Origin: Flavimobilis rhizosphaerae
GTDB lineage: Bacteria; Actinomycetota; Actinomycetes; Actinomycetales; Cellulomonadaceae
Length of the DNA: 64,000 nucleotides
Direction of reading: 5' to 3'
Assembly: GCF_014852685.1 (NCBI RefSeq)
Contig: NZ_JACZDF010000002.1
Location: forward strand, 558,001 to 622,000
Shown: positions 1-64,000 of the stretch, piece after piece
Layout: each line of letters starts with the position of its first letter
Position numbering within the stretch: the stretch's first letter is position 1
Program-made: the position numbers and the translations under genes
Notes under the pieces: model-generated
What the model saw: the letters and a program-made list of their open reading frames with translations, nothing else
Told to the model about the DNA's origin: nothing
The model's database searches: none

Positions 1-1
1 C

Positions 2-121
2 GGCGGGCTCGCGGGCGCGCTCGTCCGCGAGGGCTGGCCGCTGCTCGTGCGAGCCGCGCTCCTCGTCGGCGCGCTCGCCGTCGTCGGGCTCGCCCTCGCG
101 GTCGTCGGGGCGCTCGCATGA
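2..121 (+). CDS. C-terminal end of a membrane protein (partial)
   Basis: Only the last 39 residues are in the window. They read as a short basic stretch followed by about 25 Ala/Leu/Val/Gly residues, which is one transmembrane helix ending at the stop codon. The TGA overlaps the ATG of the next gene (ATGA), so the two are probably co-transcribed and translationally coupled. The protein family cannot be told from this fragment. Confidence 0.55.
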   Translation, partial: GGLAGALVREGWPLLVRAALLVGALAVVGLALAVVGALA

Positions 122-1155
122 CGCCGCCGCCCCGGCCACGGCCGCCGGGGGAGGCGCGCGACCCGCTCGGCGGGCTCACGCTCGTGCGCGTGCTCGCAGC
201 GCTCGGGATCTGGGCCCGGCCAGGACAGCCGTCCGACGCCGGATGTGCCCGGGCGACGTGCGACCCGCGCGCGCTGGCCGCGGCGCGGGCCGGTGATCCG
301 CCGCCGGCCCAGGCGCGCGACGCGCGCAGTCCAGGGTGCGACGAGCTCCTCGAGGACGTGTGCGCGCGCGCCCAGCGCGCAGGGCACGCGCCTGCGACGG
401 TCACGTTCCTGCGCGACGCGTGGGCGGCGCTCGGACCTGACGCCCGGCTCCGCGTCGCGGCACCGCTCGCCTCCGACGCCCCGACGTGGCGCGGCCGGCC
501 CGCCGTCCAGGTCGACGGCACGACGTGCGGCGCGGCCGTCGGCGCGATGCTCCTCGCCGCAGGCGACCCTGTCGTCGCCCTCGCGCTCGAGACGGGCACT
601 GTGCTCGGGGCGGGCACGGTGCTTGAGACGGGCACGGCGCTCGAGACTGGCGCCGCGCCCGCAGGCGTCCGCAGCCCGGCTCACGCCCCTGCACTCACCG
701 CCGCCGCGGCTGGGTTCGACGAGCTCCAGCGCCACCTCCTCGGCGCGACGTCCCGCCGCGCCGTGCTCGGTTTGCTGCCGTGGCCGCGCAGGTTCGGGAC
801 ACCGCCGTGGGGCCTCGCGCGCGAGGCCCGCTGCGCCGACGTGCGTTACCGGCACGTCGTCGTCGACGTCGGCGACCGTCCCCGGACCGACGCTCTCGCC
901 GCGCACATCGAGGCGAGCCTGCGCGCCGGGACGCCCCTTCCGCTCTTCACGGGCGGAGCGAGCCGCACGGGCTGGTCGACCGCCGTGCCGCGGCACGTCG
1001 TCCTGCTCGTCGACGTCGAGGGGACGTCGTGGCGCGTCTACGAGCCCTCGTGCGGACGGGTGCTCACCGTCGACACCGGCACGTGGGCCGTCCCCGAGCG
1101 TCGCGACGCGTGGGGCCGCTGGAGCCGCCCGCACTGGATCCTCCTGCCCCGCTGA
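118..1155 (+). CDS. C39-like / papain-fold cysteine peptidase-like protein
   Basis: The 345-residue protein has no recognisable signal peptide. Its second half has the layout of a C39-type papain-fold peptidase. A candidate catalytic Cys137 lies in DGTTCGAAVGA at the start of a hydrophobic helix. A candidate His293 follows at the head of a hydrophobic strand (RHVVLLV), and then a YEPSCG turn near 308-313. That Cys/His order and strand context are typical of the fold, but the N-terminal 120 residues match nothing I know. Residues about 155-180 hold a degenerate TVLETG-type tandem repeat, mirrored in the DNA at 583-655. The start codon overlaps the upstream stop. It could process a secreted peptide or be a catalytically dead relative; activity is inferred only. 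Confidence 0.6.
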   Translation: MTPPPRPRPPGEARDPLGGLTLVRVLAALGIWARPGQPSDAGCARATCDPRALAAARAGDPPPAQARDARSPGCDELLEDVCARAQRAGHAPATVTFLRDAWAALGPDARLRVAAPLASDAPTWRGRPAVQVDGTTCGAAVGAMLLAAGDPVVALALETGTVLGAGTVLETGTALETGAAPAGVRSPAHAPALTAAAAGFDELQRHLLGATSRRAVLGLLPWPRRFGTPPWGLAREARCADVRYRHVVVDVGDRPRTDALAAHIEASLRAGTPLPLFTGGASRTGWSTAVPRHVVLLVDVEGTSWRVYEPSCGRVLTVDTGTWAVPERRDAWGRWSRPHWILLPR

Positions 1156-1251
1156 CAGGAGCGACGCTCCGGGTTCGGGCGCTGGGGAGGTGCGGGAGCG
1201 GCGCGCACGGAGCACAATGGAGAACCGTCCCCGGCAGGAAGGAGTTCTCCC

Positions 1252-1491
1252 ATGAGCACCGATCCGACCGCAGGTTGGGACGACGCAGGCCTCGAGCCAC
1301 CGTCGCCCGGCGAGCCCGTCGACCTTCTTCAGGACCCGGTCCCACCGCCCGCTGACCCCGAGGAGTACAGCCCGACGATCGCCCGCCCTGACACCGAGGG
1401 CAGCGCGACCGAGGGCGACGTCGCCGACCAGGCCGTCGAGGTCGTCCTCGACGACGGCCCTGACGGGACGGCAGACGTCCCGGGCGACTGA
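1252..1491 (+). CDS. Small acidic hypothetical protein
   Basis: A 79-residue protein rich in Asp, Glu and Pro with no predicted membrane segment and no motif I recognise. A strong ribosome binding site (GGAAGGAG) sits just before the ATG, and the codon usage matches its neighbours, so the gene is probably real. The 96 nt upstream contain a small GGAGCG/CGCTCC dyad (1158-1170) that may end the preceding transcript. Function unknown. Confidence 0.65.
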   Translation: MSTDPTAGWDDAGLEPPSPGEPVDLLQDPVPPPADPEEYSPTIARPDTEGSATEGDVADQAVEVVLDDGPDGTADVPGD

Positions 1492-1624
1492 CGCCTTCGA
1501 AGCCGCTGTCGGCGCGCCGCCCCCGCGGCCGCCGGCAGCGGCGCGTTCGCACCATGCCGTCCGCAGTCGGTGTGATGCTCGACCTCGCCGGTGCGCCGTG
1601 GGGCCGACGCTGTCCCGCGACGCC

Positions 1625-1630
1625 TATCCT
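1625..1630 (+). promoter_or_regulatory. -10 element (TATCCT) of add
   Basis: The hexamer lies exactly 6 nt before the add ATG, so transcription should start at or next to the start codon (leaderless mRNA). No clear -35 is visible. It favours the ATG at 1637 over the in-frame ATG at 1598. Confidence 0.65.
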
Positions 1631-1636
1631 GGGACC

Positions 1637-2764
1637 ATGACTGCGCCGTCCCTCGACCAGATCCGCGTCCTGCCGAAGGTCGTCCTCCACGACCACCTCG
1701 ACGGCGGCCTGCGGCCCCAGACCCTTCTCGAGCTCGCCGAGGGCATCGGCTACACGATGCCCGCGAGCACCCCCGAGGCTCTCGCCGACTGGTTCGAGGC
1801 CGCCGCGGACTCCGGGTCGCTCGTCCGCTACCTCGAGACGTTCGACCACACGATCGCGGTCCTCCAGACCGCCGACGCGCTCGAGCGCGTCGCGCGCGAG
1901 GCCGTCATCGACCTCGCCGCCGACGGCGTCGTCTACACCGAGCAGCGGTGGGCTCCCGAGCAGCACCTCCGCGCGGGGCTCACGCTCCAGGAGGCCGTCG
2001 AGGCCGTCGGTCGCGGCCTCGCCGCGGGCGAGGCCGCCGTCGAGTCCGTCGGCGGCCGCATCGTCGCCCGCCAGCTCGTCACGGCGATGCGTCACGCGGA
2101 CCGCTCGGTCGAGATCGCCGAGCTCACGCTCGCCAACCGTGGCCAGCACCGGGTCGTCGGCTTCGACATCGCCGGCGCCGAGCTCGGGTTCCCGCCCTCG
2201 CAGCACGCGGCCGCGTTCGACCTCCTCCACGACGGCCTCTTCCCGACGACGATCCACGCGGGCGAGGCCGACGGCGTCGACTCCGTGCGGTCCGCCCTCA
2301 CCGACGGCTACGCCGCACGCATCGGCCACGGCGCACGCCTCGTCGAGGACATCACGGGCGTCGAGGAGGCCATGCGTCGCCGCGGCAAGGCAGACCTCTC
2401 CGAGCTCGAGCTCGGCCCCGTCGCGACGTGGGTCCGCGACCGCCGCATCGCCCTCGAGCTGTGCCCGCTCTCGAACGTCCAGACTGGTACTGCGCCGTCG
2501 GTGCGGGACCACCAGATCACCCTGCTCAAGAACCTCGGGTTCGCCGTCACGGTGAACACCGACAACCGGCTCATGTCGCGCACGTCGATGACGACGGAGA
2601 TGCACCGCCTCGTCACCGAGGCAGACTGGACGCTCGACGACCTGCTCGCAGTGACCCTCACGGCTGCGTGGAACGCGTTCATCCCGTTCGACGAGCGCCA
2701 GGAGCTCGTGTCCCAGCTGATCCTGCCGCGCACCGCGGTCGTCAAGGAGGAGCGTTCCAAGTGA
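1637..2764 (+). CDS. add: Adenosine deaminase
   Basis: Hydrolytic deamination of adenosine and deoxyadenosine to inosine and deoxyinosine in the cytoplasm, part of purine salvage. The 375-residue length is right for the family. Zn ligands are visible in HDHLDGG (His18, His20). The catalytic IHAGEADG segment (His, Glu) and IGHGARL follow, and then VNTDN near the C-terminus, where most family members have NTDD or NTDP. The start is the ATG 6 nt after a -10 hexamer. The stop overlaps the GTG of deoC, so the two form an operon for nucleoside catabolism; purine nucleoside phosphorylase and a phospho-sugar mutase lie 5 kb away. Confidence 0.95.
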
Positions 2765-3459
2765 CTACTGCTGCCGAGGTCGCCGCGATCGTCGACCACA
2801 CCCTGCTCAAGCCCGAGTCCACCCAGGCCGACGTGGCCGCGCTCGTCGACGAGGGGGTCCGCCTCGGGGTCTTCTCCGTGTGCGTCTCGCCGTCGATGCT
2901 GCCGATCGACGCCAAGGGCCTCAAGGTCGCGACGGTCGTGGGATTCCCGTCCGGCAAGGTGAAGTCCGAGATCAAGGCGGCCGAGGCCGCCCGCGCGATC
3001 GCGGACGGCGCCGACGAGATCGACATGGTCATCGACGTCGGCACCGCCCGCACGGGCGACTTCGCCGCCGTGCAGGCCGACATCGCCGCCGTGCGCGCGT
3101 CCGTGCCCGCCGACAAGATCCTCAAGGTCATCATCGAGTCCGCGGCGCTGAACGACGAGCAGATCGTCGGGACGTGCCGCGCCGCTGAGGCTGCGGGCGC
3201 CGACTTCGTCAAGACGTCGACGGGCTTCCACCCGACCGGCGGAGCGAGCGTCCACGCGGTGCGGCTCATGGCCGAGACCGTCGGCGGACGCCTGGGTGTC
3301 AAGGCGTCTGGCGCGATCCGTGACGGCGCTGCCGCCCTCGCGATGATCGAGGCAGGCGCGACGCGCCTCGGGCTCTCGGGGACCGCGGCCGTTCTCGACG
3401 GTGTCGCTGCGGGCGCGACCGCGGCCGACCACGTCGCGGGCGACGGCGGGGGCTACTGA
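2761..3459 (+). CDS. deoC: Deoxyribose-phosphate aldolase
   Basis: Class I aldolase that splits 2-deoxyribose-5-phosphate into glyceraldehyde-3-phosphate and acetaldehyde, the last step of deoxynucleoside breakdown. The Schiff-base lysine is Lys151 in VKTSTGF. The second conserved lysine is in [10 protein letters not shown], and Asp88 in [10 protein letters not shown] corresponds to the proton-relay acid. The 232-residue length fits. The start is a GTG overlapping the add stop (GTGA), preceded by an AAGGAGGAG ribosome binding site inside add. The next gene begins immediately after the stop. Confidence 0.96.
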
Positions 3460-4245
3460 GTGCCACGTCCTGACGCCCCGACACGGGTCCCGGGCCAGCA
3501 CACCGGTGAGGTCGTGCGCGTCGAGCGGCTCACCCCGCACATGGTGCGTGTCGTCCTCGGCGGCCGGGGCCTCGACGAGATCGCGGACCTGCCGTGGACG
3601 GACGAGTACGTCAAGCTCGTCCTGCCCGGGCCGGACGGACCCGTCATGCGGTCGTACACGGTGCGGGCCTGGGACGCGGCGGCCCGGGAGATGACGATCG
3701 ACCTCGTCGTTCACGGTGACACCGGGGTCGCCGGCCCGTGGGCCGCGACCGTGGAGGTCGGCGCGCAGGTCACGCTGCGCGGCCAGGGTGGGGACTTCGT
3801 GCCTGACCCGACGTGCGACGTGCTCCTGCTCGTCGGTGACGAGTCCGCGCTGCCTGCGATCCTGCGGACGCTCGAGGCGGTGCCGGCGAGCCTGCCGACG
3901 TACGTGTTCGTCGAGGTCGCCTCGGCCGACGAGCGCCAGCCGGTTCCCGTGCAGCCGGGTGTGCATGTCACGTGGGTGCAGCGCGGCGAGACGTGGGGTG
4001 GTGCGCTCGTGCGCGCCGTCCGCGACGCGGAGCTACCCGCAGGTCGGCTGCAGGCGTTCGTCCACGGCGAGGCCGGGGTCGTGCGCGAGCTGCGTCGTCA
4101 CGTGCGCGCCGACCGGGGGGTCGCGCGCGAGGACCTCTCGGCGTCGGGCTACTGGCGTCTCGGAGTCGACGACGAGGGCTGGCGGGCCTCGAAGGGCGAG
4201 TGGAAGGACGCGGTCGCGCGCGACGAGGCGGCGCTCACGGGCTGA
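3460..4245 (+). CDS. Siderophore-interacting protein (SIP/ViuB family FAD ferric reductase)
   Basis: Cytoplasmic flavoprotein of the ferredoxin-reductase-like superfamily that reduces ferric siderophores with NAD(P)H. The 261 residues carry an FAD-binding barrel with RSYTVR (about residue 67), a GDESALPAI segment that begins the nucleotide-binding half, and the family's C-terminal SGYWRLG signature. The GTG start directly abuts the deoC stop. This suggests a shared transcript even though the functions are unrelated. No siderophore transporter or synthesis gene is nearby. Confidence 0.9.
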   Translation: MPRPDAPTRVPGQHTGEVVRVERLTPHMVRVVLGGRGLDEIADLPWTDEYVKLVLPGPDGPVMRSYTVRAWDAAAREMTIDLVVHGDTGVAGPWAATVEVGAQVTLRGQGGDFVPDPTCDVLLLVGDESALPAILRTLEAVPASLPTYVFVEVASADERQPVPVQPGVHVTWVQRGETWGGALVRAVRDAELPAGRLQAFVHGEAGVVRELRRHVRADRGVAREDLSASGYWRLGVDDEGWRASKGEWKDAVARDEAALTG

Positions 4246-4273
4246 ACCCCCCGCGCCACGGGACGGTGAGCGT

Positions 4274-4930
4274 TCAGACGGTCGGGATGCCGCCCGCACG
4301 CTCGACGAGCAGGATGAGGTCCCGCCTGCTCGTGAGGTCGAGCCGCGTGAGGATGTCCGACAGATGCGACTTCACGGTCGACGGGGACGTGAACGTGTCC
4401 TCGGCGATCTCCGGGTTCGTGCGGCCCGCATGGACGGCGGCGGCGATCTCGAGCTGGCGTTCGGTGAGTCCCGCGAGCGCACGCTGCGCGGCCGTCCGAT
4501 CGGGGCCCTGGTCGGTGCGCATGCGCTCGACGAGGCGTCGGGCGATGTCCGGAGACAGGACGCTCGTGCCCGTGTGCGCGGCGCGGATCGCGGCCGCGAG
4601 GTCCTCGGGGACGCGGTCCTTGAGGACGAAGGAGTCGGCGCCCGCGTGGAGCACCGCGAGTGCGTCGTCGTCGATCTCGAAGCTCGTGAGCGCGACGACC
4701 GCCGGAGGCGACGAGAGCGCGCGCACGCGCCGCGTCGCGGTGATGCCGTCGACGCGCGCCATGCGGAGGTCCATGACGACGACGTCCGGCCGGTGCGCGT
4801 GCACGGCCTCGAGGACCTCGTCGCCGTCGGTCGCCTCGGCGACGACCTCGATGTCGGCCTCCGGGCCAAGCAGCAGCTTGAGTGCTGTGCGCGAGAAGCG
4901 TTCGTCGTCGACGAGCAGGACGCGGATCAT
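4274..4930 (-). CDS. NarL/LuxR-family response regulator
   Basis: DNA-binding partner of the adjacent sensor kinase. The 218 residues comprise a receiver domain (acidic pocket Asp8/Asp9, phospho-acceptor Asp54 in VVMDLRM, Thr82 and Lys104) and a C-terminal LuxR-type helix-turn-helix (about 155-205, with LTERQLEI and PSTVKSHLSDIL). It lies 79 nt downstream of the kinase gene and has its own -10 hexamer 6 nt before the ATG, so it can also be made alone. It is convergent with the SIP gene. Confidence 0.94.
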   Translation of the reverse strand: MIRVLLVDDERFSRTALKLLLGPEADIEVVAEATDGDEVLEAVHAHRPDVVVMDLRMARVDGITATRRVRALSSPPAVVALTSFEIDDDALAVLHAGADSFVLKDRVPEDLAAAIRAAHTGTSVLSPDIARRLVERMRTDQGPDRTAAQRALAGLTERQLEIAAAVHAGRTNPEIAEDTFTSPSTVKSHLSDILTRLDLTSRRDLILLVERAGGIPTV

Positions 4931-4936
4931 GCAGCA

Positions 4937-4942
4937 AGGCTA
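4937..4942 (-). promoter_or_regulatory. -10 element (TAGCCT) of the response regulator
   Basis: On the minus strand the hexamer ends 6 nt before the ATG at 4930, in the gap between kinase and regulator. This would give a second, leaderless transcript of the regulator alone. Confidence 0.55.
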
Positions 4943-5009
4943 TCCACGGCCACCGACATCCCGGTGCGGACCGACTGACGCGTGACCCCCGTCCGACGGG
5001 AGGTGCGCG

Positions 5010-6350
5010 TCAATCCGTGGGGGAGGCGGGGGTGGGGCTCGGGGGTGGAGACCACGGGAGCCACGCCTCGAGCGTGTGCACGCCGTTCGCGACGCTCGTC
5101 GTCACAGTGCCGCCGAGCAACGACACCCGCTCCCGCACGCCCTCGAGCCCACGCCCCGCGCCCGGCACGGCGCCGGGGCCGGGGCCGGCCGCGACAGGGT
5201 TCGACACCGTGAGGCGTACGCCCGTCCGCGGTCCACCGACGACGCTCGCCTCACCAGCACCGGCGCGCCCGTGCTTCCGCGCGTTCGTGAGCGCCTCCTG
5301 GAGCACGCGGTGGGCGGCGCGGGCCGTCGGCGCGGGCATCGAGGCGCTGTCGTCGAGCATGAGCGTGAACGACGCGGGCACCCCCGACGCGTGGCGCGAC
5401 TCCTCGACGAGCTGCCCGAGGGCGCCTGGCGTCACGGGACGTCGAGCCTCCTGCGCGGCCTCGAGCCCGCCCGGGGTACGCATGAGGGTGATGAGGTCCC
5501 GCATCTCGTCGAGCGAGCCGTGCGCGTCCGCTCGGACCGCCGCCGCGAGCTCAGCGAGATCAGGGTCGTCGGACGCTCGCTCGAGCGCAGCCGCGTGGAG
5601 CGACAGCAGCGAGAGCCGGTGCGCGACGGTGTCGTGGATCTCGCGGGCGAGCAGCTCGCGCTCCTCGACCTGACCGAGCCGACCGCGCAGGCCGTCCGCC
5701 TCCGCGCGGGTCGCATGCGTCACCTGCGTAGCCTCGCGCGCCGCGCGCTGCTGCCGCTGGACGTATCCGACGACGAGCGGAAGCGCGACGACGACGGCGA
5801 CGAAGGCGACGATGCCGGGCGTCGTGAGGAACGCAAAGGTGCCGTCGGGGAGCTGCGTCGCCCAGATGCGCTCTGTGAGCGGCTGGCGGGAGTCGCGCAC
5901 GAGCGAGAGCGACAGGGCCGCCGCAGTGCCGAGCGACGCGAGCGCAGCGTCACGCCACCGGCCGCGACGAACGAGGACCGTCGTCCCGACGAGCGACCCC
6001 ACGACGTCGCCCCGCAGGATGAGGGAGAACACCACGGAGGCGAGGGAGAGCAGCCCAGGGGAGGACGCTCGCCGCGTGACGAGGAAGGCGACGCCGCCCC
6101 CCGCGCACAGCCCGAGCAGGGCAAGGAACACCTCGCTGCCCTCCGTGTCCCACGAGAGCACCACGGTGAACAGCGACACCACGGCCGCAAACGTCGTCAG
6201 CAGGACCGTCCGCACCCGCTGCAGCTCGTCGGGCGCACGGCGACGCGGGCCGCCTGCCGATCGCACGACAGCGCCGGGTGGCGGCGGAAGCTCGCCCCGC
6301 CGGGTCTCGGGCCGAGGCGGGGGCCAGTGCTGCGGGCTCGGCAAAGACAT
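5010..6350 (-). CDS. Sensor histidine kinase (HisKA_3 / NarX-DesK type)
   Basis: Membrane sensor kinase of 446 residues. The first 45 residues are Pro-rich and cytoplasmic, followed by hydrophobic helices spread over about 48-195. A HisKA_3 dimerisation domain has the phospho-acceptor His239 in REIHDTVAHRL. A short HATPase domain has an N box (QEALTNARKHG) and a C-terminal G box (GRGLEGVRERV). There is no large extracellular loop, so it probably senses the membrane or an intramembrane signal. The ATG at 6350 is chosen because a TACGGT hexamer lies 6 nt upstream; a longer in-frame extension exists. It transcribes towards its regulator. Confidence 0.9.
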   Translation of the reverse strand: MSLPSPQHWPPPRPETRRGELPPPPGAVVRSAGGPRRRAPDELQRVRTVLLTTFAAVVSLFTVVLSWDTEGSEVFLALLGLCAGGGVAFLVTRRASSPGLLSLASVVFSLILRGDVVGSLVGTTVLVRRGRWRDAALASLGTAAALSLSLVRDSRQPLTERIWATQLPDGTFAFLTTPGIVAFVAVVVALPLVVGYVQRQQRAAREATQVTHATRAEADGLRGRLGQVEERELLAREIHDTVAHRLSLLSLHAAALERASDDPDLAELAAAVRADAHGSLDEMRDLITLMRTPGGLEAAQEARRPVTPGALGQLVEESRHASGVPASFTLMLDDSASMPAPTARAAHRVLQEALTNARKHGRAGAGEASVVGGPRTGVRLTVSNPVAAGPGPGAVPGAGRGLEGVRERVSLLGGTVTTSVANGVHTLEAWLPWSPPPSPTPASPTD

Positions 6351-6356
6351 GCGCCC

Positions 6357-6362
6357 ACCGTA
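6357..6362 (-). promoter_or_regulatory. -10 element (TACGGT) of the kinase-regulator operon
   Basis: Minus-strand hexamer 6 nt before the ATG at 6350, implying a leaderless mRNA for the two-component operon. Confidence 0.55.
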
Positions 6363-6552
6363 GGTCCTGCCACCGACATCCCGGACCACCCTGCCGGGCA
6401 CGATCCACGCCCGGCCGGACCACCCGGCCGGGCACGCGGTGGTACCCGCCCGGCCGATGCTCCCACCTGCACCGACGCGGTGTCATGAGTGGGACGCAGC
6501 ACCGGGTCTGACGGCCCGGCACACCCCAGGACCCCGAAGGACGCTGATCCCT

Positions 6553-7341
6553 GTGAACGAGAACCACGACGCCACGCCGCACGTCGGCGGCCCGCAGCAG
6601 CCCGGCGCGCACGGCGCCCAGCCCGGCGCCTACGGCCAGCCCGGCCCCTACGGCCAGCCCGGCCCCTACGGACAGGGGCAGCAGGTCCCACCGCCCGCCC
6701 AGCCCCGTCGCAGCTGGTTCGCGCGCCACAAGGTGCTCACGGGCATCGGCGTGGTCGTCGCGCTCATCGTCGTTGGCAACGCGCTCGGAGGCGGAGGCGA
6801 CGACGCCCCGGCCGCGGGCCCGACGTCGGCGGCGACGACCCCCGCGGACGATGCGAAGAGCGAGACGCCGACGGACGAGAAGCCGACGGACGAGAAGAAG
6901 GACGAAAAGCCGAAGGGCGAGAAGCCCGCCGACCCGGAGCCGAAGAGCCCCGGCATCGGCGACAAGGTCCGCGACGGCAAGTTCGAGTTCACCGTCGTCA
7001 AGGTGTCCGACGGCGGAACGTCCATCGGGCCGAAGGGCTTCGCCGAGAAGGCGCAGGGACGCTTCGTCCTCGTGCGCGTCGACGTCACGAACATCGGCGA
7101 CGAGCCGCAGTACTTCTTCGGTGACAACCAGTCCGTCTTCGACGCCAAGGACCGCAAGTTCGCCGCCGACACGACCGCGGCGATCTACCTCGAGGACTCG
7201 TCGTCGTTCATCGAGGAGATCAACCCCGGCAACACCGTCAAGGGCACGCTCGTCTTCGACCTGCCGAAGGACGTCGACCCGACGCGCATCGAGCTCCACG
7301 ACTCGGCGTTCTCGGGCGGCGTCGTCGTCGACCTCGGATGA
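6553..7341 (+). CDS. DUF4352-domain membrane-anchored protein
   Basis: 262 residues. The N-terminus is a Gly/Pro/Gln/Tyr-rich cytoplasmic tail with GQPGPY-type repeats. One membrane helix follows (about residues 58-78), then a charged Lys/Glu/Asp/Pro linker with repeated DEKPTDEK-like units. The C-terminal domain (about 135-262) is an extracytoplasmic immunoglobulin-like DUF4352 fold with the typical FVLVRVDVTNIGDEP strand. Such domains are common on Gram-positive surfaces and of unknown role. The start is the GTG at 6553 with GAAGGA about 10 nt upstream. The gene ends in a strong hairpin. Confidence 0.82.
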   Translation: MNENHDATPHVGGPQQPGAHGAQPGAYGQPGPYGQPGPYGQGQQVPPPAQPRRSWFARHKVLTGIGVVVALIVVGNALGGGGDDAPAAGPTSAATTPADDAKSETPTDEKPTDEKKDEKPKGEKPADPEPKSPGIGDKVRDGKFEFTVVKVSDGGTSIGPKGFAEKAQGRFVLVRVDVTNIGDEPQYFFGDNQSVFDAKDRKFAADTTAAIYLEDSSSFIEEINPGNTVKGTLVFDLPKDVDPTRIELHDSAFSGGVVVDLG

Positions 7342-7346
7342 GCGCA

Positions 7347-7380
7347 GGCACGGCCCGCGCCGCACGGCGCGGGCCGTGCC
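7347..7380 (+). terminator. Perfect 15-bp hairpin after the DUF4352 gene
   Basis: Arms 7347-7361 and 7366-7380 are perfect inverted repeats with a 4-nt loop, starting 6 nt after the stop codon. There is no U-tract, which is common in high-GC actinobacteria. It lies between convergent genes and can act in both directions. Confidence 0.75.
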
Positions 7381-7382
7381 TC

Positions 7383-7428
7383 GCGGTGCAGGGTGCGGCG
7401 GATCAGGGGCCGCCGCACCCTGCACCGC
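7383..7428. terminator. Perfect 18-bp hairpin between convergent genes
   Basis: Arms 7383-7400 and 7411-7428 are perfect inverted repeats with a 10-nt loop, only 2 nt after the previous hairpin. It probably works as a bidirectional terminator or mRNA-stabilising structure. Confidence 0.65.
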
Positions 7429-7450
7429 ACCATGGACTCGCGACGATAAA

Positions 7451-7478
7451 GCGCCCGTGATCGGCCGGTCACGGGCGC
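7451..7478 (-). terminator. 10-bp hairpin after the phospho-sugar mutase gene
   Basis: Arms 7451-7460 and 7469-7478 pair perfectly around an 8-nt loop, just past the stop of the minus-strand mutase gene. Read on the minus strand it is followed by TTTA, so it is the likely terminator of the punA-pmm operon. Confidence 0.65.
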
Positions 7479-7492
7479 CTCGCGCGTGCGCG

Positions 7493-9247
7493 TCAGAGGC
7501 CGAGCAGCTCCCGCAGCTCGCTCGTGACGATCTCGAGGTGCGCGTGCGCCTCGATCCGCGCCCGCGAGATCGCCTCGTACGACGCGTCGGACTCGACCGG
7601 GAACACCGCCTCGAGGTAGCACTTCACCTTGGGCTCCGTGCCCGACGGACGCACGACGACGCGCGTCGAGTCCGCGGCGAGGAGGCGCAGACCGTCGGTC
7701 GGCGGCAGCCCGTCGAGACCCTCGGAAAGATCTTCGACCTTGACGACGGGCGACCCCGCGAGCGTCGCCGGAGGAGCCGAGCGCAGCCGCTCCATCGTCA
7801 CCGGGATGAGCGAGAGGTCGCTGAAGCGCCCCGAGAGCTGGGACGACAGGTGCAGGCCGTGCTCGCGCGCAAGATCGTCGAGCAGGTCGAGCAGCGTACG
7901 CCCCTCGGCCTTGAGCCGGTCGGCCAGCTGCACGAGCACGAGCGCCGCCGAGATCCCGTCCTTGTCACGGACCTGGCCAGGGTCGACGCAGTAACCGAGC
8001 GCCTCCTCGTAGCCGAAGACAAGCCCCTCGGCACGCGAGATCCACTTGAAGCCCGTGAGCGTCGACGCGTACGCGAAGCCGTGCTTGGCCGCGATCCGAC
8101 CGAGCAGACGCGACGAGACGATCGAGTTCGCGAACGTCAGTGCGCTCGGCACGATGCGCAGCCGCGACGCGTTCTCCGCGAGGGCAGCGCCGAGCAACGC
8201 ACCGACCTCGTCCCCGTGGAGCATGCGCCAGCCGTCGGAGTCCTCGTCCGCACGGCGCGGGTCGAGGACCGCCGCCGCGCAACGGTCCGCGTCCGGGTCG
8301 TTCGCGACGACGAGGTCCGCACCCACCTTGCGGGCGAGCTCGATCGCGAGATCGATCGCGCCGGGCTCCTCCGGGTTGGGGAACGCGACCGTCGGGAAGT
8401 CAGGGTCCGGCTCGAGCTGCTGCTCGACGCCGAAGACGTCGCCGTAGCCGGCCCCCGCGAGCGTCGTGAGCGCCGTCTCCGCGCCCACGCCGTGCAACGG
8501 CGTGTAGACGACGCGCAGGTCGCGCGGGTACGTCGCGTCCTCGGGGAACGCGAGGCGCCCGACGGACTCACGGTACGCGAGGTGGATCTCCTCGCCGAGC
8601 GTCTCCCAGCCGTCGTCCGCGCGCGGCACCGACGCGACCGACTCGACCGCGGCGATCTTCGCCGCGATGAGCCCGTCGTACGGCGGCACGATCTGCGCGC
8701 CCTGGCCCGCGTCCGTGACGACCTCGCCGCCGAGGTACACCTTGTAGCCGTTGTCCTGCGGCGGGTTGTGGCTCGCCGTCACCATGACACCCGCGTCCGT
8801 GCCGAGGTGCCGCACCGCGTACGCGAGGACCGGCGTCGGCAGGGCGCGCGGCATGATCTTCGCGTCGACGCCCGCGGCCGTCATGACGGCCGCCGTGTCG
8901 AGCGCGAACGTCCTCGAGTTGTGGCGCGCGTCGTAGCCGATGACGACCGACGGTCGGGCGCCCGCCCGCGCCTCGAGCAGGTACGCCGCAAGGCCGGCCG
9001 CCGCCCGGATGACGACCGCACGGTTCATGCGCGCCGGGCCACCCGCCATCCGCCCGCGCAGGCCGGCCGTGCCGAACTGCAGCAGCCCGCTGAACGCGTC
9101 GGCCAGCTCGGCCGCGAAGACCGCGGCCTCGGCGTCGTCCTGCGACGCCTGCTCGAGGAGCATCTCGAGCTCACCGCGCGTCGCCGCGTCCGGGTCGTCG
9201 TCGATCCACGCCTCGACCTGCGCACGGAGCTCGGCGGAGACAGCCAT
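7493..9247 (-). CDS. Phospho-sugar mutase (phosphoglucomutase/phosphomannomutase, PmmB-like)
   Basis: Alpha-D-phosphohexomutase of 584 residues. The phosphoserine loop is TASHNP (Ser159). The Mg-binding loop is the NDPDADR motif in the middle, the sugar-specificity loop is FGYEEALGYCVD, and the C-terminal phosphate loop is RPSGTEPKVK. Its start overlaps the stop of the purine nucleoside phosphorylase gene (ATGA). That pairing matches the mycobacterial punA-pmmB order and suggests that it isomerises ribose-1-P or deoxyribose-1-P (phosphopentomutase-type activity) as well as hexose phosphates. This substrate assignment is inference from context. Confidence 0.92.
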   Translation of the reverse strand: MAVSAELRAQVEAWIDDDPDAATRGELEMLLEQASQDDAEAAVFAAELADAFSGLLQFGTAGLRGRMAGGPARMNRAVVIRAAAGLAAYLLEARAGARPSVVIGYDARHNSRTFALDTAAVMTAAGVDAKIMPRALPTPVLAYAVRHLGTDAGVMVTASHNPPQDNGYKVYLGGEVVTDAGQGAQIVPPYDGLIAAKIAAVESVASVPRADDGWETLGEEIHLAYRESVGRLAFPEDATYPRDLRVVYTPLHGVGAETALTTLAGAGYGDVFGVEQQLEPDPDFPTVAFPNPEEPGAIDLAIELARKVGADLVVANDPDADRCAAAVLDPRRADEDSDGWRMLHGDEVGALLGAALAENASRLRIVPSALTFANSIVSSRLLGRIAAKHGFAYASTLTGFKWISRAEGLVFGYEEALGYCVDPGQVRDKDGISAALVLVQLADRLKAEGRTLLDLLDDLAREHGLHLSSQLSGRFSDLSLIPVTMERLRSAPPATLAGSPVVKVEDLSEGLDGLPPTDGLRLLAADSTRVVVRPSGTEPKVKCYLEAVFPVESDASYEAISRARIEAHAHLEIVTSELRELLGL

Positions 9248-10074
9248 CAGATCCTCCCGACGATGTTCGCGAGGAGCGCCGAGATGCGCGGACCCGCGGC
9301 CTGACCTGCCTCGATGACCTCCTCGTGGGAGAGGGGCGTCGGCGAGATGCCCGCCGCGAGGTTCGTGACGAGCGAGATGCCGAGCACTTCGAGGCCCGCC
9401 TGACGGGCCGCGATCGCCTCGAGCGTCGTCGACATACCGACGAGCGAGCCACCCATGATGCCAGCCATCCTCACCTCGGCCGGCGTCTCGTAGTGCGGCC
9501 CGCGGAACTGCACGTAGACGCCCTCGTCGAGAGTGCTGTCGACCTCGCGCGCAAGGTCACGCAGGCGCGAGGAGTAGAGGTCCGTGAGGTCGACGAAGTT
9601 CGCGCCCTCGATGGGCGAGGCACCCGTGAGGTTGATGTGGTCCGAGATGAGGACCGGCGTGCCCGGGCCCCATGCGAGGTCGAGCCCGCCGCAGCCGTTC
9701 GTGAGGATGACCGTCGAGCAGCCCGCGGCGGCCGCCGTGCGCATGCCGTGCGCGACGCGACGCACGCCCCTGCCCTCGTAGTAGTGGGTGCGCGAGCCGA
9801 GGACGAGCGCGTGCTTGCCCGTCGCCTCGACGCGGATCGAACGGATCGACGCGCCGTGGCCCGCGACCGCGGGGGCGGTGAAGCCAGGGATCTCCGCCGA
9901 GGGGATCTCGGCGACGGTCTCGCCGAGGAGGTCGGCCGCGCCGCCCCACCCGGAGCCGAGGACGAGCGCGACGTCGTGGCGGGCCACGCCCGTGCGCTCG
10001 GCGATGACTTCTGCGGCGGCCGCCGCGACGTCGAGAGGATCGGTCGTGGGGTCGTCGATCGAGAGAGTCGTCAT
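9247..10074 (-). CDS. punA: Purine nucleoside phosphorylase (trimeric type)
   Basis: Phosphorolysis of inosine, guanosine and deoxy forms to the base and (deoxy)ribose-1-phosphate. The 275 residues carry the trimeric PNP signatures: GSGWG phosphate loop near 41-45, HYYEG, the GPHYETPAEVRM region, GMSTTLEA, and the base-binding Asn in VTNLAAG. It is first in an operon with the phospho-sugar mutase and has a -10 hexamer 6 nt before its ATG. It acts between Add and DeoC in the salvage route also encoded in this window. Confidence 0.95.
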   Translation of the reverse strand: MTTLSIDDPTTDPLDVAAAAAEVIAERTGVARHDVALVLGSGWGGAADLLGETVAEIPSAEIPGFTAPAVAGHGASIRSIRVEATGKHALVLGSRTHYYEGRGVRRVAHGMRTAAAAGCSTVILTNGCGGLDLAWGPGTPVLISDHINLTGASPIEGANFVDLTDLYSSRLRDLAREVDSTLDEGVYVQFRGPHYETPAEVRMAGIMGGSLVGMSTTLEAIAARQAGLEVLGISLVTNLAAGISPTPLSHEEVIEAGQAAGPRISALLANIVGRI

Positions 10075-10080
10075 GCCCCC

Positions 10081-10086
10081 AGGCTA
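10081..10086 (-). promoter_or_regulatory. -10 element (TAGCCT) of the punA-pmm operon
   Basis: Minus-strand hexamer exactly 6 nt before the ATG at 10074, indicating a leaderless operon transcript. Confidence 0.6.
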
Positions 10087-10155
10087 AGCCGTCACCCCTA
10101 CCATCCGGCCTGCTCTTCTCGCACGGGCTCGTCCTCGTGTCCGCATGGTGGCACG

Positions 10156-11613
10156 ATGGTCGCCGTGACAAACGATCAGCAGGACCTCCAGGCCACGACC
10201 GTGACGATCGTCGGCGGCGGTCCCGGCGGCTACGAGGCCGCTCTCGTCGCGCGGCGCCTCGGCGCCGATGTCACGCTCGTCGAACGCCGCGGCCTCGGCG
10301 GCTCCGCCGTCCTCACCGACGTCGTCCCGTCGAAGACGCTCATCGCGACGTCCGACTGGATGACGATCGCCCAGCGAGCGACCGAGCTCGGCATCTCGCT
10401 CGCCCCCGAGGGTGAGGACGCCGAGCCCGGAACCCTCCGCGCCCGCGTCGACCTCGGCCGCGTCAACGCGCGTGTGCGCGAGCTCGCGCTCGCACAGTCG
10501 ACCGACATCCGCACGCGCCTCGAGCGTGAGGGTGTGAGGCTCGTCACCGGCACGGGACGGTTCGTGTCGGCGTCGCGGGTCGAGGTGACGTCCGACGACG
10601 GCACCGTCACGCCGTACGACGCGGACGTCGTCCTCGTCGCCGTCGGTGCGACCCCGCGCGAGCTGCCCGACGCGAAGCCCGACGGTCGGCGCATCTTCAC
10701 GTGGACGCAGCTCTACGAGCTCACCGAGCTGCCCACGCACCTCATCGTCGTCGGCTCGGGCGTCACCGGCGCCGAGTTCGCGGGGGCCTACAACGCGCTC
10801 GGCGTGCCCGTGACGCTCGTCTCCTCGCGCGACCGCGTCCTGCCCGGCGAGGACGCCGACGCCGCGAACCTCATCGAGGAGGTCTTCCGCGACCGCGGCA
10901 TGACCGTGATGTCGCGCTCGCGGGCCGAGTCTGCGCGCGTCGTCGGGTCGGGGGACGACGAGCACGTCGAGGTGACGCTCGCCGATGGGCGCGTCGTCGA
11001 GGGTTCGCACGTGCTCATGGCCGTGGGCTCGATCCCGTCGACCGCGGGCCTCGGCCTCGAGGAGATCGGCGTCAAGCTCTCCGTCTCGGGGCACATCGAG
11101 GTCGATCGCGTCTCGCGCACGTCGGTGCGCGGCGTCTACGCGGCCGGTGATGTCACGGGTGTCCTGCCGCTCGCGTCTGTCGCCGCGCAGCAGGGGCGCA
11201 TCGCGATGTCCCACGCGCTCGGTGACGCCGTCGTGCCGATCCGCCTGCGCACGGTCGCCGCGAACATCTTCACGACGCCCGAGATCGCGACCGTCGGCTA
11301 CTCAGAGGCGGCGCTTCAGGAGCGCGGGTCGAAGTACGCGGTGACGATGCTGCCGCTCGCGCGCAACGCGCGCGCCAAGATGCTCGGCATGCGCCACGGC
11401 TTCGTCAAGCTCATTCACCATCCTGACGCGGGCGTCGTCCTCGGTGGCGTTGTCGTCGCGCCCCGCGCGAGCGAGCTGATCTTCCCCATCACGCTCGCGG
11501 TGCAGCACCGGCTCACGGTCGACGACGTCGCGGAGGCGTTCACCGTCTATCCGTCGCTCTCGGGGTCGATCGCGGAGGTGGCCCGCATGGGCCACCGCCG
11601 CACGCTCGACTGA
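10156..11613 (+). CDS. lpdA: LpdA-like FAD-dependent NAD(P)H:quinone oxidoreductase
   Basis: Flavoprotein of the dihydrolipoamide dehydrogenase fold, 485 residues, with an N-terminal FAD loop (GGGPGG, 20-25), a middle NAD(P)-binding segment (VVGSGVTGAEFAG) and the second FAD motif YAAGDVTG. The usual redox pair CxxxxC is absent: the region reads GLGGSAVLTDVVPSKT. It therefore cannot be a true lipoamide dehydrogenase or disulfide reductase. The mycobacterial homologue LpdA (Rv3303c) also lacks the cysteines and acts on quinones, and it lies near the same purine genes. The start may be the ATG at 10156 or the in-frame GTG at 10165. Confidence 0.88.
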   Translation: MVAVTNDQQDLQATTVTIVGGGPGGYEAALVARRLGADVTLVERRGLGGSAVLTDVVPSKTLIATSDWMTIAQRATELGISLAPEGEDAEPGTLRARVDLGRVNARVRELALAQSTDIRTRLEREGVRLVTGTGRFVSASRVEVTSDDGTVTPYDADVVLVAVGATPRELPDAKPDGRRIFTWTQLYELTELPTHLIVVGSGVTGAEFAGAYNALGVPVTLVSSRDRVLPGEDADAANLIEEVFRDRGMTVMSRSRAESARVVGSGDDEHVEVTLADGRVVEGSHVLMAVGSIPSTAGLGLEEIGVKLSVSGHIEVDRVSRTSVRGVYAAGDVTGVLPLASVAAQQGRIAMSHALGDAVVPIRLRTVAANIFTTPEIATVGYSEAALQERGSKYAVTMLPLARNARAKMLGMRHGFVKLIHHPDAGVVLGGVVVAPRASELIFPITLAVQHRLTVDDVAEAFTVYPSLSGSIAEVARMGHRRTLD

Positions 11614-11625
11614 CCCGCTTCCGGT

Positions 11626-11698
11626 CCGCGAGATAGCGCTCCCCGGGCGAGATAGCGCGCGACGCGCGCTATCTCGCCGCGAGAGCGCTATCTCGCGG
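11626..11698. repeat. Nested palindrome with four copies of a GAGATAGCGC core
   Basis: Between the convergent lpdA and HAD genes. The outer arms 11626-11641 and 11683-11698 are perfect 16-nt inverted repeats. The inner arms 11646-11660 and 11664-11678 are perfect 15-nt inverted repeats around GAC. All four arms share CGAGATAGCGC, so the DNA can form one long cruciform or two alternative hairpins. It probably serves as a bidirectional terminator; the repeated core suggests a duplicated or protein-recognised unit. Confidence 0.8.
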
Positions 11699-11704
11699 TC
11701 TCCG

Positions 11705-12436
11705 TTATGGGCGGGGGGACGGGGGCGGAGACGGGACGAGAGTGGGGGCGAGGAGACTGAGAAGCTCTTCCGGGGATGAGGACACGGCCGACGCCCCTGC
11801 GCGCTCCAGCTCGCCCTCGTCCGCGTAGCCCCACGTCACGCCGATCGTGTCGATGCCGTGCTCGGCCGCGCCCACGACGTCGTGCGAACGGTCGCCGACC
11901 ATGACCGTCGTCGCACCCGCCGTCGCCGGGTCGACGCCCAGCTCAGCAAGCGCGTACCCGATGACGTCCGCCTTCGACGCCCGCACCGGACCGTCCGCGG
12001 GCGCGCCGGCGACCGCTTCCTCGAGCGTCGCGCCGAAGACACCCTCGAGGAACGGGTCGAGCCCGAACCGCTCCGTGAGCTGCCGCGCGTAGACCTGCGG
12101 CTTCGACGTCGCGACCGCGAGACGACGGCCCGACGCCTGCAGCACACCGAGCACCTCAGGGATGCCGGCGAACACCGAGTTCGTCCACATGCCGTGCGGC
12201 ACGAAGTGGGCGCGGTACGTGCGGATCGCCTCGGGGACGTCGGCGGGGGCGAAGCCGTTGCGAGCGAACGACTCGCCGATGGGCGGGCCGACGAAACGAC
12301 GCAGGTCGTCGGCCGTCGGGACGGGCAGGCCGTGGGTCTTGAACGCGTGGACGACCGAGGAGATGATCCCCGGCGCGGAGTCCATGAGCGTGCCGTCGAG
12401 GTCGAGCAAGACGAGGGAACGGTCGGAGAAGGTCAC
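11705..12436 (-). CDS. HAD-superfamily hydrolase, phosphoglycolate phosphatase-like
   Basis: A 243-residue phosphatase with all four HAD motifs: LDLDGTLMDS (nucleophile Asp near residue 10), TSK, the Lys of motif III in RASKADVI, and VGDRSHDV. The cap is the helical C1 type of Gph/PGP enzymes that act on small phosphates such as 2-phosphoglycolate. The GTG at 12436 is preferred because GGGAGA lies about 11 nt upstream; an in-frame ATG at 12475 would add 13 unconserved residues. It follows the 12492 gene closely and may share its transcript. The substrate is unknown. Confidence 0.88.
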   Translation of the reverse strand: MTFSDRSLVLLDLDGTLMDSAPGIISSVVHAFKTHGLPVPTADDLRRFVGPPIGESFARNGFAPADVPEAIRTYRAHFVPHGMWTNSVFAGIPEVLGVLQASGRRLAVATSKPQVYARQLTERFGLDPFLEGVFGATLEEAVAGAPADGPVRASKADVIGYALAELGVDPATAGATTVMVGDRSHDVVGAAEHGIDTIGVTWGYADEGELERAGASAVSSSPEELLSLLAPTLVPSPPPSPRP

Positions 12437-12491
12437 GCGACCAGTGTCTCCCGGGGCGCCGAGGACGACGGTCACGTCCGGCCGGGTCGTC

Positions 12492-12989
12492 TCAGGGAAG
12501 CGTGACCTCGACGTGGATGCGCCCGTCGCCCAGCCGGAGCCCGGCGACGCCGAGCCCGCGCAGGTGCGGTGGCAGGGGAGCGGCCGCGAGCAGCGCGGCA
12601 GTGTCCACGAGGACCTCGAGGCGTGGTCCGTCAGGACGGACGCGCACGGCGTCGCCGCGCACGCCCCGCACGACGAGCGCGTTCCTCAGCGCGTTCTCGA
12701 CGGTGCCGAGGAGCAGGCCGACGAGCCGGTGCGCGGGCAGCGAGCGCGCCGACGCCGTGACGTCGAGGACAGCCACGCCCGACGAGAGGCGCAGGACGCG
12801 CACCGTCACAGTGACGTTCCCGGCGGCACGCGCCGCGAGGCGGGCGGCGGTCGGCAGGTCGGGCAGCTCGCGCGGGTCGACCTCGACGGTGAGCGTGTCG
12901 CCGACGAGTGTGGGCGTGCCGATGCCGGGTGGGAGACCCGCTGGGGCGGCGAGCCGCAGCAGCTCGGGGATCGTCAGCGCGATGTCCAT
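12492..12989 (-). CDS. Hypothetical protein, possible DUF2993-like lipid-binding fold
   Basis: 165 residues with regularly alternating hydrophobic strands, no Cys, no signal peptide and no membrane helix. The alternation of short beta-strands with phrases such as TLTVEVDPREL and RIHVEVTLP resembles small beta-rich domains, but I cannot assign a family. The ATG at 12989 has GAGGGG upstream and begins 14 nt after the stop of the membrane EEP gene, so the two are likely co-transcribed. Confidence 0.68.
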   Translation of the reverse strand: MDIALTIPELLRLAAPAGLPPGIGTPTLVGDTLTVEVDPRELPDLPTAARLAARAAGNVTVTVRVLRLSSGVAVLDVTASARSLPAHRLVGLLLGTVENALRNALVVRGVRGDAVRVRPDGPRLEVLVDTAALLAAAPLPPHLRGLGVAGLRLGDGRIHVEVTLP

Positions 12990-13002
12990 GGCCGGGTTCC
13001 CC

Positions 13003-15081
13003 TCACTCGCTCGCGGTCGCCTCGACGGCGGCAATCTCGAGGTCCGCGAGGATGCCGCGGTGGTCGGAACCGTCGTCTGGCATGACCTGCACCTCGGAGA
13101 ACGTCACGCCGCGGCCGAAGATCCAGTCGATGCGGACCTCAGGGTCCCAGGCCGGGAACGTGAGGTGGGACGGGTCACCAGCGGCGTCCTGCCCCGAGAC
13201 GAAGCCGCGGCTGGTCACGTGGTCGATCTCCGCCCAGCCCGGCTCGGAGTTGAGGTCGCCCGCGATGATCGCGGCGGGGCTCGAGGCGATGTCGGCGGCC
13301 ATGAGGACGTCGAGCTGAGCGAGGCGCGTCGGGGTGTTCTCCTCGCGGTGCTGGAGGTGCGCGCTCGTCACGACGACGGGCACGTCGTCGCCGCTGGGAC
13401 CTGCGACGTGGAGCGTGGCGGTGACGGCCGAGCGCCACTGCGGTCCGTCGCCGTACGGCAGGCGCGTGCGGATGACCTTCTCCTCGGCGCCGAACTCGCC
13501 GTCATCGCCGAGCAGCGCGGGGTCGACGAGAAGGGCGTTGACGAACTGCCGGTCCGCTGCGGGCGCCGCGACTGCACGGAACCCGGTCACGTGCTCGAGG
13601 TACGTGAGCATGTCGGCGCCACCGCCCATGACCCAGCCGCGCGACACCTCCTGGAGCGCGACGACCTGCGCGCCGCTGCCACGGATCGCGTCGGCCATGC
13701 GTCCGAGACCGAGGCCAGGGTCCTGCGTGACGCCGTAGTGGAGGTTCCAGTCGAGGACCCGGACGGTGCCTGGCAGCTTGTCGATCGCCGGAGCGACGGC
13801 AGGGACGCGGGCGTAGAAGGAGACGACACCGACGAGCACGAGCGCGACGACGCCGGAGAGCATCTGCTCCGGCACGACGCGGGGTGCGGTCCGGGCGGCT
13901 GCCTCGGGAAGGTCCGCCGGGGCCGGGGCCGGGGCCGAGGCCGGGACTGGGCCCGAGGCCGGCCGGCGCACGCCGGCCGCGGCCAGGGCGCAGAAGGCCG
14001 CGAGGATGACGAGCTGGTTGGGGAAGCCGAGCGGCACGTCGTAGTCGAGCTGGTAGACGAGGAGCGGCAGGATGAGGCCGAGCCCGACCGCGGTCGCGCT
14101 GCCGGCACGGAGGAGGCCCGCCCGCACGGGTGCGCGCTGCGCGAGCGGCGCCGACCAGGCGACGGCGAGGCCGTACGTCGTGGCGGACCACAGCACCGGT
14201 ATCGCGAGGGTCGCGATCCAGCGGGTGACGTCCGAGACCTGGTCGCCGACGGGCTGCGTCGGGAAGAGCACGAGCACGGCGGCGACCACGAGGGCGACCG
14301 CCATGACGACGGACGCGACCGAGCGTCCCCTGCTGCGAGCGTCGACCGCACCGATCCCGGGAAGCAGGAACCACCCGCCCGCGACGAGGAGCCCGAGCGC
14401 GACGCCGATCCCCGCCGCATCGAAGGGGATGCCGAGCTGGGACGAGAGATAGGCCGGGTTGCCCAGGACCATGATCATCACGGCGAGGTAGGGCCCGAGC
14501 ATCCACGTCCGCCGCGGCGTCGCGGACGGACCGGCGTCGCGGAGCCGCCACGCGCAGCCGAGCGCGGCGCCCGCGACGAGCAGCGTCGGCAGCCAGCCGT
14601 CCAGCCCAGGGCGCCACGGAGCGTCCCACGTCCCGAGCGCGACGCTCACGACGGCAGCGACGCCGACACCGGTCGCGGTCGCGAGAGCCGCGCGGCGTGA
14701 TCCGGCCCGATCACCGTCGCCGTCACCCGCGACGAGGCTCACCGTGAGCGCGAGGACGCTCACCGCGACCGACGCCGCTGCGAGCGTCAGCCAGTACCGG
14801 GGGACGCCGCCAGTCGTCTGGACGGCGATACGTGCGAGCGCGAGCAGCACGACGCCCGCGAGGACCGTCCGGCCCGTGACGGGCCGCAGCCGCGCGACCG
14901 CGAGCGTCACGAGGCCCGGCGCGACGTACGTGCCGAGCGCCGTGAGCGCGACGACGATCACGCCGGCGGAGAACGCGCGGTCGAGCATCGGGCCCGTCGC
15001 GCGCACGAGCTCGACCGTGAGCGCCGTGACGAGCATGAGCAGTGCGGTGCGCGCGAGCGGGCGCGTCGGTGCGTCGACCAT
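13003..15081 (-). CDS. Polytopic membrane protein with C-terminal endonuclease/exonuclease/phosphatase domain
   Basis: 692 residues. The first 380 or so are a run of hydrophobic helices broken by short loops (roughly a dozen passes). A Pro/Ala linker follows (about 378-400) and one more helix. From about residue 443 comes an EEP (DNase I-like) domain. Its catalytic motifs are visible: LDWNLH, ALQEVSRG (metal-binding Glu), SAHLQH, AGDLNSEP (Asp/Asn), IDWIFG and the C-terminal SDHRGI (Asp-His). The domain should face outside the cell. Membrane-EEP fusions act on phosphodiesters or phospholipid head groups; the architecture is also seen in the eukaryotic CWH43/PGAP2IP proteins. The substrate is unknown. 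A -10 hexamer lies 6 nt before the ATG. Confidence 0.85.
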   Translation of the reverse strand: MVDAPTRPLARTALLMLVTALTVELVRATGPMLDRAFSAGVIVVALTALGTYVAPGLVTLAVARLRPVTGRTVLAGVVLLALARIAVQTTGGVPRYWLTLAAASVAVSVLALTVSLVAGDGDGDRAGSRRAALATATGVGVAAVVSVALGTWDAPWRPGLDGWLPTLLVAGAALGCAWRLRDAGPSATPRRTWMLGPYLAVMIMVLGNPAYLSSQLGIPFDAAGIGVALGLLVAGGWFLLPGIGAVDARSRGRSVASVVMAVALVVAAVLVLFPTQPVGDQVSDVTRWIATLAIPVLWSATTYGLAVAWSAPLAQRAPVRAGLLRAGSATAVGLGLILPLLVYQLDYDVPLGFPNQLVILAAFCALAAAGVRRPASGPVPASAPAPAPADLPEAAARTAPRVVPEQMLSGVVALVLVGVVSFYARVPAVAPAIDKLPGTVRVLDWNLHYGVTQDPGLGLGRMADAIRGSGAQVVALQEVSRGWVMGGGADMLTYLEHVTGFRAVAAPAADRQFVNALLVDPALLGDDGEFGAEEKVIRTRLPYGDGPQWRSAVTATLHVAGPSGDDVPVVVTSAHLQHREENTPTRLAQLDVLMAADIASSPAAIIAGDLNSEPGWAEIDHVTSRGFVSGQDAAGDPSHLTFPAWDPEVRIDWIFGRGVTFSEVQVMPDDGSDHRGILADLEIAAVEATASE

Positions 15082-15087
15082 GCCAGG

Positions 15088-15093
15088 AGCCTA
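15088..15093 (-). promoter_or_regulatory. -10 element (TAGGCT) of the membrane EEP gene
   Basis: Minus-strand hexamer 6 nt before the ATG at 15081. It gives the EEP gene, and probably the two genes behind it, a leaderless promoter separate from pgi. Confidence 0.6.
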
Positions 15094-15111
15094 GCGATGG
15101 CCCTCGACATT

Positions 15112-15220
15112 CCCGACTCGTAGGTCTCGAACACCGTCGAACGGTGCTCCAGACTCACGAGCCGGGAGAGGGGAGGACTCGTAGGGCTCCAGCACGCTCG
15201 AACGGTGCTGGAGCCCTACG
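15112..15220. repeat. Two related hairpins in the pgi-EEP gap
   Basis: The first dyad (15112-15137 with 15141-15166, loop CGA) pairs at 21 of 26 positions. The second (15180-15195 with 15205-15220) is a perfect 16-bp stem with a 9-nt loop. Both contain CGAACGGTGCT and a GTAGG edge, so one looks like a diverged copy of the other. They lie downstream of pgi on its strand and probably terminate it. The remaining bases of 15094-15306 hold no gene. Confidence 0.65.
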
Positions 15221-15306
15221 GGTCGCACTGGAGGGGGCTAGTCGTCCGGGGCGACGACGCGTCGAGGGTGGTGGGAGAGGGAGGGGCCGCGGACGCGGCC
15301 TCCTCG

Positions 15307-16989
<1,683 letters not shown>

Positions 16990-17153
16990 GAGACTCCTCG
17001 TTTCAGTCGAAACTTGTCGGTTCCACGGTACGACCCGGCTGCGGGGTGTTGCTGGGACTTCTCGAACAGTGGCCGACGGCTACCGTCACTGAACCGTGAT
17101 GTAGCGCTTCAGTTCCGATGGCAAGTTGTGACGCGCGCTGGGTGGGCACTCGG

Positions 17154-17182
17154 TTCACAATCGCCCCAGAAGTCGCTACTCT
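17154..17182 (+). promoter_or_regulatory. Promoter of the mannanase gene (TTCACA-N17-TACTCT)
   Basis: A -35-like TTCACA at 17154-17159 and a -10 TACTCT at 17177-17182 are separated by the ideal 17 nt. Transcription would start near 17189 and leave a leader of about 57 nt that carries AAAGGAG, 5 nt before the ATG. This is the best two-box promoter in the window and contrasts with the leaderless genes. No LacI-type operator could be assigned with confidence. Confidence 0.6.
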
Positions 17183-17245
17183 TTCGCTAATCCCGTCGCA
17201 CTGCCGCGCCGGGTGGCGATGCTTAAGCGTTTCAAAGGAGAACGT

Positions 17246-20200
17246 ATGCAGACCGCATTTCAGCGCGCGACGCGACACGGCGTTGCCGTGATCGCGGCCG
17301 CGGCTCTCGCCCTCACGGGGGCAGGGGTCGCCGTCGCAGCGCCCGACGACACCCCCGGAGCGGGACTTCGAGTCGCCGACCCGGGGGCTAGCGCTCAGAC
17401 CCTCTCGCTCTTCGACTACCTCGCCGACTCAGGCCGCGGCGGGATCCTCTTCGGCCAGCAGCACGCCGTCACCGAGTCCTACAGCCCCGCCACGACTGGC
17501 CCCGACGGCGAATCCCTGCGCTCCGACGTCTACGCCGGACTGAGCGACCTCCCCGCGGTCTTTGGCTTCGACACGCTTGCGCTGCGCGGCGAAGAGAAGC
17601 CGGGTGTTGAGGGCGCGTCGAGCGAGGAGAACGTTGCGAACCTCGCGGCGGCCTTCGTGCGCGCGGACGCACTCGGCGCGATCCCGACGCTCTCGGCCCA
17701 CATGCCGAACTTCGTCACGGGCGGCCGCTACAACGACACCGAGGGGCGGGTCGTCAGCCAGATCCTGCCCGGCGGTGAGAAGAATGCGGACTACAACGCC
17801 TACCTGGACCTCATTGCGGCCACCGCGAAGAGCTCGGAGCGGACCGACGGCACGCTCGTGCCGATCATCTTCCGTCCGTTCCACGAGTCGAACGGCTCGT
17901 GGTTCTGGTGGGGCGCCGCGCACACGTCGTCCGGTGAGATCCAGGAGATCTTCCGCTACACCGTCGAGTACCTGCGTGACGTCAAGGGAGTCAACAACTT
18001 CCTCTACTCCTGGTCGCCCAACGGCACCTTCGCGGGCGACGCAAGCCGCTACCTCGCGACCTACCCGGGCGACGACTTCGTCGACATCCTCGGCTACGAC
18101 GCCTACGAGGGCTCCGAGGGCGGCGGAACCGCCGCATGGTCGGCGACCATCGTCAACGACCTGCGCATGATCGTGACGCAGGCCGAGGCTCGCGGCAAGG
18201 TTGCGGCCTTCACCGAGTTCGGCCGCAACGGCGACCGCGCGATCACCGCGAGCGGCAACGCTGAGATCGAGTTCTTCACGACGCTCTTCGACGCGATCCA
18301 CTCTGACTCCGTGGCCAGCAAGATCGCCTACATGCAGACGTGGGCGAACTTCCCCGGTCAGTACTACGTGCCGCCGCCCGCCTACGGCGAGGTTGACGCC
18401 CACGACATGTGGGCGGACTTTGCTGAGTTTGCGGCTGACGACGCCACGCTCTTCGCCTCCGACCTCGACCTCGCTGACGTTCATGGGCGCACGGTCACCG
18501 CAGCCCCGCACGCCTCAGCGCTGCGCCTTGTCTCGCCGGCCGCCGGGGTGCGCATCACGGACACGACCGTGACCGTCCGCGCCAAGGCCACGGGTCCTGG
18601 CGCCGACACGGCAACCGCAACGTTCACCGCGCTGGGCACCAACGTCCCGCTGACGCTCGACGCCGCGACGGGCTTCCTCACGGGCACGTGGGAGATTGAC
18701 CCGGCCGACCTCAGCAACGCCACGCGCTCGGTGACCCTTACGGGCACCGTCGGCGGCGAGGAGTTCTCAGACGACACGCTCGTCGTTCTCGGTGACCTGC
18801 CGACGTTCCCGCGCGGCACCATCGATGACTTCGAGGGCTACGGCGACGACGACGCGCTCCGCGCGGCGTGGACGACGAACAACGCAGGCTCCGAGATCAT
18901 CGCGCTCGCCGACCGCGGCAGCGATGGCCAGGGCGTCACGTACTCCTACGACTTCACGTCGCGTTCCTACCAGGGCTTCGGACGGGCCTACGCGCCCGCG
19001 CAGAACTTCTCCGGCTTCGAGGGCCTGGGGCTGACGGTTGGCTCCGACGGCTCGGGTCACAAGCTCGTCGTCCAGATCAAGGCTGGCGGCATCTCGTTTG
19101 AGGCCTATCCGTCGCTTGCGACGGCAGGCACGACCGACGTGCAGATCCCGTGGACCGAGTTCGCGCCTGCGCCGTGGGACACGGCGAATGCCGGTGCACA
19201 GCTCACGCAGACGCGTCTCGCACGGGTCACGGAGTACTTCACCTACCTCAACGACGGTGGGGAGAGCCTGCCGCGTACCGGTGACCTCGTCATCGATGAC
19301 ATTGTCGCGTACGGCGAGGGTGAGTTCGTTGACCCGGGCACGGGTGCGGTTGAGCCCGCACTCGTCGACAACTTCGACTCCTACGAGGACACCGCGGCAC
19401 TTCAGGCGGCGTGGGGGAACAACGGCATCCAGGAGTGGGGCGACGGGCTCCAGATGGAGCTCGCGCCGGAGCGCGGAACCGACGGCTCGAACGCCGCCGC
19501 CTTCGTCTTCGACCTCACCGACACCGGCCTGCAGCGCGACAGTCGCTGGTACGGCGGAACCGACTGGGCCGGACGCACGCACTTCTCCGGCCGCATCGAT
19601 GTCGACGGCGCCACGCAGGGTCTCCTCGTGCAGTTCCGCACGCCCTCGAACCCGGGCGGCGGAGAGGACTGGTTCTGGAACCTGCCGGTTGTTGTCAACC
19701 CTGGCGAGGGCTGGCAGGACTTCTCGCTTGCGTTCGACGACGCCGTCGTCTCCTGGCCGGAAGGTGTCGACCCTGACGCACGCCCGACGGCAACGCAGCT
19801 CGCACGGATCAACGAGGTCATGCTCGGCGTGACGCTCACCGACGGTGAGGGCGCCAAGACTGGCACGATCTACCTCGACGACCTGCGGGCCGATGGCGCC
19901 ACGACGGTGCCTGAGCCTGAGATCGAGGACGCCGCGGCGCGAGTGCTCGACGACTTCGAGTCCTACGCCGACGACGCCGCGGTTGCCACGACGTGGAACA
20001 ACCGCGGCGCGCAGGACTGGGCTGATGGCATTCAGCTCGGCCTGGCACCCACGGGCGGCAGCAACGGCTCGAAGGCCGGTGCGTTCCGCTACGACCTCAC
20101 CGACCGCAGCGACAACTCCGAGGCACAGTGGCTCGGCGGCGCATCGTTCGCGGGCCTTGAGGGCATCGGGCTCTTTGTTGACCCGCAGGGCTCAACCCAG

Positions 20201-21481
20201 CGCCTCGTCGTCCAGGTGCGTACGCCTGCGGGCGACGGTGGCGACGACTGGTTCTGGGACCTCCCGGTGACGACGGACGGCACGGGACCCCAGAAGGTCT
20301 TCCTGTCGTTCGATGACGCACGGGTCACCTACCCGGCGGGTGTCGCCGACTCCGAGCGGCTGACGAAGAAGCAGCTCGCGTCGATCATGGAGTTCGTCCT
20401 GCGGGTTGACCGCCTCGACGACGCCGCACCGACGGGCACGATCCTCATCGACGACCTCCGGGTCGGTGCGCCCGCGGGCGACGAGGGTCCGATTGAGACC
20501 GGGCCGACGCCGACGCCGACCGAGACTGGTCAGCCGACGCCGACGCCGACGGAGACGAGCAAGCCGACGCCGACTCCGACGGAGACGAGCAAGCCGGAGC
20601 CGACGGAGACGAGCAAGCCGTCGGCAGCAGCCAGCACGGTGAAGCTCTCACCGGCGATGCTCACGACCCGTGCTGGTGTGCGTCCCACGTGGACCGTCAC
20701 GGTGAAGTCCGCCGGTGCGGTTGATGGTGGCACGGTCACCCTCCGTGCGGGCACAACGAAGCTCGGTACGGCCAAGGTCGTGCGCGGTACGGCGAAGGTC
20801 AAGCTCAGCGCCGCTGCCGTTGCGCGCGTCGGCAACCGGAACGTCGTTGCTTCCTTCGCAGGCACGAAGACTGCTGCGGCTGGGAGCGCGAAGGGCACGC
20901 TTCGCGTCGTGCGCGCCACGGCGAAGGTCAAGGTGACCTCGCTCAAGACGACCGTGGGTGCGCGTCCCGTCATCAAGGTGAAGGTCACCTCGACCGTTGC
21001 CCCGACGGGCCGTGTGGACGTCTACGCCGGTAAGAAGAAGGTCGGCACGGCGAAGGTCACCAAGGGCGTGGCACGCGTCAAGCTCGCCAAGAGCGTGACG
21101 ACGAAGCCGGGCAAGGTTGCGCTCACCGTGAAGTACCGCGGCTCGGCACAGGTCGCGCCGAAGACGACGAAGGCGCGTCTTGCGGTGGCGAAGGCGCGCA
21201 CCCGCGTCGGTGTCAACGCCCCTGCCATGAAGGTCGGTCAGGACGCCTACGTCAAGGTCTCCGTCCGTGGCACGGGCGGTCAGCGGCCGAGCGGGAAGGT
21301 CGTCATTCGCTTCGACGGACGCCCGATCGCGACCGTCAACCTCTCGGGAACGTCGTCGAAGGCGACGTTCACGGTGCGGGTGCGGACTTCGCGCGTTGGT
21401 CAGCGCACGATCACCGCCACCTACTCGGGCAACGCGAAGCTCGCGCAGGCGACGGGGACGGACGTCACCACCGCACGTTGA
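17246..21481 (+). CDS. Secreted multidomain GH26 beta-mannanase
   Basis: A 1411-residue exported glycoside hydrolase. The signal peptide is about 1-32 (cleavage after AVAA). The GH26 domain is about 52-425, with the acid/base Glu214 in RPFHESNGSWFWWG and the nucleophile Glu324 in AFTEFG, as in beta-1,4-mannanases. A beta-rich module follows (about 427-515), then three related CBM-like domains beginning DDFE/DNFD (about 525-692, 703-890 and 899-1075; copies 2 and 3 are most alike). A Pro/Thr/Glu linker of PTPTET repeats (about 1087-1127) precedes three Lys/Val-rich Ig-like repeats to the end, probably for wall association; no LPxTG is visible. GTT valine codons are much more frequent than in neighbouring genes, hinting at separate ancestry. 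Confidence 0.92.
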   Translation: MQTAFQRATRHGVAVIAAAALALTGAGVAVAAPDDTPGAGLRVADPGASAQTLSLFDYLADSGRGGILFGQQHAVTESYSPATTGPDGESLRSDVYAGLSDLPAVFGFDTLALRGEEKPGVEGASSEENVANLAAAFVRADALGAIPTLSAHMPNFVTGGRYNDTEGRVVSQILPGGEKNADYNAYLDLIAATAKSSERTDGTLVPIIFRPFHESNGSWFWWGAAHTSSGEIQEIFRYTVEYLRDVKGVNNFLYSWSPNGTFAGDASRYLATYPGDDFVDILGYDAYEGSEGGGTAAWSATIVNDLRMIVTQAEARGKVAAFTEFGRNGDRAITASGNAEIEFFTTLFDAIHSDSVASKIAYMQTWANFPGQYYVPPPAYGEVDAHDMWADFAEFAADDATLFASDLDLADVHGRTVTAAPHASALRLVSPAAGVRITDTTVTVRAKATGPGADTATATFTALGTNVPLTLDAATGFLTGTWEIDPADLSNATRSVTLTGTVGGEEFSDDTLVVLGDLPTFPRGTIDDFEGYGDDDALRAAWTTNNAGSEIIALADRGSDGQGVTYSYDFTSRSYQGFGRAYAPAQNFSGFEGLGLTVGSDGSGHKLVVQIKAGGISFEAYPSLATAGTTDVQIPWTEFAPAPWDTANAGAQLTQTRLARVTEYFTYLNDGGESLPRTGDLVIDDIVAYGEGEFVDPGTGAVEPALVDNFDSYEDTAALQAAWGNNGIQEWGDGLQMELAPERGTDGSNAAAFVFDLTDTGLQRDSRWYGGTDWAGRTHFSGRIDVDGATQGLLVQFRTPSNPGGGEDWFWNLPVVVNPGEGWQDFSLAFDDAVVSWPEGVDPDARPTATQLARINEVMLGVTLTDGEGAKTGTIYLDDLRADGATTVPEPEIEDAAARVLDDFESYADDAAVATTWNNRGAQDWADGIQLGLAPTGGSNGSKAGAFRYDLTDRSDNSEAQWLGGASFAGLEGIGLFVDPQGSTQRLVVQVRTPAGDGGDDWFWDLPVTTDGTGPQKVFLSFDDARVTYPAGVADSERLTKKQLASIMEFVLRVDRLDDAAPTGTILIDDLRVGAPAGDEGPIETGPTPTPTETGQPTPTPTETSKPTPTPTETSKPEPTETSKPSAAASTVKLSPAMLTTRAGVRPTWTVTVKSAGAVDGGTVTLRAGTTKLGTAKVVRGTAKVKLSAAAVARVGNRNVVASFAGTKTAAAGSAKGTLRVVRATAKVKVTSLKTTVGARPVIKVKVTSTVAPTGRVDVYAGKKKVGTAKVTKGVARVKLAKSVTTKPGKVALTVKYRGSAQVAPKTTKARLAVAKARTRVGVNAPAMKVGQDAYVKVSVRGTGGQRPSGKVVIRFDGRPIATVNLSGTSSKATFTVRVRTSRVGQRTITATYSGNAKLAQATGTDVTTAR

Positions 21482-21490
21482 CCCGATAAT

Positions 21491-21535
21491 GACGGGCTGC
21501 AGCTCTCCTTGGAAGGAGGAGAGCTGCACCCCGTC
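21491..21535 (+). terminator. Hairpin terminator after the mannanase gene
   Basis: Arms 21491-21509 and 21517-21535 form a 19-bp stem with one mismatch and a 7-nt loop, beginning 9 nt past the stop. It lies between convergent genes and could also serve the carboxylase gene from the other side. Confidence 0.75.
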
Positions 21536-21541
21536 AGTGTG

Positions 21542-21594
21542 TCTGGCGTGAGAAAAGCGTCTAGCGCGAGAGGAGCGTCAGGCGCAAGAATGCG
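21542..21594. repeat. Three imperfect 18-nt tandem repeats
   Basis: Units at 21542-21559, 21560-21577 and 21578-21594 share TC(T/A)(G/A)GCG(T/C)(G/A)AGA...GCG. They lie between the mannanase terminator and the end of the carboxylase gene and are not in a supported gene. They could be a degenerate binding array or a replication-slippage product. Confidence 0.5.
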
Positions 21595-21604
21595 CGGGAC
21601 CGGA

Positions 21605-23380
21605 TCAGACGATGTCGCAGATAACGGTGCCCGAACTCACGCCCGCGCCCGCTGCTGCCTGCAGCCCCGTGACGGTGCCCGCGCGGTGCGCGACGAGGGG
21701 CTGCTCCATCTTCATGGCCTCGAGGACGACGACGAGCTCGCCCTCGGCGACCTCCTGGCCCTCGGTGACCGCGACCTTGACGATCGTGCCCTGCATGGGC
21801 GAGCACAGGGACGTGCCCGACGCGCCCGACGTGGCACGCGACGTGCGGCGCGTGCGCTGCGGTCGGGCGCCCGGGCCCGACGGACGACGCGCGCCCGCCA
21901 GACCTGCGGGGATGACGACCTCGAGCCGCTTGCCGGCGACCTCGACGACGACGCGCTCGGTCGTGGGCGCCGCGTCGGCCTCGGCGGGGACGGTCGTCGC
22001 GGGGGCGAGCGTCGCGAGCGTGTCGACGAACTCGGTCTCGATCCAGCGTGTGTGGACCTCGAACGGCGTGGCCGGGTCGGCGGGCACGAAACGCTCGTCG
22101 GACATCACCGCGCGGTGGAACGGCACGACCGTCGGGATGCCCTCGATCTGCAGCTCGCGCAGCGCGCGGCGTGCGCGCTGCGCGGCCTCCGCGCGCGTCG
22201 CGCCCGTGACGATGAGCTTGGCGATCATCGAGTCGAAGAGCCCCGAGACGGTGTCGCCCACGACGACGCCCGAGTCGACGCGCACGCCCGGTCCGGACGG
22301 GAAGCTCAGAGCCGTGATCGTGCCGGGCTGCGGGAGGAAGTTCGCGGCCGGGTCCTCGCCGTTGAGGCGGAACTCGAACGAGTGGCCTCGGACCTCGACG
22401 GAGTCGTAGCCGAGCGGCTCGCCCGCCGCGATGCGCAGCTGCTCGCGGACGAGGTCGATGCCCGTGACCTCCTCGGTCACGGGGTGCTCGACCTGGAGCC
22501 GCGTGTTGACCTCGAGGAACGACAGGGTGCCGTCGACGCCGACAAGGAACTCGCACGTGCCTGCGCCGACGTAGCCCGCCTCGCGGAGGATCGCCTTTGA
22601 CGCCGCGTAGAGCTCGGCCTCCTGCGCCTCGGTGAGGAACGGCGCGGGGGCTTCCTCGACGAGCTTCTGGTGGCGTCGCTGCAACGAGCAGTCGCGTGTC
22701 GAGACGACGACGACGGTGCCGTGCTCGTCGGCGAGGCACTGCGTCTCGACGTGGCGCGGCCGGTCGAGGAACCGCTCGACGAAGCACTCGCCGCGACCGA
22801 ACGCCGCGACGGCCTCGCGGACCGCGGACTCGTAGAGCTCGGGGATCTCCTCGTGCGTGCGTGCGACCTTGAGACCGCGGCCGCCGCCGCCGAACGCCGC
22901 CTTGATCGCGACGGGCAGGCCGTGCGTGCGGGCAAACTCCTCGACCTCGGCGGCGGAGGTCACGGGGTCGGGCGTTCCCGGGACGAGCGGGGCACCGGCG
23001 CGCTGCGCGATGTGACGCGCGCTCACCTTGTCGCCGAGCGACTCGATCGCTGAGGGCGGCGGACCGATCCACGTGAGGCCCGCATCGATGACGGCCTGCG
23101 CGAACGCGGCGTTCTCGGCGAGGAAGCCGTAGCCGGGGTGGACGGAGTCGGCGCCCGAGCGGCGTGCGACGTCGAGCAGCTTGGCGACGTCGAGGTAGGT
23201 GTCGGCGGCGCGGGCGCCGCCGAGCGCGAACGCCTCGTCGGCGAGCCGGACGTGGAGGGCGTCGCGGTCGGGGTCGGCATAGACGGCGACCGACGCGATG
23301 CCGGCGTCGGCGCACGCGCGGGCGACACGGACGGCGATCTCGCCGCGGTTGGCGATGAGGACCTTCGTGAGAGCGGGCAC
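21605..23380 (-). CDS. accA3: Acyl-CoA carboxylase alpha subunit (biotin carboxylase + BCCP)
   Basis: 591 residues. The N-terminal biotin carboxylase (about 1-445) has [13 protein letters not shown], the ATP-grasp glycine loop [10 protein letters not shown] and the catalytic region [14 protein letters not shown]. The C-terminal biotin carrier domain (about 515-591) has the biotinylation site EAMKMEQP, Lys557. This is the AccA3/BccA type that serves both acetyl- and propionyl-CoA carboxylases in actinobacteria. Its likely partners are the beta and epsilon subunits encoded at 38.6-41.1 kb, with biotin attached by BirA (43.3 kb). The GTG start lies 5 nt after a TACGGT hexamer. The gene symbol is by analogy. 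Confidence 0.94.
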
Positions 23381-23385
23381 GGCTC

Positions 23386-23391
23386 ACCGTA
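23386..23391 (-). promoter_or_regulatory. -10 element (TACGGT) of the carboxylase alpha gene
   Basis: Minus-strand hexamer 5 nt before the GTG at 23380. The rest of the 232-nt gap to maf (23392-23612) holds no gene that I can support, only a small TTGTGG/CCACAA dyad around 23473-23491. Confidence 0.5.
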
Positions 23392-23612
23392 ACGCCTGCG
23401 CGCACCCGCCCGTGGGCGCGCATCCGGGTGTCGGGACAACATTGGACGGGGGTCCAAGCCCGTGCACGGTCGTTTGTGGAGGACCCACAACCCTGCGGGG
23501 TCAGCCAGGGAGACGCCCAGTGCGCGGTTGTGCCGCAACGACAAGCGACGAGGTGCGCCGACACCTCACGGCGCATGCACCCTGCGGCCGTCGGACACCG
23601 GCGCGACGCGCC

Positions 23613-24284
23613 TCAGACCCGCGTCCGCCACAGGTCGTGGACGCGCACGCCGACCTCCGCGAGCAGCTCCCGCAGGAGCGGCAGGCTCAGGCCGACCACC
23701 CCGTGCGGATCGCCCTCGACCGCAGAGACGAACGGCCCGCCGAGACCGTCGATCGTGAACGCTCCCGCGACGACGAGCGGCTCGCCCGTCGCGACGTACG
23801 CGTCGATCTCGTCGTCCGCGAGGTCCGCGAAGCGCACGACCGTCGAGCTCGTCGCGCCGAGCGTGCCACCCGAGCCACCCGCGTCCGTGCCGCGCAGGTC
23901 GACGAGCCAGTGCCCCGTGTGCAGGGTCGCCGACCGTCCACGCATGCGTCGCCAGCGCTCGCGCGCCGTCTCCGCGTCACCCGGCTTGCCGACGACCTCA
24001 CCGTCGATCTCGAGCATCGAGTCGCAGCCGAGCACGATGACGTCGTCCGTGCCGAGCGCGTCGGGCACGTCGTCCGACTCGAGGTCCTCCGCGACCGCGA
24101 GCGCCTTCGCCTGCGCGAGCACGAGCACCGCGTCGGCCGGGTCGAGCGTGCCGAAGCGGTCGGCAGCGTCGGCGAGGACGGCGTCCTCGTCGACGCCCGA
24201 AACGCGCACGGGCGCGTCGATGCCAGCGGCGGCGAGCGTCGCGGTGCGGGCGGGGGAGGCGGAGGCGAGGACGAGCCTGGTCAT
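23613..24284 (-). CDS. maf: Maf-family nucleoside triphosphate pyrophosphatase
   Basis: Hydrolyses non-canonical or modified nucleoside triphosphates to monophosphate and PPi (house-cleaning), and is linked to septum arrest in some bacteria. 223 residues with the N-terminal LASASPAR signature, the acidic VLGCDSM segment and the C-terminal YEGDP-equivalent VEGDPHGVVGLSLP. The start is the ATG 6 nt after TACGCT; the in-frame extension upstream is not conserved. In many actinobacteria maf sits beside the acyl-CoA carboxylase genes, as here. Confidence 0.93.
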   Translation of the reverse strand: MTRLVLASASPARTATLAAAGIDAPVRVSGVDEDAVLADAADRFGTLDPADAVLVLAQAKALAVAEDLESDDVPDALGTDDVIVLGCDSMLEIDGEVVGKPGDAETARERWRRMRGRSATLHTGHWLVDLRGTDAGGSGGTLGATSSTVVRFADLADDEIDAYVATGEPLVVAGAFTIDGLGGPFVSAVEGDPHGVVGLSLPLLRELLAEVGVRVHDLWRTRV

Positions 24285-24290
24285 GGACCC

Positions 24291-24296
24291 AGCGTA
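24291..24296 (-). promoter_or_regulatory. -10 element (TACGCT) of maf
   Basis: Minus-strand hexamer exactly 6 nt before the maf ATG; it decides the start at 24284. Confidence 0.6.
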
Positions 24297-24644
24297 TCCG
24301 CGCGACCGGGGACGTTCGTCCCGCGGGAGCGCACGGCCGCGCGGCGAGGATGAAGGGAAGGGACATGCGCCGGGAACCCCCGGGGCGCTCGTGAGCACCT
24401 CGGACGCCGACAGGTCCCCGGCGACAGCGACGTCGCCTCGCGAGCAAGCGTGGGTGCGGGGTCACGTACCCCTCCGGAACCCCGTGCCCACGCTTCGACC
24501 GCGGTGCCCCGCCACGTGTGCCCTCCAACACCCGGGGGCGGGGCACCGCGCTTGCTCGCCCGGCTCACCGAACGCCCCCGTCAGCCTGCGGCGTGCACGC
24601 CGCTCGTGGACGGCGAGCACCGCGGCGGTGCCCCCGAACCCCCG
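24297..24644. other. 348-nt gap with nested inverted repeats, no gene seen
   Basis: Downstream of the DUF885 gene and upstream of maf on the minus strand. It contains a perfect 13-nt inverted repeat (24501-24513 with 24537-24549), a more distant 10-nt pair CGAGCAAGCG/CGCTTGCTCG (24441-24450 with 24549-24558), and between them an imperfect 14-nt pair (about 24449-24462 with 24479-24492). A CCCCCGTCAGCC motif near the DUF885 stop recurs about 70 nt further on. No reading frame here has convincing codon usage or a start signal. Likely roles are a terminator or a structured RNA. Confidence 0.5.
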
Positions 24645-26390
24645 TCAGCCCGCAGCGAGGACCGCGTCCCGCAACGTGTCGAGCCCGACGGCCCCCACCG
24701 CGAGCACCCGCGCGTGGAACTCACGGAGGTCGAACGTCTCGCCGCGCTCCGCGGCCGCGTCGCGCGCCGCGTCCCGCATCTCCTCGAGCAGCCGCTGCCC
24801 GACCTTGTACGACGGCGCCTGCCCCGGCCAGCCGAGGTAACGGTCGAGCTCGAAGCGCAGCGAGTCCTCGTCGAGGCTGACGTTCGTGCGGAGGAAGTCC
24901 CACGCCTTGTCGGCGTCCCACGTGCCGCCGCCCCACTCCGCGGGGCACGGCAGGCCGAGGTGGACGCCGATGTCGAGGACGACGCGGGCCGCACGCATGC
25001 GCTGCGCGTCGAGCATGCCGAGACGGTCGCCCGGCGTCGCGACGAACCCGAGGTCCGTCATGAGGCGCTCCGCGTAGAGCGCCCAGCCCTCGCCGAAGCC
25101 CGACGTCCAGCACAGCAGCCGACGCCAGTCGTTGAGCGGAAGCATGACGGCGCTGCCGACCTGGAGGTGGTGGCCGGGGACGCCCTCGTGGTAGACGGTC
25201 GTGAGCTCGCGCCACGTCGAGAACGTCGTCACCGACGCGGGCACCGACCACCACATGGCGCCCGGTCGCTCGAGGTCGGCCGACGGGCCCGTGTAGTAGA
25301 TGCCGCCCGTCTGCGTCGGTGCAATGCGGCACTCGAGCGTGTGGAGGGGCGCTGGGATGTCGAAGTGCGTGCCGTCGAGCGCGTCGATCGCGGCGTCCGA
25401 CGTCTCCTGCATCCAGCGGCGCAGCGCGTCGGTGCCTTCGAGCGTGTACGCAGGGTCCGCGTTGAGCAGCTCGATCGCCTGCTCGACCGTCGTCCCGGGG
25501 CCGCCAATCTCGGCCGCGACGGCCTCCTGCTCCGCGACGATCCGGGCGAGCTCCTCGAGGCCCCACGCGTACGTCTCGCGCAGGTCGACGCGCGCGCCGA
25601 GGAAGTGGCGCGACCAGAGCGCGTACCGCTCCTCGCCGACGCCGTCGACGTCCGACGCGTGCGGTGCCACCTCGTGCGTGAGCACGTCGGCGAGGCGACC
25701 GTAGGCGGCGCGCACGCCGGCCGCCCCCTCGAGGAGGTCGCGGCGGATGGCCGAGCACACGGCGGAACCCTCGAGCGCGGCGTCGACCGCCTCGCCCTCG
25801 ACGAACGCGGTGAAGAACGACGACGACGCGTCCGCCTGCTCGCGTGCCTGGGCGGCGACGAGCTCCACCTGGTGCCGGGCGGGCACCGGACCCGTGCGCA
25901 CGGCCTCGCGCAACGACTCGACGTAGCCGTCGAGCGCGGCCGGTGCCGCGAGAAGGCGGAGCGCGATCGTCTCCCAGTCCTCGGGAGTCGCGGTCGGCAT
26001 GAGGTCGAAGACGTCCCGCAGGTCCTGCGCGGGCGACGAGATGTTGTTGAGCGGCGCGAGCAGCTCGCCCGCCTCGAAGAGCTCGAGCTCGAGACCGAGC
26101 CGCTCGCGCATGGCCGCAGCCGTCACCCGGTCGACGTCGTCGACCGGGTCGAGGCCGTCGAGCGCCGCGAGCGTCTCCCGCACGGCAGCGGCACGCGCAG
26201 CGGTGCCCGCGGGCGACCAGTCCGGTACCTCGTGGTCGTGCCCGGGCACGCCCGCGACCGTCGCAATGAACGGGTCGAGCCTGCACACGGTCGCGACGTG
26301 CGCGTCCGCGAGGGCGTCGATCGCGGTCGACGTACGTGCTGGCGCGGGCGCGATGGCGGGGATGGACGGGTCGTCGTGCGAGGTGGCCAT
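24645..26390 (-). CDS. DUF885-family putative zinc metallopeptidase
   Basis: 581 residues with no signal peptide, so probably cytoplasmic. The zinc-binding motif HEGVPGHH is at about 401-408, and the downstream helix GFGEGWALYAERL (about 435) supplies the third-ligand Glu, the layout of the DUF885 family related to M2/M3-like gluzincins. Length is normal for the family, which has been associated with hydrolysis of short peptides. A -10 hexamer lies 6 nt before the ATG. It is divergent from the VKOR gene. Confidence 0.87.
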   Translation of the reverse strand: MATSHDDPSIPAIAPAPARTSTAIDALADAHVATVCRLDPFIATVAGVPGHDHEVPDWSPAGTAARAAAVRETLAALDGLDPVDDVDRVTAAAMRERLGLELELFEAGELLAPLNNISSPAQDLRDVFDLMPTATPEDWETIALRLLAAPAALDGYVESLREAVRTGPVPARHQVELVAAQAREQADASSSFFTAFVEGEAVDAALEGSAVCSAIRRDLLEGAAGVRAAYGRLADVLTHEVAPHASDVDGVGEERYALWSRHFLGARVDLRETYAWGLEELARIVAEQEAVAAEIGGPGTTVEQAIELLNADPAYTLEGTDALRRWMQETSDAAIDALDGTHFDIPAPLHTLECRIAPTQTGGIYYTGPSADLERPGAMWWSVPASVTTFSTWRELTTVYHEGVPGHHLQVGSAVMLPLNDWRRLLCWTSGFGEGWALYAERLMTDLGFVATPGDRLGMLDAQRMRAARVVLDIGVHLGLPCPAEWGGGTWDADKAWDFLRTNVSLDEDSLRFELDRYLGWPGQAPSYKVGQRLLEEMRDAARDAAAERGETFDLREFHARVLAVGAVGLDTLRDAVLAAG

Positions 26391-26396
26391 GGAGCC

Positions 26397-26402
26397 ACAC
26401 TA
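26397..26402 (-). promoter_or_regulatory. -10 element (TAGTGT) of the DUF885 gene
   Basis: Minus-strand hexamer 6 nt before the ATG at 26390, implying a leaderless transcript. Confidence 0.55.
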
Positions 26403-26536
26403 GGACGTCCGCGATCGTCGGCGCACCGGCGGCGTCCCGCGTCGCAGCCGCGGAACGTCGACGTCGCACGGGACCTTCGTCCGAGGCTGGACGGGCCGAA
26501 CGTCACGGACGATGGACCGAACACCCTGGAGGGCAC

Positions 26537-27208
26537 ATGACCGACACCGATGAGCGCACCAACGTCGTCGACGAACACCTCGTCGACGAGCACCCCGTCG
26601 ACGAGCGCCCGCGAGGCTTCCGCCACTCGCGCGGCTGGATCTTCGGCACGATGCTGCTCTCCGCGCTGCTCTCGCTCACCGCGTCGTTCGTGCTGTCCCG
26701 CGACGCGATCGTGCTTGCGGGCAACCCCGACGCGACGTTCGGCTGCGACATCAACTCCGTCCTCTCGTGTAGCAGCGTCGGCCTCTCGTGGCAGGCGTCG
26801 GTCTTCGGGTTCCCCAACGCGTTCCTCGGGATGATCTGCGAACCGGTCGTCATCACCATCGCGGTCGCGAGCCTCGGCGGCGTCCGCTTCCCCCGCTGGT
26901 TCATGTTCTCCGCGCAGGTCGTCTACCTCTTCGGCCTCACCTTCGCGCTCTGGCTGTTCTCGCAGTCGATGTGGGTCATCGGGGCGCTGTGCCCCTGGTG
27001 CCTCGTCATCACGGTCGGCACGACGCTCGTCTTCATGACGCTGCTCCACCACAACATCCTCGAGGACAACCTCTACCTGCCGCCTGCCGCCCAGCGGCGC
27101 GCACTGACCTTCGTGAGGTCGGGGGCCGACGCCTACCTCGCCGCTGGGATCGTCGTCATCATCACAACCCTCATCGTCGCGAAGTACGGCACACTGATCC
27201 TTGCGTGA
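26537..27208 (+). CDS. Vitamin K epoxide reductase (VKOR) family protein
   Basis: Membrane quinone-linked oxidoreductase that reoxidises DsbA-like thiol oxidases in actinobacteria. 223 residues with four to five hydrophobic helices. One cysteine pair is Cys70/Cys78 in FGCDINSVLSC and the quinone-side pair is C152-P-W-C155, the classic VKOR arrangement. The N-terminal tail is an acidic VDEHLVDEHPVDERP repeat. The ATG at 26537 has GGAGGG upstream. The partner oxidase is not in this window. It may serve folding of exported proteins such as the mannanase; that is inference. Confidence 0.92.
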   Translation: MTDTDERTNVVDEHLVDEHPVDERPRGFRHSRGWIFGTMLLSALLSLTASFVLSRDAIVLAGNPDATFGCDINSVLSCSSVGLSWQASVFGFPNAFLGMICEPVVITIAVASLGGVRFPRWFMFSAQVVYLFGLTFALWLFSQSMWVIGALCPWCLVITVGTTLVFMTLLHHNILEDNLYLPPAAQRRALTFVRSGADAYLAAGIVVIITTLIVAKYGTLILA

Positions 27209-27257
27209 GCCGTACGGTCCGGCTCGCGGGCCGGAAGCTGACAGGGAGAACCGCGAC

Positions 27258-28508
27258 ATGAGCTCACGTGCGCAGACCGCGCGAGCGCGCACGACGACGA
27301 CTCGGAAACCGCGTGACCCGTGGCCCGACAACGCGCGGTTCATCGCGGCGCTCCTCATCGTCATGATGCACTTCGGTGACCAGGTGCCGGGCAAGAGCGA
27401 CCTCCTCGAGCACGTCTTCTTCCTCACCTGGCCCGCGCGCGTCCCGCTCTACGCGCTGCTCGCCGGGTACTTCTCCGACGCGTCGCCGTTCACGCGGCGC
27501 AGGGCCGTCGGGCTCGTCCGCAACGTGCTTCTCGTCTACCTGTGCTTCGAGATGTTCGCGACCATCCACAAATGGCTGCTCGGGGGACGTTTCGCGTTCG
27601 ACCCAGGGACTCCGTCGCTTGCACTGTGGTTCCTCCTCTCGCTCTTCGTCTGGCGCGCGATCCTGCCGCTGCTCGCGACGATCCGCTGGATCGTCCCGCT
27701 GAGCGTCGTCGTCGCGCTCGTGGCCGGGTTCGCGCCGTCGATCGGCCCGGCCGGGTCGATCAGCCGGACCGTCGCGTTCCTGCCCGTGTTCCTGCTCGGC
27801 TGGAAGCTCCGGCAGCACGGTCTCCGCGAGGTCCTCGACCGCACCTGGGTGCGCTGGGCAGCTGCGGGCGTCCTGCTCGTGTGGAGCGCTGCGATCGTCG
27901 CGATCCTCGCGGACGGCGACCTCAAGCGCCGATGGTTCAGCATGGTGAAGCCGTACGCACAGTCGAACCTCATCGGTGACCTCGAGGCTCGCACCCTCGT
28001 GCTCGTCGGCGGGGGGATGCTCGCGGCGCTCGCGGTCCTCGCCCTGGCGCCGCGCTCGCGACTGCCCTGGATCTCGTACCTCGGCACCGGGTCGATGTAT
28101 ATCTACCTCCTTCACCCGTTCCTCGTGCGCCAGGCGGTCGACGCAGGGCTTCTCGAGCGCCTCGACTCGCGCACCGACGTCGTGCTCATGCTCGCAGGCA
28201 CCGCCGTCGTTGGCGCGCTCCTCGCAACCCCGCCCGTCCGCCGCCTCCTGCGACCTATCATCCAGCCGACCTACACGTGGCTCTTCCTCCCTGAGCCCTC
28301 GGCGCCCCGCCAGGACCCACCAGTGACGGAGTCGGCGCGGCCGAGCGCGCACGACACGTCGGTCTCCGGGTCGACCTCGTCGCCCACGAACGTGCCGACG
28401 GAGAACCTCGACAACGTCGCCGTCGCCGGTCACGCCGTGTCAGCCGTTCACCTCGACGACGCTCCCGCGTCACACGCACCTCGACCGGAGGACCCGCACC
28501 GGTCGTAG
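27258..28508 (+). CDS. Membrane acyltransferase (acyltransferase 3 family)
   Basis: 416 residues with about ten hydrophobic helices. It opens with DPWPDNARFIAALLIVMMH, where the family's catalytic-type His follows the first helix, and has an FSDASPFTRRR loop and a late YIYLLHPFL helix. Such proteins transfer acetyl, succinyl or other acyl groups onto surface polysaccharides. The last 80 residues are a polar Ser/Pro/Thr-rich tail. It is clearly paralogous to the protein at 37266 (same opening, same HP-L helix), and the two flank the sugar-polymer genes. The start is the ATG with AGGGAG upstream. Confidence 0.88.
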   Translation: MSSRAQTARARTTTTRKPRDPWPDNARFIAALLIVMMHFGDQVPGKSDLLEHVFFLTWPARVPLYALLAGYFSDASPFTRRRAVGLVRNVLLVYLCFEMFATIHKWLLGGRFAFDPGTPSLALWFLLSLFVWRAILPLLATIRWIVPLSVVVALVAGFAPSIGPAGSISRTVAFLPVFLLGWKLRQHGLREVLDRTWVRWAAAGVLLVWSAAIVAILADGDLKRRWFSMVKPYAQSNLIGDLEARTLVLVGGGMLAALAVLALAPRSRLPWISYLGTGSMYIYLLHPFLVRQAVDAGLLERLDSRTDVVLMLAGTAVVGALLATPPVRRLLRPIIQPTYTWLFLPEPSAPRQDPPVTESARPSAHDTSVSGSTSSPTNVPTENLDNVAVAGHAVSAVHLDDAPASHAPRPEDPHRS

Positions 28509-28511
28509 CGT
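28506..28511 (+). promoter_or_regulatory. -10 element (TAGCGT) overlapping a stop codon
   Basis: The TAG stop of the acyltransferase gene is the first half of this hexamer, which ends 6 nt before the GTG of the GT2 gene. The downstream gene can therefore be transcribed leaderless from the end of the upstream gene. Confidence 0.55.
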
Positions 28512-28517
28512 CGGGGC

Positions 28518-29774
28518 GTGACCCGGACCGACGCCGAGGAGCGGCGCACGAACGCTCCCGAGGCCTGCAGCACGCCCGCCACCGCACCCGAGGTCGAGAA
28601 CGACCTCGCGCCGGACCACGCACCTGCGGACGGGCCGTGTACCCCGAACGGGCTGCCGAGCGCACCCACGGCGCGGGTCGTCACGACGACGGCGCCCCGG
28701 CCCCGTGCCGGTGGCCCCCGCGCGCCGCGGACGTCGCCCTCGCGTGCCCCTGCGGAAGGCAGCGCGTGGCCCGCGGTCTCCGTGTTCGCGACCGTGCGCA
28801 ACGAGGAGCAGCACCTGCGCCGCGCATTCACGTCCGTGCTCACCCAGGACTACCCGGGCGACCTCGAGGTCGTCGTCGCCGTCGGGCCGTCGCGCGACGA
28901 CACGTACGGGATCGCGGCTGAGGCGGTGCGGGCTGACAGCCGCGTGCGCATCGTCGAGAACCGTACGGGTCTCATCCCCGACGGCCTCAACGTCGCGATG
29001 CGCGCGTGCGACCCGCGCTCCGAGATCCTCGTCCGCTTCGACGGGCACACCGCGCTCCCCGCCGGCTACGTGCGTGACGCTGTCCGCATCCTTCTCGACA
29101 CGCGCGCCGACAACGTCGGGGGCCTCATGGTGCCGCGCGGTGACGGGGCGACGCAGCGCGCGGTTGCGATCGGTATGTCGCACCCCGTCGGGATCGGTCC
29201 CGCCCCGTTCCACGTCGGCGGGGTCGCGGGACCGAGCGAGACCGCCTACCTCGGTGCGTTCCGCCGCGAGGCCGTCGAGCGTGCCGGGGGTTACGACGAG
29301 CTCTTCGAACGCGCTGAGGACTGGGAGCTCAACCTCCGGATCAGGCGGGGCGGGGGCCTCGTGTGGTTCGATCCCGCACTCGTCGTCGAGTACCGTCCGC
29401 GCGCGTCCTACAGGGCGCTCGCGCGGCAGTTCTGGTCGACCGGACGATGGCGCCGCGAGGTCGTGCGTCGTCACCGCGGCACTGCGTCGATGCGGTACCT
29501 CGCGCCGCCGCTCACCGTCCTCGCGCTCCTCGCGGGCCTCGTGGTCGCGGCTGCGGGCGTGTACGCGGCTGCCGTCGGCGCCGCCTGGGCGCCGTGGCTG
29601 CTCACACTCGGGGCGCTGCCGTGGCTCGGATACGGCCTCGTCGTCGTCGGCGGTGCGCTCGTCGCGGGCCGCGGGCACCCGTGGCGCGTCGTCGTGAGGC
29701 TCCCTGCGGTGCTCGCGACGATGCACCTCACGTGGGGCGCGGGCTTCCTCCGGGGGATCGACACGCCGAGGTAG
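28518..29774 (+). CDS. Family 2 glycosyltransferase, membrane-bound (ExoA-like)
   Basis: 418 residues. A low-complexity Ala/Pro-rich head of about 85 residues precedes the GT-A domain: VSVFATVRNEEQHLRRAFTSV, a VRFDGHTALP segment in place of DxD, and the acceptor/base region RAEDWELNLRIR. Two or three membrane helices follow at about 325-400. The order is that of succinoglycan-type ExoA transferases working on lipid-linked sugars. It has its own leaderless promoter and is convergent with the nonulosonate glycosyltransferase operon, so it may belong to the same polymer. Confidence 0.87.
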   Translation: MTRTDAEERRTNAPEACSTPATAPEVENDLAPDHAPADGPCTPNGLPSAPTARVVTTTAPRPRAGGPRAPRTSPSRAPAEGSAWPAVSVFATVRNEEQHLRRAFTSVLTQDYPGDLEVVVAVGPSRDDTYGIAAEAVRADSRVRIVENRTGLIPDGLNVAMRACDPRSEILVRFDGHTALPAGYVRDAVRILLDTRADNVGGLMVPRGDGATQRAVAIGMSHPVGIGPAPFHVGGVAGPSETAYLGAFRREAVERAGGYDELFERAEDWELNLRIRRGGGLVWFDPALVVEYRPRASYRALARQFWSTGRWRREVVRRHRGTASMRYLAPPLTVLALLAGLVVAAAGVYAAAVGAAWAPWLLTLGALPWLGYGLVVVGGALVAGRGHPWRVVVRLPAVLATMHLTWGAGFLRGIDTPR

Positions 29775-29889
29775 GTTGTCTCGCTGGCCTGAGCGGCGCG
29801 TCGTCCGCGAGGGAGAGGCCGTCTGTGACCGGTTCGCGGCCGGCGCCCCTGGGCGCAGCCCGGACCGCAGCCGGAACCCGGGGCAGGGC

Positions 29890-31239
29890 CTACGGGCGGG
29901 CCGCTGCCAGCGACCTCCGGACGCGCCCCGGAAGGTCGAGCACCGCGAGGAGCCACTGCGGTGCCTGCGATCGGACGAACGTCCGCATGAGCCGGCGCCG
30001 GACCCTGCCGAGGACGACGCCGCGCGTGCGGCGCGTGCGCGGCGGAGTGAGCCCGCCCCTGCGGCGGGCCGCCGCGAGCTGGACGATCGCGTCGGGCAGC
30101 TCGCTCGGGGTGTCGTGGAGGTAGTTGTCCTCGAGCCACCGTGGGTCGGGCACCCCGAAGCGTCCGGCGGCCAGGTCGTCGAGCGTGCCGAGGCAGCCCG
30201 AGCCGAGGAACACCGCGTTGAGCATGCGTTCGTTGACGCCGAAGTCCTCGAGGACGAGTGTGGGGATGCCAGCGGCGAGCGACTCCAGGGCCGCTGTCGA
30301 CGACACCGTGACGAGCGCCGATCCCGGACCGAACTGGTCGGCGAGCGGCCCGGTCGCGACCCGGACCGCCCCGGAGGGGACGCCACCGGCCGCGACGAGG
30401 TCCGCGAGGAGGACGTCGAACGGGAACGCCTCGTGGTGCGTCTGCGCCTCGCCTGCGAGCCCGCGCACCTTGACGACGACGTCGACGTCGGGGCGGTCGT
30501 CCGCGAGACGGGCGAGGGCGTGGAGGATCTGCTCGCGGTGCGCTCGCGTCACGGGCATCTTCGCCTGGGGTGCGAAGACGACGCGGGAGAGCGCGGGGGA
30601 GGTGCGGCCGTCGTCCGTCGACCGTGACGGGCCTGTCGCGCCCGACGCGCCTGACGACACCGACGTGCCCGATGACACCGGCGCGCCCGGCGGCGACGGC
30701 GCGAGGAACGGCAGCGGCGCGAGCAGGACGGGCAGGTCGAGCCCCAGCTGGGCCGCGACCGCGGCGAACTCGCGTCGCTCCCGCAGGGAGTGCACGACGA
30801 ACGCATCCTGCCCCGCCCGGAAGCGCAACGCCCGGAGCGTCGCCGGGTACGACATGCCGGGCAGACCACCGGCGAGAGCGGGCCGACGGCTGCCGCCGAC
30901 GCGCTCGACGAGCCGGACGACGAGCTCCGCGACGGGGCCTGTCGCGGAGAGCAGCACGACGTCGGGATCCGTCGCTCGCAGGTGCGCGCACAGCGCCCGG
31001 GGCGTGAGGACCGGGACGTCGGCGTCCGCGAAGGGCGTGCCCGTGACCGCCGCGGCTCGCTGGTCGGCCGACGGCAGGATCGGCGACCTCAGGAGCACGA
31101 GGTCGAGCGTCGCGTCGTCGGAGAGCGTCGCGAGCGTCGACGCCCCCCACTTGAGGTACGAATCCGAGTCGGCGACCGCGAGCACACGGACGGACGTCGT
31201 GGTGGCGGGAGCGAGCTGGACTCCGGTGCTGAGGGTCAT
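29890..31239 (-). CDS. Putative GT-B glycosyltransferase (DUF6716-like)
   Basis: 449 residues, last gene of the minus-strand operon. It begins VRVLAVADSDSYLKW and has a Rossmann-like N-terminal half (residues about 1-200). A low-complexity Ser/Gly/Ala linker (about 225-250) is followed by a second domain starting FAPQAKMPVTRAHREQILHA. The GT-B style sugar-nucleotide site is VTVSSTAALESLAAGIPT, followed by ED-GVNE. This resembles actinobacterial DUF6716 glycosyltransferases and, more distantly, CMP-sugar transferases. Its ATG overlaps the stop of the upstream gene (ATGA). The donor is inferred to be a CMP-nonulosonate from the operon; not proven. Confidence 0.72.
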   Translation of the reverse strand: MTLSTGVQLAPATTTSVRVLAVADSDSYLKWGASTLATLSDDATLDLVLLRSPILPSADQRAAAVTGTPFADADVPVLTPRALCAHLRATDPDVVLLSATGPVAELVVRLVERVGGSRRPALAGGLPGMSYPATLRALRFRAGQDAFVVHSLRERREFAAVAAQLGLDLPVLLAPLPFLAPSPPGAPVSSGTSVSSGASGATGPSRSTDDGRTSPALSRVVFAPQAKMPVTRAHREQILHALARLADDRPDVDVVVKVRGLAGEAQTHHEAFPFDVLLADLVAAGGVPSGAVRVATGPLADQFGPGSALVTVSSTAALESLAAGIPTLVLEDFGVNERMLNAVFLGSGCLGTLDDLAAGRFGVPDPRWLEDNYLHDTPSELPDAIVQLAAARRRGGLTPPRTRRTRGVVLGRVRRRLMRTFVRSQAPQWLLAVLDLPGRVRRSLAAARP

Positions 31240-32312
31240 GCGGGTCGCGCCTCCGAGGGCATCGTCGGGTTCTCGGGTGCCGCGGTGGCGTCCCCCGGTG
31301 AGCGGCGCTGCCGTGGCCGCGCCGTCCCGGGGCCGTCGGCGAGGCGGGCACGCGGCTGATCGAGGTGGGCCCGTAGCGCGGGTGGGACCTTCGCGGTCCA
31401 CCACGCGTCGGGGACGGCCTGTGCGTCGACGTCGACGCCGTCCTCGACGAGCGCGGCACCGATCGTCAGGAGGACCGACGTGGGCAGCGACACGACTCGT
31501 CGGACGCCGTTCCCGGGCCGGAGCCGCAGCTCGGCCGGCAGGGGCACGGTGTCGGTCCGCACTCCTCGCCGCGCGAGTGCTGCGAGCCGCGACGCGGGTT
31601 CACGACGGTGCGCGAGGTACCGGACGGTGCCTCCTGCAGACAGCGCGTCGTCGACCGTGCGGGTGAGCCAGTCGTCGTAGGCGTCCGCTGCGATGAGACC
31701 GTCGTCGGCGAGTGCTGAGCCCAGCACGACGACGTCCTCGGTGACGGGTGCTCCCACGTCGAGGGCTCGTACGTGTCCGAGCGTGTGCTGCGCGACGACG
31801 ACTCCCTCACGGGCGAGCGCGACACGGTCGTCGTCGGGCACCCCGACGCACGTGCGGAGCGTCAGACGCCGGGCGCCCGCCTGCCGCGCAAGAGTCGCGG
31901 ACGCCACGGCGCCCAGCACCCGCCTCCGAAGGGCAACCGGAACGTGCGCGCGCACGAGCGGGGCCCGTCCGAGAAGGGCATCGACGACGAGACGGGTCGC
32001 GGTGCCGTCGTCGACGAGCACAATCTCGGAGGGGCGTCCGGGAAGGAGCAGCCGCGCTTGCGCGACGCCGGAGAGCGGGTCGCCCAGCACGAGGATGTCG
32101 GCAGGCTCGATCATGGCGCGTCGGGCCGCCCCGGGGCCTGTCGGCGCGGACACGAGCAGCGTAGGAGACAGGTGGGTGGCGAGCGCCCGGAACGTCGCCC
32201 GGGCAGGGTCGGTCCGCACGACGGCGGTCACTGGGTCGAGCGATCCCGCGAGGAGTGCGTCGACGAGCCCCAGGACCTGCAGCGGTGACTCGACGAGCGC
32301 GAGCCCCGTCAT
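31236..32312 (-). CDS. Polysialyltransferase-like glycosyltransferase (1)
   Basis: 358 residues. The opening LALVESPLQVLGLVDALL and the central VLVDDGTATRLVVDAL are hallmarks of the bacterial polysialyltransferase / GT52-like group that uses CMP-sialic acid. The C-terminal third carries LRLRPGNGVRRVVSLPTSVL, where family members have the donor-binding HP/SS-type motifs. The last 45 residues are disordered and rich in Arg, Pro and Ala. The start is the ATG overlapping the stop of the upstream gene. It may build or cap the nonulosonic acid chain. Confidence 0.68.
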   Translation of the reverse strand: MTGLALVESPLQVLGLVDALLAGSLDPVTAVVRTDPARATFRALATHLSPTLLVSAPTGPGAARRAMIEPADILVLGDPLSGVAQARLLLPGRPSEIVLVDDGTATRLVVDALLGRAPLVRAHVPVALRRRVLGAVASATLARQAGARRLTLRTCVGVPDDDRVALAREGVVVAQHTLGHVRALDVGAPVTEDVVVLGSALADDGLIAADAYDDWLTRTVDDALSAGGTVRYLAHRREPASRLAALARRGVRTDTVPLPAELRLRPGNGVRRVVSLPTSVLLTIGAALVEDGVDVDAQAVPDAWWTAKVPPALRAHLDQPRARLADGPGTARPRQRRSPGDATAAPENPTMPSEARPA

Positions 32313-33811
32313 GGCTCCCGCCGCGGCGCGTCGCCCGCACGCATGAGGCGGAGAGCGGTCCGGAGGCCTCGGCCGCGCCGCGGGACTGCCGCGGAGCGGT
32401 CCGGTGCGGTCGGCACGGGCACGGGCACGGGCACCGGCGCCGGCATGGCCGCGGGGCCTGGCGTCGGGGGCGGCACGTCGGTCACGGCACCGTCGCGGGC
32501 AGCGACGAGCCTCAGCCGTTCGACGCGTCGCCGACGTATCCATCGGCGCCACGGCGGACGCCCCTCGTCGTCCGTGCCCTGCATGGACGTGAGCACGGCG
32601 ACGGCGGCCGGCCGCAGGTGAGGGACGCGGTCCGGGTGCATGACGTACGTGACGGCCTCGACGAGCCGGACCACGTCGGCTGTCGACGGTTCGGGACCCG
32701 TGGCGAGCAGGCGGTCCGTCACGGTGAGGGCCGTGCGTGCGGGGTGGTGGTACGGGGTGAGCGCGTCGAGCACCTCGGCGGTGCCGACCGCACGCACGTC
32801 GCGCGCCCCGAGCGCGAGCGCCGTGACGAGGGCGGTCGACGCGGTCCCGACGACGAGCCTCGGCGCGTCGCGGACGACGACGACCTCTGCGGGTACGTCT
32901 GCGCTCGACATCGTGACGTCGAGGTGAGCGGCCCGCAACGTCCGGACGGTGCGACGCACCTGGGTCGGCGTCGCGCGTGGGTGGACGACGAGCGTGACGT
33001 CATCGAGCCCGGCGGCCCCGATCTCGATGGCCGCGAGCTCTGCGAGCCTCTCGGCGAGCGCGCCGAGCTCACCAAGGCCTCCCGCGCCCGTGGACGCGGG
33101 ATCGTCACCGTCGTGGCCGAGGTCCTCGGGCGCGTCGACGATGAGCAGGGCCGTGCTCGTGCCGTCCCCGTTGGTGCCCGAGCTGCGTGCGGTCCGGTCA
33201 GGTGCCGAGTGGTTCGGCGCGACGTCGCGTGCGGTCTCCACGACGACGTCGACGAGACGTCGCGCGGGCACGAGGACCGTCCGGGTGCCGTGCTCGTCGT
33301 ACGCGTGCGGCAGCAGCCCGGGGAGGAGCTCGGGCGCGACGAGTGCGTCGACCCGTGCGGGCAACCCGTCCCGCAGCGCCGTCCGTGGCGGTGCCCATCG
33401 TTCGAGACGGTCGGCGACGAGCGTGAGGCGCGCGTGAGGCAGGACGCGCGTGAGCGCCCGGCCCGGCCCCTGCGCCGGGTCGGCGAGCACGAGCGTGACG
33501 GGGCCGTCACCGAGCTGCCAGTGCTCGCGGAGGAGACGCTCCCAGACTGGTTGTTCGTCCCGTCGTGGGACGAACGTCGCGGGCCGCAGCGGTGCGATCG
33601 TCGCCGTCCAGCTGACGATGCGGTCGGTGCGGCGCGCCAAGGCTCCGAGCGCCGCGTTCGCCGCGAGCTCGGGCCCCGTCTCGGGGACGGGGACGATGTC
33701 GGCGAGGACGACGACGCGCCCGTCGGGGGCGGGAGGGAGAGCGCCGTGGTCGATCGCTGCGGCGAGCAGCAGCATCTGACGGGGAGAGGTGACGACGAGC
33801 AGCTGCGTCAA
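32309..33811 (-). CDS. Polysialyltransferase-like glycosyltransferase (2), TTG start
   Basis: 500 residues beginning LTQLLVVTSPRQMLLLAAAI, the same kind of N-terminal strand-helix as the next protein. It continues with DLGHDGDDP-type loops and a C-terminal sugar-nucleotide region LVVGTASTALVTALALGA that closely matches the ASTAL element of alpha-2,8-polysialyltransferases. The tail (about 430-500) is Arg/Pro-rich with a PVPVPVP run. I place the start at a TTG (33811-33809) overlapping the previous TGA, with GGAG 6 nt upstream (33818-33821); no ATG or GTG fits before the conserved strand. Donor and linkage are inferred from the operon. Confidence 0.68.
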   Translation of the reverse strand: MTQLLVVTSPRQMLLLAAAIDHGALPPAPDGRVVVLADIVPVPETGPELAANAALGALARRTDRIVSWTATIAPLRPATFVPRRDEQPVWERLLREHWQLGDGPVTLVLADPAQGPGRALTRVLPHARLTLVADRLERWAPPRTALRDGLPARVDALVAPELLPGLLPHAYDEHGTRTVLVPARRLVDVVVETARDVAPNHSAPDRTARSSGTNGDGTSTALLIVDAPEDLGHDGDDPASTGAGGLGELGALAERLAELAAIEIGAAGLDDVTLVVHPRATPTQVRRTVRTLRAAHLDVTMSSADVPAEVVVVRDAPRLVVGTASTALVTALALGARDVRAVGTAEVLDALTPYHHPARTALTVTDRLLATGPEPSTADVVRLVEAVTYVMHPDRVPHLRPAAVAVLTSMQGTDDEGRPPWRRWIRRRRVERLRLVAARDGAVTDVPPPTPGPAAMPAPVPVPVPVPTAPDRSAAVPRRGRGLRTALRLMRAGDAPRREP

Positions 33812-34854
33812 CGTGAGCTCCGGGAGGGTGCCGGGCCGTCGGCCCGTGCGGGTGGGCGCGACGCGTCCGTGGCGGTCGGGTCGCCGAGAAGCAGTGCTCG
33901 TCGGCGGGGCGCGAGGTCGCGGAGCGTCGCGCTGACGACCTCGGGAGGCGCGATCGCCAGCGTCACGTCGACGCCGTCGCGCAGCTCGGCGGCGAGTGCG
34001 GGGTTGACGTCCGCGAGCCGCGCGAGGTGGTGGCATGCCATCGCGAGCAGCTGCCGGACAGCCTTCGCCCAGTGCCGCTCGTGGGCGGGTTCACGCCGGA
34101 CGAGGAGGAAGATCTCGCGATACGCGTGGATGACGTCGAGCTGCCGTCGGTCGAAGACACGGGTGAGCGACGTCGGGGTGCCCCGCCGGTAGAAGGCCCC
34201 GAGGCCGCCGACGACCGCCCAGGTCCGCGCGTGCAGGTGCATGCGCCAGATCCATGCGCGGTCCTCCGCGGTGTGCAGACCTGCGACGAAGCCGAGGAGC
34301 CCCTCGTCGTGCAGACGGCCGTCGTAGAGGCCGAACGGTACGAACGGGTAGTCGACGGGCGTCGTGAGGTGGGCAGGGCCGATGCCGTCGCGGGGGTCGA
34401 GGACGAGGTCGCGCCTGTGCTCGGGCACCGCGTGCACCGACCGGGCGCCGTGGTCGTCACGCACATGGTCGCACCGGAGGAAGTCGACGCCGAGGTGCTC
34501 GAGGGCGTCGCTGAGATGCTGCAGGTGTCCGCGTGCGAACCAGTCGTCGGGGTCGAGGAACGCGACGTGGCGTCCGCGCGCGAGCGCGAGCCCCGTGTTG
34601 CGGGCGTTCGCGACGCCCGTCGGGGTGTCGTTACGGACGAGCTCGAGCCGGGCGAATCGTCCCGACATCTCCTCGACGATGTCCCCGGTGCCGTCGACCG
34701 ACCCGTCGTCGACGACGATGACCTCGAGCTCGCGCGGGTCGTCGAGCTGACGGGTCAGGCTCGTGAGCGCAGCCTCGACGTGCTCGGCCTGGTCCCGCGC
34801 CGGGACGACGACGCTCACGCGCGGTCGTCCCGACGCGGGCAGCGGGTGCGTCAT
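33808..34854 (-). CDS. Family 2 glycosyltransferase
   Basis: 348 residues, soluble GT-A enzyme. VSVVVPARDQAEHV opens the Rossmann part, IVVDDGSVDGT binds the nucleotide, and FLDPDDWF contains the metal-binding DxD-type motif. The acceptor region includes EDRAWIWRMHL. A teichoic-acid-type C-terminal helical region follows. It starts 2 nt after the neuB stop and overlaps the next gene, so it is part of the NulO operon. It probably transfers a linking or side-chain hexose, not the nonulosonate. Confidence 0.88.
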   Translation of the reverse strand: MTHPLPASGRPRVSVVVPARDQAEHVEAALTSLTRQLDDPRELEVIVVDDGSVDGTGDIVEEMSGRFARLELVRNDTPTGVANARNTGLALARGRHVAFLDPDDWFARGHLQHLSDALEHLGVDFLRCDHVRDDHGARSVHAVPEHRRDLVLDPRDGIGPAHLTTPVDYPFVPFGLYDGRLHDEGLLGFVAGLHTAEDRAWIWRMHLHARTWAVVGGLGAFYRRGTPTSLTRVFDRRQLDVIHAYREIFLLVRREPAHERHWAKAVRQLLAMACHHLARLADVNPALAAELRDGVDVTLAIAPPEVVSATLRDLAPRRRALLLGDPTATDASRPPARADGPAPSRSSR

Positions 34855-34856
34855 AC

Positions 34857-35759
34857 TCAGGCGTCGACGCGACGCAGTCGCGAGAGCGGTGCGAGCTCGC
34901 CCGGGAAGATGCGCTTGACGCCGTCGCCCATGGCCTTCTCGATGATGCGGATGTCACGCACGAGGTGGGAGAGGCCGGTCGGCTCGAGCGACGAGGCCTG
35001 GTCGGAGCCCCACATCGTGCGGTCGAGCGTGATGTGGCGTTCGACGGTGACGGCGCCGAGCGCGACCGCCGCGACCGAGATCTGCAGGCCGCGCTCGTGG
35101 CCCGAGTAGCCGACGGGCACGCCGTAGCGCTCGGCGAGCGTCGCGATGGTCCGGAGGTTCGCCTCCTCGGGCGGCAGCGGGTACGTCGACGTCGCGTGCA
35201 TGAGGACGAGGCGTGACGTGCCGAGCGTCTCGACGGCAGTGTCGATCTGCTCGAGCGTCGACATGCCCGTCGAGAGGATGATCGGCTTGCCCGTCGCCTC
35301 GAGCGCGCGGAGCAGCTCGAGGTCGGTGACGGACGCGGACGCGACCTTGTGGGTGACGACGCCGAGGTCCTCGAGGAAGTCGACCGACGGCACGTCCCAC
35401 GGGGACGCGAACCAGTGCAGGCCGCGGTCCGCGGCGTGCTGCGCGATCTTCTCGTACGCACCGCGGTCGAGCTCGACGCGGTAGCGGTAGTCGAGGTACG
35501 TCATCTCGCCCCACGGGGTCGAGCGGATCTGGTCGCGCTGCGCGGCCGGCGTGCAGATCTCCGGAGTGCGCTTCTGGAACTTCACGGCGTTGGCGCCGGC
35601 GTCGGCTGCGACGTCGATGAGCTGCTTGGCGATCTCGACGTCTCCGTTGTGGTTGATGCCGATCTCGCCGATGACGTAGACGGGCTGGCCGGCGCCGACG
35701 AGCTGGTCGCCGATCGCGACGGGGGCGGCGGCGGGTGCGGTGAGCGGGGACGAGGTCAT
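34857..35759 (-). CDS. neuB: N-acetylneuraminate/Kdn-type synthase lacking the SAF domain
   Basis: Condenses PEP with an N-acylmannosamine or mannose (phosphate) to a nonulosonic acid. The TIM-barrel motifs are present: GEIGINHNGD (metal and PEP), NAVKFQKR, TPWGEMTYLDYR, HKVASASVTD, STGMSTLEQI, YSGHERG and VERHITLDR. The protein stops at 300 residues, just after the barrel, whereas typical NeuB enzymes are about 335-350 with a C-terminal SAF (antifreeze-like) domain that covers the sugar site. The reading frame ends cleanly at the operon junction, so this is unlikely to be a sequencing error. The ATG overlaps the stop of neuA. Substrate uncertain: Kdn-type sugars are possible. Confidence 0.9.
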   Translation of the reverse strand: MTSSPLTAPAAAPVAIGDQLVGAGQPVYVIGEIGINHNGDVEIAKQLIDVAADAGANAVKFQKRTPEICTPAAQRDQIRSTPWGEMTYLDYRYRVELDRGAYEKIAQHAADRGLHWFASPWDVPSVDFLEDLGVVTHKVASASVTDLELLRALEATGKPIILSTGMSTLEQIDTAVETLGTSRLVLMHATSTYPLPPEEANLRTIATLAERYGVPVGYSGHERGLQISVAAVALGAVTVERHITLDRTMWGSDQASSLEPTGLSHLVRDIRIIEKAMGDGVKRIFPGELAPLSRLRRVDA

Positions 35760-37081
35760 GAGTAGCTCCTGAGCGTGGCGGCGGTCGCCGCGTGGGTGGA
35801 TGAGGCTGGAACGGGAGAGCTGGGGACGTGCGACGTGGTGCCGTGCGAGACGGGGGTGTGCTCGTCGCGGGCTGCGAGCACGAGGTCGCAGACCTCGCGG
35901 ACCGCCCCCTCGCCGCCCGCCCGCGTGAGCACGTGGCGTGCGGCCGCTCGCACCTCGGGGTGCGCGTCGGCGACGGCGACGGGCCAGCCGACGAGCGACA
36001 TCGGCGCGAGGTCGTTGACGTCGTTGCCGACGTAGACGACGCGTGCAGGGTCGAGGTCGTGCGCGGCGAGCCATGCGAGCAGGTCGCCGGCCTTGTCGTC
36101 GCTCCCGTGGACGACGTCGACGCCGAGCTTGCGGGCGCGCGCAGCGACGACGCCGTCGCGCTCGGTCGACAGGACGAGGAACGGGACGCCTGCGCGCCGC
36201 ACCCGGGCGACGCCGAGCCCGTCGCCCCGATGGACGCGGACGTGCTCGGTGCCGTCGGCCGCGACGGACGCACGATCGTCGGTGTGAACGCCGTCGAAGT
36301 CGGTGACGATCGCGTCGACGTCGAGGTGCGGCGCGGACGACGGGTCGAGGAGATGCGCGGCGACGGCGCGAGCGTGGGCGAGGTCCGCGGGCGTGTCGAT
36401 CTCCATCGACGTGAGCCCGCGGACCTCATGGAGCGCGATGTGGCCGAAGAAGCGGTTGCGGTGCTCGCGCAGACCTGTCGTGCGCATCGCGTAGAACGCG
36501 CCGGTCTCTCGCAGCTGCGGCGGCAGGTCCTGACGGCGCGGCCGGTGCGAGGCGTCGTGCCCGACGGGCGACGCGACGCCGTCAGCGTCGTGCGTCCACC
36601 GGAAGCTGTGGTCCTCGGTCGCGGCGAGCACGACGTCCGCCGCGTCGTCGGCGACACGGTGCACCGCGACGGCAAGGTCGAGCGGATCGAGGAACGGGCT
36701 CGTCGCCTGGACGAGCACCGTCACGGGCGGCAGAGCCTCGCCGTGCGCGTCGAGCTGGTCGAGCACGTGGAGCACCACGCCCTCTGAGCCGGCCGTGTCC
36801 GTCGCGAGCCCGGAGGGCCGGCGGACGACACGTGCGCCATGACGGGCAGCCTCGACCGCGATCTCCTCGTCGTCCGTCGACACGACGACGGGGCCGACGC
36901 CCGCGCTGAGCGCGGAGCGCACCGCGCGGGCGACGAGGCTCCTGCCCGCGACACGTTCGAGGTTCTTGCGCGGGATGCCGCGCGACCCGCCGCGGGCGGG
37001 GATGACGACGACGGCGAGCGGCACGTCGTCCGGGAACCGGTCGGGACCGTGCCCGACACGACCAGATGAGTTGACTGTCAC
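35756..37081 (-). CDS. neuA: CMP-nonulosonate cytidylyltransferase fused to KdsC-like HAD phosphatase
   Basis: A 441-residue bifunctional protein. Domain 1 (about 22-245) is an acylneuraminate cytidylyltransferase: VVIPARGGSRGIPRKNL (CTP loop), QATSPFLDP, GAFYAMR and the metal-binding EIDTPADL. Domain 2 (about 255-410) is a cap-less HAD phosphatase of the KdsC/9-phosphate phosphatase type: VTDFDGVHTDD, LSTERD, the Lys of DDKAGDLL, and VGNDVNDL. The fusion fits a route in which the synthase makes a 9-phosphate that is dephosphorylated and then activated to the CMP sugar. I choose the GTG at 37081 because a TAGCGT hexamer lies 7 nt upstream. First gene of a six-gene operon with 4-nt overlaps. 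Confidence 0.9.
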   Translation of the reverse strand: MTVNSSGRVGHGPDRFPDDVPLAVVVIPARGGSRGIPRKNLERVAGRSLVARAVRSALSAGVGPVVVSTDDEEIAVEAARHGARVVRRPSGLATDTAGSEGVVLHVLDQLDAHGEALPPVTVLVQATSPFLDPLDLAVAVHRVADDAADVVLAATEDHSFRWTHDADGVASPVGHDASHRPRRQDLPPQLRETGAFYAMRTTGLREHRNRFFGHIALHEVRGLTSMEIDTPADLAHARAVAAHLLDPSSAPHLDVDAIVTDFDGVHTDDRASVAADGTEHVRVHRGDGLGVARVRRAGVPFLVLSTERDGVVAARARKLGVDVVHGSDDKAGDLLAWLAAHDLDPARVVYVGNDVNDLAPMSLVGWPVAVADAHPEVRAAARHVLTRAGGEGAVREVCDLVLAARDEHTPVSHGTTSHVPSSPVPASSTHAATAATLRSYS

Positions 37082-37088
37082 GTCGCCG

Positions 37089-37094
37089 ACGCTA
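37089..37094 (-). promoter_or_regulatory. -10 element (TAGCGT) of the nonulosonate operon
   Basis: Minus-strand hexamer 7 nt before the neuA GTG. The same hexamer TAGCGT precedes the divergent acyltransferase (37254-37259) and the GT2 gene at 28518, so the genes of this locus may share promoter strength or control. Confidence 0.6.
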
Positions 37095-37253
37095 GGAGCG
37101 TCGGGTGTCGGGACGGTGAGGCGGAGGTGACCGCGCGACGGCGGGCACACGGCGTCGCGACGCCACGTTGACCGCCGGCGACGCAGCGTTGAACAGGGCG
37201 GGAACCTTGGCCGGACGTGCAGGGCGGAGCGACTCCTGGGCGAGCGGGGACCC

Positions 37254-37259
37254 TAGCGT
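37254..37259 (+). promoter_or_regulatory. -10 element (TAGCGT) of the second acyltransferase
   Basis: Ends 6 nt before the GTG at 37266. Together with 37089-37094 it makes a divergent promoter pair separated by about 160 nt. Confidence 0.6.
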
Positions 37260-37265
37260 GCCACC

Positions 37266-38675
37266 GTGAGACCTCGTCTTCCAGGTGCCCCGGGCGCTGC
37301 GTCCCGTGCCGTCGCGCGCGGTGCTCGCGACCCGTGGGCCGACAACGCGCGTCTCGTCGCGGCAACCCTCATCGTTGTCATGCACCTGCTCGAGCCCGTG
37401 CTTGCACGCTCGAGCACCGCGACGAGTCTCTACTGGGCGACGTGGCCGCTCCGCGTTCCGGTGTTCGTCCTCGTCGCCGGGTACTTCTCTGATGCGCGGC
37501 CGCTGGACGACCGCAGGATCGTCGTCCTCCTCCGCAACGTCCTCGGCGTCTACCTCGTGTGGGACATCGTCGCGTTCCTGCGGCGGGGGATCGTCGACGA
37601 CCTGTGGCGCTACGAACCTGCCTATCCCTCGTTTGGGCTGTGGTTCCTCCTCGCGCTCCTGTGGTGGCGTCTCATGCTTCCTCTGCTCGTGCGCGTCCGT
37701 GGTGCGGGTGCGCTCGTGTGGGTGCTCGCGCTCGGCGCGGGCTTTGTCCCGCAGCTCGGTCAGGCGTTCGCCGGCTCGCGGACGTTCGTGTACCTGCCGT
37801 TGTTCTGGCTCGGATGGCGACTGCGGCAGCGCGGTGCGCGTGGGGCGCTGGGGACGGTGCGGGCCCGAGTCGTCGGGGCCGTCGGGCTCGCGGTCGCGGG
37901 CGGCGGGATGCTCGTGCTCTCGCAGCGGTTCGGACGGGGTGTGCTGAGGTTCGCGGGTCCGTACGGGGGCGGGTGGGAGCAGCAGCTCGGCGAGGCAGGT
38001 CTTCGCGGCCTCGTGCTCGTCCTCGGGACGGTCGGGGCGCTCGGCGCGCTCGCGCTTGTGCCGGTCACCCGGGTGCCGTGGTGGACGACGCTCGGTGCGG
38101 GGTCGATGACCGTGTACGTCGTGCACCCGGTGCTCGTGCAGCATGCGAAGAGCGTCGGGGTGTTCGACGCGGTGCGCGAGCCGGCGGACCTCGTCGCGCT
38201 CGTCGTGGTCGGGGTCGGGCTCACCCTGGCGCTCGCGAGCCCGCCTGTGCGGGCCGTGCTCCGGCCGCTCGTGCAGCCCCGCGGAACATGGTGGCTCGCG
38301 CCGCCGCCGGGGTCGTCCGTGGCTGTCGGTGCGCCAGATCCTGCGTCTGTGCGTGGTCCTGCGTCCGCACCTGATCCTGCTCCTGCTCCTGCTCCTGCGC
38401 CTGCGCCTGCGCCTGCGCCTGCGCCTGCGCCTGCGCCCGCGCCTGATCCTGCGCCTGCGCCGGTGCGTGCTTCCGCGGCCGTCCGCGCTCCCGCGGGCTC
38501 ATCTGCACCTGCTCCCGCGCCGGCACTGCCGACGGTGCTGGCGCACTCGACCGCGCCACTGTCGCGTGGGCGTCCGCAGCGTTCAGCGGCGGGCGCTCCA
38601 CCGCCACGCGTCGCTGTCGAGGCCATAGGGCCGGGCGCCGCGGATGCCGCGGTCCCGTCCCCAGACGGGGGTTGA
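37266..38675 (+). CDS. Membrane acyltransferase (acyltransferase 3 family) with Pro-Ala tail
   Basis: 469 residues. The first 350 form about ten hydrophobic helices with DPWADNARLVAATLIVVMH at the start, FSDARPLDDRR after helix 2 and VYVVHPVLV near the end, closely matching the paralogue at 27258. The tail is a long Pro/Ala-rich region made of PAPAPA repeats. It probably acylates the polymer made by the divergent nonulosonate operon. Its last 93 nt overlap, on the opposite strand, the end of the acyl-CoA carboxylase epsilon gene. Confidence 0.88.
   Translation: MRPRLPGAPGAASRAVARGARDPWADNARLVAATLIVVMHLLEPVLARSSTATSLYWATWPLRVPVFVLVAGYFSDARPLDDRRIVVLLRNVLGVYLVWDIVAFLRRGIVDDLWRYEPAYPSFGLWFLLALLWWRLMLPLLVRVRGAGALVWVLALGAGFVPQLGQAFAGSRTFVYLPLFWLGWRLRQRGARGALGTVRARVVGAVGLAVAGGGMLVLSQRFGRGVLRFAGPYGGGWEQQLGEAGLRGLVLVLGTVGALGALALVPVTRVPWWTTLGAGSMTVYVVHPVLVQHAKSVGVFDAVREPADLVALVVVGVGLTLALASPPVRAVLRPLVQPRGTWWLAPPPGSSVAVGAPDPASVRGPASAPDPAPAPAPAPAPAPAPAPAPAPAPDPAPAPVRASAAVRAPAGSSAPAPAPALPTVLAHSTAPLSRGRPQRSAAGAPPPRVAVEAIGPGAADAAVPSPDGG
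38371..38463 (+). repeat. CCTGCG/CCTGCT hexamer repeats inside the acyltransferase gene
   Basis: About fifteen near-identical hexamers encode the Pro-Ala tail. Being a multiple of three, copy-number change would keep frame; the tract is likely to be length-variable between strains. Confidence 0.75.
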
Positions 38676-38807
38676 GGCGGGCGCGTCCTCGGGGGCGTCG
38701 TCCGTGGTGGTCGAGGCGAGGCCTGCGACGAGTGCGACGAGCTCGAGGTCGTCGGGTGCACCGCGGACGACGCGGACGCCCGGGAGGTCGTGGTTGACGA
38801 TGCTCAT
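38583..38807 (-). CDS. accE: Acyl-CoA carboxylase epsilon subunit
   Basis: A 74-residue protein that tunes actinobacterial acetyl/propionyl-CoA carboxylase complexes by bridging alpha and beta subunits. It has the pattern of the family: an N-terminal VRVVRGAPDDLELVALVAGL helix, an acidic spacer, and a C-terminal W-G-R-D...GARPYGLDSDAWRWS stretch. AGAGGAGAG lies 3 nt before the ATG. It is the third gene behind accD. Its 3' end overlaps that of the convergent acyltransferase gene. Confidence 0.83.
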   Translation of the reverse strand: MSIVNHDLPGVRVVRGAPDDLELVALVAGLASTTTDDAPEDAPASTPVWGRDRGIRGARPYGLDSDAWRWSARR

Positions 38808-38827
38808 GTGCTCTCCTCTGCCGTCCC

Positions 38828-39469
38828 TCAGTCGTCGTCGTCGAGATCGAGGTTGATGTCGCGGCTCACGGACCATCCGTCGACCGTGTAGCCGGCGTCC
38901 TCGAGCGCGGTCGTCACCTGGTCGGCGGCGTCCTCGACGATCTCGAGGGCGCGCTCGAGCGGGTCGTCGCCCGTGGTCAACGGTCCGGGGCTCACGGTGA
39001 ACGTCAGCTCGACGAGCGTGCCGAGGTCGTCGTCGTCGAGGTCGTCGAGGTCGTCGAGGTCGTCCGACTCCCACGATTCGGTGGTGTGACCCGACACGAG
39101 CCCGAGCTCGGACTCGAACGCCTCGGAGACCGCGGCGTTGAGCCGCCCGATCTCGTCCTCGGCCGCCTCGATGCGCGGGTCGTCCTCGACGGTGGCCGCG
39201 TCGAACTCTGCTCGGGCGCCGACTGCGAGGTCGACGTAGCGGTGGAGTGCCGCCGTGAGCTCGTCGACGCGCGTGTGGAGAGCGGTCGAGTCGATGACGA
39301 GCGGCGCGAGGTGCTTCGGGTCGACGTCGTCGAGGTCGCTGTCCTCGTCGAGGTCGGTGTTGTCGAGGGAGCTGTCGTCGTCGAGGTTGTCGTCGTCGTG
39401 CGCGCCGCTGGGTCCTCCGTCGGCGTGGGGCTCGTCGGGGCTGGGGATCGCTGTGGGGTCGGTGCTCAC
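38828..39469 (-). CDS. Asp-rich hypothetical protein between accD and accE
   Basis: 213 residues, strongly acidic. Two Asp-rich tracts ([21 protein letters not shown] near 30-50, and a DDLDD tract near 138-150) flank a helical middle part with [21 protein letters not shown]. The C-terminus, [21 protein letters not shown], looks like a small alpha/beta fold. The GTG start overlaps the accD stop (GTGA), so it is translationally coupled to the carboxylase. Neither the family nor the function is known to me; a carboxylase-associated or metal-binding role is speculation. Confidence 0.72.
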
Positions 39470-41061
39470 AGTGGGATGTTCCCATGCTTCTTGGCGGGGA
39501 GGGAGGCCCGCTTGGTGCGCAGTGCCCGCAGAGCACGCACGATCTGGACGCGAGTCGTCGACGGTTCGATGACGTCGTCGACGTAGCCGCGCGCGGCGGC
39601 GTCCCACGGGTTGACGATCGCGTCCTCGTACTCGTCGGTGAGGCGCTGGCGCTCGGCCTCGACGTCGCCGCCCGCGTCGGCGACCTTCTTGAGCGCGCTG
39701 CGCTGAAGGATGTTCACGGCGCCGCCCGAGCCCATGACGGCGATCTGGGCGGTCGGCCAGGCGAGGTTGACGTCGGCTCCGAGCTGCTTGGAGCCCATGA
39801 CGATGTACGCGCCGCCGTACGCCTTGCGGGTGATGACGGTGACGAGCGGGACGGTGGCCTCGGCGTACGCGAAGATGAGCTTGGCGCCGCGGCGGATGAT
39901 GCCGTCCCACTCCTGGTCGGTTCCGGGCAGGAAGCCGGGGACGTCGACGAACGTGAGGACGGGGATGTTGAAGGCGTCGCACGTCCGCACGAAGCGTGCG
40001 GCCTTCTCGGCGGCCGCGATGTCGAGGGTGCCGGCCATCTGCAGCGGCTGGTTGGCGACGATCCCGACGGAGCGTCCTTCGACGCGACCGAAGCCGACGA
40101 GGACGTTGGGCGCGAACATCGGCTGGACCTCGAGGAGGTCACCGTCGTCGAGGACGTGCTCGATGACGGTCCGCATGTCGTACGGCTGGTTGTCGGAGTC
40201 GGGCACGAGGGTATCGAGCTCGAGGTCGGCGTCCGTCGTCGTGAGGTCTGCCTCCTCGGGGAAGGACGGCGCGTCCGCGAGGTTGTTCTGCGGGAGGAAC
40301 CCGACGAGGTGGCGGACGTAGTCGATCGCGTCGTCCTCGTCCGTCCCCATGAAGTGGGCGACGCCCGAGCGCTCGTTGTGGGTGCGTGCGCCGCCGAGCT
40401 CTTCGAAGCCGACGTCCTCGCCGGTGACCGCCCGGATGACGTCGGGGCCGGTGATGAACATGTTCGAGGTGCCGTCGGCCATGACGATGAAGTCGGTGAG
40501 CGCGGGGGAGTAGACGGCGCCGCCGGCCGACGGGCCGAGGATGAGCGAGATCTGCGGGACGACGCCCGAGGCTGCGACGTTGCGCCGGAAGATCTCGGCG
40601 AACTGCGTGAGCGCTGCGACGCCCTCCTGGATGCGTGCACCGCCGCCGTCGGAGATGCCGATGATCGGTGCGCCGATGCGCAGGGCGAGGTCCTGGACCT
40701 TGGTGATCTTCTGGCCGTGGACCTCGCCGAGCGAGCCGCCGAACGTCGTGAAGTCCTGGGAGTAGATGCAGACCTGGCGGCCGTCGATCGTGCCGTGCCC
40801 GACGACGACACCGTCGCCCGCGATCTTGCGCTTGTCGAGACCGAAGTTTGTCGACCGGTGGGTCGCGAACGCGTCGAGCTCGACGAAGCTGCCCTCGTCG
40901 AGGAGCGCTTCGATGCGCTCGCGGGCGGTCTTCTTGCCGCGCGGGTGCTGCTTCTCGCGGGCGAGGGCCTCGTGGTCGTCGATCGCGGCGGCCCGGCGGG
41001 CGCGGAGGTCGTCGAGCTTGGCGGCCGTGCGGGATGTCGCGGTGCGGGAGGTCTCGGTCAC
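39466..41061 (-). CDS. accD: Acyl-CoA carboxylase beta subunit (carboxyltransferase)
   Basis: 531 residues, the actinobacterial AccD/PccB type. It transfers the carboxyl group from biotin to acetyl-, propionyl- or longer acyl-CoA. The N-terminal half has the acyl-CoA pocket glycines ([11 protein letters not shown] and [14 protein letters not shown]); the C-terminal half has [13 protein letters not shown], the biotin-side [10 protein letters not shown] and the final [14 protein letters not shown]. It forms an operon with the Asp-rich protein and the epsilon subunit. The alpha subunit is 16 kb away. The GTG at 41061 follows TACGCT by 7 nt. The substrate cannot be fixed by eye, so the symbol is generic. 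Confidence 0.95.
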
Positions 41062-41068
41062 TCTTCCG

Positions 41069-41074
41069 AGCGTA
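41069..41074 (-). promoter_or_regulatory. -10 element (TACGCT) of the accD operon
   Basis: Minus-strand hexamer 7 nt before the GTG at 41061; it decides this start over an in-frame upstream GTG. In the remaining gap (41075-41311) I see no supported gene. Confidence 0.55.
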
Positions 41075-41311
41075 GGGCGAACAGCGGCCGGCGGGGCCGT
41101 GCGTCTCATGCGAGTTGCGGTGCGGGAGTTGTCGGATGTCGACAAAGCGCGTGCGGAGGTGCTGGGCATGCGGGGTTCTCCTCGGGTGGTCGATGTCGAC
41201 GTCGCACAAGAGGTCGGGGAGGTCGGTGCGAGGGAAGTGGTGCGGGGAGGTTGCGCTGTTCGTGCCCGGGAGGTCGGGAGGCGCGGGTCCGCTGACGGCG
41301 GTCCTCGGCGC

Positions 41312-42877
41312 TCACCCGGTCCGTGCCCGGGGGACCGGTTCCGGGACGGGAGGTGCGTCGTAGGACCCGGGCTCGCCGAAGTGCCACCCTCCGCGCCATG
41401 TCATGGCGATGCGGCTCTGGTCCACGTGCCGGTGGTGGAACCAGCACAGGAGCGCGGCGTTGTCTGTCGATGTCGGGCCACCGTCGGCCCAGTGGACCTT
41501 GGCGTGGTGCACCTCGGAGATCTGGGGCGGTGCGTCGCAGCCGGGCCACACGCACGTGCGGTCGCGTGCGATGACCGCCTTGCGGCGGGCCGCGGTGAAG
41601 GTGCGCTGCGCGCGTCCGACGTCGAGAACCTCGGAGTCGGGGCCGAAGACGACGCGCGTGACGCTGCAGTCGGCAGCGATGCGCCCGAGCACCTCACGGG
41701 GGACCGGACCGGTGCCGTCGAGCCACCTCGGTCCGGGGCTGCACAGCTCGGTTCGGAGGGACTCCGCGCTCGTGCGGCCACGGGCGAGCGCGCCTGGGTG
41801 CGCGGTGCCTGGGTGTGCGGTGCCTGGGTGCGCGGTGCCCGCCCGGGCGCCGAGGGCCTCGAAGTCCTGCCACGGCACGAGAACCGTGAGGTGGGGCCGG
41901 ATTGCCGAGCCGCGGCCGAGGTCGCCGCTGTCGAGCGCGTGGCGGGCGAGCCCTGCGAGAGCGAGGGCGCGCCGCTGGGTGGGCCGGAGCCCGTCGTCGG
42001 CGGGCGGTACGCCGATGAGGGCGGACAGTGCGGTCGAGAGCTCCTGCCCGTGCTCCTCGGTGAGAAATCCGGCGACGTGGTAGCCGCCGAGCGTGCGGGA
42101 CAGGTCGAGGTGCTCCCTGTCCTGCGCGCGGCGGTATCCGCGCTCGTCGGCGTCCGGGTCGACGACGTGGGCGAAACGCCGTGCAGCCGAGCCGAGGTCC
42201 CGCAGGTCGAAGCGTTCCGCGAGACCGAGCATCACCTGCTCGCCGGAGACGACCTGCCGCGGGCAGGTGCAGCGGCCGCCGTCCGCGGTGCAGCCGCGTG
42301 CGTGGAGATGGTCCTCGAGCGAGGAGGGCAGGAGCGACAGGGCGGTGCTGTCGTTCTGCGCGGTGTCGTTCTGCGCGGTGTCGTCCTGCGTGGTGATGTC
42401 CTGCGTAGCGACCGACAGCTGGAACTGCGTGCCGAGGTGAGCGTCGTCCTGAGGGTGCAGCGCCGCAAGGGCTTCCCGTCGTGCGTCCGAGGTCGGGAGC
42501 GTGCGGACGAGGACGTCGACCTGCGGGCCCCTGAGCCGGCCCGCGCGCGCTGCGCGCAGCGTCGCGGGCAGGTCGTCGCGCAAGCGCGCGGCAGCGAGCA
42601 CCTCGCGACGTGCGACGGGCAGCCCGCGCCCTTCCTTCCAGGCGACCCAGTGCGCGAACGACCGCATGGTCTCCGCCATCCAGGCACCCTCGGACTCGAC
42701 CCGACCGAGCCACCCCAGCCGTTGGGCACCGAGCCGGTCGAGGATCGCGACGGTGCGTGCCGAGGCCTCGGCTGCGAGGCTGCCGGGCGCGGCCGCGGGG
42801 TCGAGGGAGCACAGCCGCTCGACGAGCGTCTCGATCGACGTGAGGAGCCCGAGCGCGTCGGCCGTGCCGTCGTTCAT
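41312..42877 (-). CDS. DUF222 / 13E12-type HNH endonuclease family protein
   Basis: 521 residues. An N-terminal helical DUF222 domain (about 10-330) is followed by a C-terminal HNH nuclease fold, with [29 protein letters not shown] and WFHHRHVDQ giving the His-Asn-His residues and zinc cysteines. Two short tandem repeat tracts interrupt it: [10 protein letters not shown] (near 165-180) and TAHPG x3 (near 350). The family is repeated in many actinobacterial genomes and in mycobacteria is partly SOS-controlled. A perfect LexA box lies 148 nt upstream of the ATG here. The natural substrate is unknown. Confidence 0.87.
41791..41840 (-). repeat. 15-nt tandem repeat (TAHPG units) in the DUF222-HNH gene
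   Basis: Three near-perfect copies of a GGTGCCTGGGTGCGC unit read on the plus strand. In-frame; likely variable in number. Confidence 0.75.
42348..42406 (-). repeat. 15-nt tandem repeat (TAQND units) in the DUF222-HNH gene
   Basis: About four copies of GGTGTCGTTCTGCGC (plus strand), the last ones diverged. A second, unrelated tandem tract in the same gene, in the linker half of DUF222. Confidence 0.75.
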
Positions 42878-43308
42878 GCGCTCACCGCCTCGTCTGTTCC
42901 ACCACGTCACGTTCGCCGCGATCTGCTCGCGTCCAGGTCCTGCCAGAAGTCTCGTCGCCGGTGCCACAGCACCGCCGTCACAGCCGGGAGGTTTCCGCCC
43001 GGCTGGAAGGACCTCCTCAATCTATCGAACACTCGTTCGACTCGCGCGCGGTGAGCACGCCTCTCACCCGCGCCTCACCCCTGGAGCCGCCGGGATCCAC
43101 GCTCGCGTCGCAGCTGGCGGCACGGCGCGGCGTGCGCGTCGTCACCGGGTTCGTCGGGCTCGTCGCCCCAACCTCAGCACGCCCGCGCCGCGCTCTGCGC
43201 ATGTGGGCGCTGCGCTCCGCGCAGGCCAGCGCCGTGCTCCGCGCACGCCCGCGCCGCGTCCTGCGAACGCATGCGACGCGCCGCACGAACGTGCGCAAGG
43301 ATGGACCC
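42878..43308. other. 431-nt divergent gap with LexA box, no gene seen
   Basis: Between the DUF222-HNH gene (minus) and birA (plus). The half next to the HNH gene is less GC-rich and carries the LexA box and a possible minus-strand -10 (TAGATT, about 43018-43023). The half next to birA repeats GC-rich words (GCTCCGCGCA twice, CGCCCGCGCCGCG twice at 43185-43260). A long open frame continues upstream from birA but has poor codon usage and no start signal. The birA -10 (AAGGAT, 43297-43302) lies 6 nt before its ATG. Confidence 0.6.
43025..43040. promoter_or_regulatory. LexA (SOS) box, TCGAAC-ACTC-GTTCGA
   Basis: A perfect match to the actinobacterial LexA operator TCGAAC-N4-GTTCGA. It lies 148 nt upstream of the DUF222-HNH start and partly overlaps the region of its probable promoter; birA is 269 nt away on the other side. 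LexA repression and DNA-damage induction of the HNH gene is the natural reading. Confidence 0.85.
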
Positions 43309-44172
43309 ATGACCTCCGACGCGCCCCGTGAGCCGCTCGACGCGCAGCTGCTGCGCGACCTGCTCCGTGCGCCCGTCGGCGTCCTCCACCGCGTCGACGT
43401 CCGTGCCGAGGTGACGTCGACGAACACGGTCCTCGTCGCGGAGGCGCGCGAGGCGCCGCACGCGTGGCCGCCCCCGTCCCTGCTCGTCGCGGACCATCAG
43501 ACCGCGGGCCGCGGTCGCCTCGACCGCGCGTGGCAGACCCCGCCGCACACCGCGCTCACCGCGTCGCTCCTCGTCGCGCCGGGCACGCCCCGGCAGACGT
43601 GGGGTTGGCTCCCGCTGCTCGCGGGGCTCGCCGCGGCGCGGACGCTGCGCAGCATGACGGCGCTCGACGTCCGGACGAAGTGGCCCAACGACCTGCTCGT
43701 CCCTGCGCCCGACGGTTCCGACCTGCTCGGCTGGGGGCCGTGGCGCAAGGTCGGCGGCATCCTCGCGGAGGTCGTCGACGACGAACGCGTGGTCGTCGGG
43801 CTCGGCGTCAACGTCGACCAGGTGGCCGACGAGCTCCCCGTCGCGTCGGCGTCCTCGCTCGCCGCGCACGGTGCGTCGCAGCGGCGCGAGATGCTCGTCG
43901 CCGGTATGGAGACGTCGTTCGTCGAGGTCCTCGAGCTCTGGCGCGAGCACGCGGGCGACGCGGTCGCGGCGGGCCTCGCCGAGGAGGTGACGGCGGTGTG
44001 CGTCACCGTCGGCACGGACGTCCGCGTCACCGCAGCGGGTGGCCGCGAGCTGCGGGGCACCGCGGTGGGGCTCGACGACGACGGGGCGCTCCTCGTCAGG
44101 ACGACGGCGGGCGAGGTCGAGCGGATTGTCAGCGGCGACGTGCAGCACCTGCGCGTCATCGGCGCCGAGTGA
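43309..44172 (+). CDS. birA: Biotin--[acetyl-CoA-carboxylase] ligase
   Basis: Attaches biotin, via biotinyl-AMP, to Lys of BCCP domains such as that of the alpha subunit at 21.6 kb. 287 residues: the catalytic domain shows VTSTNTV, the biotin/ATP loop TAGRGRLDRAW, KWPNDLL and KVGGILAEV, followed by GVNV and the C-terminal SH3-like domain. There is no N-terminal helix-turn-helix, so it is a mono-functional ligase and not a repressor. It sits 2.2 kb from accD, matching its role. Confidence 0.94.
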   Translation: MTSDAPREPLDAQLLRDLLRAPVGVLHRVDVRAEVTSTNTVLVAEAREAPHAWPPPSLLVADHQTAGRGRLDRAWQTPPHTALTASLLVAPGTPRQTWGWLPLLAGLAAARTLRSMTALDVRTKWPNDLLVPAPDGSDLLGWGPWRKVGGILAEVVDDERVVVGLGVNVDQVADELPVASASSLAAHGASQRREMLVAGMETSFVEVLELWREHAGDAVAAGLAEEVTAVCVTVGTDVRVTAAGGRELRGTAVGLDDDGALLVRTTAGEVERIVSGDVQHLRVIGAE

Positions 44173-44183
44173 GCGTGACGTCC

Positions 44184-44189
44184 TAGGAT
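44184..44189 (+). promoter_or_regulatory. -10 element (TAGGAT) of the cyclase gene
   Basis: Ends 7 nt before the GTG at 44197. The in-frame ATG at 44188 lies inside this hexamer, so the GTG is the more likely start. Confidence 0.6.
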
Positions 44190-44196
44190 GGCCGAC

Positions 44197-45228
44197 GTGT
44201 CGCACGAGTGGTCCGAGGAGGTCGAGCGCGTCGTCGCTGGTCTGCTCGGCGGCGAGCGTTCGTCGACGCTGCACGACCTCGCCGATGAGGCGGGGCTCGA
44301 CGAGTCATGGGTCGAGCGCTACTGGCAGCTCATGGGGCTGCCCCCGTCGAGTCCTGACGCCACCGAGTACACGCGCGAGGATGCGCAGGCGCTCGCGGAC
44401 CTGCACGAGCTCGAGGTGCGGGAGAACCTCGACGCACGCACGATCGCGTCGCTCGTGAGGTCGGTCGGCCACTCGACCGAGCGGTTGTCGTGGTGGCACT
44501 TCGAGGCGCTCGTCGACCACGTCGTCCGACAGCAGGGTCTGCTCGACCCGGACGCGCGTCGAGCGGTCATCCGGGCGATGGACCGGCTTGCGCCGGTGCT
44601 TGAGCGTCAGCTCGTGCACGCGTGGCGCCGGCAGACGACGGCGCTCGTCACGCGCATGGCGGAGGAGTTCGGCGACGCGGCGCAGGACACGGCGTCGCTC
44701 CGTTCGGGCCGTGACCTGCCGCTGCCGCGGGCGGTGGGCTTCGCCGACATCGTTGCGTTCACGCGCATGACCGCGACGATGGCGCCCGACGACCTCGCGA
44801 ACTTCATCCAGGCGTTCGAGACGCGTGCGCGGGACATCGTCACGGCGAACGGCGGCCGGGTCGTCAAGACGATCGGTGACGCGCTGCTGTTCATCGCGGA
44901 CGACGTCGTCACGGGGGCGCGCGTCGCGCTCGGCCTCGCGAAGGCGACCGAGGACGAGCTCGGGGTGCCGGGCATCGCGGGGCGTCCGGTGCGGGTGAGC
45001 CTCGTGTGGGGTCGAGTGCTGGCGCGGTTCGGTGACGTCTTCGGCCCGTCGGTCAACCTCGCATCGCGGCTCACGGACCAGGCGGAGCCGTCGACGGTCC
45101 TGCTCGACGAGGTGACGGCGCACCGGCTCGCGTCGAACCCGCACTTCGCGCTCACGACGCTCGAGCCGCGTGAGGTGCCGGGGCTCGGGACGCTCACTCC
45201 GGTGCGGCTGGACTTCGCGCGCGACTGA
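44197..45228 (+). CDS. Class III adenylate/guanylate cyclase
   Basis: 343 residues. An N-terminal all-helical domain (about 1-165, with DDARTIASLVRSVGH-like heptads) precedes the class III cyclase domain (about 170-340). Metal-binding Asp is in VGFADIVAFT and the second in VKTIGDALLF, whose Lys selects adenine; the transition-state Asn/Arg are in NLASRLT. All catalytic residues are present, so cAMP synthesis is likely. The layout matches mycobacterial Rv1264-type cyclases, where the N-terminal helical domain regulates the enzyme. No membrane helix. It is convergent with the YedK gene. Confidence 0.88.
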   Translation: MSHEWSEEVERVVAGLLGGERSSTLHDLADEAGLDESWVERYWQLMGLPPSSPDATEYTREDAQALADLHELEVRENLDARTIASLVRSVGHSTERLSWWHFEALVDHVVRQQGLLDPDARRAVIRAMDRLAPVLERQLVHAWRRQTTALVTRMAEEFGDAAQDTASLRSGRDLPLPRAVGFADIVAFTRMTATMAPDDLANFIQAFETRARDIVTANGGRVVKTIGDALLFIADDVVTGARVALGLAKATEDELGVPGIAGRPVRVSLVWGRVLARFGDVFGPSVNLASRLTDQAEPSTVLLDEVTAHRLASNPHFALTTLEPREVPGLGTLTPVRLDFARD

Positions 45229-45234
45229 GCGTGA

Positions 45235-45969
45235 CTACCCCTCGGTGTCGAGGAGCCTCGCGTCGTTCTCGCTCACCCGGCCGACGCGCGAGGAGACGGG
45301 GTGCCACACGAGCTCGGGTGCGTCGGAGAGTGCCAGGTCGAGCGCTTCGCGGCCGTCGGTCGAGGGGTCGAGCCAGCCGTCGAGCGTCGTGTCCGTGAGC
45401 ATGACGGGCGTGCGGTCGTGGATGTCGGCGAGCTCGCCGGTGGCGGCGCGCGTGAGGATGGTGCATGTGACGAGCCACCGGGCCGGGTCGTCGTCGGGGA
45501 GGTCCTTGTCGCGCCAGAACTCGTAGAGCCCCGCGAGGGCGGCGACGGAGCCGTCGGCGGGGTGGATGTAGAACGGCTGCTTGGCGGGCCTCGGGCCGTC
45601 GTCGAGCTTGCGCCATTCGTAGTAGCCGTCGGCGGGCACGACGGCGCGGCGGGAGGCTACGGCGCGCTTGAAGGACGGCTTCTCGAGGACCGTCTCGGAG
45701 CGTGCGTTGAGGAGTCGGGCGCCGCCGCTCGGGTCGCGCGCCCACGACGGGACGAGGCCCCAGCGGGCGGTGCGCAGCTGGCGGACGGGAGGTGCGTCGG
45801 GGGTCTCGCGCGGGGCGCGTTCGACGATCATGCGGACGTCGTGGGTGGGGGCGACGTTCCACGATGCGCGCCACTCGCGGAGCTCGTCGTCGAGGGGCAG
45901 CGTCGGGTCGATCATGAAGGCGTCGAGGAGGTCCTGGGTCGCCCGGGCCGAGGCGAAGCGTCCGCACAT
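45235..45969 (-). CDS. SOS response-associated peptidase (YedK/HMCES)
   Basis: Forms a covalent thiazolidine crosslink to abasic sites in single-stranded DNA to shield them. 244 residues starting MCGRF, with the catalytic Cys2 exposed after Met removal. NVAPTH, ARWGLVPSWA, NARSETV, CxVPADGYYEW-type VVPADGYYEWRK (catalytic Glu) and the final HPVSSRVGR are all present. A CACAGT hexamer lies 6 nt before the ATG. No LexA box was seen here. It is divergent from the MFS gene. Confidence 0.94.
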   Translation of the reverse strand: MCGRFASARATQDLLDAFMIDPTLPLDDELREWRASWNVAPTHDVRMIVERAPRETPDAPPVRQLRTARWGLVPSWARDPSGGARLLNARSETVLEKPSFKRAVASRRAVVPADGYYEWRKLDDGPRPAKQPFYIHPADGSVAALAGLYEFWRDKDLPDDDPARWLVTCTILTRAATGELADIHDRTPVMLTDTTLDGWLDPSTDGREALDLALSDAPELVWHPVSSRVGRVSENDARLLDTEG

Positions 45970-46027
45970 GCGTCCACTGTGGCACGTGGCACGGACACCG
46001 ACCGCGGAAACCGGTGTCTCGAAACGA

Positions 46028-46033
46028 TATGAT
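46028..46033 (+). promoter_or_regulatory. -10 element (TATGAT) of the MFS gene
   Basis: Near-consensus hexamer 6 nt before the GTG at 46040, in the 70-nt gap shared with the divergent YedK gene. Confidence 0.65.
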
Positions 46034-46039
46034 CTCGTG

Positions 46040-47263
46040 GTGACGACCCCGGCCCCTCCGCAGTACCGCCCCGGCCCCAAGTACGTCCTTCTCCTCGGTT
46101 CGCTCGCTGCCGTCCCCGCGATCACGACCGACATCTACCTCCCGTCCCTGCCGACCGTCGGCGCCGAGCTCGGCGCGACCGCGGCCGCCGCCCAGCTGAC
46201 GATCTCCGGCATGCTCGTCGGCGGTGCCGTCGGACAGCTCGTTATCGGTCCGCTCTCGGACCGCTTCGGGCGACGCCTGCCCGTGCTCGTCGGGCTCCTC
46301 GGTCACGTGCTCACGTCGGTGCTGTGCATGATCGCGCCGAACATCACGGCGCTCATCGCGCTGCGCGTCCTCCAGGGCTTCTTCAACGCGGCTGCGTCCG
46401 TCGTCGCGATCGCGGTGATCCGCGACCGCTTTGTCGGGTCCGACGCCGCGCGTCTCCTCTCGCGGCTCATGCTCGTCATCGGTGTCGCGCCGCTCTTTGC
46501 ACCCGCGGTGGGCGGCGCGATCGCGCACGCGTGGACGTGGCGCGGGGTCTTCGGCGTCCTCGCGGGGCTCGGCGTAGCGCTCGCGGTGCTCGTGTGGCGG
46601 TTCATGCCGGAGACGCTGCCGGCTGACCGCCGGCGGATCGCCGGCCCGCGGGGCGTCGCACGCGGCTATCTCGAGCTGCTGCGCGACCGGCGCTTCATGG
46701 CGCTCGCGCTCATCCCGGGCATGGCGCAGGCCGTCATCATGAGCTACGTCGTCGGCTCGACGTACGTGTTCCAGCGTGAGCACGGGCTCGACGCCAACCA
46801 GTTCGCGCTGCTCTTCGCGATCAACGGCGTCGCGCTCGTCGGGGGCGCGCAGGTCAACGCGCACCTCGTCAAGCGGCTCGCGCCGCTGCGGGTGCTCCGG
46901 GTTGCGATCGTCGTCCAGGCGGTCCTCGGGCTCACGCTCGTCGCGGTGACGGCGAGCGGGCTCGGCGGGCTCGCGCTCATGTGCGTCGTCCTCTGGTTGA
47001 TGCTGTCGATGCAGGGGCTCGTGCCGGGCAACGCGAGCGTGCTCGCGCTCAACGACTACGGCCACATGGCGGGGACGGCCGCCGCGTTCCTCGGCGCGAT
47101 GCAGGCTGCGCTTGGCGGCCTCGTCGCGCCGATCGTCGGCTTCACGGGCGGTACCGGGGTGTCGATGGTCGCCGTGATGACGGGGTCTGTCCTCGTCGGG
47201 TTCACGGTGCTCGCGGTCGCGACGCCCGCGTACCGGCGCGGGGGAGCGTGGGGCGCGCCCTGA
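46040..47263 (+). CDS. MFS drug-resistance transporter (Bcr/CflA type)
   Basis: 407 residues with twelve predicted helices. It has the DHA1 signatures TTDIYLPSLPTVGAELGA in helix 1, the GPLSDRFGRRLPVLVG motif A between helices 2 and 3, and VLQGFFNAAASVVAIAVIRD in helix 4. Helix and motif order match the Bcr/CflA proton-coupled exporters of bicyclomycin, sulfonamides or other small molecules. The substrate is unknown. The start is the second of two adjacent GTG codons, chosen from the -10 position. An Rrf2 regulator follows on the same strand. Confidence 0.9.
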   Translation: MTTPAPPQYRPGPKYVLLLGSLAAVPAITTDIYLPSLPTVGAELGATAAAAQLTISGMLVGGAVGQLVIGPLSDRFGRRLPVLVGLLGHVLTSVLCMIAPNITALIALRVLQGFFNAAASVVAIAVIRDRFVGSDAARLLSRLMLVIGVAPLFAPAVGGAIAHAWTWRGVFGVLAGLGVALAVLVWRFMPETLPADRRRIAGPRGVARGYLELLRDRRFMALALIPGMAQAVIMSYVVGSTYVFQREHGLDANQFALLFAINGVALVGGAQVNAHLVKRLAPLRVLRVAIVVQAVLGLTLVAVTASGLGGLALMCVVLWLMLSMQGLVPGNASVLALNDYGHMAGTAAAFLGAMQAALGGLVAPIVGFTGGTGVSMVAVMTGSVLVGFTVLAVATPAYRRGGAWGAP

Positions 47264-47292
47264 GCGTCGCCGTCGCCGACGGCGTCGGGCCC

Positions 47293-47312
47293 GAGCGGCG
47301 CTGACGCCGCTC
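47293..47312 (+). terminator. Small hairpin after the MFS gene
   Basis: GAGCGGCG and CGCCGCTC pair around a CTGA loop, 30 nt past the stop codon. Weak to moderate terminator candidate separating the MFS gene from the Rrf2 regulator. Confidence 0.45.
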
Positions 47313-47359
47313 CTGAACGCGCCTGACGACGGGTCGTGGCGGCTGGCATGCTGGGCAGC

Positions 47360-47845
47360 ATGCGCGTGACCGCCAAGACCGACTATGCCGTGCGTGGGTG
47401 CCTCGAGCTCGCCGCGCACCGGGCCGACGGCATGCTCAAGGCCGATCAGATCGCGGCTGCCCAGCAGATCCCGGGCGCGTTCATGCTCTCGATCCTCGGT
47501 GACCTGCGGGCCGCGGGGATCGTCGAGTCGCGCCGCGGGGCGGACGGAGGGTACCGGCTCGCGCTCGACCCGTCGGACGTCGCTCTCGCGGACGTCATCC
47601 GGGCGATCGACGGGCCGCTCGCGAGCATCGCGGGCGTGCAGCCGGAGGACGTCGACTACCGGGGTGCGTCGGTGCACCTGAGGGACGCGTGGGTCGCGCT
47701 GCGGGTCGCGATGCGCTCGGTGCTCGAGGCGACGACGCTGGCGGACGTGGTTGCGGGGGACCTGCCCGCGGTGGCGCGCGCGCTGCTGTCGCACGATGAC
47801 GCGTACGTCACGCGTCCGTTGCCCGGCCGTGACGCCGAGGGGTGA
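47360..47845 (+). CDS. Rrf2-family transcriptional regulator without Fe-S cysteines
   Basis: 161 residues. The winged helix-turn-helix spans about 1-80, starting MRVTAKTDYAVRGCLEL and containing SRRGADGGYRLA in the wing, as in IscR/NsrR/CymR. The usual three-Cys cluster motif in the middle is absent; the only cysteine is Cys14. It is therefore not an Fe-S sensor of the IscR/NsrR kind and would sense a ligand or partner protein (CymR-like). Targets could be the adjacent MFS exporter or the tad genes; neither is proven. Confidence 0.88.
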   Translation: MRVTAKTDYAVRGCLELAAHRADGMLKADQIAAAQQIPGAFMLSILGDLRAAGIVESRRGADGGYRLALDPSDVALADVIRAIDGPLASIAGVQPEDVDYRGASVHLRDAWVALRVAMRSVLEATTLADVVAGDLPAVARALLSHDDAYVTRPLPGRDAEG

Positions 47846-47877
47846 GTCCGCCCGGGCGATGGGGTGAGAACACCCTG

Positions 47878-47998
47878 TTGTCCACAAGGCAAGACACAGT
47901 CTCACGGGTGATGTGCGCACTATTTTCGCAGGTCGGCGCGATGCTCGCCGTGTTCAGTCCTCCCTGTCCACAGTTGGGTGCGCTGAGCGTTATCCACA
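47878..47998 (+). promoter_or_regulatory. Cluster of three DnaA boxes
   Basis: Three same-strand 9-mers: TTGTCCACA (47878-47886), CTGTCCACA (47964-47972) and TTATCCACA (47990-47998). The first matches the actinobacterial DnaA box and the third the E. coli consensus. They lie in the 223-nt gap between the Rrf2 and tadA genes, which is visibly richer in A/T than its surroundings. There is no dnaA, dnaN or rpmH nearby, so this is not an obvious oriC; DnaA titration or DnaA control of the tad operon is possible. Confidence 0.65.
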
Positions 47999-48068
47999 TT
48001 CGGCGAGCGGAGTCCGAATCGTTCACCTAGTGTCGGCGAGGTTCTGACCGCCCGGCAAGGAGGTGCAC

Positions 48069-49292
48069 GTGGACGCGGTGGCGATCCTCGAGTCCGAGGT
48101 GCGCGAGCTTGTGCGCACCCACGGAATCGACCCTGTCCGCGACCGTGCGGCTTTCGACGGCCTCCTCGACACGGCGCGCGAGAACTACGAGCGTCGGGCC
48201 GGTCGCGGCGACGTCCCGCCGCTCCTCGACCTCGCACGTGCCGAGCGAGCCGTCCGGGACGCGGTCGCCGGCCTCGGCCCCCTCCAGCGCTACCTCGATG
48301 ACCCCGAGATCGAAGAGATCTGGGTGAACTCGCCCTCTCGCGTGTTCGTCGCGCGCGGCGGGACGGCCGAGCTTACGCCGACGATCCTCACCTCCGGCCA
48401 GGTCGCCGACCTCGTCGAGCGCATGCTCGAGCCCACCGGTCGGAGGATCGACGTCTCGAGCCCCTTCGTCGATGCTTCGCTCCCCGGCGGCGAGCGGCTC
48501 CACGTCGTCATCCCCGACGTCACACGCGAGTGGTCCCTCAACATCCGCAAGTTCGTCGCCCGCGCCCGCAGCCTCGACGATCTCGTCGCGCTCGGCACGC
48601 TCACCGCCCCCGCCGCACGCTTCCTCGACGCGTGCGTCCGCGCGGGCCTCAACGTCCTCGTCGCGGGAGCGACCCACGCCGGCAAGACGACGCTCGTCAA
48701 CGCCCTCGGCGGATCGATCCCCGCCGACGAGCGCGTCATCGTCTGCGAGGAGGTCTTCGAGCTGCGGCTTCCCGGCCGCGACGTCGTCGGCATGCAGTGC
48801 CGCCAGCCGAGCCTCGAGGGGACGGGGGAGATCCCGCTGCGACGGCTCGTCAAGGAAGCGCTGCGCATGCGACCCGACCGGATCGTCGTCGGCGAGGTGC
48901 GCGAGGCCGAGGCGTTCGACCTGCTCGTCGCCCTCTCGTCCGGCATCCCCGGCATGTGCACCCTCCACGCCGGCTCGGCGCGCGAGGCGGTCGCGAAGAT
49001 GTGCACGCTCCCGCTGCTCGCCGGAGAAAACGTCACGTCAAACTTCGTCGTGCCGTCCGTCGCGACGTCGCTCGACGTCGTCGTCCACCTCGCGCGGGAC
49101 GCGCGCGGGGCACGGCGCGTCCGCGAGATCGCCCTCGTCACCGGGCGCGTCGAGAACGGCGTCGTCGAGCTCGCCGAGATCTACCGCACGGAGCGCGACG
49201 CGCTCGTCCGCGGCGCGGGGCACCCCGTGAGCACCGAGCCGTTCGCGCGCGTCGGCATCGACGTCGCGGCACTCCTCCGGGCGGGTGACTGA
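48069..49292 (+). CDS. tadA: Tad pilus / type II secretion ATPase (TadA/CpaF family)
   Basis: Hexameric ATPase that powers Tad/Flp pilus assembly. 407 residues: an N-terminal helical domain (about 1-110) with GPLQRYLDDPEIEEIWVN, then the ATPase with Walker A GATHAGKTTL, the Asp box VIVCEEVFELRL, Walker B RIVVGEVREAEAF and the His box GMCTLHAGSA. The start is the GTG at 48069, 5 nt after AAGGAGG; an earlier GTG overlaps that site. It heads a run of seven tightly spaced genes. The usual upstream TadZ/Ssd gene is absent. Confidence 0.93.
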   Translation: MDAVAILESEVRELVRTHGIDPVRDRAAFDGLLDTARENYERRAGRGDVPPLLDLARAERAVRDAVAGLGPLQRYLDDPEIEEIWVNSPSRVFVARGGTAELTPTILTSGQVADLVERMLEPTGRRIDVSSPFVDASLPGGERLHVVIPDVTREWSLNIRKFVARARSLDDLVALGTLTAPAARFLDACVRAGLNVLVAGATHAGKTTLVNALGGSIPADERVIVCEEVFELRLPGRDVVGMQCRQPSLEGTGEIPLRRLVKEALRMRPDRIVVGEVREAEAFDLLVALSSGIPGMCTLHAGSAREAVAKMCTLPLLAGENVTSNFVVPSVATSLDVVVHLARDARGARRVREIALVTGRVENGVVELAEIYRTERDALVRGAGHPVSTEPFARVGIDVAALLRAGD

Positions 49293-50148
49293 CGTGGACG
49301 TCGTCGTCGGGCTCCTCCTGGGCTGCGGGCTCCTGCTCGTCTGGACCGCGAGCTGGGAGTCGGCCGGCCTGCGGAAGCGCCCGCGTGCGCTCGGCCGGCT
49401 CGCGGACGATCTCGCAGGCGCGGGTCTTCCAGGGACGAGCCCGGCGGGGCTCGTCGTACTGTCCGGTGTCCTCGGCGTGCTCGTCCTCGTCGGGGCGAGC
49501 GCCGCAACCGGTGCCGTGCCGCTCGGCGTGTGCTTCGGCCTCATCGCCGCGGGCGCGCCGACGACCGTCGTGCGGGCCCGGGCCGCCTCGCGAGCCAAGG
49601 CGATGCGTGAGGTCTGGCCCGAGGTCGTCGACCACCTCGTCTCGGGAGTGCGTGCCGGCCTTTCGCTGCCGGAGGCGCTCGCGCAGCTCGCACACCGTGG
49701 GCCCGCCGAGCTCAGGGGCCAGTTCGCGCGCTTCGCGGCCGACCATCGTGCGTCCGGACGGTTCGACGAGAGTCTCGACGATCTCAAGGCACGGCTCGCG
49801 GACCCGGTCGCCGACCGGCTCGTCGAGTCTCTCCGGATCACCCGGCAGGTCGGCGGGACCGACCTCGGGCGGCTCCTGCGAACCCTCGCGAGTTTCCTCC
49901 GTGAGGACAACCGGACGCGCGGCGAGCTCGAGGCCCGGCAGAGCTGGACCGTCGCCGGCGCACGGCTCGCGGTTGCTGCACCCTGGGTGACGCTCGCACT
50001 TCTCGCGACCCGCCCTGGGACCGCTGCGGCGTACGGCACCCCCGCAGGTGCCCTCGTCCTCGCGGTCGGGGGCCTCATGTGTCTCGTCGCGTACCGGGTG
50101 ATGGTGAGGGTCGGGCGGCTCCCCGCCGACAGGAGGGTGCTCCGATGA
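49285..50148 (+). CDS. tadB: Tad inner-membrane platform protein (TadB-like)
   Basis: 287 residues with a first helix at about 5-20, a pair near 62-95, a cytoplasmic T2SSF domain (about 115-235, with LVSGVRAGLSLPEALAQL and LRITRQVGGTDLGRLL) and two C-terminal helices. The T2SSF motif identifies a GspF/TadB platform subunit. It overlaps the tadA stop. The GTG at 49294 is a possible alternative start. Confidence 0.9.
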   Translation: MTDVDVVVGLLLGCGLLLVWTASWESAGLRKRPRALGRLADDLAGAGLPGTSPAGLVVLSGVLGVLVLVGASAATGAVPLGVCFGLIAAGAPTTVVRARAASRAKAMREVWPEVVDHLVSGVRAGLSLPEALAQLAHRGPAELRGQFARFAADHRASGRFDESLDDLKARLADPVADRLVESLRITRQVGGTDLGRLLRTLASFLREDNRTRGELEARQSWTVAGARLAVAAPWVTLALLATRPGTAAAYGTPAGALVLAVGGLMCLVAYRVMVRVGRLPADRRVLR

Positions 50149-51077
50149 CGGGCGCCGACTCCCTCGGCGTGTGGGCCGGGCTCGCCCTCGGTCTTGGCCT
50201 CGTACTGCTCCACGCCCACGTGCGTGCGCGGCGCGTCACCTTCGAGCAGCGGCTCTCGCCGTACGTCCCACGTCCTGACCTCGGCACGGGTACCGACGAG
50301 GGCGCGCTGCCCCAGTTCAGGGGCTTCCTCGGCGGGATGCTCGGCGCGCCGCTGCGCCGCGCGACGCACGCCACGGTCCGCATCCTCGGTGGGAGCGACG
50401 AGCTCGCTCGTCGGTTGCGGCGCGCGGGGGACGCCCGGAGCGTCGAGCAGGTCCGTGCGAGCCAGGTGGTCGGGCTGTGCGTGGGGCTCGCTCTCGGGCT
50501 CGTCGTCGCCGTGCCGGCGGGAGCGGCGGGAGCGTTTCCCGTGCCGGTCGCGATCGTGCTCGTCCTCCTCCTCGGCCTGAGCGGCGCGATCCTGCCCGAC
50601 GTCCGGCTCGGCACCGCGATCAAGCAGCGTGAGGAGGCGATGCTCCTCGAGTTTCCGACGATCGCCGAGGTCCTCGCCCTCGCCGTCGCCGCGGGGGAGA
50701 GTCCGCACGCCGCGCTCCAGCGCGTCGCCCGGATCGCCGACGGCGAGCTCGTCGGCGAGATGCGGCACGCTCTCGCCGACATCCACGCGGGCGCCAACCT
50801 CTCCGACGCCCTCGACCGGCTCGCCGACCGCACCGGGGTCCCGGCGCTCGGCCGCTTCGCGGAGGGCATCGCCGTCGCCGTCGAGCGAGGCACACCCGTC
50901 GCCGAGGTCCTCCGCGCCCAGGCGCAGGACGTCCGGGAGGACGGGCACCGTCGGCTCATGGAGATCGGCGGACGCAAGGAGGTCGCGATGCTCGTGCCCG
51001 TCGTCTTCCTCGTCCTGCCGATCACGATCTTCTTCGCCCTCTACCCGACCGCCGTCGTGCTCGTGAGCGGCCTCTGA
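50145..51077 (+). CDS. tadC: Tad inner-membrane platform protein (TadC-like)
   Basis: 310 residues; the partner of TadB. Helix at about 8-22, a GSDELARRLRRAGD linker, helices near 105-145, the T2SSF domain (about 160-270, with VAAGESPHAALQRVARI and ANLSDALDRLADRTGVP) and a C-terminal helix at 285-308. The ATG overlaps the tadB stop (ATGA). Confidence 0.9.
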   Translation: MTGADSLGVWAGLALGLGLVLLHAHVRARRVTFEQRLSPYVPRPDLGTGTDEGALPQFRGFLGGMLGAPLRRATHATVRILGGSDELARRLRRAGDARSVEQVRASQVVGLCVGLALGLVVAVPAGAAGAFPVPVAIVLVLLLGLSGAILPDVRLGTAIKQREEAMLLEFPTIAEVLALAVAAGESPHAALQRVARIADGELVGEMRHALADIHAGANLSDALDRLADRTGVPALGRFAEGIAVAVERGTPVAEVLRAQAQDVREDGHRRLMEIGGRKEVAMLVPVVFLVLPITIFFALYPTAVVLVSGL

Positions 51078-51158
51078 GCACCCACCACCCGACCCCGTCA
51101 TCCCTGCCCGACTCACCCCTCGACGCACGTCCCGACCACCGTCCCCGGAGGAACCCGC

Positions 51159-51449
51159 ATGACCGCCACGTTCGATCCCCGCAACGTCACCCCGTCCGCA
51201 GCCGCGAGCACCGCCCCGAGCCAGTCGCTGGCCTCGGCGCGCCGACGCCCCCGACGCGTCTCCGTGGCGACCCGCGTGCACGCGCGGCTGCTCGCCGCGA
51301 CGGAGAGCGGCTCCGACCGAGGTGACGTCCCCGGTTGGGTCCTCGTCACCGTCATGAGCGCTGGTGTCGTCCTCGCCGTGTGGGCCGCCGCGGAGCTCGT
51401 GCTGCCGCAGGTGTTCCGCGAGGCCGTGACGAGTGTCCGGCGCCCCTGA
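51159..51449 (+). CDS. Small single-pass membrane protein of the tad locus (pilin-like candidate)
   Basis: 96 residues. A basic, probably cytoplasmic head (about 1-48) is followed by SGSDRGDVPGWVLVTVMSAG, one membrane helix (about 60-80) and a short tail. The place in the operon, just before the TadE-like genes, and the 'charged-Gly-helix' layout are those of Flp pilins, though the usual AVEYG/TAEYA motif is replaced by DVPGW. GGAGGAAC lies upstream of the ATG. No processing site could be confirmed. Confidence 0.68.
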   Translation: MTATFDPRNVTPSAAASTAPSQSLASARRRPRRVSVATRVHARLLAATESGSDRGDVPGWVLVTVMSAGVVLAVWAAAELVLPQVFREAVTSVRRP

Positions 51450-51852
51450 CCGCATGCGTCCGCGACTCGTCCGGGAGGCGTCGTCCGACGAGGGCTCCGC
51501 GGTCGCAGAGTTCGTCATCGCCGGAGCGTTCGTCGTCCTCCTCCTGCTCTCCGTCGTCCAGCTGGCGCTCGCCCTGCACGTGCGCACCGTGGCGATCGAC
51601 GCAGCCTCGGAGGGGGCGCGGCTCGGCGCGCGCTCGGGCATGACGCTCGACGACGCGCGTGAGCGTGCGCGCGACCTGCTCGCCGAGAGCCTCTCGACGG
51701 CGTATGCGCGGGACGTCGCGGCACGCACCGTCGTCCGCGACGGCGCGACGCTCGTCGAGGTGCGGGTCGACGCACCGCTGCCCGTCATCGCGCTGTTCGG
51801 CCCGCCGAGCCGGCTGAGCGTCACGGGGCACGCGCTTGTGGAGCCGTCGTGA
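51433..51852 (+). CDS. tadE: TadE-like pseudopilin
   Basis: 139 residues. DEGSAVAEFVIAGAFVVLLLLSV is the classic TadE N-terminal helix with the conserved Glu after Ala-Val/Ala, followed by an extracytoplasmic alpha/beta domain with SEGARLGAR. The GTG start overlaps the preceding gene by 17 nt; an ATG at 51454 inside the same frame is a reasonable alternative. Confidence 0.86.
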   Translation: MSGAPDRMRPRLVREASSDEGSAVAEFVIAGAFVVLLLLSVVQLALALHVRTVAIDAASEGARLGARSGMTLDDARERARDLLAESLSTAYARDVAARTVVRDGATLVEVRVDAPLPVIALFGPPSRLSVTGHALVEPS

Positions 51853-52307
51853 CGAAGCGCGCGGAGACGCCGTTCGTCGCTCAGCTGCGGGACGACACCG
51901 GTGGCGCGGCGGTCGAGCTCGTCGCCGCGGTCGTCCTGCTGCTCGTGCCGGTCATCTATCTCGTCGTGGCGATCTCGCAGGTCCAGGCCGCGGCGTTCGC
52001 GACCGAGGGTGCGGCTCGTGACGTCGTGCGGGCGTATGTCATCGCGGAGGACGACGCGGAGGCGGTGCGCCGCGCGGACGCCGTCGCCGCCCTCGCGCTC
52101 GGCGACCATGGGATCTCACCCGGTGATGCGTCGGTCGAGGTCTCGTGCTCGGTGAAACCCTGTCTCACCCCGGGAACCGAGGTCGGCGTCCTCGTCGTCG
52201 CCGATGTCGTCCTGCCGGGGACCGATGTTCTCGGCCTTCCCGGAGTCTCGGTGACCGTGTCAGCCGCGCACCGTGGCGCTGTCGAGACGTTGCGGGAGGT
52301 GCCATGA
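51849..52307 (+). CDS. TadE-like minor pseudopilin
   Basis: 152 residues. The pilin-like helix is DDTGGAAVELVAAVVLLLVPV with the conserved Glu. The exported domain begins QVQAAAFATEGAARDVVRAY and contains a CSVKPC cysteine pair that could form a disulfide. The GTG overlaps the tadE stop (GTGA) and the next gene overlaps its own stop. Confidence 0.83.
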   Translation: MTKRAETPFVAQLRDDTGGAAVELVAAVVLLLVPVIYLVVAISQVQAAAFATEGAARDVVRAYVIAEDDAEAVRRADAVAALALGDHGISPGDASVEVSCSVKPCLTPGTEVGVLVVADVVLPGTDVLGLPGVSVTVSAAHRGAVETLREVP

Positions 52308-52768
52308 CATCGGTCCGTGAGCGTGTGCGCGGGGACGACGGGCAGGTGCTCGTGCTCGTCATCGGTGTCGCCGTCGTCGCGATCGCGATCGCGGTGACGC
52401 TCGCCGCCGTGTCGGGGCTCCTGCTTGAGCGCAAGCGCCTCGTGTCGACGGCGGACAACGCCGCAGCGTTCGCGGCGGCGGACCTCAGCGCCGACGACGT
52501 CTACAGGGCGACGGACCCGGAGAACTCGGGAGCGCACGCGCTCACCGAGCGCGGTGTGCGGGCCTCGGTCGCTGCGCACCTTGCAGGGTCGGGCTTCACC
52601 GACGACCCGGTCGAGATCGTCGCGGTGACGACCGACGGGACGAGCGTCACGGTGACGCTGCGTCGCACCGTCCGGCCCTGGCTCGTCAGGACGTTCGCGG
52701 ACGTGCTCGGTGACGACGGCATCGTCGTCGTCGGCACGGGTCGGGCGCGGCAGACGACCGGCGGCTGA
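52304..52768 (+). CDS. TadG/TadE-like protein (Rv3654c type)
   Basis: 154 residues, the last gene of the tad string. GDDGQVLVLVIGVAVVAIAIAV is the membrane helix in the 'DxGQ' form seen in TadG and in the small TadE-like proteins of mycobacteria; the rest is a compact extracytoplasmic domain with RKRLVSTADNAAAFAAADL. GGGAGG upstream of the ATG. No large von Willebrand domain is present, so it is shorter than proteobacterial TadG. Confidence 0.82.
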   Translation: MTSVRERVRGDDGQVLVLVIGVAVVAIAIAVTLAAVSGLLLERKRLVSTADNAAAFAAADLSADDVYRATDPENSGAHALTERGVRASVAAHLAGSGFTDDPVEIVAVTTDGTSVTVTLRRTVRPWLVRTFADVLGDDGIVVVGTGRARQTTGG

Positions 52769-52835
52769 GCTCGCCGGGGAGACGCCGCGACGACGTGCAG
52801 GACCTCCGATCCTCGGGGGCACCCGCCCGCGCGGG

Positions 52836-52841
52836 TAGTCT
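52836..52841 (+). promoter_or_regulatory. -10 element (TAGTCT) of the nuclease lipoprotein gene
   Basis: Ends 6 nt before the ATG at 52848; separates this gene from the tad string. Confidence 0.6.
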
Positions 52842-52847
52842 CCGAGC

Positions 52848-54035
52848 ATGGGGAGCGGGGAACAGGGACGACGTCGAGCGCGCGCAGCGTGGGCCGTGGC
52901 AGTGTCTGCGGTCTTCGTGCTGCTCGCAGGGTGCGCCTCCGTCGACCAACCGGACGACGGCACCACGGCACCGGCAACCACCGCGCCAGTAACCACGGCG
53001 CCGGGCGCCGCGGCCACGTCGCAGGGGAGCGTGCCGACCGACGCGGACGCACCGACGAGCACGAGCGGCGTCAGGACGGGCGGCGAGAACCACGAGCCGG
53101 AGGCGCCGACGCCGACCGGAACCGCGAGCGACGACCCCACCGACAGCACGGACGTCCCGGGCGGCTCAGGCACCCCGGGCGGGGCGACGGACGACGACAA
53201 TGGCCAGCCGGGCGACCCCGACGCCGCGACGACGAGCACCGGCGAGGCCACCGCGCTCGCCGCGCTGGCCGAGCTCAAGGTTAAGGGCCGCGCCCCAAGG
53301 ACGGGCTACGACCGTGACGCCTTCAGGTACCGTGCCGTCGACCTCGACCGCAACGGCTGCGACGTGCGCAACGACATCCTGCGACGCGACCTCAGCGACG
53401 TCGTGCTCAAGGCCGGCACGCACGGCTGCGTCGTCGAGTCCGGCGTGCTCGCCGACCCGTACTCCGCGCTGCGCATCGACTTCACGCGCGGTTCGGCCAC
53501 GTCGAACGACGTGCAGATCGACCACGTCGTCGCGCTGTCCGACGCGTGGCAGAAGGGCGCACAGCGCTGGAGCGCGGACACGCTCGCGAGCTTCGGCAAC
53601 GACCCGCTCAACCTCCTCGCCGTCGACGGGCCCCTCAACCAGCAGAAGAGTGACGGTGACGCGGCGACGTGGCTCCCGCCCAACAAGCCGTTCCGCTGCC
53701 AGTACGTCGCACGCCAGATCGCCGTCAAGCACGCATACGGGCTGTGGGTGACGGCCGCTGAGAAGACGACGATGGAGCGCATCCTCGGCGCGTGCCCGGA
53801 CGAGCCGCTGCCGACGGACGACTCTGTCGTCCGCGTCGTCGTCCTCGGGGACAGGCCCGACGACGCCCCGGAGCCCACGAAGAAGCCCACGGGCGAGGAC
53901 GACCTCGACCCCGACTACGGCACATGCAAGGAAGCGATCCGCCACGGCGCCGGCCCCTACTACGCGGACCGCGACCCCGAGTACTACTACTACCGCGACG
54001 GTGACGGCGACGGCATCACGTGCGAGCGCCCGTAG
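52848..54035 (+). CDS. Exported HNH nuclease lipoprotein with Excalibur domain
   Basis: 395 residues. The signal peptide ends in a lipobox LLAGC (Cys29), followed by a Thr/Pro/Asp/Gly-rich linker of about 100 residues. A DUF1524-type HNH nuclease domain (about 145-310) has the motif QIDHVVALSDAW, then NDPLNLLAVDGPLN and a QQKSDGDAATWLPP tail. A C-terminal Excalibur calcium-binding domain (about 350-395) has CKEAIRHGAGPYY and DGDGDGITCE. It should sit on the outer face of the membrane and degrade extracellular nucleic acid. It follows the tad locus, so a role in DNA use or competition is possible but unproven. Confidence 0.87.
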   Translation: MGSGEQGRRRARAAWAVAVSAVFVLLAGCASVDQPDDGTTAPATTAPVTTAPGAAATSQGSVPTDADAPTSTSGVRTGGENHEPEAPTPTGTASDDPTDSTDVPGGSGTPGGATDDDNGQPGDPDAATTSTGEATALAALAELKVKGRAPRTGYDRDAFRYRAVDLDRNGCDVRNDILRRDLSDVVLKAGTHGCVVESGVLADPYSALRIDFTRGSATSNDVQIDHVVALSDAWQKGAQRWSADTLASFGNDPLNLLAVDGPLNQQKSDGDAATWLPPNKPFRCQYVARQIAVKHAYGLWVTAAEKTTMERILGACPDEPLPTDDSVVRVVVLGDRPDDAPEPTKKPTGEDDLDPDYGTCKEAIRHGAGPYYADRDPEYYYYRDGDGDGITCERP

Positions 54036-54038
54036 GCT
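54033..54038 (+). promoter_or_regulatory. -10 element (TAGGCT) overlapping a stop codon
   Basis: The TAG stop of the nuclease gene starts this hexamer, which ends 6 nt before the ATG of the HAD gene: the second case of a stop codon doubling as a -10 in the window. Confidence 0.55.
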
Positions 54039-54044
54039 CGGGCC

Positions 54045-54716
54045 ATGACCGAGACAGTTCTGCGCGCCACCGCCGTCCTGTGCGACATGGACGGCACCCT
54101 CATCGACTCGACCGCAGCTGTCGTCCGGGCATGGACGGAGTTCAGCGACGAGCACGACCTCGACATCGACGACGTGCTCGCGTACTGCCACGGCCGGCTC
54201 ACGCACGCGACCGTCGACCACTTCCTGCCGCACCTGCCGGCCGCGGAACGTGACCGGCTCGCAGACGAGCTCCTCGCGGGCGAGGCGGACCGCCACGACG
54301 GCGTCGTCGAGGTTCCCGGCGCCGCGGCGTTCATGGCGCGCCTCGCCGAGCTCGGCGTCCCGGTCGCTCTCGTGACGAGCGCGCCGCGCGACCTCGCGCA
54401 CGCGCGCATGGGCGTGAGCGGCGTCGAGGTCCCTGTCGTCACCGTGACGTCGGACGACGTCACGCACGGCAAGCCGCACCCCGAGCCGTACCTGCGCGGT
54501 GCCGAGCTGCTCGGCGTGCCGATCGAGCAGTGCCTCGTCCTCGAGGACGCCGACGCCGGCATTGTCGCGGGACTCACCGCGGGTGCGCGCGTGCTCGTCG
54601 TCGGCGAGCACTCATCTGCGACGACCGCGGGCCTGCCGCGCGCCCACGACCTCAGGGACGTCACCGTCCGGCGCGACGGCGACGAGGCCGTGCTGACGAT
54701 CGGCGCGCGACGTTGA
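54045..54716 (+). CDS. HAD-superfamily sugar/glycerol phosphatase
   Basis: 223 residues with LCDMDGTLIDST (nucleophile Asp), LVTSAPRD, HGKPHPEPYL (motif III Lys) and LEDADAGIVAG (motif IV), and a C1 cap. The set HGKPxPEPY plus LEDAxAG is typical of the beta-phosphoglucomutase/YfbT/glycerol-3-phosphatase branch. Phosphatase activity on a small sugar phosphate is likely; the substrate is unknown. Confidence 0.88.
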   Translation: MTETVLRATAVLCDMDGTLIDSTAAVVRAWTEFSDEHDLDIDDVLAYCHGRLTHATVDHFLPHLPAAERDRLADELLAGEADRHDGVVEVPGAAAFMARLAELGVPVALVTSAPRDLAHARMGVSGVEVPVVTVTSDDVTHGKPHPEPYLRGAELLGVPIEQCLVLEDADAGIVAGLTAGARVLVVGEHSSATTAGLPRAHDLRDVTVRRDGDEAVLTIGARR

Positions 54717-54761
54717 CGCGCCGCGGCGACCAGTCGATGCCGGGACCCATACGGACAAGAA

Positions 54762-54800
54762 TCCGCGCGGATGGCTGCTCCCAGCAGCCATCCGCGCGGA
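54762..54800. terminator. Perfect 18-bp hairpin between convergent genes
   Basis: Arms 54762-54779 and 54783-54800 are perfect inverted repeats around a 3-nt loop. It serves as terminator for the HAD gene and probably for the minus-strand gene at 54885. Confidence 0.8.
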
Positions 54801-54884
54801 ATCGTCGGAGGGTAGTGGGACGCTGACGGTTCCGGCCGGGTCGACGAACGCCGTCGAGGCGTAGGTCGGATCGGCGAGGGCCTG

Positions 54885-55319
54885 CTACGCGCAGCTGTCG
54901 CACACTCCGGTCGCCGGAAGCGTCATGAAGCACGTCGGACAGACAGGCGCCTCGCGCTCGGGAACGACAGGCTTGCGCGGCGCCGCCGCCTTGCGGGGTG
55001 CTGCAGCCTTCCGGGAAGCGACCGCCGAGCGCTGAGCACCCTCCGGCTCGGTCACCTCGAACCCGCGCTTGCGGAGGATCGCAGCGGCGCCAGATGCCCC
55101 GCCGTGGAACTCGTCGGACGTCGCGGCGCGTCCCGTCGCGTAGCGGTGCGCCACGCCGAGGATCGCCTTCGAGTCGTACGTCCGACCGTCATGGACGAGC
55201 GTGTAGCCCCGGGAAGGCATGAACCCGTAGACACCGAGGAAGTTCTCAGCCCCGCGATCGTCGTACTCGGCGATCGCTTGGAGGATGTGCTGCTGCGTCA
55301 CGGAAGAGAAAGTCGCCAC
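54885..55319 (-). CDS. ScoMcrA-head-like domain protein with C-terminal zinc ribbon
   Basis: 144 residues. Residues about 5-92 resemble the N-terminal 'head' domain of the Streptomyces enzyme ScoMcrA: AEYDDRGAENFLGVYGF, a LVHDGRTYDSKAILGVAH core and FHGGASGAAAILRKRGFEV. A basic AAAPRKAAAPRK linker follows. The end is a four-Cys zinc ribbon (Cys127, Cys130, Cys140, Cys143). ScoMcrA is a restriction enzyme for modified DNA, but here no SRA, SBD or HNH domain is present. The GTG start is fixed by TAGGCT 6 nt upstream. A small DNA- or nucleic-acid-binding protein is the likely reading; the function is unknown. Confidence 0.75.
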   Translation of the reverse strand: MATFSSVTQQHILQAIAEYDDRGAENFLGVYGFMPSRGYTLVHDGRTYDSKAILGVAHRYATGRAATSDEFHGGASGAAAILRKRGFEVTEPEGAQRSAVASRKAAAPRKAAAPRKPVVPEREAPVCPTCFMTLPATGVCDSCA

Positions 55320-55325
55320 ACCCCG

Positions 55326-55331
55326 AGCCTA
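55326..55331 (-). promoter_or_regulatory. -10 element (TAGGCT) of the ScoMcrA-head-like gene
   Basis: Minus-strand hexamer 6 nt before the GTG at 55319; it also separates this gene from the aldo/keto reductase operon upstream. Confidence 0.6.
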
Positions 55332-55458
55332 GACGCCCCTGCCGGGCCGACCTGACCGCGATCGAGCGAGGTGCACGAGACGATCGTCACGCCGACGGCC
55401 CACGCACGAGTGGCCCGCCACGCATGGGCGTGACGGGCCGCTCGGGTGTGCCGGAGTC

Positions 55459-56274
55459 TCAGACCGTCGGGTCCGCGAGCCCGTCGAGGTACGCCATGTC
55501 CGTCGCGGAGATCTCGAAGTCGACGTCGGCATTCTCGACCATGCGCGAGGGCGTCGTCGTCTTGGGGAGCGCGACCGCGCCCTTCTGCAGGACGTACCGG
55601 ATCGAGAGCTGCGCGACCGTGCGGCCGTAGCGCTCGGCGACGGCCGCGAGCTCCCGGCTGTCGAGCAGCGCGCCGGTAGCGAGCGGCGAGTACGCCTCGA
55701 TGACGATCCCGCGGTCGGCGCAGAATGACGAGACGCCCGCCTGTGCGTGCCCCGGGAAGAACCGGATCTGGTTGGCGTGCGGAGTGACCTTCGCGGTGCC
55801 GAGGAGGGCCGTGAGGTGCTCGACCTCGAAGTTCGACACGCCGATCGCACGGACCTCGCCGTGCGCGTACGCCTCCTCCATGGCCCGCCACACCTCGGCG
55901 TTGCCCTCCGTGTGGTTGGAGCCGATCGCGTCCCACGGCCAGGGTGCGTGGATGAGCATGAGGTCGATGCGGCCGAGCTTGTCGAGCGAGAGGCGGATCG
56001 ACTCGACGGCTTCGTCGTACGTCTTGAGCTGCGCCGGGATCTTCGTCGTCACGAAGATCTCCTCGCTCGGGATGCCGGAGTCGGCGATCGCGCGGGCGAC
56101 CGACGCCTCGTTGCCGTAGGCGCGCGCCGTGTCGATGTGCCGGTAGCCGACGCGCAGCGCCTCGGCGACCGCGTCGTACGTCTCTGGGCCGTCCGGGACC
56201 TGCCATGTGCCGAGGCCGAGCGTGGGGATCTCCACGCCGTTGGCGAGGGTCGTCGTCGTCGTGAACGTGCTCAC
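55459..56274 (-). CDS. Aldo/keto reductase (AKR5-like)
   Basis: 271 residues, NADPH-dependent reductase. The catalytic tetrad is Asp48, Tyr53, Lys78 and His109 (HIDTARAYGNE, VTTKIP, LIHAPWP). IGVSNFEVEHL and the C-terminal PKTTTPSRMVENADV bind the cofactor. The set matches 2,5-diketo-gluconate reductase-type AKR5 enzymes. The GTG start has GAGGAG upstream and lies 32 nt after the large fusion oxidoreductase, so the two are probably co-transcribed. Confidence 0.92.
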   Translation of the reverse strand: MSTFTTTTTLANGVEIPTLGLGTWQVPDGPETYDAVAEALRVGYRHIDTARAYGNEASVARAIADSGIPSEEIFVTTKIPAQLKTYDEAVESIRLSLDKLGRIDLMLIHAPWPWDAIGSNHTEGNAEVWRAMEEAYAHGEVRAIGVSNFEVEHLTALLGTAKVTPHANQIRFFPGHAQAGVSSFCADRGIVIEAYSPLATGALLDSRELAAVAERYGRTVAQLSIRYVLQKGAVALPKTTTPSRMVENADVDFEISATDMAYLDGLADPTV

Positions 56275-56306
56275 AATTTACTCCTCGGAGAGATCTGGAT
56301 GGGCGG

Positions 56307-58586
56307 TCATGCCTTCGTCACGTCGAAGTTCGCGTTGAACACGTCGTCGGGGTCGACCTCGGCCTTGAGCGCCTTGAGGCGCGCAAGGGTCGTGGGCGGG
56401 AATGCCTCGCGCACGCGGGCGGGCGACTCGTCGGTCTCAAAGCTCGAGTACAGGCCCACGAAGTGCTTGCGCAACGGCGCCCACACGCGCTCGAGGCGCG
56501 TGCCGTCGACGCCCATCGCGCTCACGGCGAACGACGCGGAGCGGTGCGCGTACGCGGTCGCGTCCGGCGCGACGTCGGCGGCCGCGCCGCCGGTCGCGCG
56601 GATCTGGAAGAAGTAGACCTCGCCGGATGCGAGCATCTCGGCGGCCGCCGCCGCGAACGCGGGCGTCATCCGCTCGAGGAGGCCCGAGCGCGAGTGCGGC
56701 TCGCCGTCGGAGACGTGGCCCTCCTCGGGAGCGTTCGCGATGACCTGCGTGTACGTCGTAAGGCGCACGTCCTGGCCGTAGAGCGGCGAGATCGCCGCGA
56801 TCGGCTGGAGCCGCTCGACGATTGTGTCCGGGTCGGACGAGTCGACCACCGTCATCGTCTGTACGACCTTCGGCTGGCCCGCGCGGGGCCGCCCCATGAG
56901 GAGGAAACTCGTCGTGTCGCGCGGCGCGTCCTGGACGTACGCGCCCCAACGGGCGAGGAAGTCCGCGGTGTCTTCCGCGTCCTGCGTGAGTGTGCCCCAG
57001 CCGAGCTCGCCGACCTCGCGCGCCTCGAGAACGAACGACGTGACGACACCGAGGTTCGCGCCCGCGCCGCGCACGCCCCAGAAGAGCTCGGTGTTCTGCT
57101 CGTCGTTCGCGACGACGACGGAGCCGTCGGCGAGCACCATTTCGACCTCGCGCACGTGATCGATCGTCAGGCCGTGCTCACGGCCGAGGAAGCCGATGCC
57201 GCCCGCGGTCGCGAGACCGCCGACACCCACGCCGCCGAAGTCGCCCGAGCTGATCGCCCAGCCGCGCGGCCCGATCTCGCGTGCGACGTCCATCCAGCGG
57301 GCGCCCGGCTGCACCCGCACGAGACGGGCAGCGTCGTCGACGACCTCGACCTTCCGCATCTTGCCGAGGTCGAGGACGATGCCACCCGCGTTCGTCGAAC
57401 GGCCAGAGATCCCGTGGCCGCCCGAGCGGACGCCGAGCGGCAGGTGCGGCTGACGGCGCGCGAACGCGAGGGCCTCGACGACCTCGGACGTCGAGCCCGG
57501 GCGCAGGACGATGCCCGGCGAGCCCCCGCGCATGTAGCCGCCGCGCGCACGGTGGTAGTCGCGGTCGCCCGGCTCGACGGCCGTCTCGGCGAGCGACGCG
57601 GGAACACCGTCGTAGTCGACCTCGGGCGCACGGAGCTCGAGCGCCTTACGGGAACGCACGCGCACGCCGCGCGAACCGCCCTCGACCGCGGCGTCGACGC
57701 GCTCGCGGAGCGCGGGCACGACTTCCTGCGCGAACTGCGTCATGACGGCCGGCTCGTCCGTGCCGAGGATCACCGTGCCGAGGCCGTGCTCGACGACAAG
57801 AGGTAGCAGGTCCTCGACCCAGGTCTCGGCCGGACCCTGGAGGAATCCGGTGCGGACGGGGGAGAAACGGCCGTTGATGTTGAGCATGCGGCGCACCTCG
57901 CGCGGGTCGCGGCCCGCGGCCTCGGCGGCCGCGTCGATCGTCGCGTTGCCCTCGACGAACGCGCGCACCCCCGTGCCCCCGTCCATCTGCGCGAGGTACG
58001 CCAGCGACGGCAGCCAGCCGTCGGCCTGCGTGCCGACGAGCCGCAGCATGCGCGGCTTGAGGGCGCCGACGATGATGGGGATCTCGCGCGACGGCGACGG
58101 ACCGCGCTTGGCGCCGTCGACGTGGTGGAACTCGCCGGCCACGCGCAGGGGGCTCTTCTCGTGCTCGTCCCAGACGCCCCGGATGATCTCGATGGCCTCG
58201 CCGAGCGCCGTGACGCCCTGGCCAGGAGTGAGGCGCTCGGCGCCCATCGCGACCATCGCGTCCCAGAACGCGCCCGCGCCGAGACCGAGGTCGACGCGGC
58301 CGCCCGAGAGCAGGTCGAGGCTCGCGACCGAGCGTGCGAGGACCGCGGGCTGGCGCAGCGGGACGTTGAGGACGTTGCCCATGACGCGGATGCGGTCCGT
58401 CTGCGCGGCGACCCACGACAGGAGGGTCCACGTGTCGAGGAACGCAGGCTGGTACGGGTGGTCCTGGAAGGTCGCGAGGTCGTAGCCGAGCTCCTCGGCG
58501 AGCTTCGCGATCGTGACGGGGTTCTGGGCCGGGCGCGCCACCGGGGTGACGAACACCCCGGTCTCGAGCCGGTGTCCGTAGTGCAC
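56307..58586 (-). CDS. Fusion: luciferase-like flavin monooxygenase + FAD-linked (berberine-bridge type) oxidase
   Basis: A 759-residue two-enzyme fusion. Domain 1 (about 1-305) is a luciferase-like (LLM) FMN/F420 oxidoreductase: HRLETGVFVTPVARPAQNP, FQDHPYQPAFLD, LGLGAGAFWDAM and LRLVGTQADGWLPSL. A linker of about 50 residues follows. Domain 2 (about 330-759) is a PCMH-type FAD oxidase with LRPGSTSEVVEALAFAR, RSGGHGISGRS (candidate FAD-linking His), GGLATAGGIGFLGREHGLT and a C-terminal FNANFDV. The second FAD-linking Cys of berberine-bridge enzymes is absent. The start is a GTG at 58586 with GGAGGG 7 nt upstream. The frame runs unbroken through the junction. Substrates unknown. Confidence 0.88.
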   Translation of the reverse strand: MHYGHRLETGVFVTPVARPAQNPVTIAKLAEELGYDLATFQDHPYQPAFLDTWTLLSWVAAQTDRIRVMGNVLNVPLRQPAVLARSVASLDLLSGGRVDLGLGAGAFWDAMVAMGAERLTPGQGVTALGEAIEIIRGVWDEHEKSPLRVAGEFHHVDGAKRGPSPSREIPIIVGALKPRMLRLVGTQADGWLPSLAYLAQMDGGTGVRAFVEGNATIDAAAEAAGRDPREVRRMLNINGRFSPVRTGFLQGPAETWVEDLLPLVVEHGLGTVILGTDEPAVMTQFAQEVVPALRERVDAAVEGGSRGVRVRSRKALELRAPEVDYDGVPASLAETAVEPGDRDYHRARGGYMRGGSPGIVLRPGSTSEVVEALAFARRQPHLPLGVRSGGHGISGRSTNAGGIVLDLGKMRKVEVVDDAARLVRVQPGARWMDVAREIGPRGWAISSGDFGGVGVGGLATAGGIGFLGREHGLTIDHVREVEMVLADGSVVVANDEQNTELFWGVRGAGANLGVVTSFVLEAREVGELGWGTLTQDAEDTADFLARWGAYVQDAPRDTTSFLLMGRPRAGQPKVVQTMTVVDSSDPDTIVERLQPIAAISPLYGQDVRLTTYTQVIANAPEEGHVSDGEPHSRSGLLERMTPAFAAAAAEMLASGEVYFFQIRATGGAAADVAPDATAYAHRSASFAVSAMGVDGTRLERVWAPLRKHFVGLYSSFETDESPARVREAFPPTTLARLKALKAEVDPDDVFNANFDVTKA

Positions 58587-58811
58587 GTCGCGTCCCTCCG
58601 TCGTCGTCACGGCACTGCGCCGCGTCCTCCTCTCCCAATGCTCGTCCCGTCGTGGGCATTCCCGGCACCACCGGGTGGTGACGCCGGGCACGTCCCTGCC
58701 GTCCCGGTGGCAGCCTCCGTCGCCACGTCGTCGCCCTGGGCGCTGCAGCGGACGACGACGACCGGTGGGCGGGCGACCGCGGATCTGCGCGGCGGCCGCG
58801 CGCGGGTCGCG

Positions 58812-58817
58812 TACTCT
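58812..58817 (+). promoter_or_regulatory. -10 element (TACTCT) of prfB
   Basis: Ends 8 nt before the GTG at 58826, consistent with a leaderless or nearly leaderless prfB mRNA. Confidence 0.55.
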
Positions 58818-58825
58818 TGGGGATC

Positions 58826-59947
58826 GTGGCCATCATCGACTTCCCTGCAGAGATCACCGCGCTGAGGACGACTCTCGCGACCATCGCGGCCGTGAGCGAC
58901 CCGACCGCGCTGCGCGCGAAGATCGCGAGCCTCACGGAGCAGGCGGCCGCGCCGGACCTCTGGGACGACCCGGAGGCCGCGCAGAAGGTCACGCAGGCGC
59001 TCTCGCAGGCGCAGTCCGAGCTCGACCGCGTCGCCGGCATGGGCTCGCGCATCGACGACCTCGAGGTCCTCGTCGAGATGGCTGTCGAGGGCGACGACGC
59101 GGAGACGCTCGAGGAGGCCGAGGCCGAGCTCGCGGCGATCCGCAAGGACATCGACCAGCTCGAGATCCGGACGCTCCTCGCGGGCGAGTACGACGAGCGT
59201 GAGGCCGTCATCACGATCCGTGCGGGCGCCGGTGGCGTCGACGCCGCGGACTTCGCCGAGATGCTCATGCGCATGTACCTGCGCTGGGCCGAGCGCCACG
59301 GCTACGCGACCGCGGTCCTCGACACGTCCTACGCCGAGGAGGCGGGCCTCAAGTCCGCGACCTTCGAGGTCAAGGCGCCCTACGCGTTCGGCCACCTCTC
59401 GGTCGAGGCCGGCACGCACCGCCTCGTGCGCATCTCGCCCTTCGACAACCAGGGCCGCCGCCAGACGTCGTTCGCGGCCGTCGAGGTCGTCCCGCTCATC
59501 GAGCAGACCGACTCCATCGAGATCCCCGAGTCCGAGATCAAGGTCGACGTCTTCCGCTCCTCGGGCCCCGGCGGCCAGTCCGTCAACACGACGGACTCCG
59601 CCGTCCGCATGACGCACATCCCGACCGGCATCGTCGTGTCGATGCAGAACGAGAAGTCGCAGATCCAGAACCGCGCCGCGGCCCTCCGCGTCCTGCAGTC
59701 CCGTCTGCTCCTCGAGCGTCAGGCCGAGGAGAAGGCGAAGAAGAAGGAGCTCGCGGGAGACATCAAGGCGTCCTGGGGCGACCAGATGCGCTCCTACGTC
59801 CTCCAGCCGTACCAGATGGTCAAGGACCTCCGCACCAACCACGAGGTCGGCAACACCGCCGCTGTCTTCGACGGCGACATCGACGACTTCATGGCGGCCG
59901 GCATCCGCTGGCGCCGCAACCTCCAGCTCGAGGCCGAGCAGGGCTGA
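58826..59947 (+). CDS. prfB: Peptide chain release factor 2
   Basis: Terminates translation at UGA and UAA. 373 residues with the RF2 stop-codon tripeptide SPF (204-206) and the peptidyl-hydrolysis motif GGQ (249-251). The gene is one uninterrupted frame: the autoregulatory frameshift around codon 26 found in most prfB genes is missing, as is usual in actinobacteria. It begins the conserved prfB-ftsE-ftsX-smpB order. A hairpin follows the stop. Confidence 0.97.
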
Positions 59948-59969
59948 CGCAGCCCGCACCGCCTGCCGT

Positions 59970-60000
59970 GACGGCCGCGCCCCGCTGGGCCGCGGCCGTC
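59970..60000 (+). terminator. Hairpin terminator after prfB
   Basis: GACGGCCGCG (59970-59979) and CGCGGCCGTC (59991-60000) pair around an 11-nt loop, 22 nt past the stop. Confidence 0.65.
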
Positions 60001-60075
60001 CGCGTTCCGTGAGCCTGTGAGGTCCCTGGACGCCACGCGCGGCGTGTCCCGCGCGGATCGACGCCGGCGCGTGCC

Positions 60076-60081
60076 TAGTCT
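60076..60081 (+). promoter_or_regulatory. -10 element (TAGTCT) upstream of ftsE
   Basis: Lies about 85 nt before the ftsE GTG, which implies a leader of roughly 78 nt. No convincing -35. The 218-nt prfB-ftsE gap contains nothing else recognisable. Confidence 0.4.
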
Positions 60082-60165
60082 CGAGAAGGCCTCGCTGCCG
60101 CACGATCCCGTCGTGCCCGCTCGCGGCCGACCGCCCGACCCGACCGAACGGAACGTGCAGCACCC

Positions 60166-60855
60166 GTGATCAGCCTCGACAACGTCAGCAAGGTCTACGC
60201 GCGCGGCGCGCGGCCCGCGCTCGACTCCGTGTCCCTCGAGATCGAGCGTGGCGAGTTCGTGTTCGTCGTCGGCGCCTCCGGCTCCGGCAAGTCGACGTTC
60301 CTTCGGCTCGTCCTGCGTGAGGAGCGCCCGACGTCCGGAACCGTCACCGTCGCCGGCAAGGACCTTTCGACCCTCTCGAGCTGGAAGGTGCCCGCGCTGC
60401 GCCGCCAGATCGGTGCTGTCTTCCAGGACTTCCGGCTCCTGCCCAACAAGACGGTCTTCGAGAACGTCGCGTTCGCGCTCCAGGTCATCGGCAAGCCCAA
60501 GCACCACATCATGACCGTCGTGCCCGACGTCCTCGAGATGGTCGGCCTCGAGGGCAAGGAGAAGCGGCGCCCGCACGAGCTCTCGGGTGGTGAGCAGCAG
60601 CGCGTCGCGATCGCGCGCGCGTTCGTCAACCGGCCGCCGATCCTCCTGTGCGACGAGCCCACGGGCAACCTCGACCCGACGACCTCCCTGGGGATCATGC
60701 GACTGCTCGACCGCATCAACCGCACCGGCACGACCGTCGTCATGGCGACGCACGACGACGAGATCGTCGACCAGATGCGCAAGCGCGTCCTCGAGCTCGC
60801 CACCGGCGAGCTCGTGCGCGACCAGCGCCGTGGCGTCTACGGCTCGCAGCGCTGA
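60166..60855 (+). CDS. ftsE: Cell division ATP-binding protein FtsE
   Basis: ABC ATPase that, with FtsX, couples cytokinesis to activation of a peptidoglycan hydrolase. 229 residues: Walker [10 protein letters not shown] (36-44), Q-loop VFQDFRLL, signature [15 protein letters not shown], Walker [13 protein letters not shown] and H-loop MATHDDE. FtsX begins 10 nt after its stop. Confidence 0.96.
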
Positions 60856-60865
60856 GGGGGCTGAC

Positions 60866-61780
60866 ATGAGACTTCAGTTCATCCTGTCCGAGATCGGCAT
60901 CGGCCTGCGCCGCAACCTGTCCATGACGGTCGCCGTCATCCTCGTGACGTTCATCTCGCTCACCTTCGTCGGCGCCGCGGGTCTCTTGCAGATCCAGGTC
61001 GGCAAGCTCAAGGACGACTGGTACGGCAAGGTCGAGGTCTCAGTCTTCCTGTGCCCGGCCGGATCCCCGAACGTCCAGTGCGCCGACGGCGAGGCGACGC
61101 CCGAGCAGATCGACGCGATCTGGGCGCTCCTTGACTCGCCCGAGCTTGCGCCTGAGATCCAGAAGCCCTACTTCGAGACGAAGGAAGAGGCGTTCCGCTC
61201 CTTCCAGGAGTACTTCGAGGGACAGGACTGGGCGCAGGCCATCACGGTCGATGACATGCAGGCGTCGTTCCGGATCAAGCTCAAGGACCCGGAGCGCTAC
61301 GAGATCGTCGCCGACGTCCTCTCCGGTCGTCCGGGCGTCGAGTCGGTCGAGGACCAGCGGAAGATCTTCGACTCCCTCTTCCTCGTCCTCAACCGGGCGT
61401 CGGTCATGACGGTGGGGCTTGCGGCGCTCATGCTCGTCGCCGCGACGCTCCTCATCACCGTGACGATCCGGCTCTCGGCGCTGTCCCGCTCGCGCGAGAC
61501 CGGCATCATGCGGCTCGTCGGTGCGTCGAACCTCTTCATCCAGCTGCCGTTCATGCTCGAGGGGGCGATCGCGGCAGGCATCGGCGCGCTCCTCGCGGGC
61601 GGTGGTTTGTGGCTCGGCGTCAAGTACCTTGTCACCGACTGGCTCGCCGGGCAGGTCGACTGGGTGCCGCTCGTCGGGCAGTCCGACGTCCTCCTCATCG
61701 CCCCGCTCCTGCTCGCGATCGCGGTCGTCCTCGCGCTCGTCGCGTCCGTCGTCACCCTTCGCCGGTACATGAAGGTATGA
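60866..61780 (+). CDS. ftsX: Cell division protein FtsX
   Basis: 304 residues, FtsX permease fold: one N-terminal helix (about 20-45), an extracellular domain (about 46-175) with a CPAGSPNVQC cysteine pair, then three helices. The extracellular domain should bind the hydrolase or its adaptor. GAGGGGG precedes the ATG. The ATG of the M23 hydrolase gene overlaps the ftsX stop, which supports a direct partnership. Confidence 0.95.
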   Translation: MRLQFILSEIGIGLRRNLSMTVAVILVTFISLTFVGAAGLLQIQVGKLKDDWYGKVEVSVFLCPAGSPNVQCADGEATPEQIDAIWALLDSPELAPEIQKPYFETKEEAFRSFQEYFEGQDWAQAITVDDMQASFRIKLKDPERYEIVADVLSGRPGVESVEDQRKIFDSLFLVLNRASVMTVGLAALMLVAATLLITVTIRLSALSRSRETGIMRLVGASNLFIQLPFMLEGAIAAGIGALLAGGGLWLGVKYLVTDWLAGQVDWVPLVGQSDVLLIAPLLLAIAVVLALVASVVTLRRYMKV

Positions 61781-63162
61781 CCATGCTGCGCCGTCTCCTC
61801 GCCGTCCTCCTGTCCGTCGTGCTCGTCGGGCTCGTCGCTCCGCCCGCGGGCGCCGACACGCTCGACGACCTCGCGAAGCGGCAGGCTGCCGCGGAGAAGC
61901 GCAAGGCCGCGGCGGACGACACGATCGAGTCGCTCGAGCACGACCTCGAGGACACCGATCAGGAGATGGCCGACGCGTACGTGCGGCTCACGAAGGTGCG
62001 GGCCGACCTCGACGTCGCCCAGGCAGCGCTCGACGTCGCCGAGGCCGAGCTGACGTCCGCGGAGACCGCCGCCAAGAAGCTCGCGGACCGGCTCGCCGAC
62101 GCGCAGAGCGAGGAGGCCGCGCTCGTCACGAAGATCGAGGAGCAGGTCGAGCTCAACAGGTCGACGAAGTCGTCGATCGCCGAGCTGGCTCGTCGCGCCT
62201 ACCGCGGCGAGGGCGCTCCCGACTCGATGAGCCTCGTCGTCGGCGCCGAGTCGGCGACCGACTTCGTCAACAGGTTCTCGCTGTCGCAGACGGCGCTCCG
62301 CGTCCAGACGAACACCCTCACCGACCTTCAGGAGTCCGAGGCGACGGCACGCAACTCCCAGGTGCGGCTCGAGGCCGTGCGGGAGACGGTTGCCGACCTC
62401 AAGACGGAAGCAGACGCGGCTGTCGTCGTCGCCGAGAAGGCGCGCGCAACCGCGTCGAGCAAGCGCGCCGCCGTCGCGGACCTTCTCTCGAAGGAGAAGG
62501 CTGACCTCGCGGTCATCGAGAAGCGCAAGCAGGCGCAGCTCGACGCGAAGGACAAGGCCGAGCAGGCGTCCAGCGCCCTCGCGAACGACATCCAGGACAT
62601 CATCGGCCTCACGAAGAAGGAGAAGGACCGGATCCGCAAGGAGAAGGCGGCCGCGCGGAAGAAGGCCGAGGAGGAGGCGAGGAAGAAGGCCGAGAAGGAC
62701 AAGGCCGACGGCAAGCCGAGCACGCCCTCACCGCCGACGTCGGACCCGAAGCCTCCTGCGGGCAAGGGCTTCTTCGCGTACCCGACGAAGGTCCCGCACA
62801 TCACGTCGAGCTACGGCTACCGGCTCCACCCCGTCCTCGGCTACGTGCGCCTCCATGCCGGCACCGACTTCCGTGCTTACTGCGGCACGCCGATCTACGC
62901 CGCGGCCGCGGGCAAGGTCGTGTGGGCGCAGTACCGCGGCGGCTTCGGCAACCAGGTGCTCATCAACCACGGCGAGGTCGGCGGCAGGAACCTCATGTCG
63001 AGCTACAACCACTTCTCACGCTTCGCGGTGTCGAGCGGCGAGCGAGTCTCCAAGGGACAGATCGTCGGCTACTCGGGGAACACCGGCACGAGCACGGCCT
63101 GCCACCTCCACTTCGAGGTGTACGTCGACGGGCAGACCGTCGACCCCATGTCGATGCTCTGA
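61777..63162 (+). CDS. Secreted coiled-coil M23 peptidoglycan endopeptidase (EnvC-like)
   Basis: 461 residues. The signal peptide ends near PAGA-DT (about 28). A long coiled coil follows (about 30-305), rich in Ala/Glu/Lys/Asp with heptads, then a Lys/Ala/Glu-rich tract and a Pro linker. The LytM/M23 zinc peptidase domain (about 335-461) keeps His360 and Asp364 (RLHAGTD) and the HLH motif at 443-445. All metal ligands are present, so it should be active, unlike the degenerate EnvC. Overlap with ftsX indicates that FtsEX controls it during division. Confidence 0.92.
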   Translation: MTMLRRLLAVLLSVVLVGLVAPPAGADTLDDLAKRQAAAEKRKAAADDTIESLEHDLEDTDQEMADAYVRLTKVRADLDVAQAALDVAEAELTSAETAAKKLADRLADAQSEEAALVTKIEEQVELNRSTKSSIAELARRAYRGEGAPDSMSLVVGAESATDFVNRFSLSQTALRVQTNTLTDLQESEATARNSQVRLEAVRETVADLKTEADAAVVVAEKARATASSKRAAVADLLSKEKADLAVIEKRKQAQLDAKDKAEQASSALANDIQDIIGLTKKEKDRIRKEKAAARKKAEEEARKKAEKDKADGKPSTPSPPTSDPKPPAGKGFFAYPTKVPHITSSYGYRLHPVLGYVRLHAGTDFRAYCGTPIYAAAAGKVVWAQYRGGFGNQVLINHGEVGGRNLMSSYNHFSRFAVSSGERVSKGQIVGYSGNTGTSTACHLHFEVYVDGQTVDPMSML

Positions 63163-63313
63163 GCCGCACCGCTGCAGCCACCCCGGAGGAGTCAGGGTGG
63201 ACGCCCGGTAAAGCGGTCGTCCCGGGGCGCTGCCCACCGGTATCGTGAGGGGGTCCCCACCACCCGAGGGGCAGCCGCGCGCCGCGGGCGCGCGCAGACG
63301 GAGAGGAGGGGTG

Positions 63314-63841
63314 ATGGCCAAGGGCAAGGTGTTCCAGATCCCCGACGGCTCCAAGCAGAAGCGTCCCGCCGCGGGCCGCGTGCCGACGCGGCAGCTCGTC
63401 GCGAGCAACAAGAAGGCGCGGCACGACTACACGATCGAGGACGTCTACGAGGCCGGCATCGTCCTCACGGGCACCGAGGTCAAGGCACTGCGCGCGGGAC
63501 GCGCTTCGCTCGTCGACGCGTTCGTGCTCATCGACCGGGGCGAGGCGTGGCTCGAGCGCGCGCACATCTCCGAGTACGCCCAGGGCACGTGGACTAACCA
63601 CGCGCCGCGCCGCAAGCGCAAGCTGCTGCTCCACAAGAAGGAGATCGTGCGGCTCGCGAACGACGCCGACGCCAAGGGCACGACGATCGTCCCATTGCAG
63701 ATCTACTTCCTCGACGGCCGCGCCAAGGTCGAGATCGCGCTCGCGCGCGGCAAGAAGGAGTACGACAAGCGTCAGACGCTCCGTGAGCGGCAGGACAACC
63801 TCGAGGCGCACCGCGCGATGCGGCGCCGCGAACTCACCTGA
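63314..63841 (+). CDS. smpB: SsrA-binding protein SmpB
   Basis: Binds tmRNA and brings it to stalled ribosomes. 175 residues with [36 protein letters not shown], the [12 protein letters not shown] helix-strand and the basic C-terminal tail RRRELT. GAGAGGAGGGG precedes the ATG at 63314 (a GTG at 63311 is an in-frame alternative). A TATCGT hexamer about 70 nt upstream may promote it. The tmRNA gene itself is not in the window. Confidence 0.96.
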
Positions 63842-63882
63842 CGCCACCGGCTCGCCCGTGTGCGGCGGGTGGCTCTGCACGC

Positions 63883-63888
63883 TACGGT
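63883..63888 (+). promoter_or_regulatory. -10 element (TACGGT) of the last gene
   Basis: Ends 7 nt before the GTG at 63896; it supports this start for the incomplete gene at the window edge. Confidence 0.55.
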
Positions 63889-63895
63889 GTCGACC

Positions 63896-64000
63896 GTGCA
63901 GGGACTCAGGGGACAGTTCAATCGTTCTGCGCGCCTTCTCGGCGCGCTCGTCATCGCCTTCGGGATCGTCGTCGCGGGTGCGCTCCCGGCTCAGGCGAGC
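63896..64000 (+). CDS. N-terminal signal peptide of a secreted protein (partial)
   Basis: 35 codons remain in the window. They encode a basic head, a hydrophobic core LLGALVIAFGIVVAGAL and an AxA-type cleavage site PAQA-S, so the product is exported by Sec and cleaved by signal peptidase I. The mature part lies outside the window and cannot be identified. Confidence 0.65.
   Translation, partial: MQGLRGQFNRSARLLGALVIAFGIVVAGALPAQAS

Follow-up and report, generated by a model that had tools for sequence, protein, structure and literature searches.

A minus-strand operon of Flavimobilis rhizosphaerae raises the question of which nonulosonic acid it makes and which polymer receives it. The operon lies at about 37081-29890 of the window (the whole 64,000-nt stretch of DNA that was analyzed), and its six genes were examined by Pfam searches and inspection of the junctions. 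The content proposed in the initial annotation was confirmed: a fusion of NeuA with a HAD phosphatase, a NeuB and a GT2, together with three transferases of the polysialyltransferase/DUF6716 type. According to our in silico analysis, the operon probably directs, via a 9-phosphate, the synthesis of a teichulosonic acid of the Kdn type, an acidic glycopolymer of the wall that contains no phosphate. From mannose-6-phosphate and PEP, NeuB would form Kdn-9-phosphate by condensation. In the NeuA-HAD fusion, the HAD half would then strip the 9-phosphate and the NeuA half would make CMP-Kdn. Assembly of Kdn with other sugars would fall to the GT2s and to the GT-B transferases, which are g5, DUF6716 and possibly the divergent polysialyltransferase (PST).

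Organization of the locus

The features of the locus are collected in Table 1. Overlaps of 4 nt had been described for the operon. We found ATGA overlaps at the NeuA/NeuB, PST/g5 and g5/DUF6716 junctions, and a TTGA overlap at GT2/PST that depends on the choice of the TTG start; NeuB and GT2 are instead separated by a gap of 2 nt. The range first given for the locus, 27258-38675, contains the operon and also takes in two oppositely transcribed flanks.

Table 1. Coordinates of the features in the window
Feature	Position	Strand	Remarks
Membrane acyltransferase 3 (AT3a)	27201-28508, likely start 27258	+	Pfam Acyl_transf_3, E 4.8e-21
Membrane GT2	28518-29774	+	Convergent with operon; Pfam Glycos_transf_2, E 2.7e-14
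DUF6716 putative glycosyltransferase	29890-31239	-	Pfam E 7.2e-125; GT-B-like fold (model)
g5	31236-32312	-	Transferase without Pfam model; GT-B polysialyltransferase-like fold (AF2 model)
Polysialyltransferase-family protein, PST (PF07388)	32309-33811	-	Start TTG 33811 or ATG 33775
GT2 glycosyltransferase	33808-34854	-	Pfam Glycos_transf_2, E 2e-26; in 76/80 loci
NeuB-type synthase	34857-35759	-	300 aa; Pfam NeuB, E 1.3e-80
NeuA-HAD	35756-37081	-	CMP-nonulosonate cytidylyltransferase fused to KdsC/Kdn-9-P-type HAD phosphatase
HAD phosphatase domain	about 35867-36310	-	
Cytidylyltransferase domain	about 36365-37012	-	
Pho-box-like 11-bp direct repeat GTTCCC-N5-GTTCAA	37189-37205	-	10/12 core bases; precedes operon
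Membrane acyltransferase 3 (AT3b)	37266-38675	+	Divergent from operon; Pfam Acyl_transf_3, E 1.7e-15

The start codon of NeuA-HAD is uncertain, as its frame is open to 37150 (35756-37150). A crude caller using GC by codon position picked most genes of the locus and missed g5, whose third-position GC (0.70-0.86) about equals its first-position GC, and AT3b. Both genes rest on conservation, and the acyltransferase also on its Pfam match. The full set of six core genes lies within the flanks of NeuB (up to 10 kb) in 64/80 related loci.

Pfam also matched the two paralogous membrane acyltransferases (41% identical over 342 aa) and the membrane GT2 placed at the flanks by the initial annotation. 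The membrane GT2 has homologues in L004, L006 and L050. AT3b is 53% identical to a copy in Sanguibacter hominis (L002). For each acyltransferase, BLAST relatives occur in 2/80 loci, and an acyltransferase-3 gene adjoins PST in one of two streptomycete-like loci. These genes suggest that the Kdn polymer may be O-acylated, as had been proposed.

NeuB ends before the SAF domain

The window NeuB is a protein of 300 aa without a SAF domain, a point absent from the initial annotation. The end of NeuB precedes the C-terminal SAF (antifreeze-like) domain in 81/81 loci, window copy included, and this identical end rules out shortening by a frameshift. The protein scores 266 bits against TIGR03569 and does not reach the cut-off of 399.65. 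As in NeuB/SiaC of Neisseria meningitidis (1xuu, 4ipi), the TIM-barrel catalytic residues are conserved, with E25, Q55, K129, Y186, S213, H215, E234, H236 and D247 kept. Unlike the meningococcal enzyme, the window NeuB lacks Arg314 together with the SAF domain, and active-site mapping placed the ligand-side changes N74W, T110S, F112W and N184S in 98/98 relatives; the match of N74 to W is uncertain because N74 aligns beside a gap.

The human synthase has a SAF domain. According to the available excerpt of PMC6795526, Arg314 in the SAF domain of meningococcal NeuB touches ManNAc and positions its N-acetyl group, R314A is inactive, and the human synthase also takes Man-6-P. Since that enzyme uses Man-6-P despite its SAF domain, the absence of the domain is no proof of Kdn. 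A HAD lies within 1.5 kb of NeuB in 18/22 loci where NeuB lacks a SAF-length tail, compared with 0/8 where the tail is longer. Outside the actinobacteria, a Methylomagnum plasmid carries a HAD-IIIA gene adjoining a 301-aa NeuB, and the annotation of a Hymenobacter plasmid relative shows no recognizable NeuB partner. A further region, from Nonomuraea gerenzanensis, is unannotated.

Precursors of the sugar

The main argument for Kdn had so far been the lack of NeuC or any other ManNAc source. This holds locally, as Pfam found no ManNAc gene in the scanned part of the operon and its flanks. It fails genome-wide: three ManNAc-type epimerase genes lie elsewhere, one of the UDP-GlcNAc 2-epimerase family, a NanE gene (G000:C15:406828) with a ROK-kinase-like neighbor recognized by eye, and one of the GlcNAc 2-epimerase (AGE) family, which rules out a genome without a ManNAc source. 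A ManA-type gene is matched by the catalytic-domain model PF20511, while PF01238 gave no match to ManA in the genome.

With NanE or a kinase as the supplier of ManNAc-6-P, the same operon and the same 9-phosphate chemistry could lead NeuB to Neu5Ac-9-P and then to a polysialic-acid-like polymer. The epimerase genes speak for this alternative, which we nevertheless consider unlikely: the operon and flanking genes scanned hold no ManNAc gene, Arg314 is gone with the SAF domain, the ligand-side residues are replaced, and the Streptomyces counterpart yields a Kdn polymer as far as the available excerpts go. The Kdn route via a 9-phosphate loses its main argument and is favored by evidence that the initial annotation did not have, namely the Streptomyces likeness, the phosphatase residues E56/K67, the absent SAF arginine and the shared reading frame.

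The NeuA-HAD fusion and the proposed 9-phosphate route

Both halves of the fusion were matched by Pfam (CTP_transf_3, E 7.7e-22; Hydrolase_3, E 6.7e-8). With NCBIfam, the HAD half scored 101 and 82 bits against KdsC models and 76 bits against Kdn-9-P phosphatase, all under the curated cut-offs (NF058599, 75.9 bits with a cut-off of 180). Among 17 PDB matches, the solved Bacteroides phosphatase 3e81 comes only 13th, with many KdsC chains ranked above it. The catalytic Asp pair, the motif III Lys and an acidic motif IV are present (equivalents of D10, D12, K80, D104 and D107). Equivalents of E56 and K67 of 3e81 occur in 97/98 alignment rows each, two rows being window copies, whereas solved KdsC has R and A at these positions. 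We take E56/K67 to be the pair that sets the specificity of Kdn-9-P phosphatase (nonulosonate 9-phosphate phosphatase, HAD type C0). Judged by these residues, the view that the HAD half is of the Kdn-9-P phosphatase type gains support, and this would count towards the 9-phosphate route.

A different nonulosonic acid, of the legionaminate or pseudaminate type and fed by a UDP-sugar pathway elsewhere, seems very improbable to us. It is suggested by matches of the NeuA half to PseF (E 1.8e-30) and of NeuB to PseI (219 bits), both under cut-off; NeuB scores higher with the NeuB model, also under cut-off, and no PseB/C/G/H-type match was listed for the ten proteins scanned from the operon and its flanks. 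To our knowledge, free-sugar NeuB enzymes of this kind need no 9-phosphatase.

In 45/79 relatives, a single open frame spans NeuA, HAD and NeuB (domains verified in two). SAF-less nonulosonate-9-phosphate synthases may form a distinct actinobacterial class, usually coupled to an E/K-type HAD phosphatase and a cytidylyltransferase. In Streptosporangiales and some Cellulomonadaceae the three would form one trifunctional enzyme that makes CMP-Kdn from mannose-6-phosphate, PEP and CTP, and a synthase without the SAF arginine would have switched from N-acetylated to plain mannose as substrate. We hold the chances of this proposal to be evenly balanced. Such a one-chain CMP-Kdn synthase would serve as a tool enzyme, the operon offers a test of how NeuB chooses between mannose and N-acetylmannosamine, and a SAF-less NeuB with a fused E/K HAD could be the sequence marks that predict Kdn walls from genomes.

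Putative transferases

The models and motif counts were based on alignments of 39/69 relatives for g5, 39/68 for PST and 37/69 for DUF6716. PF07388 matched 40/40 members of the PST alignment, window included; its name, taken from alpha-2,8-polysialyltransferases, is a point in favor of Neu5Ac. The window copy matches A-2_8-polyST at E 1.8e-5 (24.9 bits, cut-off 23.3), departs from family-conserved residues at G135, M137, K275 and F324, and looks divergent and degenerate in this lineage.

The Pfam search gave no family match for g5. Its AF2 model (pLDDT 85.7) has a GT-B-like fold with SiaD (5wcn, bacterial polysialyltransferase) as best PDB match (E 4.8e-6, TM 0.47), closely followed by C-glycosyltransferases and 2-epimerases. 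D/E-D/E-G and HP are what we take to be the motif set of the bacterial polysialyltransferase/sialyltransferase GT-B fold; in the g5 alignment DDG and H are each present in 40/40, but R rather than P follows H. The DUF6716 model (pLDDT 86.3) is likewise GT-B-like and nearest to UDP-GlcNAc 2-epimerases (E 8.8e-10), although PF02350 was not matched and DUF6716 was the only hit at E 0.001. Profile comparison gave only a weak link between g5 and PST (for one pair, probability 30% and E 5e-4), while DUF6716 was linked to neither. The roles and order of these transferases in the putative assembly are inferred.

Possible phosphate control and destination of the product

No strict Pho-box pattern was found in the window, and looser scores with controls were then adopted, against what we take to be the Pho-box consensus. 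A score of at least 10 was reached upstream of 22/78 loci and in 28/711 control upstream regions, counts that ignore kinship. The exact GTTCAC-N5-GTTCAC occurs three times in the genome, once about 112 bp upstream of a gene of the PstS type. The operon may be under phosphate control.

The product could also be a glycan on protein, lipid or capsule. The window genes scanned include neither an LCP ligase nor a polysaccharide exporter, and an MFS transporter lies at 45668-47263. We give this reading little credence: in the available excerpts, the product of the Streptomyces counterpart is a wall polymer and the gene set a PhoP target, and in Planobispora rosea, whose locus (L021) carries the six-gene set, counterparts of SCO4877-4880 and SCO4882 look Pho-activated (PMC8269224, including its Table 1), as expected of a phosphate-free teichoic acid substitute.

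Comparison with known systems

The available excerpts identify S. coelicolor NeuB as SCO4881 (PMC2367054), name SCO4873-4882 a teichulosonic acid cluster (PMC13011467) and give Gal and Kdn as components of the Streptomyces polymer (PMC11481543, PMC7831098). The comparison with such clusters proposed by the initial annotation was made via two loci, termed streptomycete-like on the basis of size and synteny, rather than S. coelicolor DNA itself, with SCO4873-4877 outside it. Both loci hold GT2, PST, DUF6716, NeuA-HAD, NeuB and g5, so that NeuA, NeuB, GT2, polysialyltransferase-like and DUF6716 genes stand in one locus, and they resemble SCO4873-4882, which shares NeuB, a GT2 (SCO4878) and further transferases. 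In these loci GT2 and PST diverge from DUF6716, NeuA-HAD, NeuB and g5, whereas all six genes lie on one strand in the window, and the flanks differ. The operon most likely belongs with the known Streptomyces-type teichulosonic acid clusters, with Man-6-P as the probable substrate. If so, teichulosonic acid genetics would reach beyond Streptomyces and take in Sanguibacter-like, Cellulomonas, Arthrobacter-type and Streptosporangiales genomes. The synthase is a shortened one that some relatives carry joined to its partner enzymes.

The Kdn pathway of Bacteroides thetaiotaomicron comprises the same three activities predicted here, Kdn-9-P synthase, Kdn-9-P phosphatase and CMP-Kdn synthetase, and E56 and K67 of its phosphatase 3e81 are kept in the window HAD. 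The Bacteroides enzymes are separate proteins, whereas phosphatase and cytidylyltransferase are fused in the window and all three share one frame in the 45 relatives.

Operon organization and conservation

The source genome comprises 3.06 Mb in 21 contigs, the window being G000:C14:558001–622000. As described in the initial annotation, a minus-strand operon encodes NeuA-HAD, NeuB, GT2, a polysialyltransferase-family protein (PST), g5 (without family) and DUF6716, and on both sides plus-strand genes flank it: two acyltransferase-3 genes (41% identical to one another) and a membrane GT2. To this we add that NeuB, at 300 aa, stops ahead of SAF, the C-terminal antifreeze-like domain of NeuB enzymes. 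Three of the five junctions are 4-nt overlaps, NeuB and GT2 are 2 nt apart, and a fourth junction also overlaps by 4 nt if PST starts at TTG 33811. A crude caller using GC by codon position picked neither g5 nor the tabulated acyltransferase; we accept both as genes because they are conserved, the acyltransferase also being recognized by Pfam.

Features of the window and of other regions
Feature	Position	Strand	Remark
Six-gene operon	~37081 to 29890	minus	g5, DUF6716, PST: TRANSFERASES
g5	31236–32312	minus	
PST	32309–33811	minus	
Acyltransferase-3	37266–38675	plus	
Direct repeat, 17 bp	37189–37205		
GH26 protein	17213–21481		large; CBM11 and Ig-like repeats; phosphoglucose isomerase gene nearby
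Excalibur domain protein	52848–54035		with GmrSD_C-type nuclease domain
FAD_binding_4 protein	56307–58691		fused to luciferase-like monooxygenase
PST remnant and g5 (S. hominis)	L002:10871–14161		one open frame, 1097 codons
UDP-GlcNAc 2-epimerase-family gene	L086:8474–13138		near WecC-type-looking dehydrogenase gene (by eye), hinting at a second polymer with ManNAcA
Sugar gene group	L087:7813–18986		NanE, AGE-family epimerase; by eye GntR-type, ROK kinase, LacI-type, sugar-binding protein
NeuB relative, 301 aa (57%), then HAD-IIIA gene (Methylomagnum plasmid)	L123:1880–7492		split transketolase, class III aminotransferase and SDR genes in same cluster
Exact Pho-box-type repeat	L131 (G000:C20:37143–37159)		~160 bp ahead of ATG of IMP-dehydrogenase-like gene (by eye)

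The operon is real, widely conserved and of a known kind. A NeuB scan of named genomes gave at least 542 confirmed matches, the closest among those listed being Sanguibacter hominis (89%). In the best 80 of these loci, BLAST (E 1e-4) found NeuB in 80, NeuA-HAD in 79, GT2 in 76, PST in 74, DUF6716 in 70 and g5 in 69, with the complete set in 64; part of the missing-gene cases sit at contig ends. Relatives of the flanks are rarer in the same best 80 (each acyltransferase in 2, membrane GT2 in 3). Across the phylum sample, 48 of 396 genomes had a NeuB match at E 1e-20. In its streptomycete-like genus g9, 9 of 11 listed genomes carry NeuB at 62–65% identity (matched genomes 6.1–9.9 Mb; possibly more than 11 in total, 328 unmatched genomes of the sample lying outside those listed). 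In two g9 loci, GT2 and PST diverge from DUF6716, NeuA-HAD, NeuB and g5, followed by M20 peptidase and Bmp/ABC transporter genes. We take g9 to be Streptomyces from the size of its genomes, from this synteny and from the nearness of its HAD to chain 3mmz, the S. coelicolor gene order (in part) and the source organism of 3mmz being our assumptions.

NeuB lacks the SAF domain and in many relatives shares one open frame

In all 81 loci, window copy counted, NeuB ends ahead of the SAF domain. The source genome encodes SAF domains at three other sites. Meningococcal NeuB is described as using SAF Arg314 to contact ManNAc and position its N-acetyl group, R314A being inactive (PMC6795526), and the SAF arginine is reported to matter in Caulobacter NeuB too (PMC7591256). 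In contrast to the meningococcal enzyme, which has this domain and ligand-side N74, T110, F112 and N184, the window type has no SAF and carries W, S, W and S in 98 of 98 relatives, with the catalytic residues kept (the alignment of N74 adjoins a gap; the "others" column of this mapping holds 12 rows, one being the window).

NeuA, HAD and NeuB share one open frame (681–938 codons, stop to stop) in 45 of the 79 relatives with both parts, counted besides the window; no NeuA was present in L079, which lies at a contig end. Of these 45, 42 come from Streptosporangiaceae-type genomes and 3 from Cellulomonadaceae (L010, L050, L059), families that, Nonomuraea excepted, we presume from genus names. Pfam finds the expected domains in both one-frame proteins checked, and NeuB may have an internal start in such genes. 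What is newer here is a class of synthase lacking SAF, together with its fusion to HAD and NeuA in one frame; our searches of open papers turned up no description of either.

Kdn is the favored sugar

The HAD half keeps the catalytic residues as well as E56 and K67 of 3e81, a Kdn-9-P phosphatase of known structure from Bacteroides. Of 98 rows, two of them window copies, 97 have the E and 97 the K, where a solved KdsC has R and A. This pair is presumably a specificity determinant. HAD lies within 1.5 kb of NeuB in 18 of 22 loci without a SAF-length tail, window copy included, versus 0 of 8 with a longer tail (SAF judged from length; Fisher p 8e-5, kinship ignored). The HAD residues, the SAF-less NeuB with its changed ligand-side positions, the HAD proximity and the one-frame fusions lead us to favor Kdn made via a 9-phosphate, as initially proposed. 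Against this, KdsC models outscore the Kdn-9-P model on the window HAD, all below cut-off, and 3e81 ranks 13th of 17 among its PDB matches. The supposed lack of a ManNAc source did not hold at genome level: ManNAc sources and a ManA-type gene are both present, so precursor supply does not decide the sugar.

Transferases

Window g5 has no Pfam match, and 40 members gave two single-member weak hits. Its model (pLDDT 85.7) first matches the bacterial polysialyltransferase SiaD (5wcn, E 4.8e-6, TM 0.47), then a Photobacterium sialyltransferase; C-glycosyltransferases and 2-epimerases follow closely. All 40 aligned sequences share D101-D102-G103 and H235. The DUF6716 model (pLDDT 86.3) most resembles UDP-GlcNAc 2-epimerases (4fkz, E 8.8e-10), and the protein may have an epimerase-like role. 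UDP-sugar transferases appear lower in the list, and both groups have GT-B-type folds. Because of this fold and the absence of a PF02350 match in the window protein, we read DUF6716 as a probable GT-B transferase, possibly using a UDP-sugar. A search of open papers found none that names DUF6716.

PF07388 is present in 40 of 40 PST alignment members, and the profile reaches SiaD at E 0.0026. Window PST deviates by G135R, M137E and F324A, where 39 of 40 rows agree, and by K275V (K in 37/40). S. hominis PST aligns only over its N-terminal part, where the motif is altered too, and its frame shared with g5 has no Pfam family. BLAST did not find PST in L010, L050, L059, L066 and L077. Given the changed residues, this remnant and these five loci, PST of the window lineage may be inactive or repurposed.

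Possible phosphate regulation

The direct repeat ahead of the operon agrees with what we take to be the PhoP repeat consensus at 10 of 12 core bases. Among 78 operons, 22 have an upstream score of at least 10 and 4 a score of at least 11; for 711 other gene starts from these loci the numbers are 28 and 7, all of them based on crude gene calls and related sequences. The source genome holds the exact box three times and nine times at ≤1 mismatch, versus 0 matches for the reversed control; one exact box stands ~112 bp ahead of a PBP_like_2 gene, which we read as PstS, and another is the tabulated repeat ahead of the IMP-dehydrogenase-like gene. Judging from these repeats, phosphate control of the operon is plausible.

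Relation to the Streptomyces teichulosonic acid cluster

SCO4881 is reported as NeuB and as a phosphate-starvation gene (PMC2367054), and SCO4873–4882 is named the teichulosonic acid cluster and counted among PhoP targets (PMC13011467, citing Ostash 2014), the polymer consisting of galactose and Kdn (PMC11481543, PMC7831098). The Planobispora rosea counterparts of SCO4877, 4878, 4879, 4880 and 4882 are described as expressed like PhoP-activated genes and labelled putative teichuronic acid genes (PMC8269224). There the sialic acid synthase is given as SCO4880, versus SCO4881 in PMC2367054, a mismatch that a fused gene would account for. All six operon genes are present in the P. rosea locus (L021), the same set as in the window, and recur in two g9 loci; by way of these loci the neighborhood comparison suggested earlier shows a resemblance to the known cluster. 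Taken together, the literature on the SCO cluster and the L021 gene set make another member of the teichulosonic acid (SCO4873–4882) kind the best reading of the window locus.
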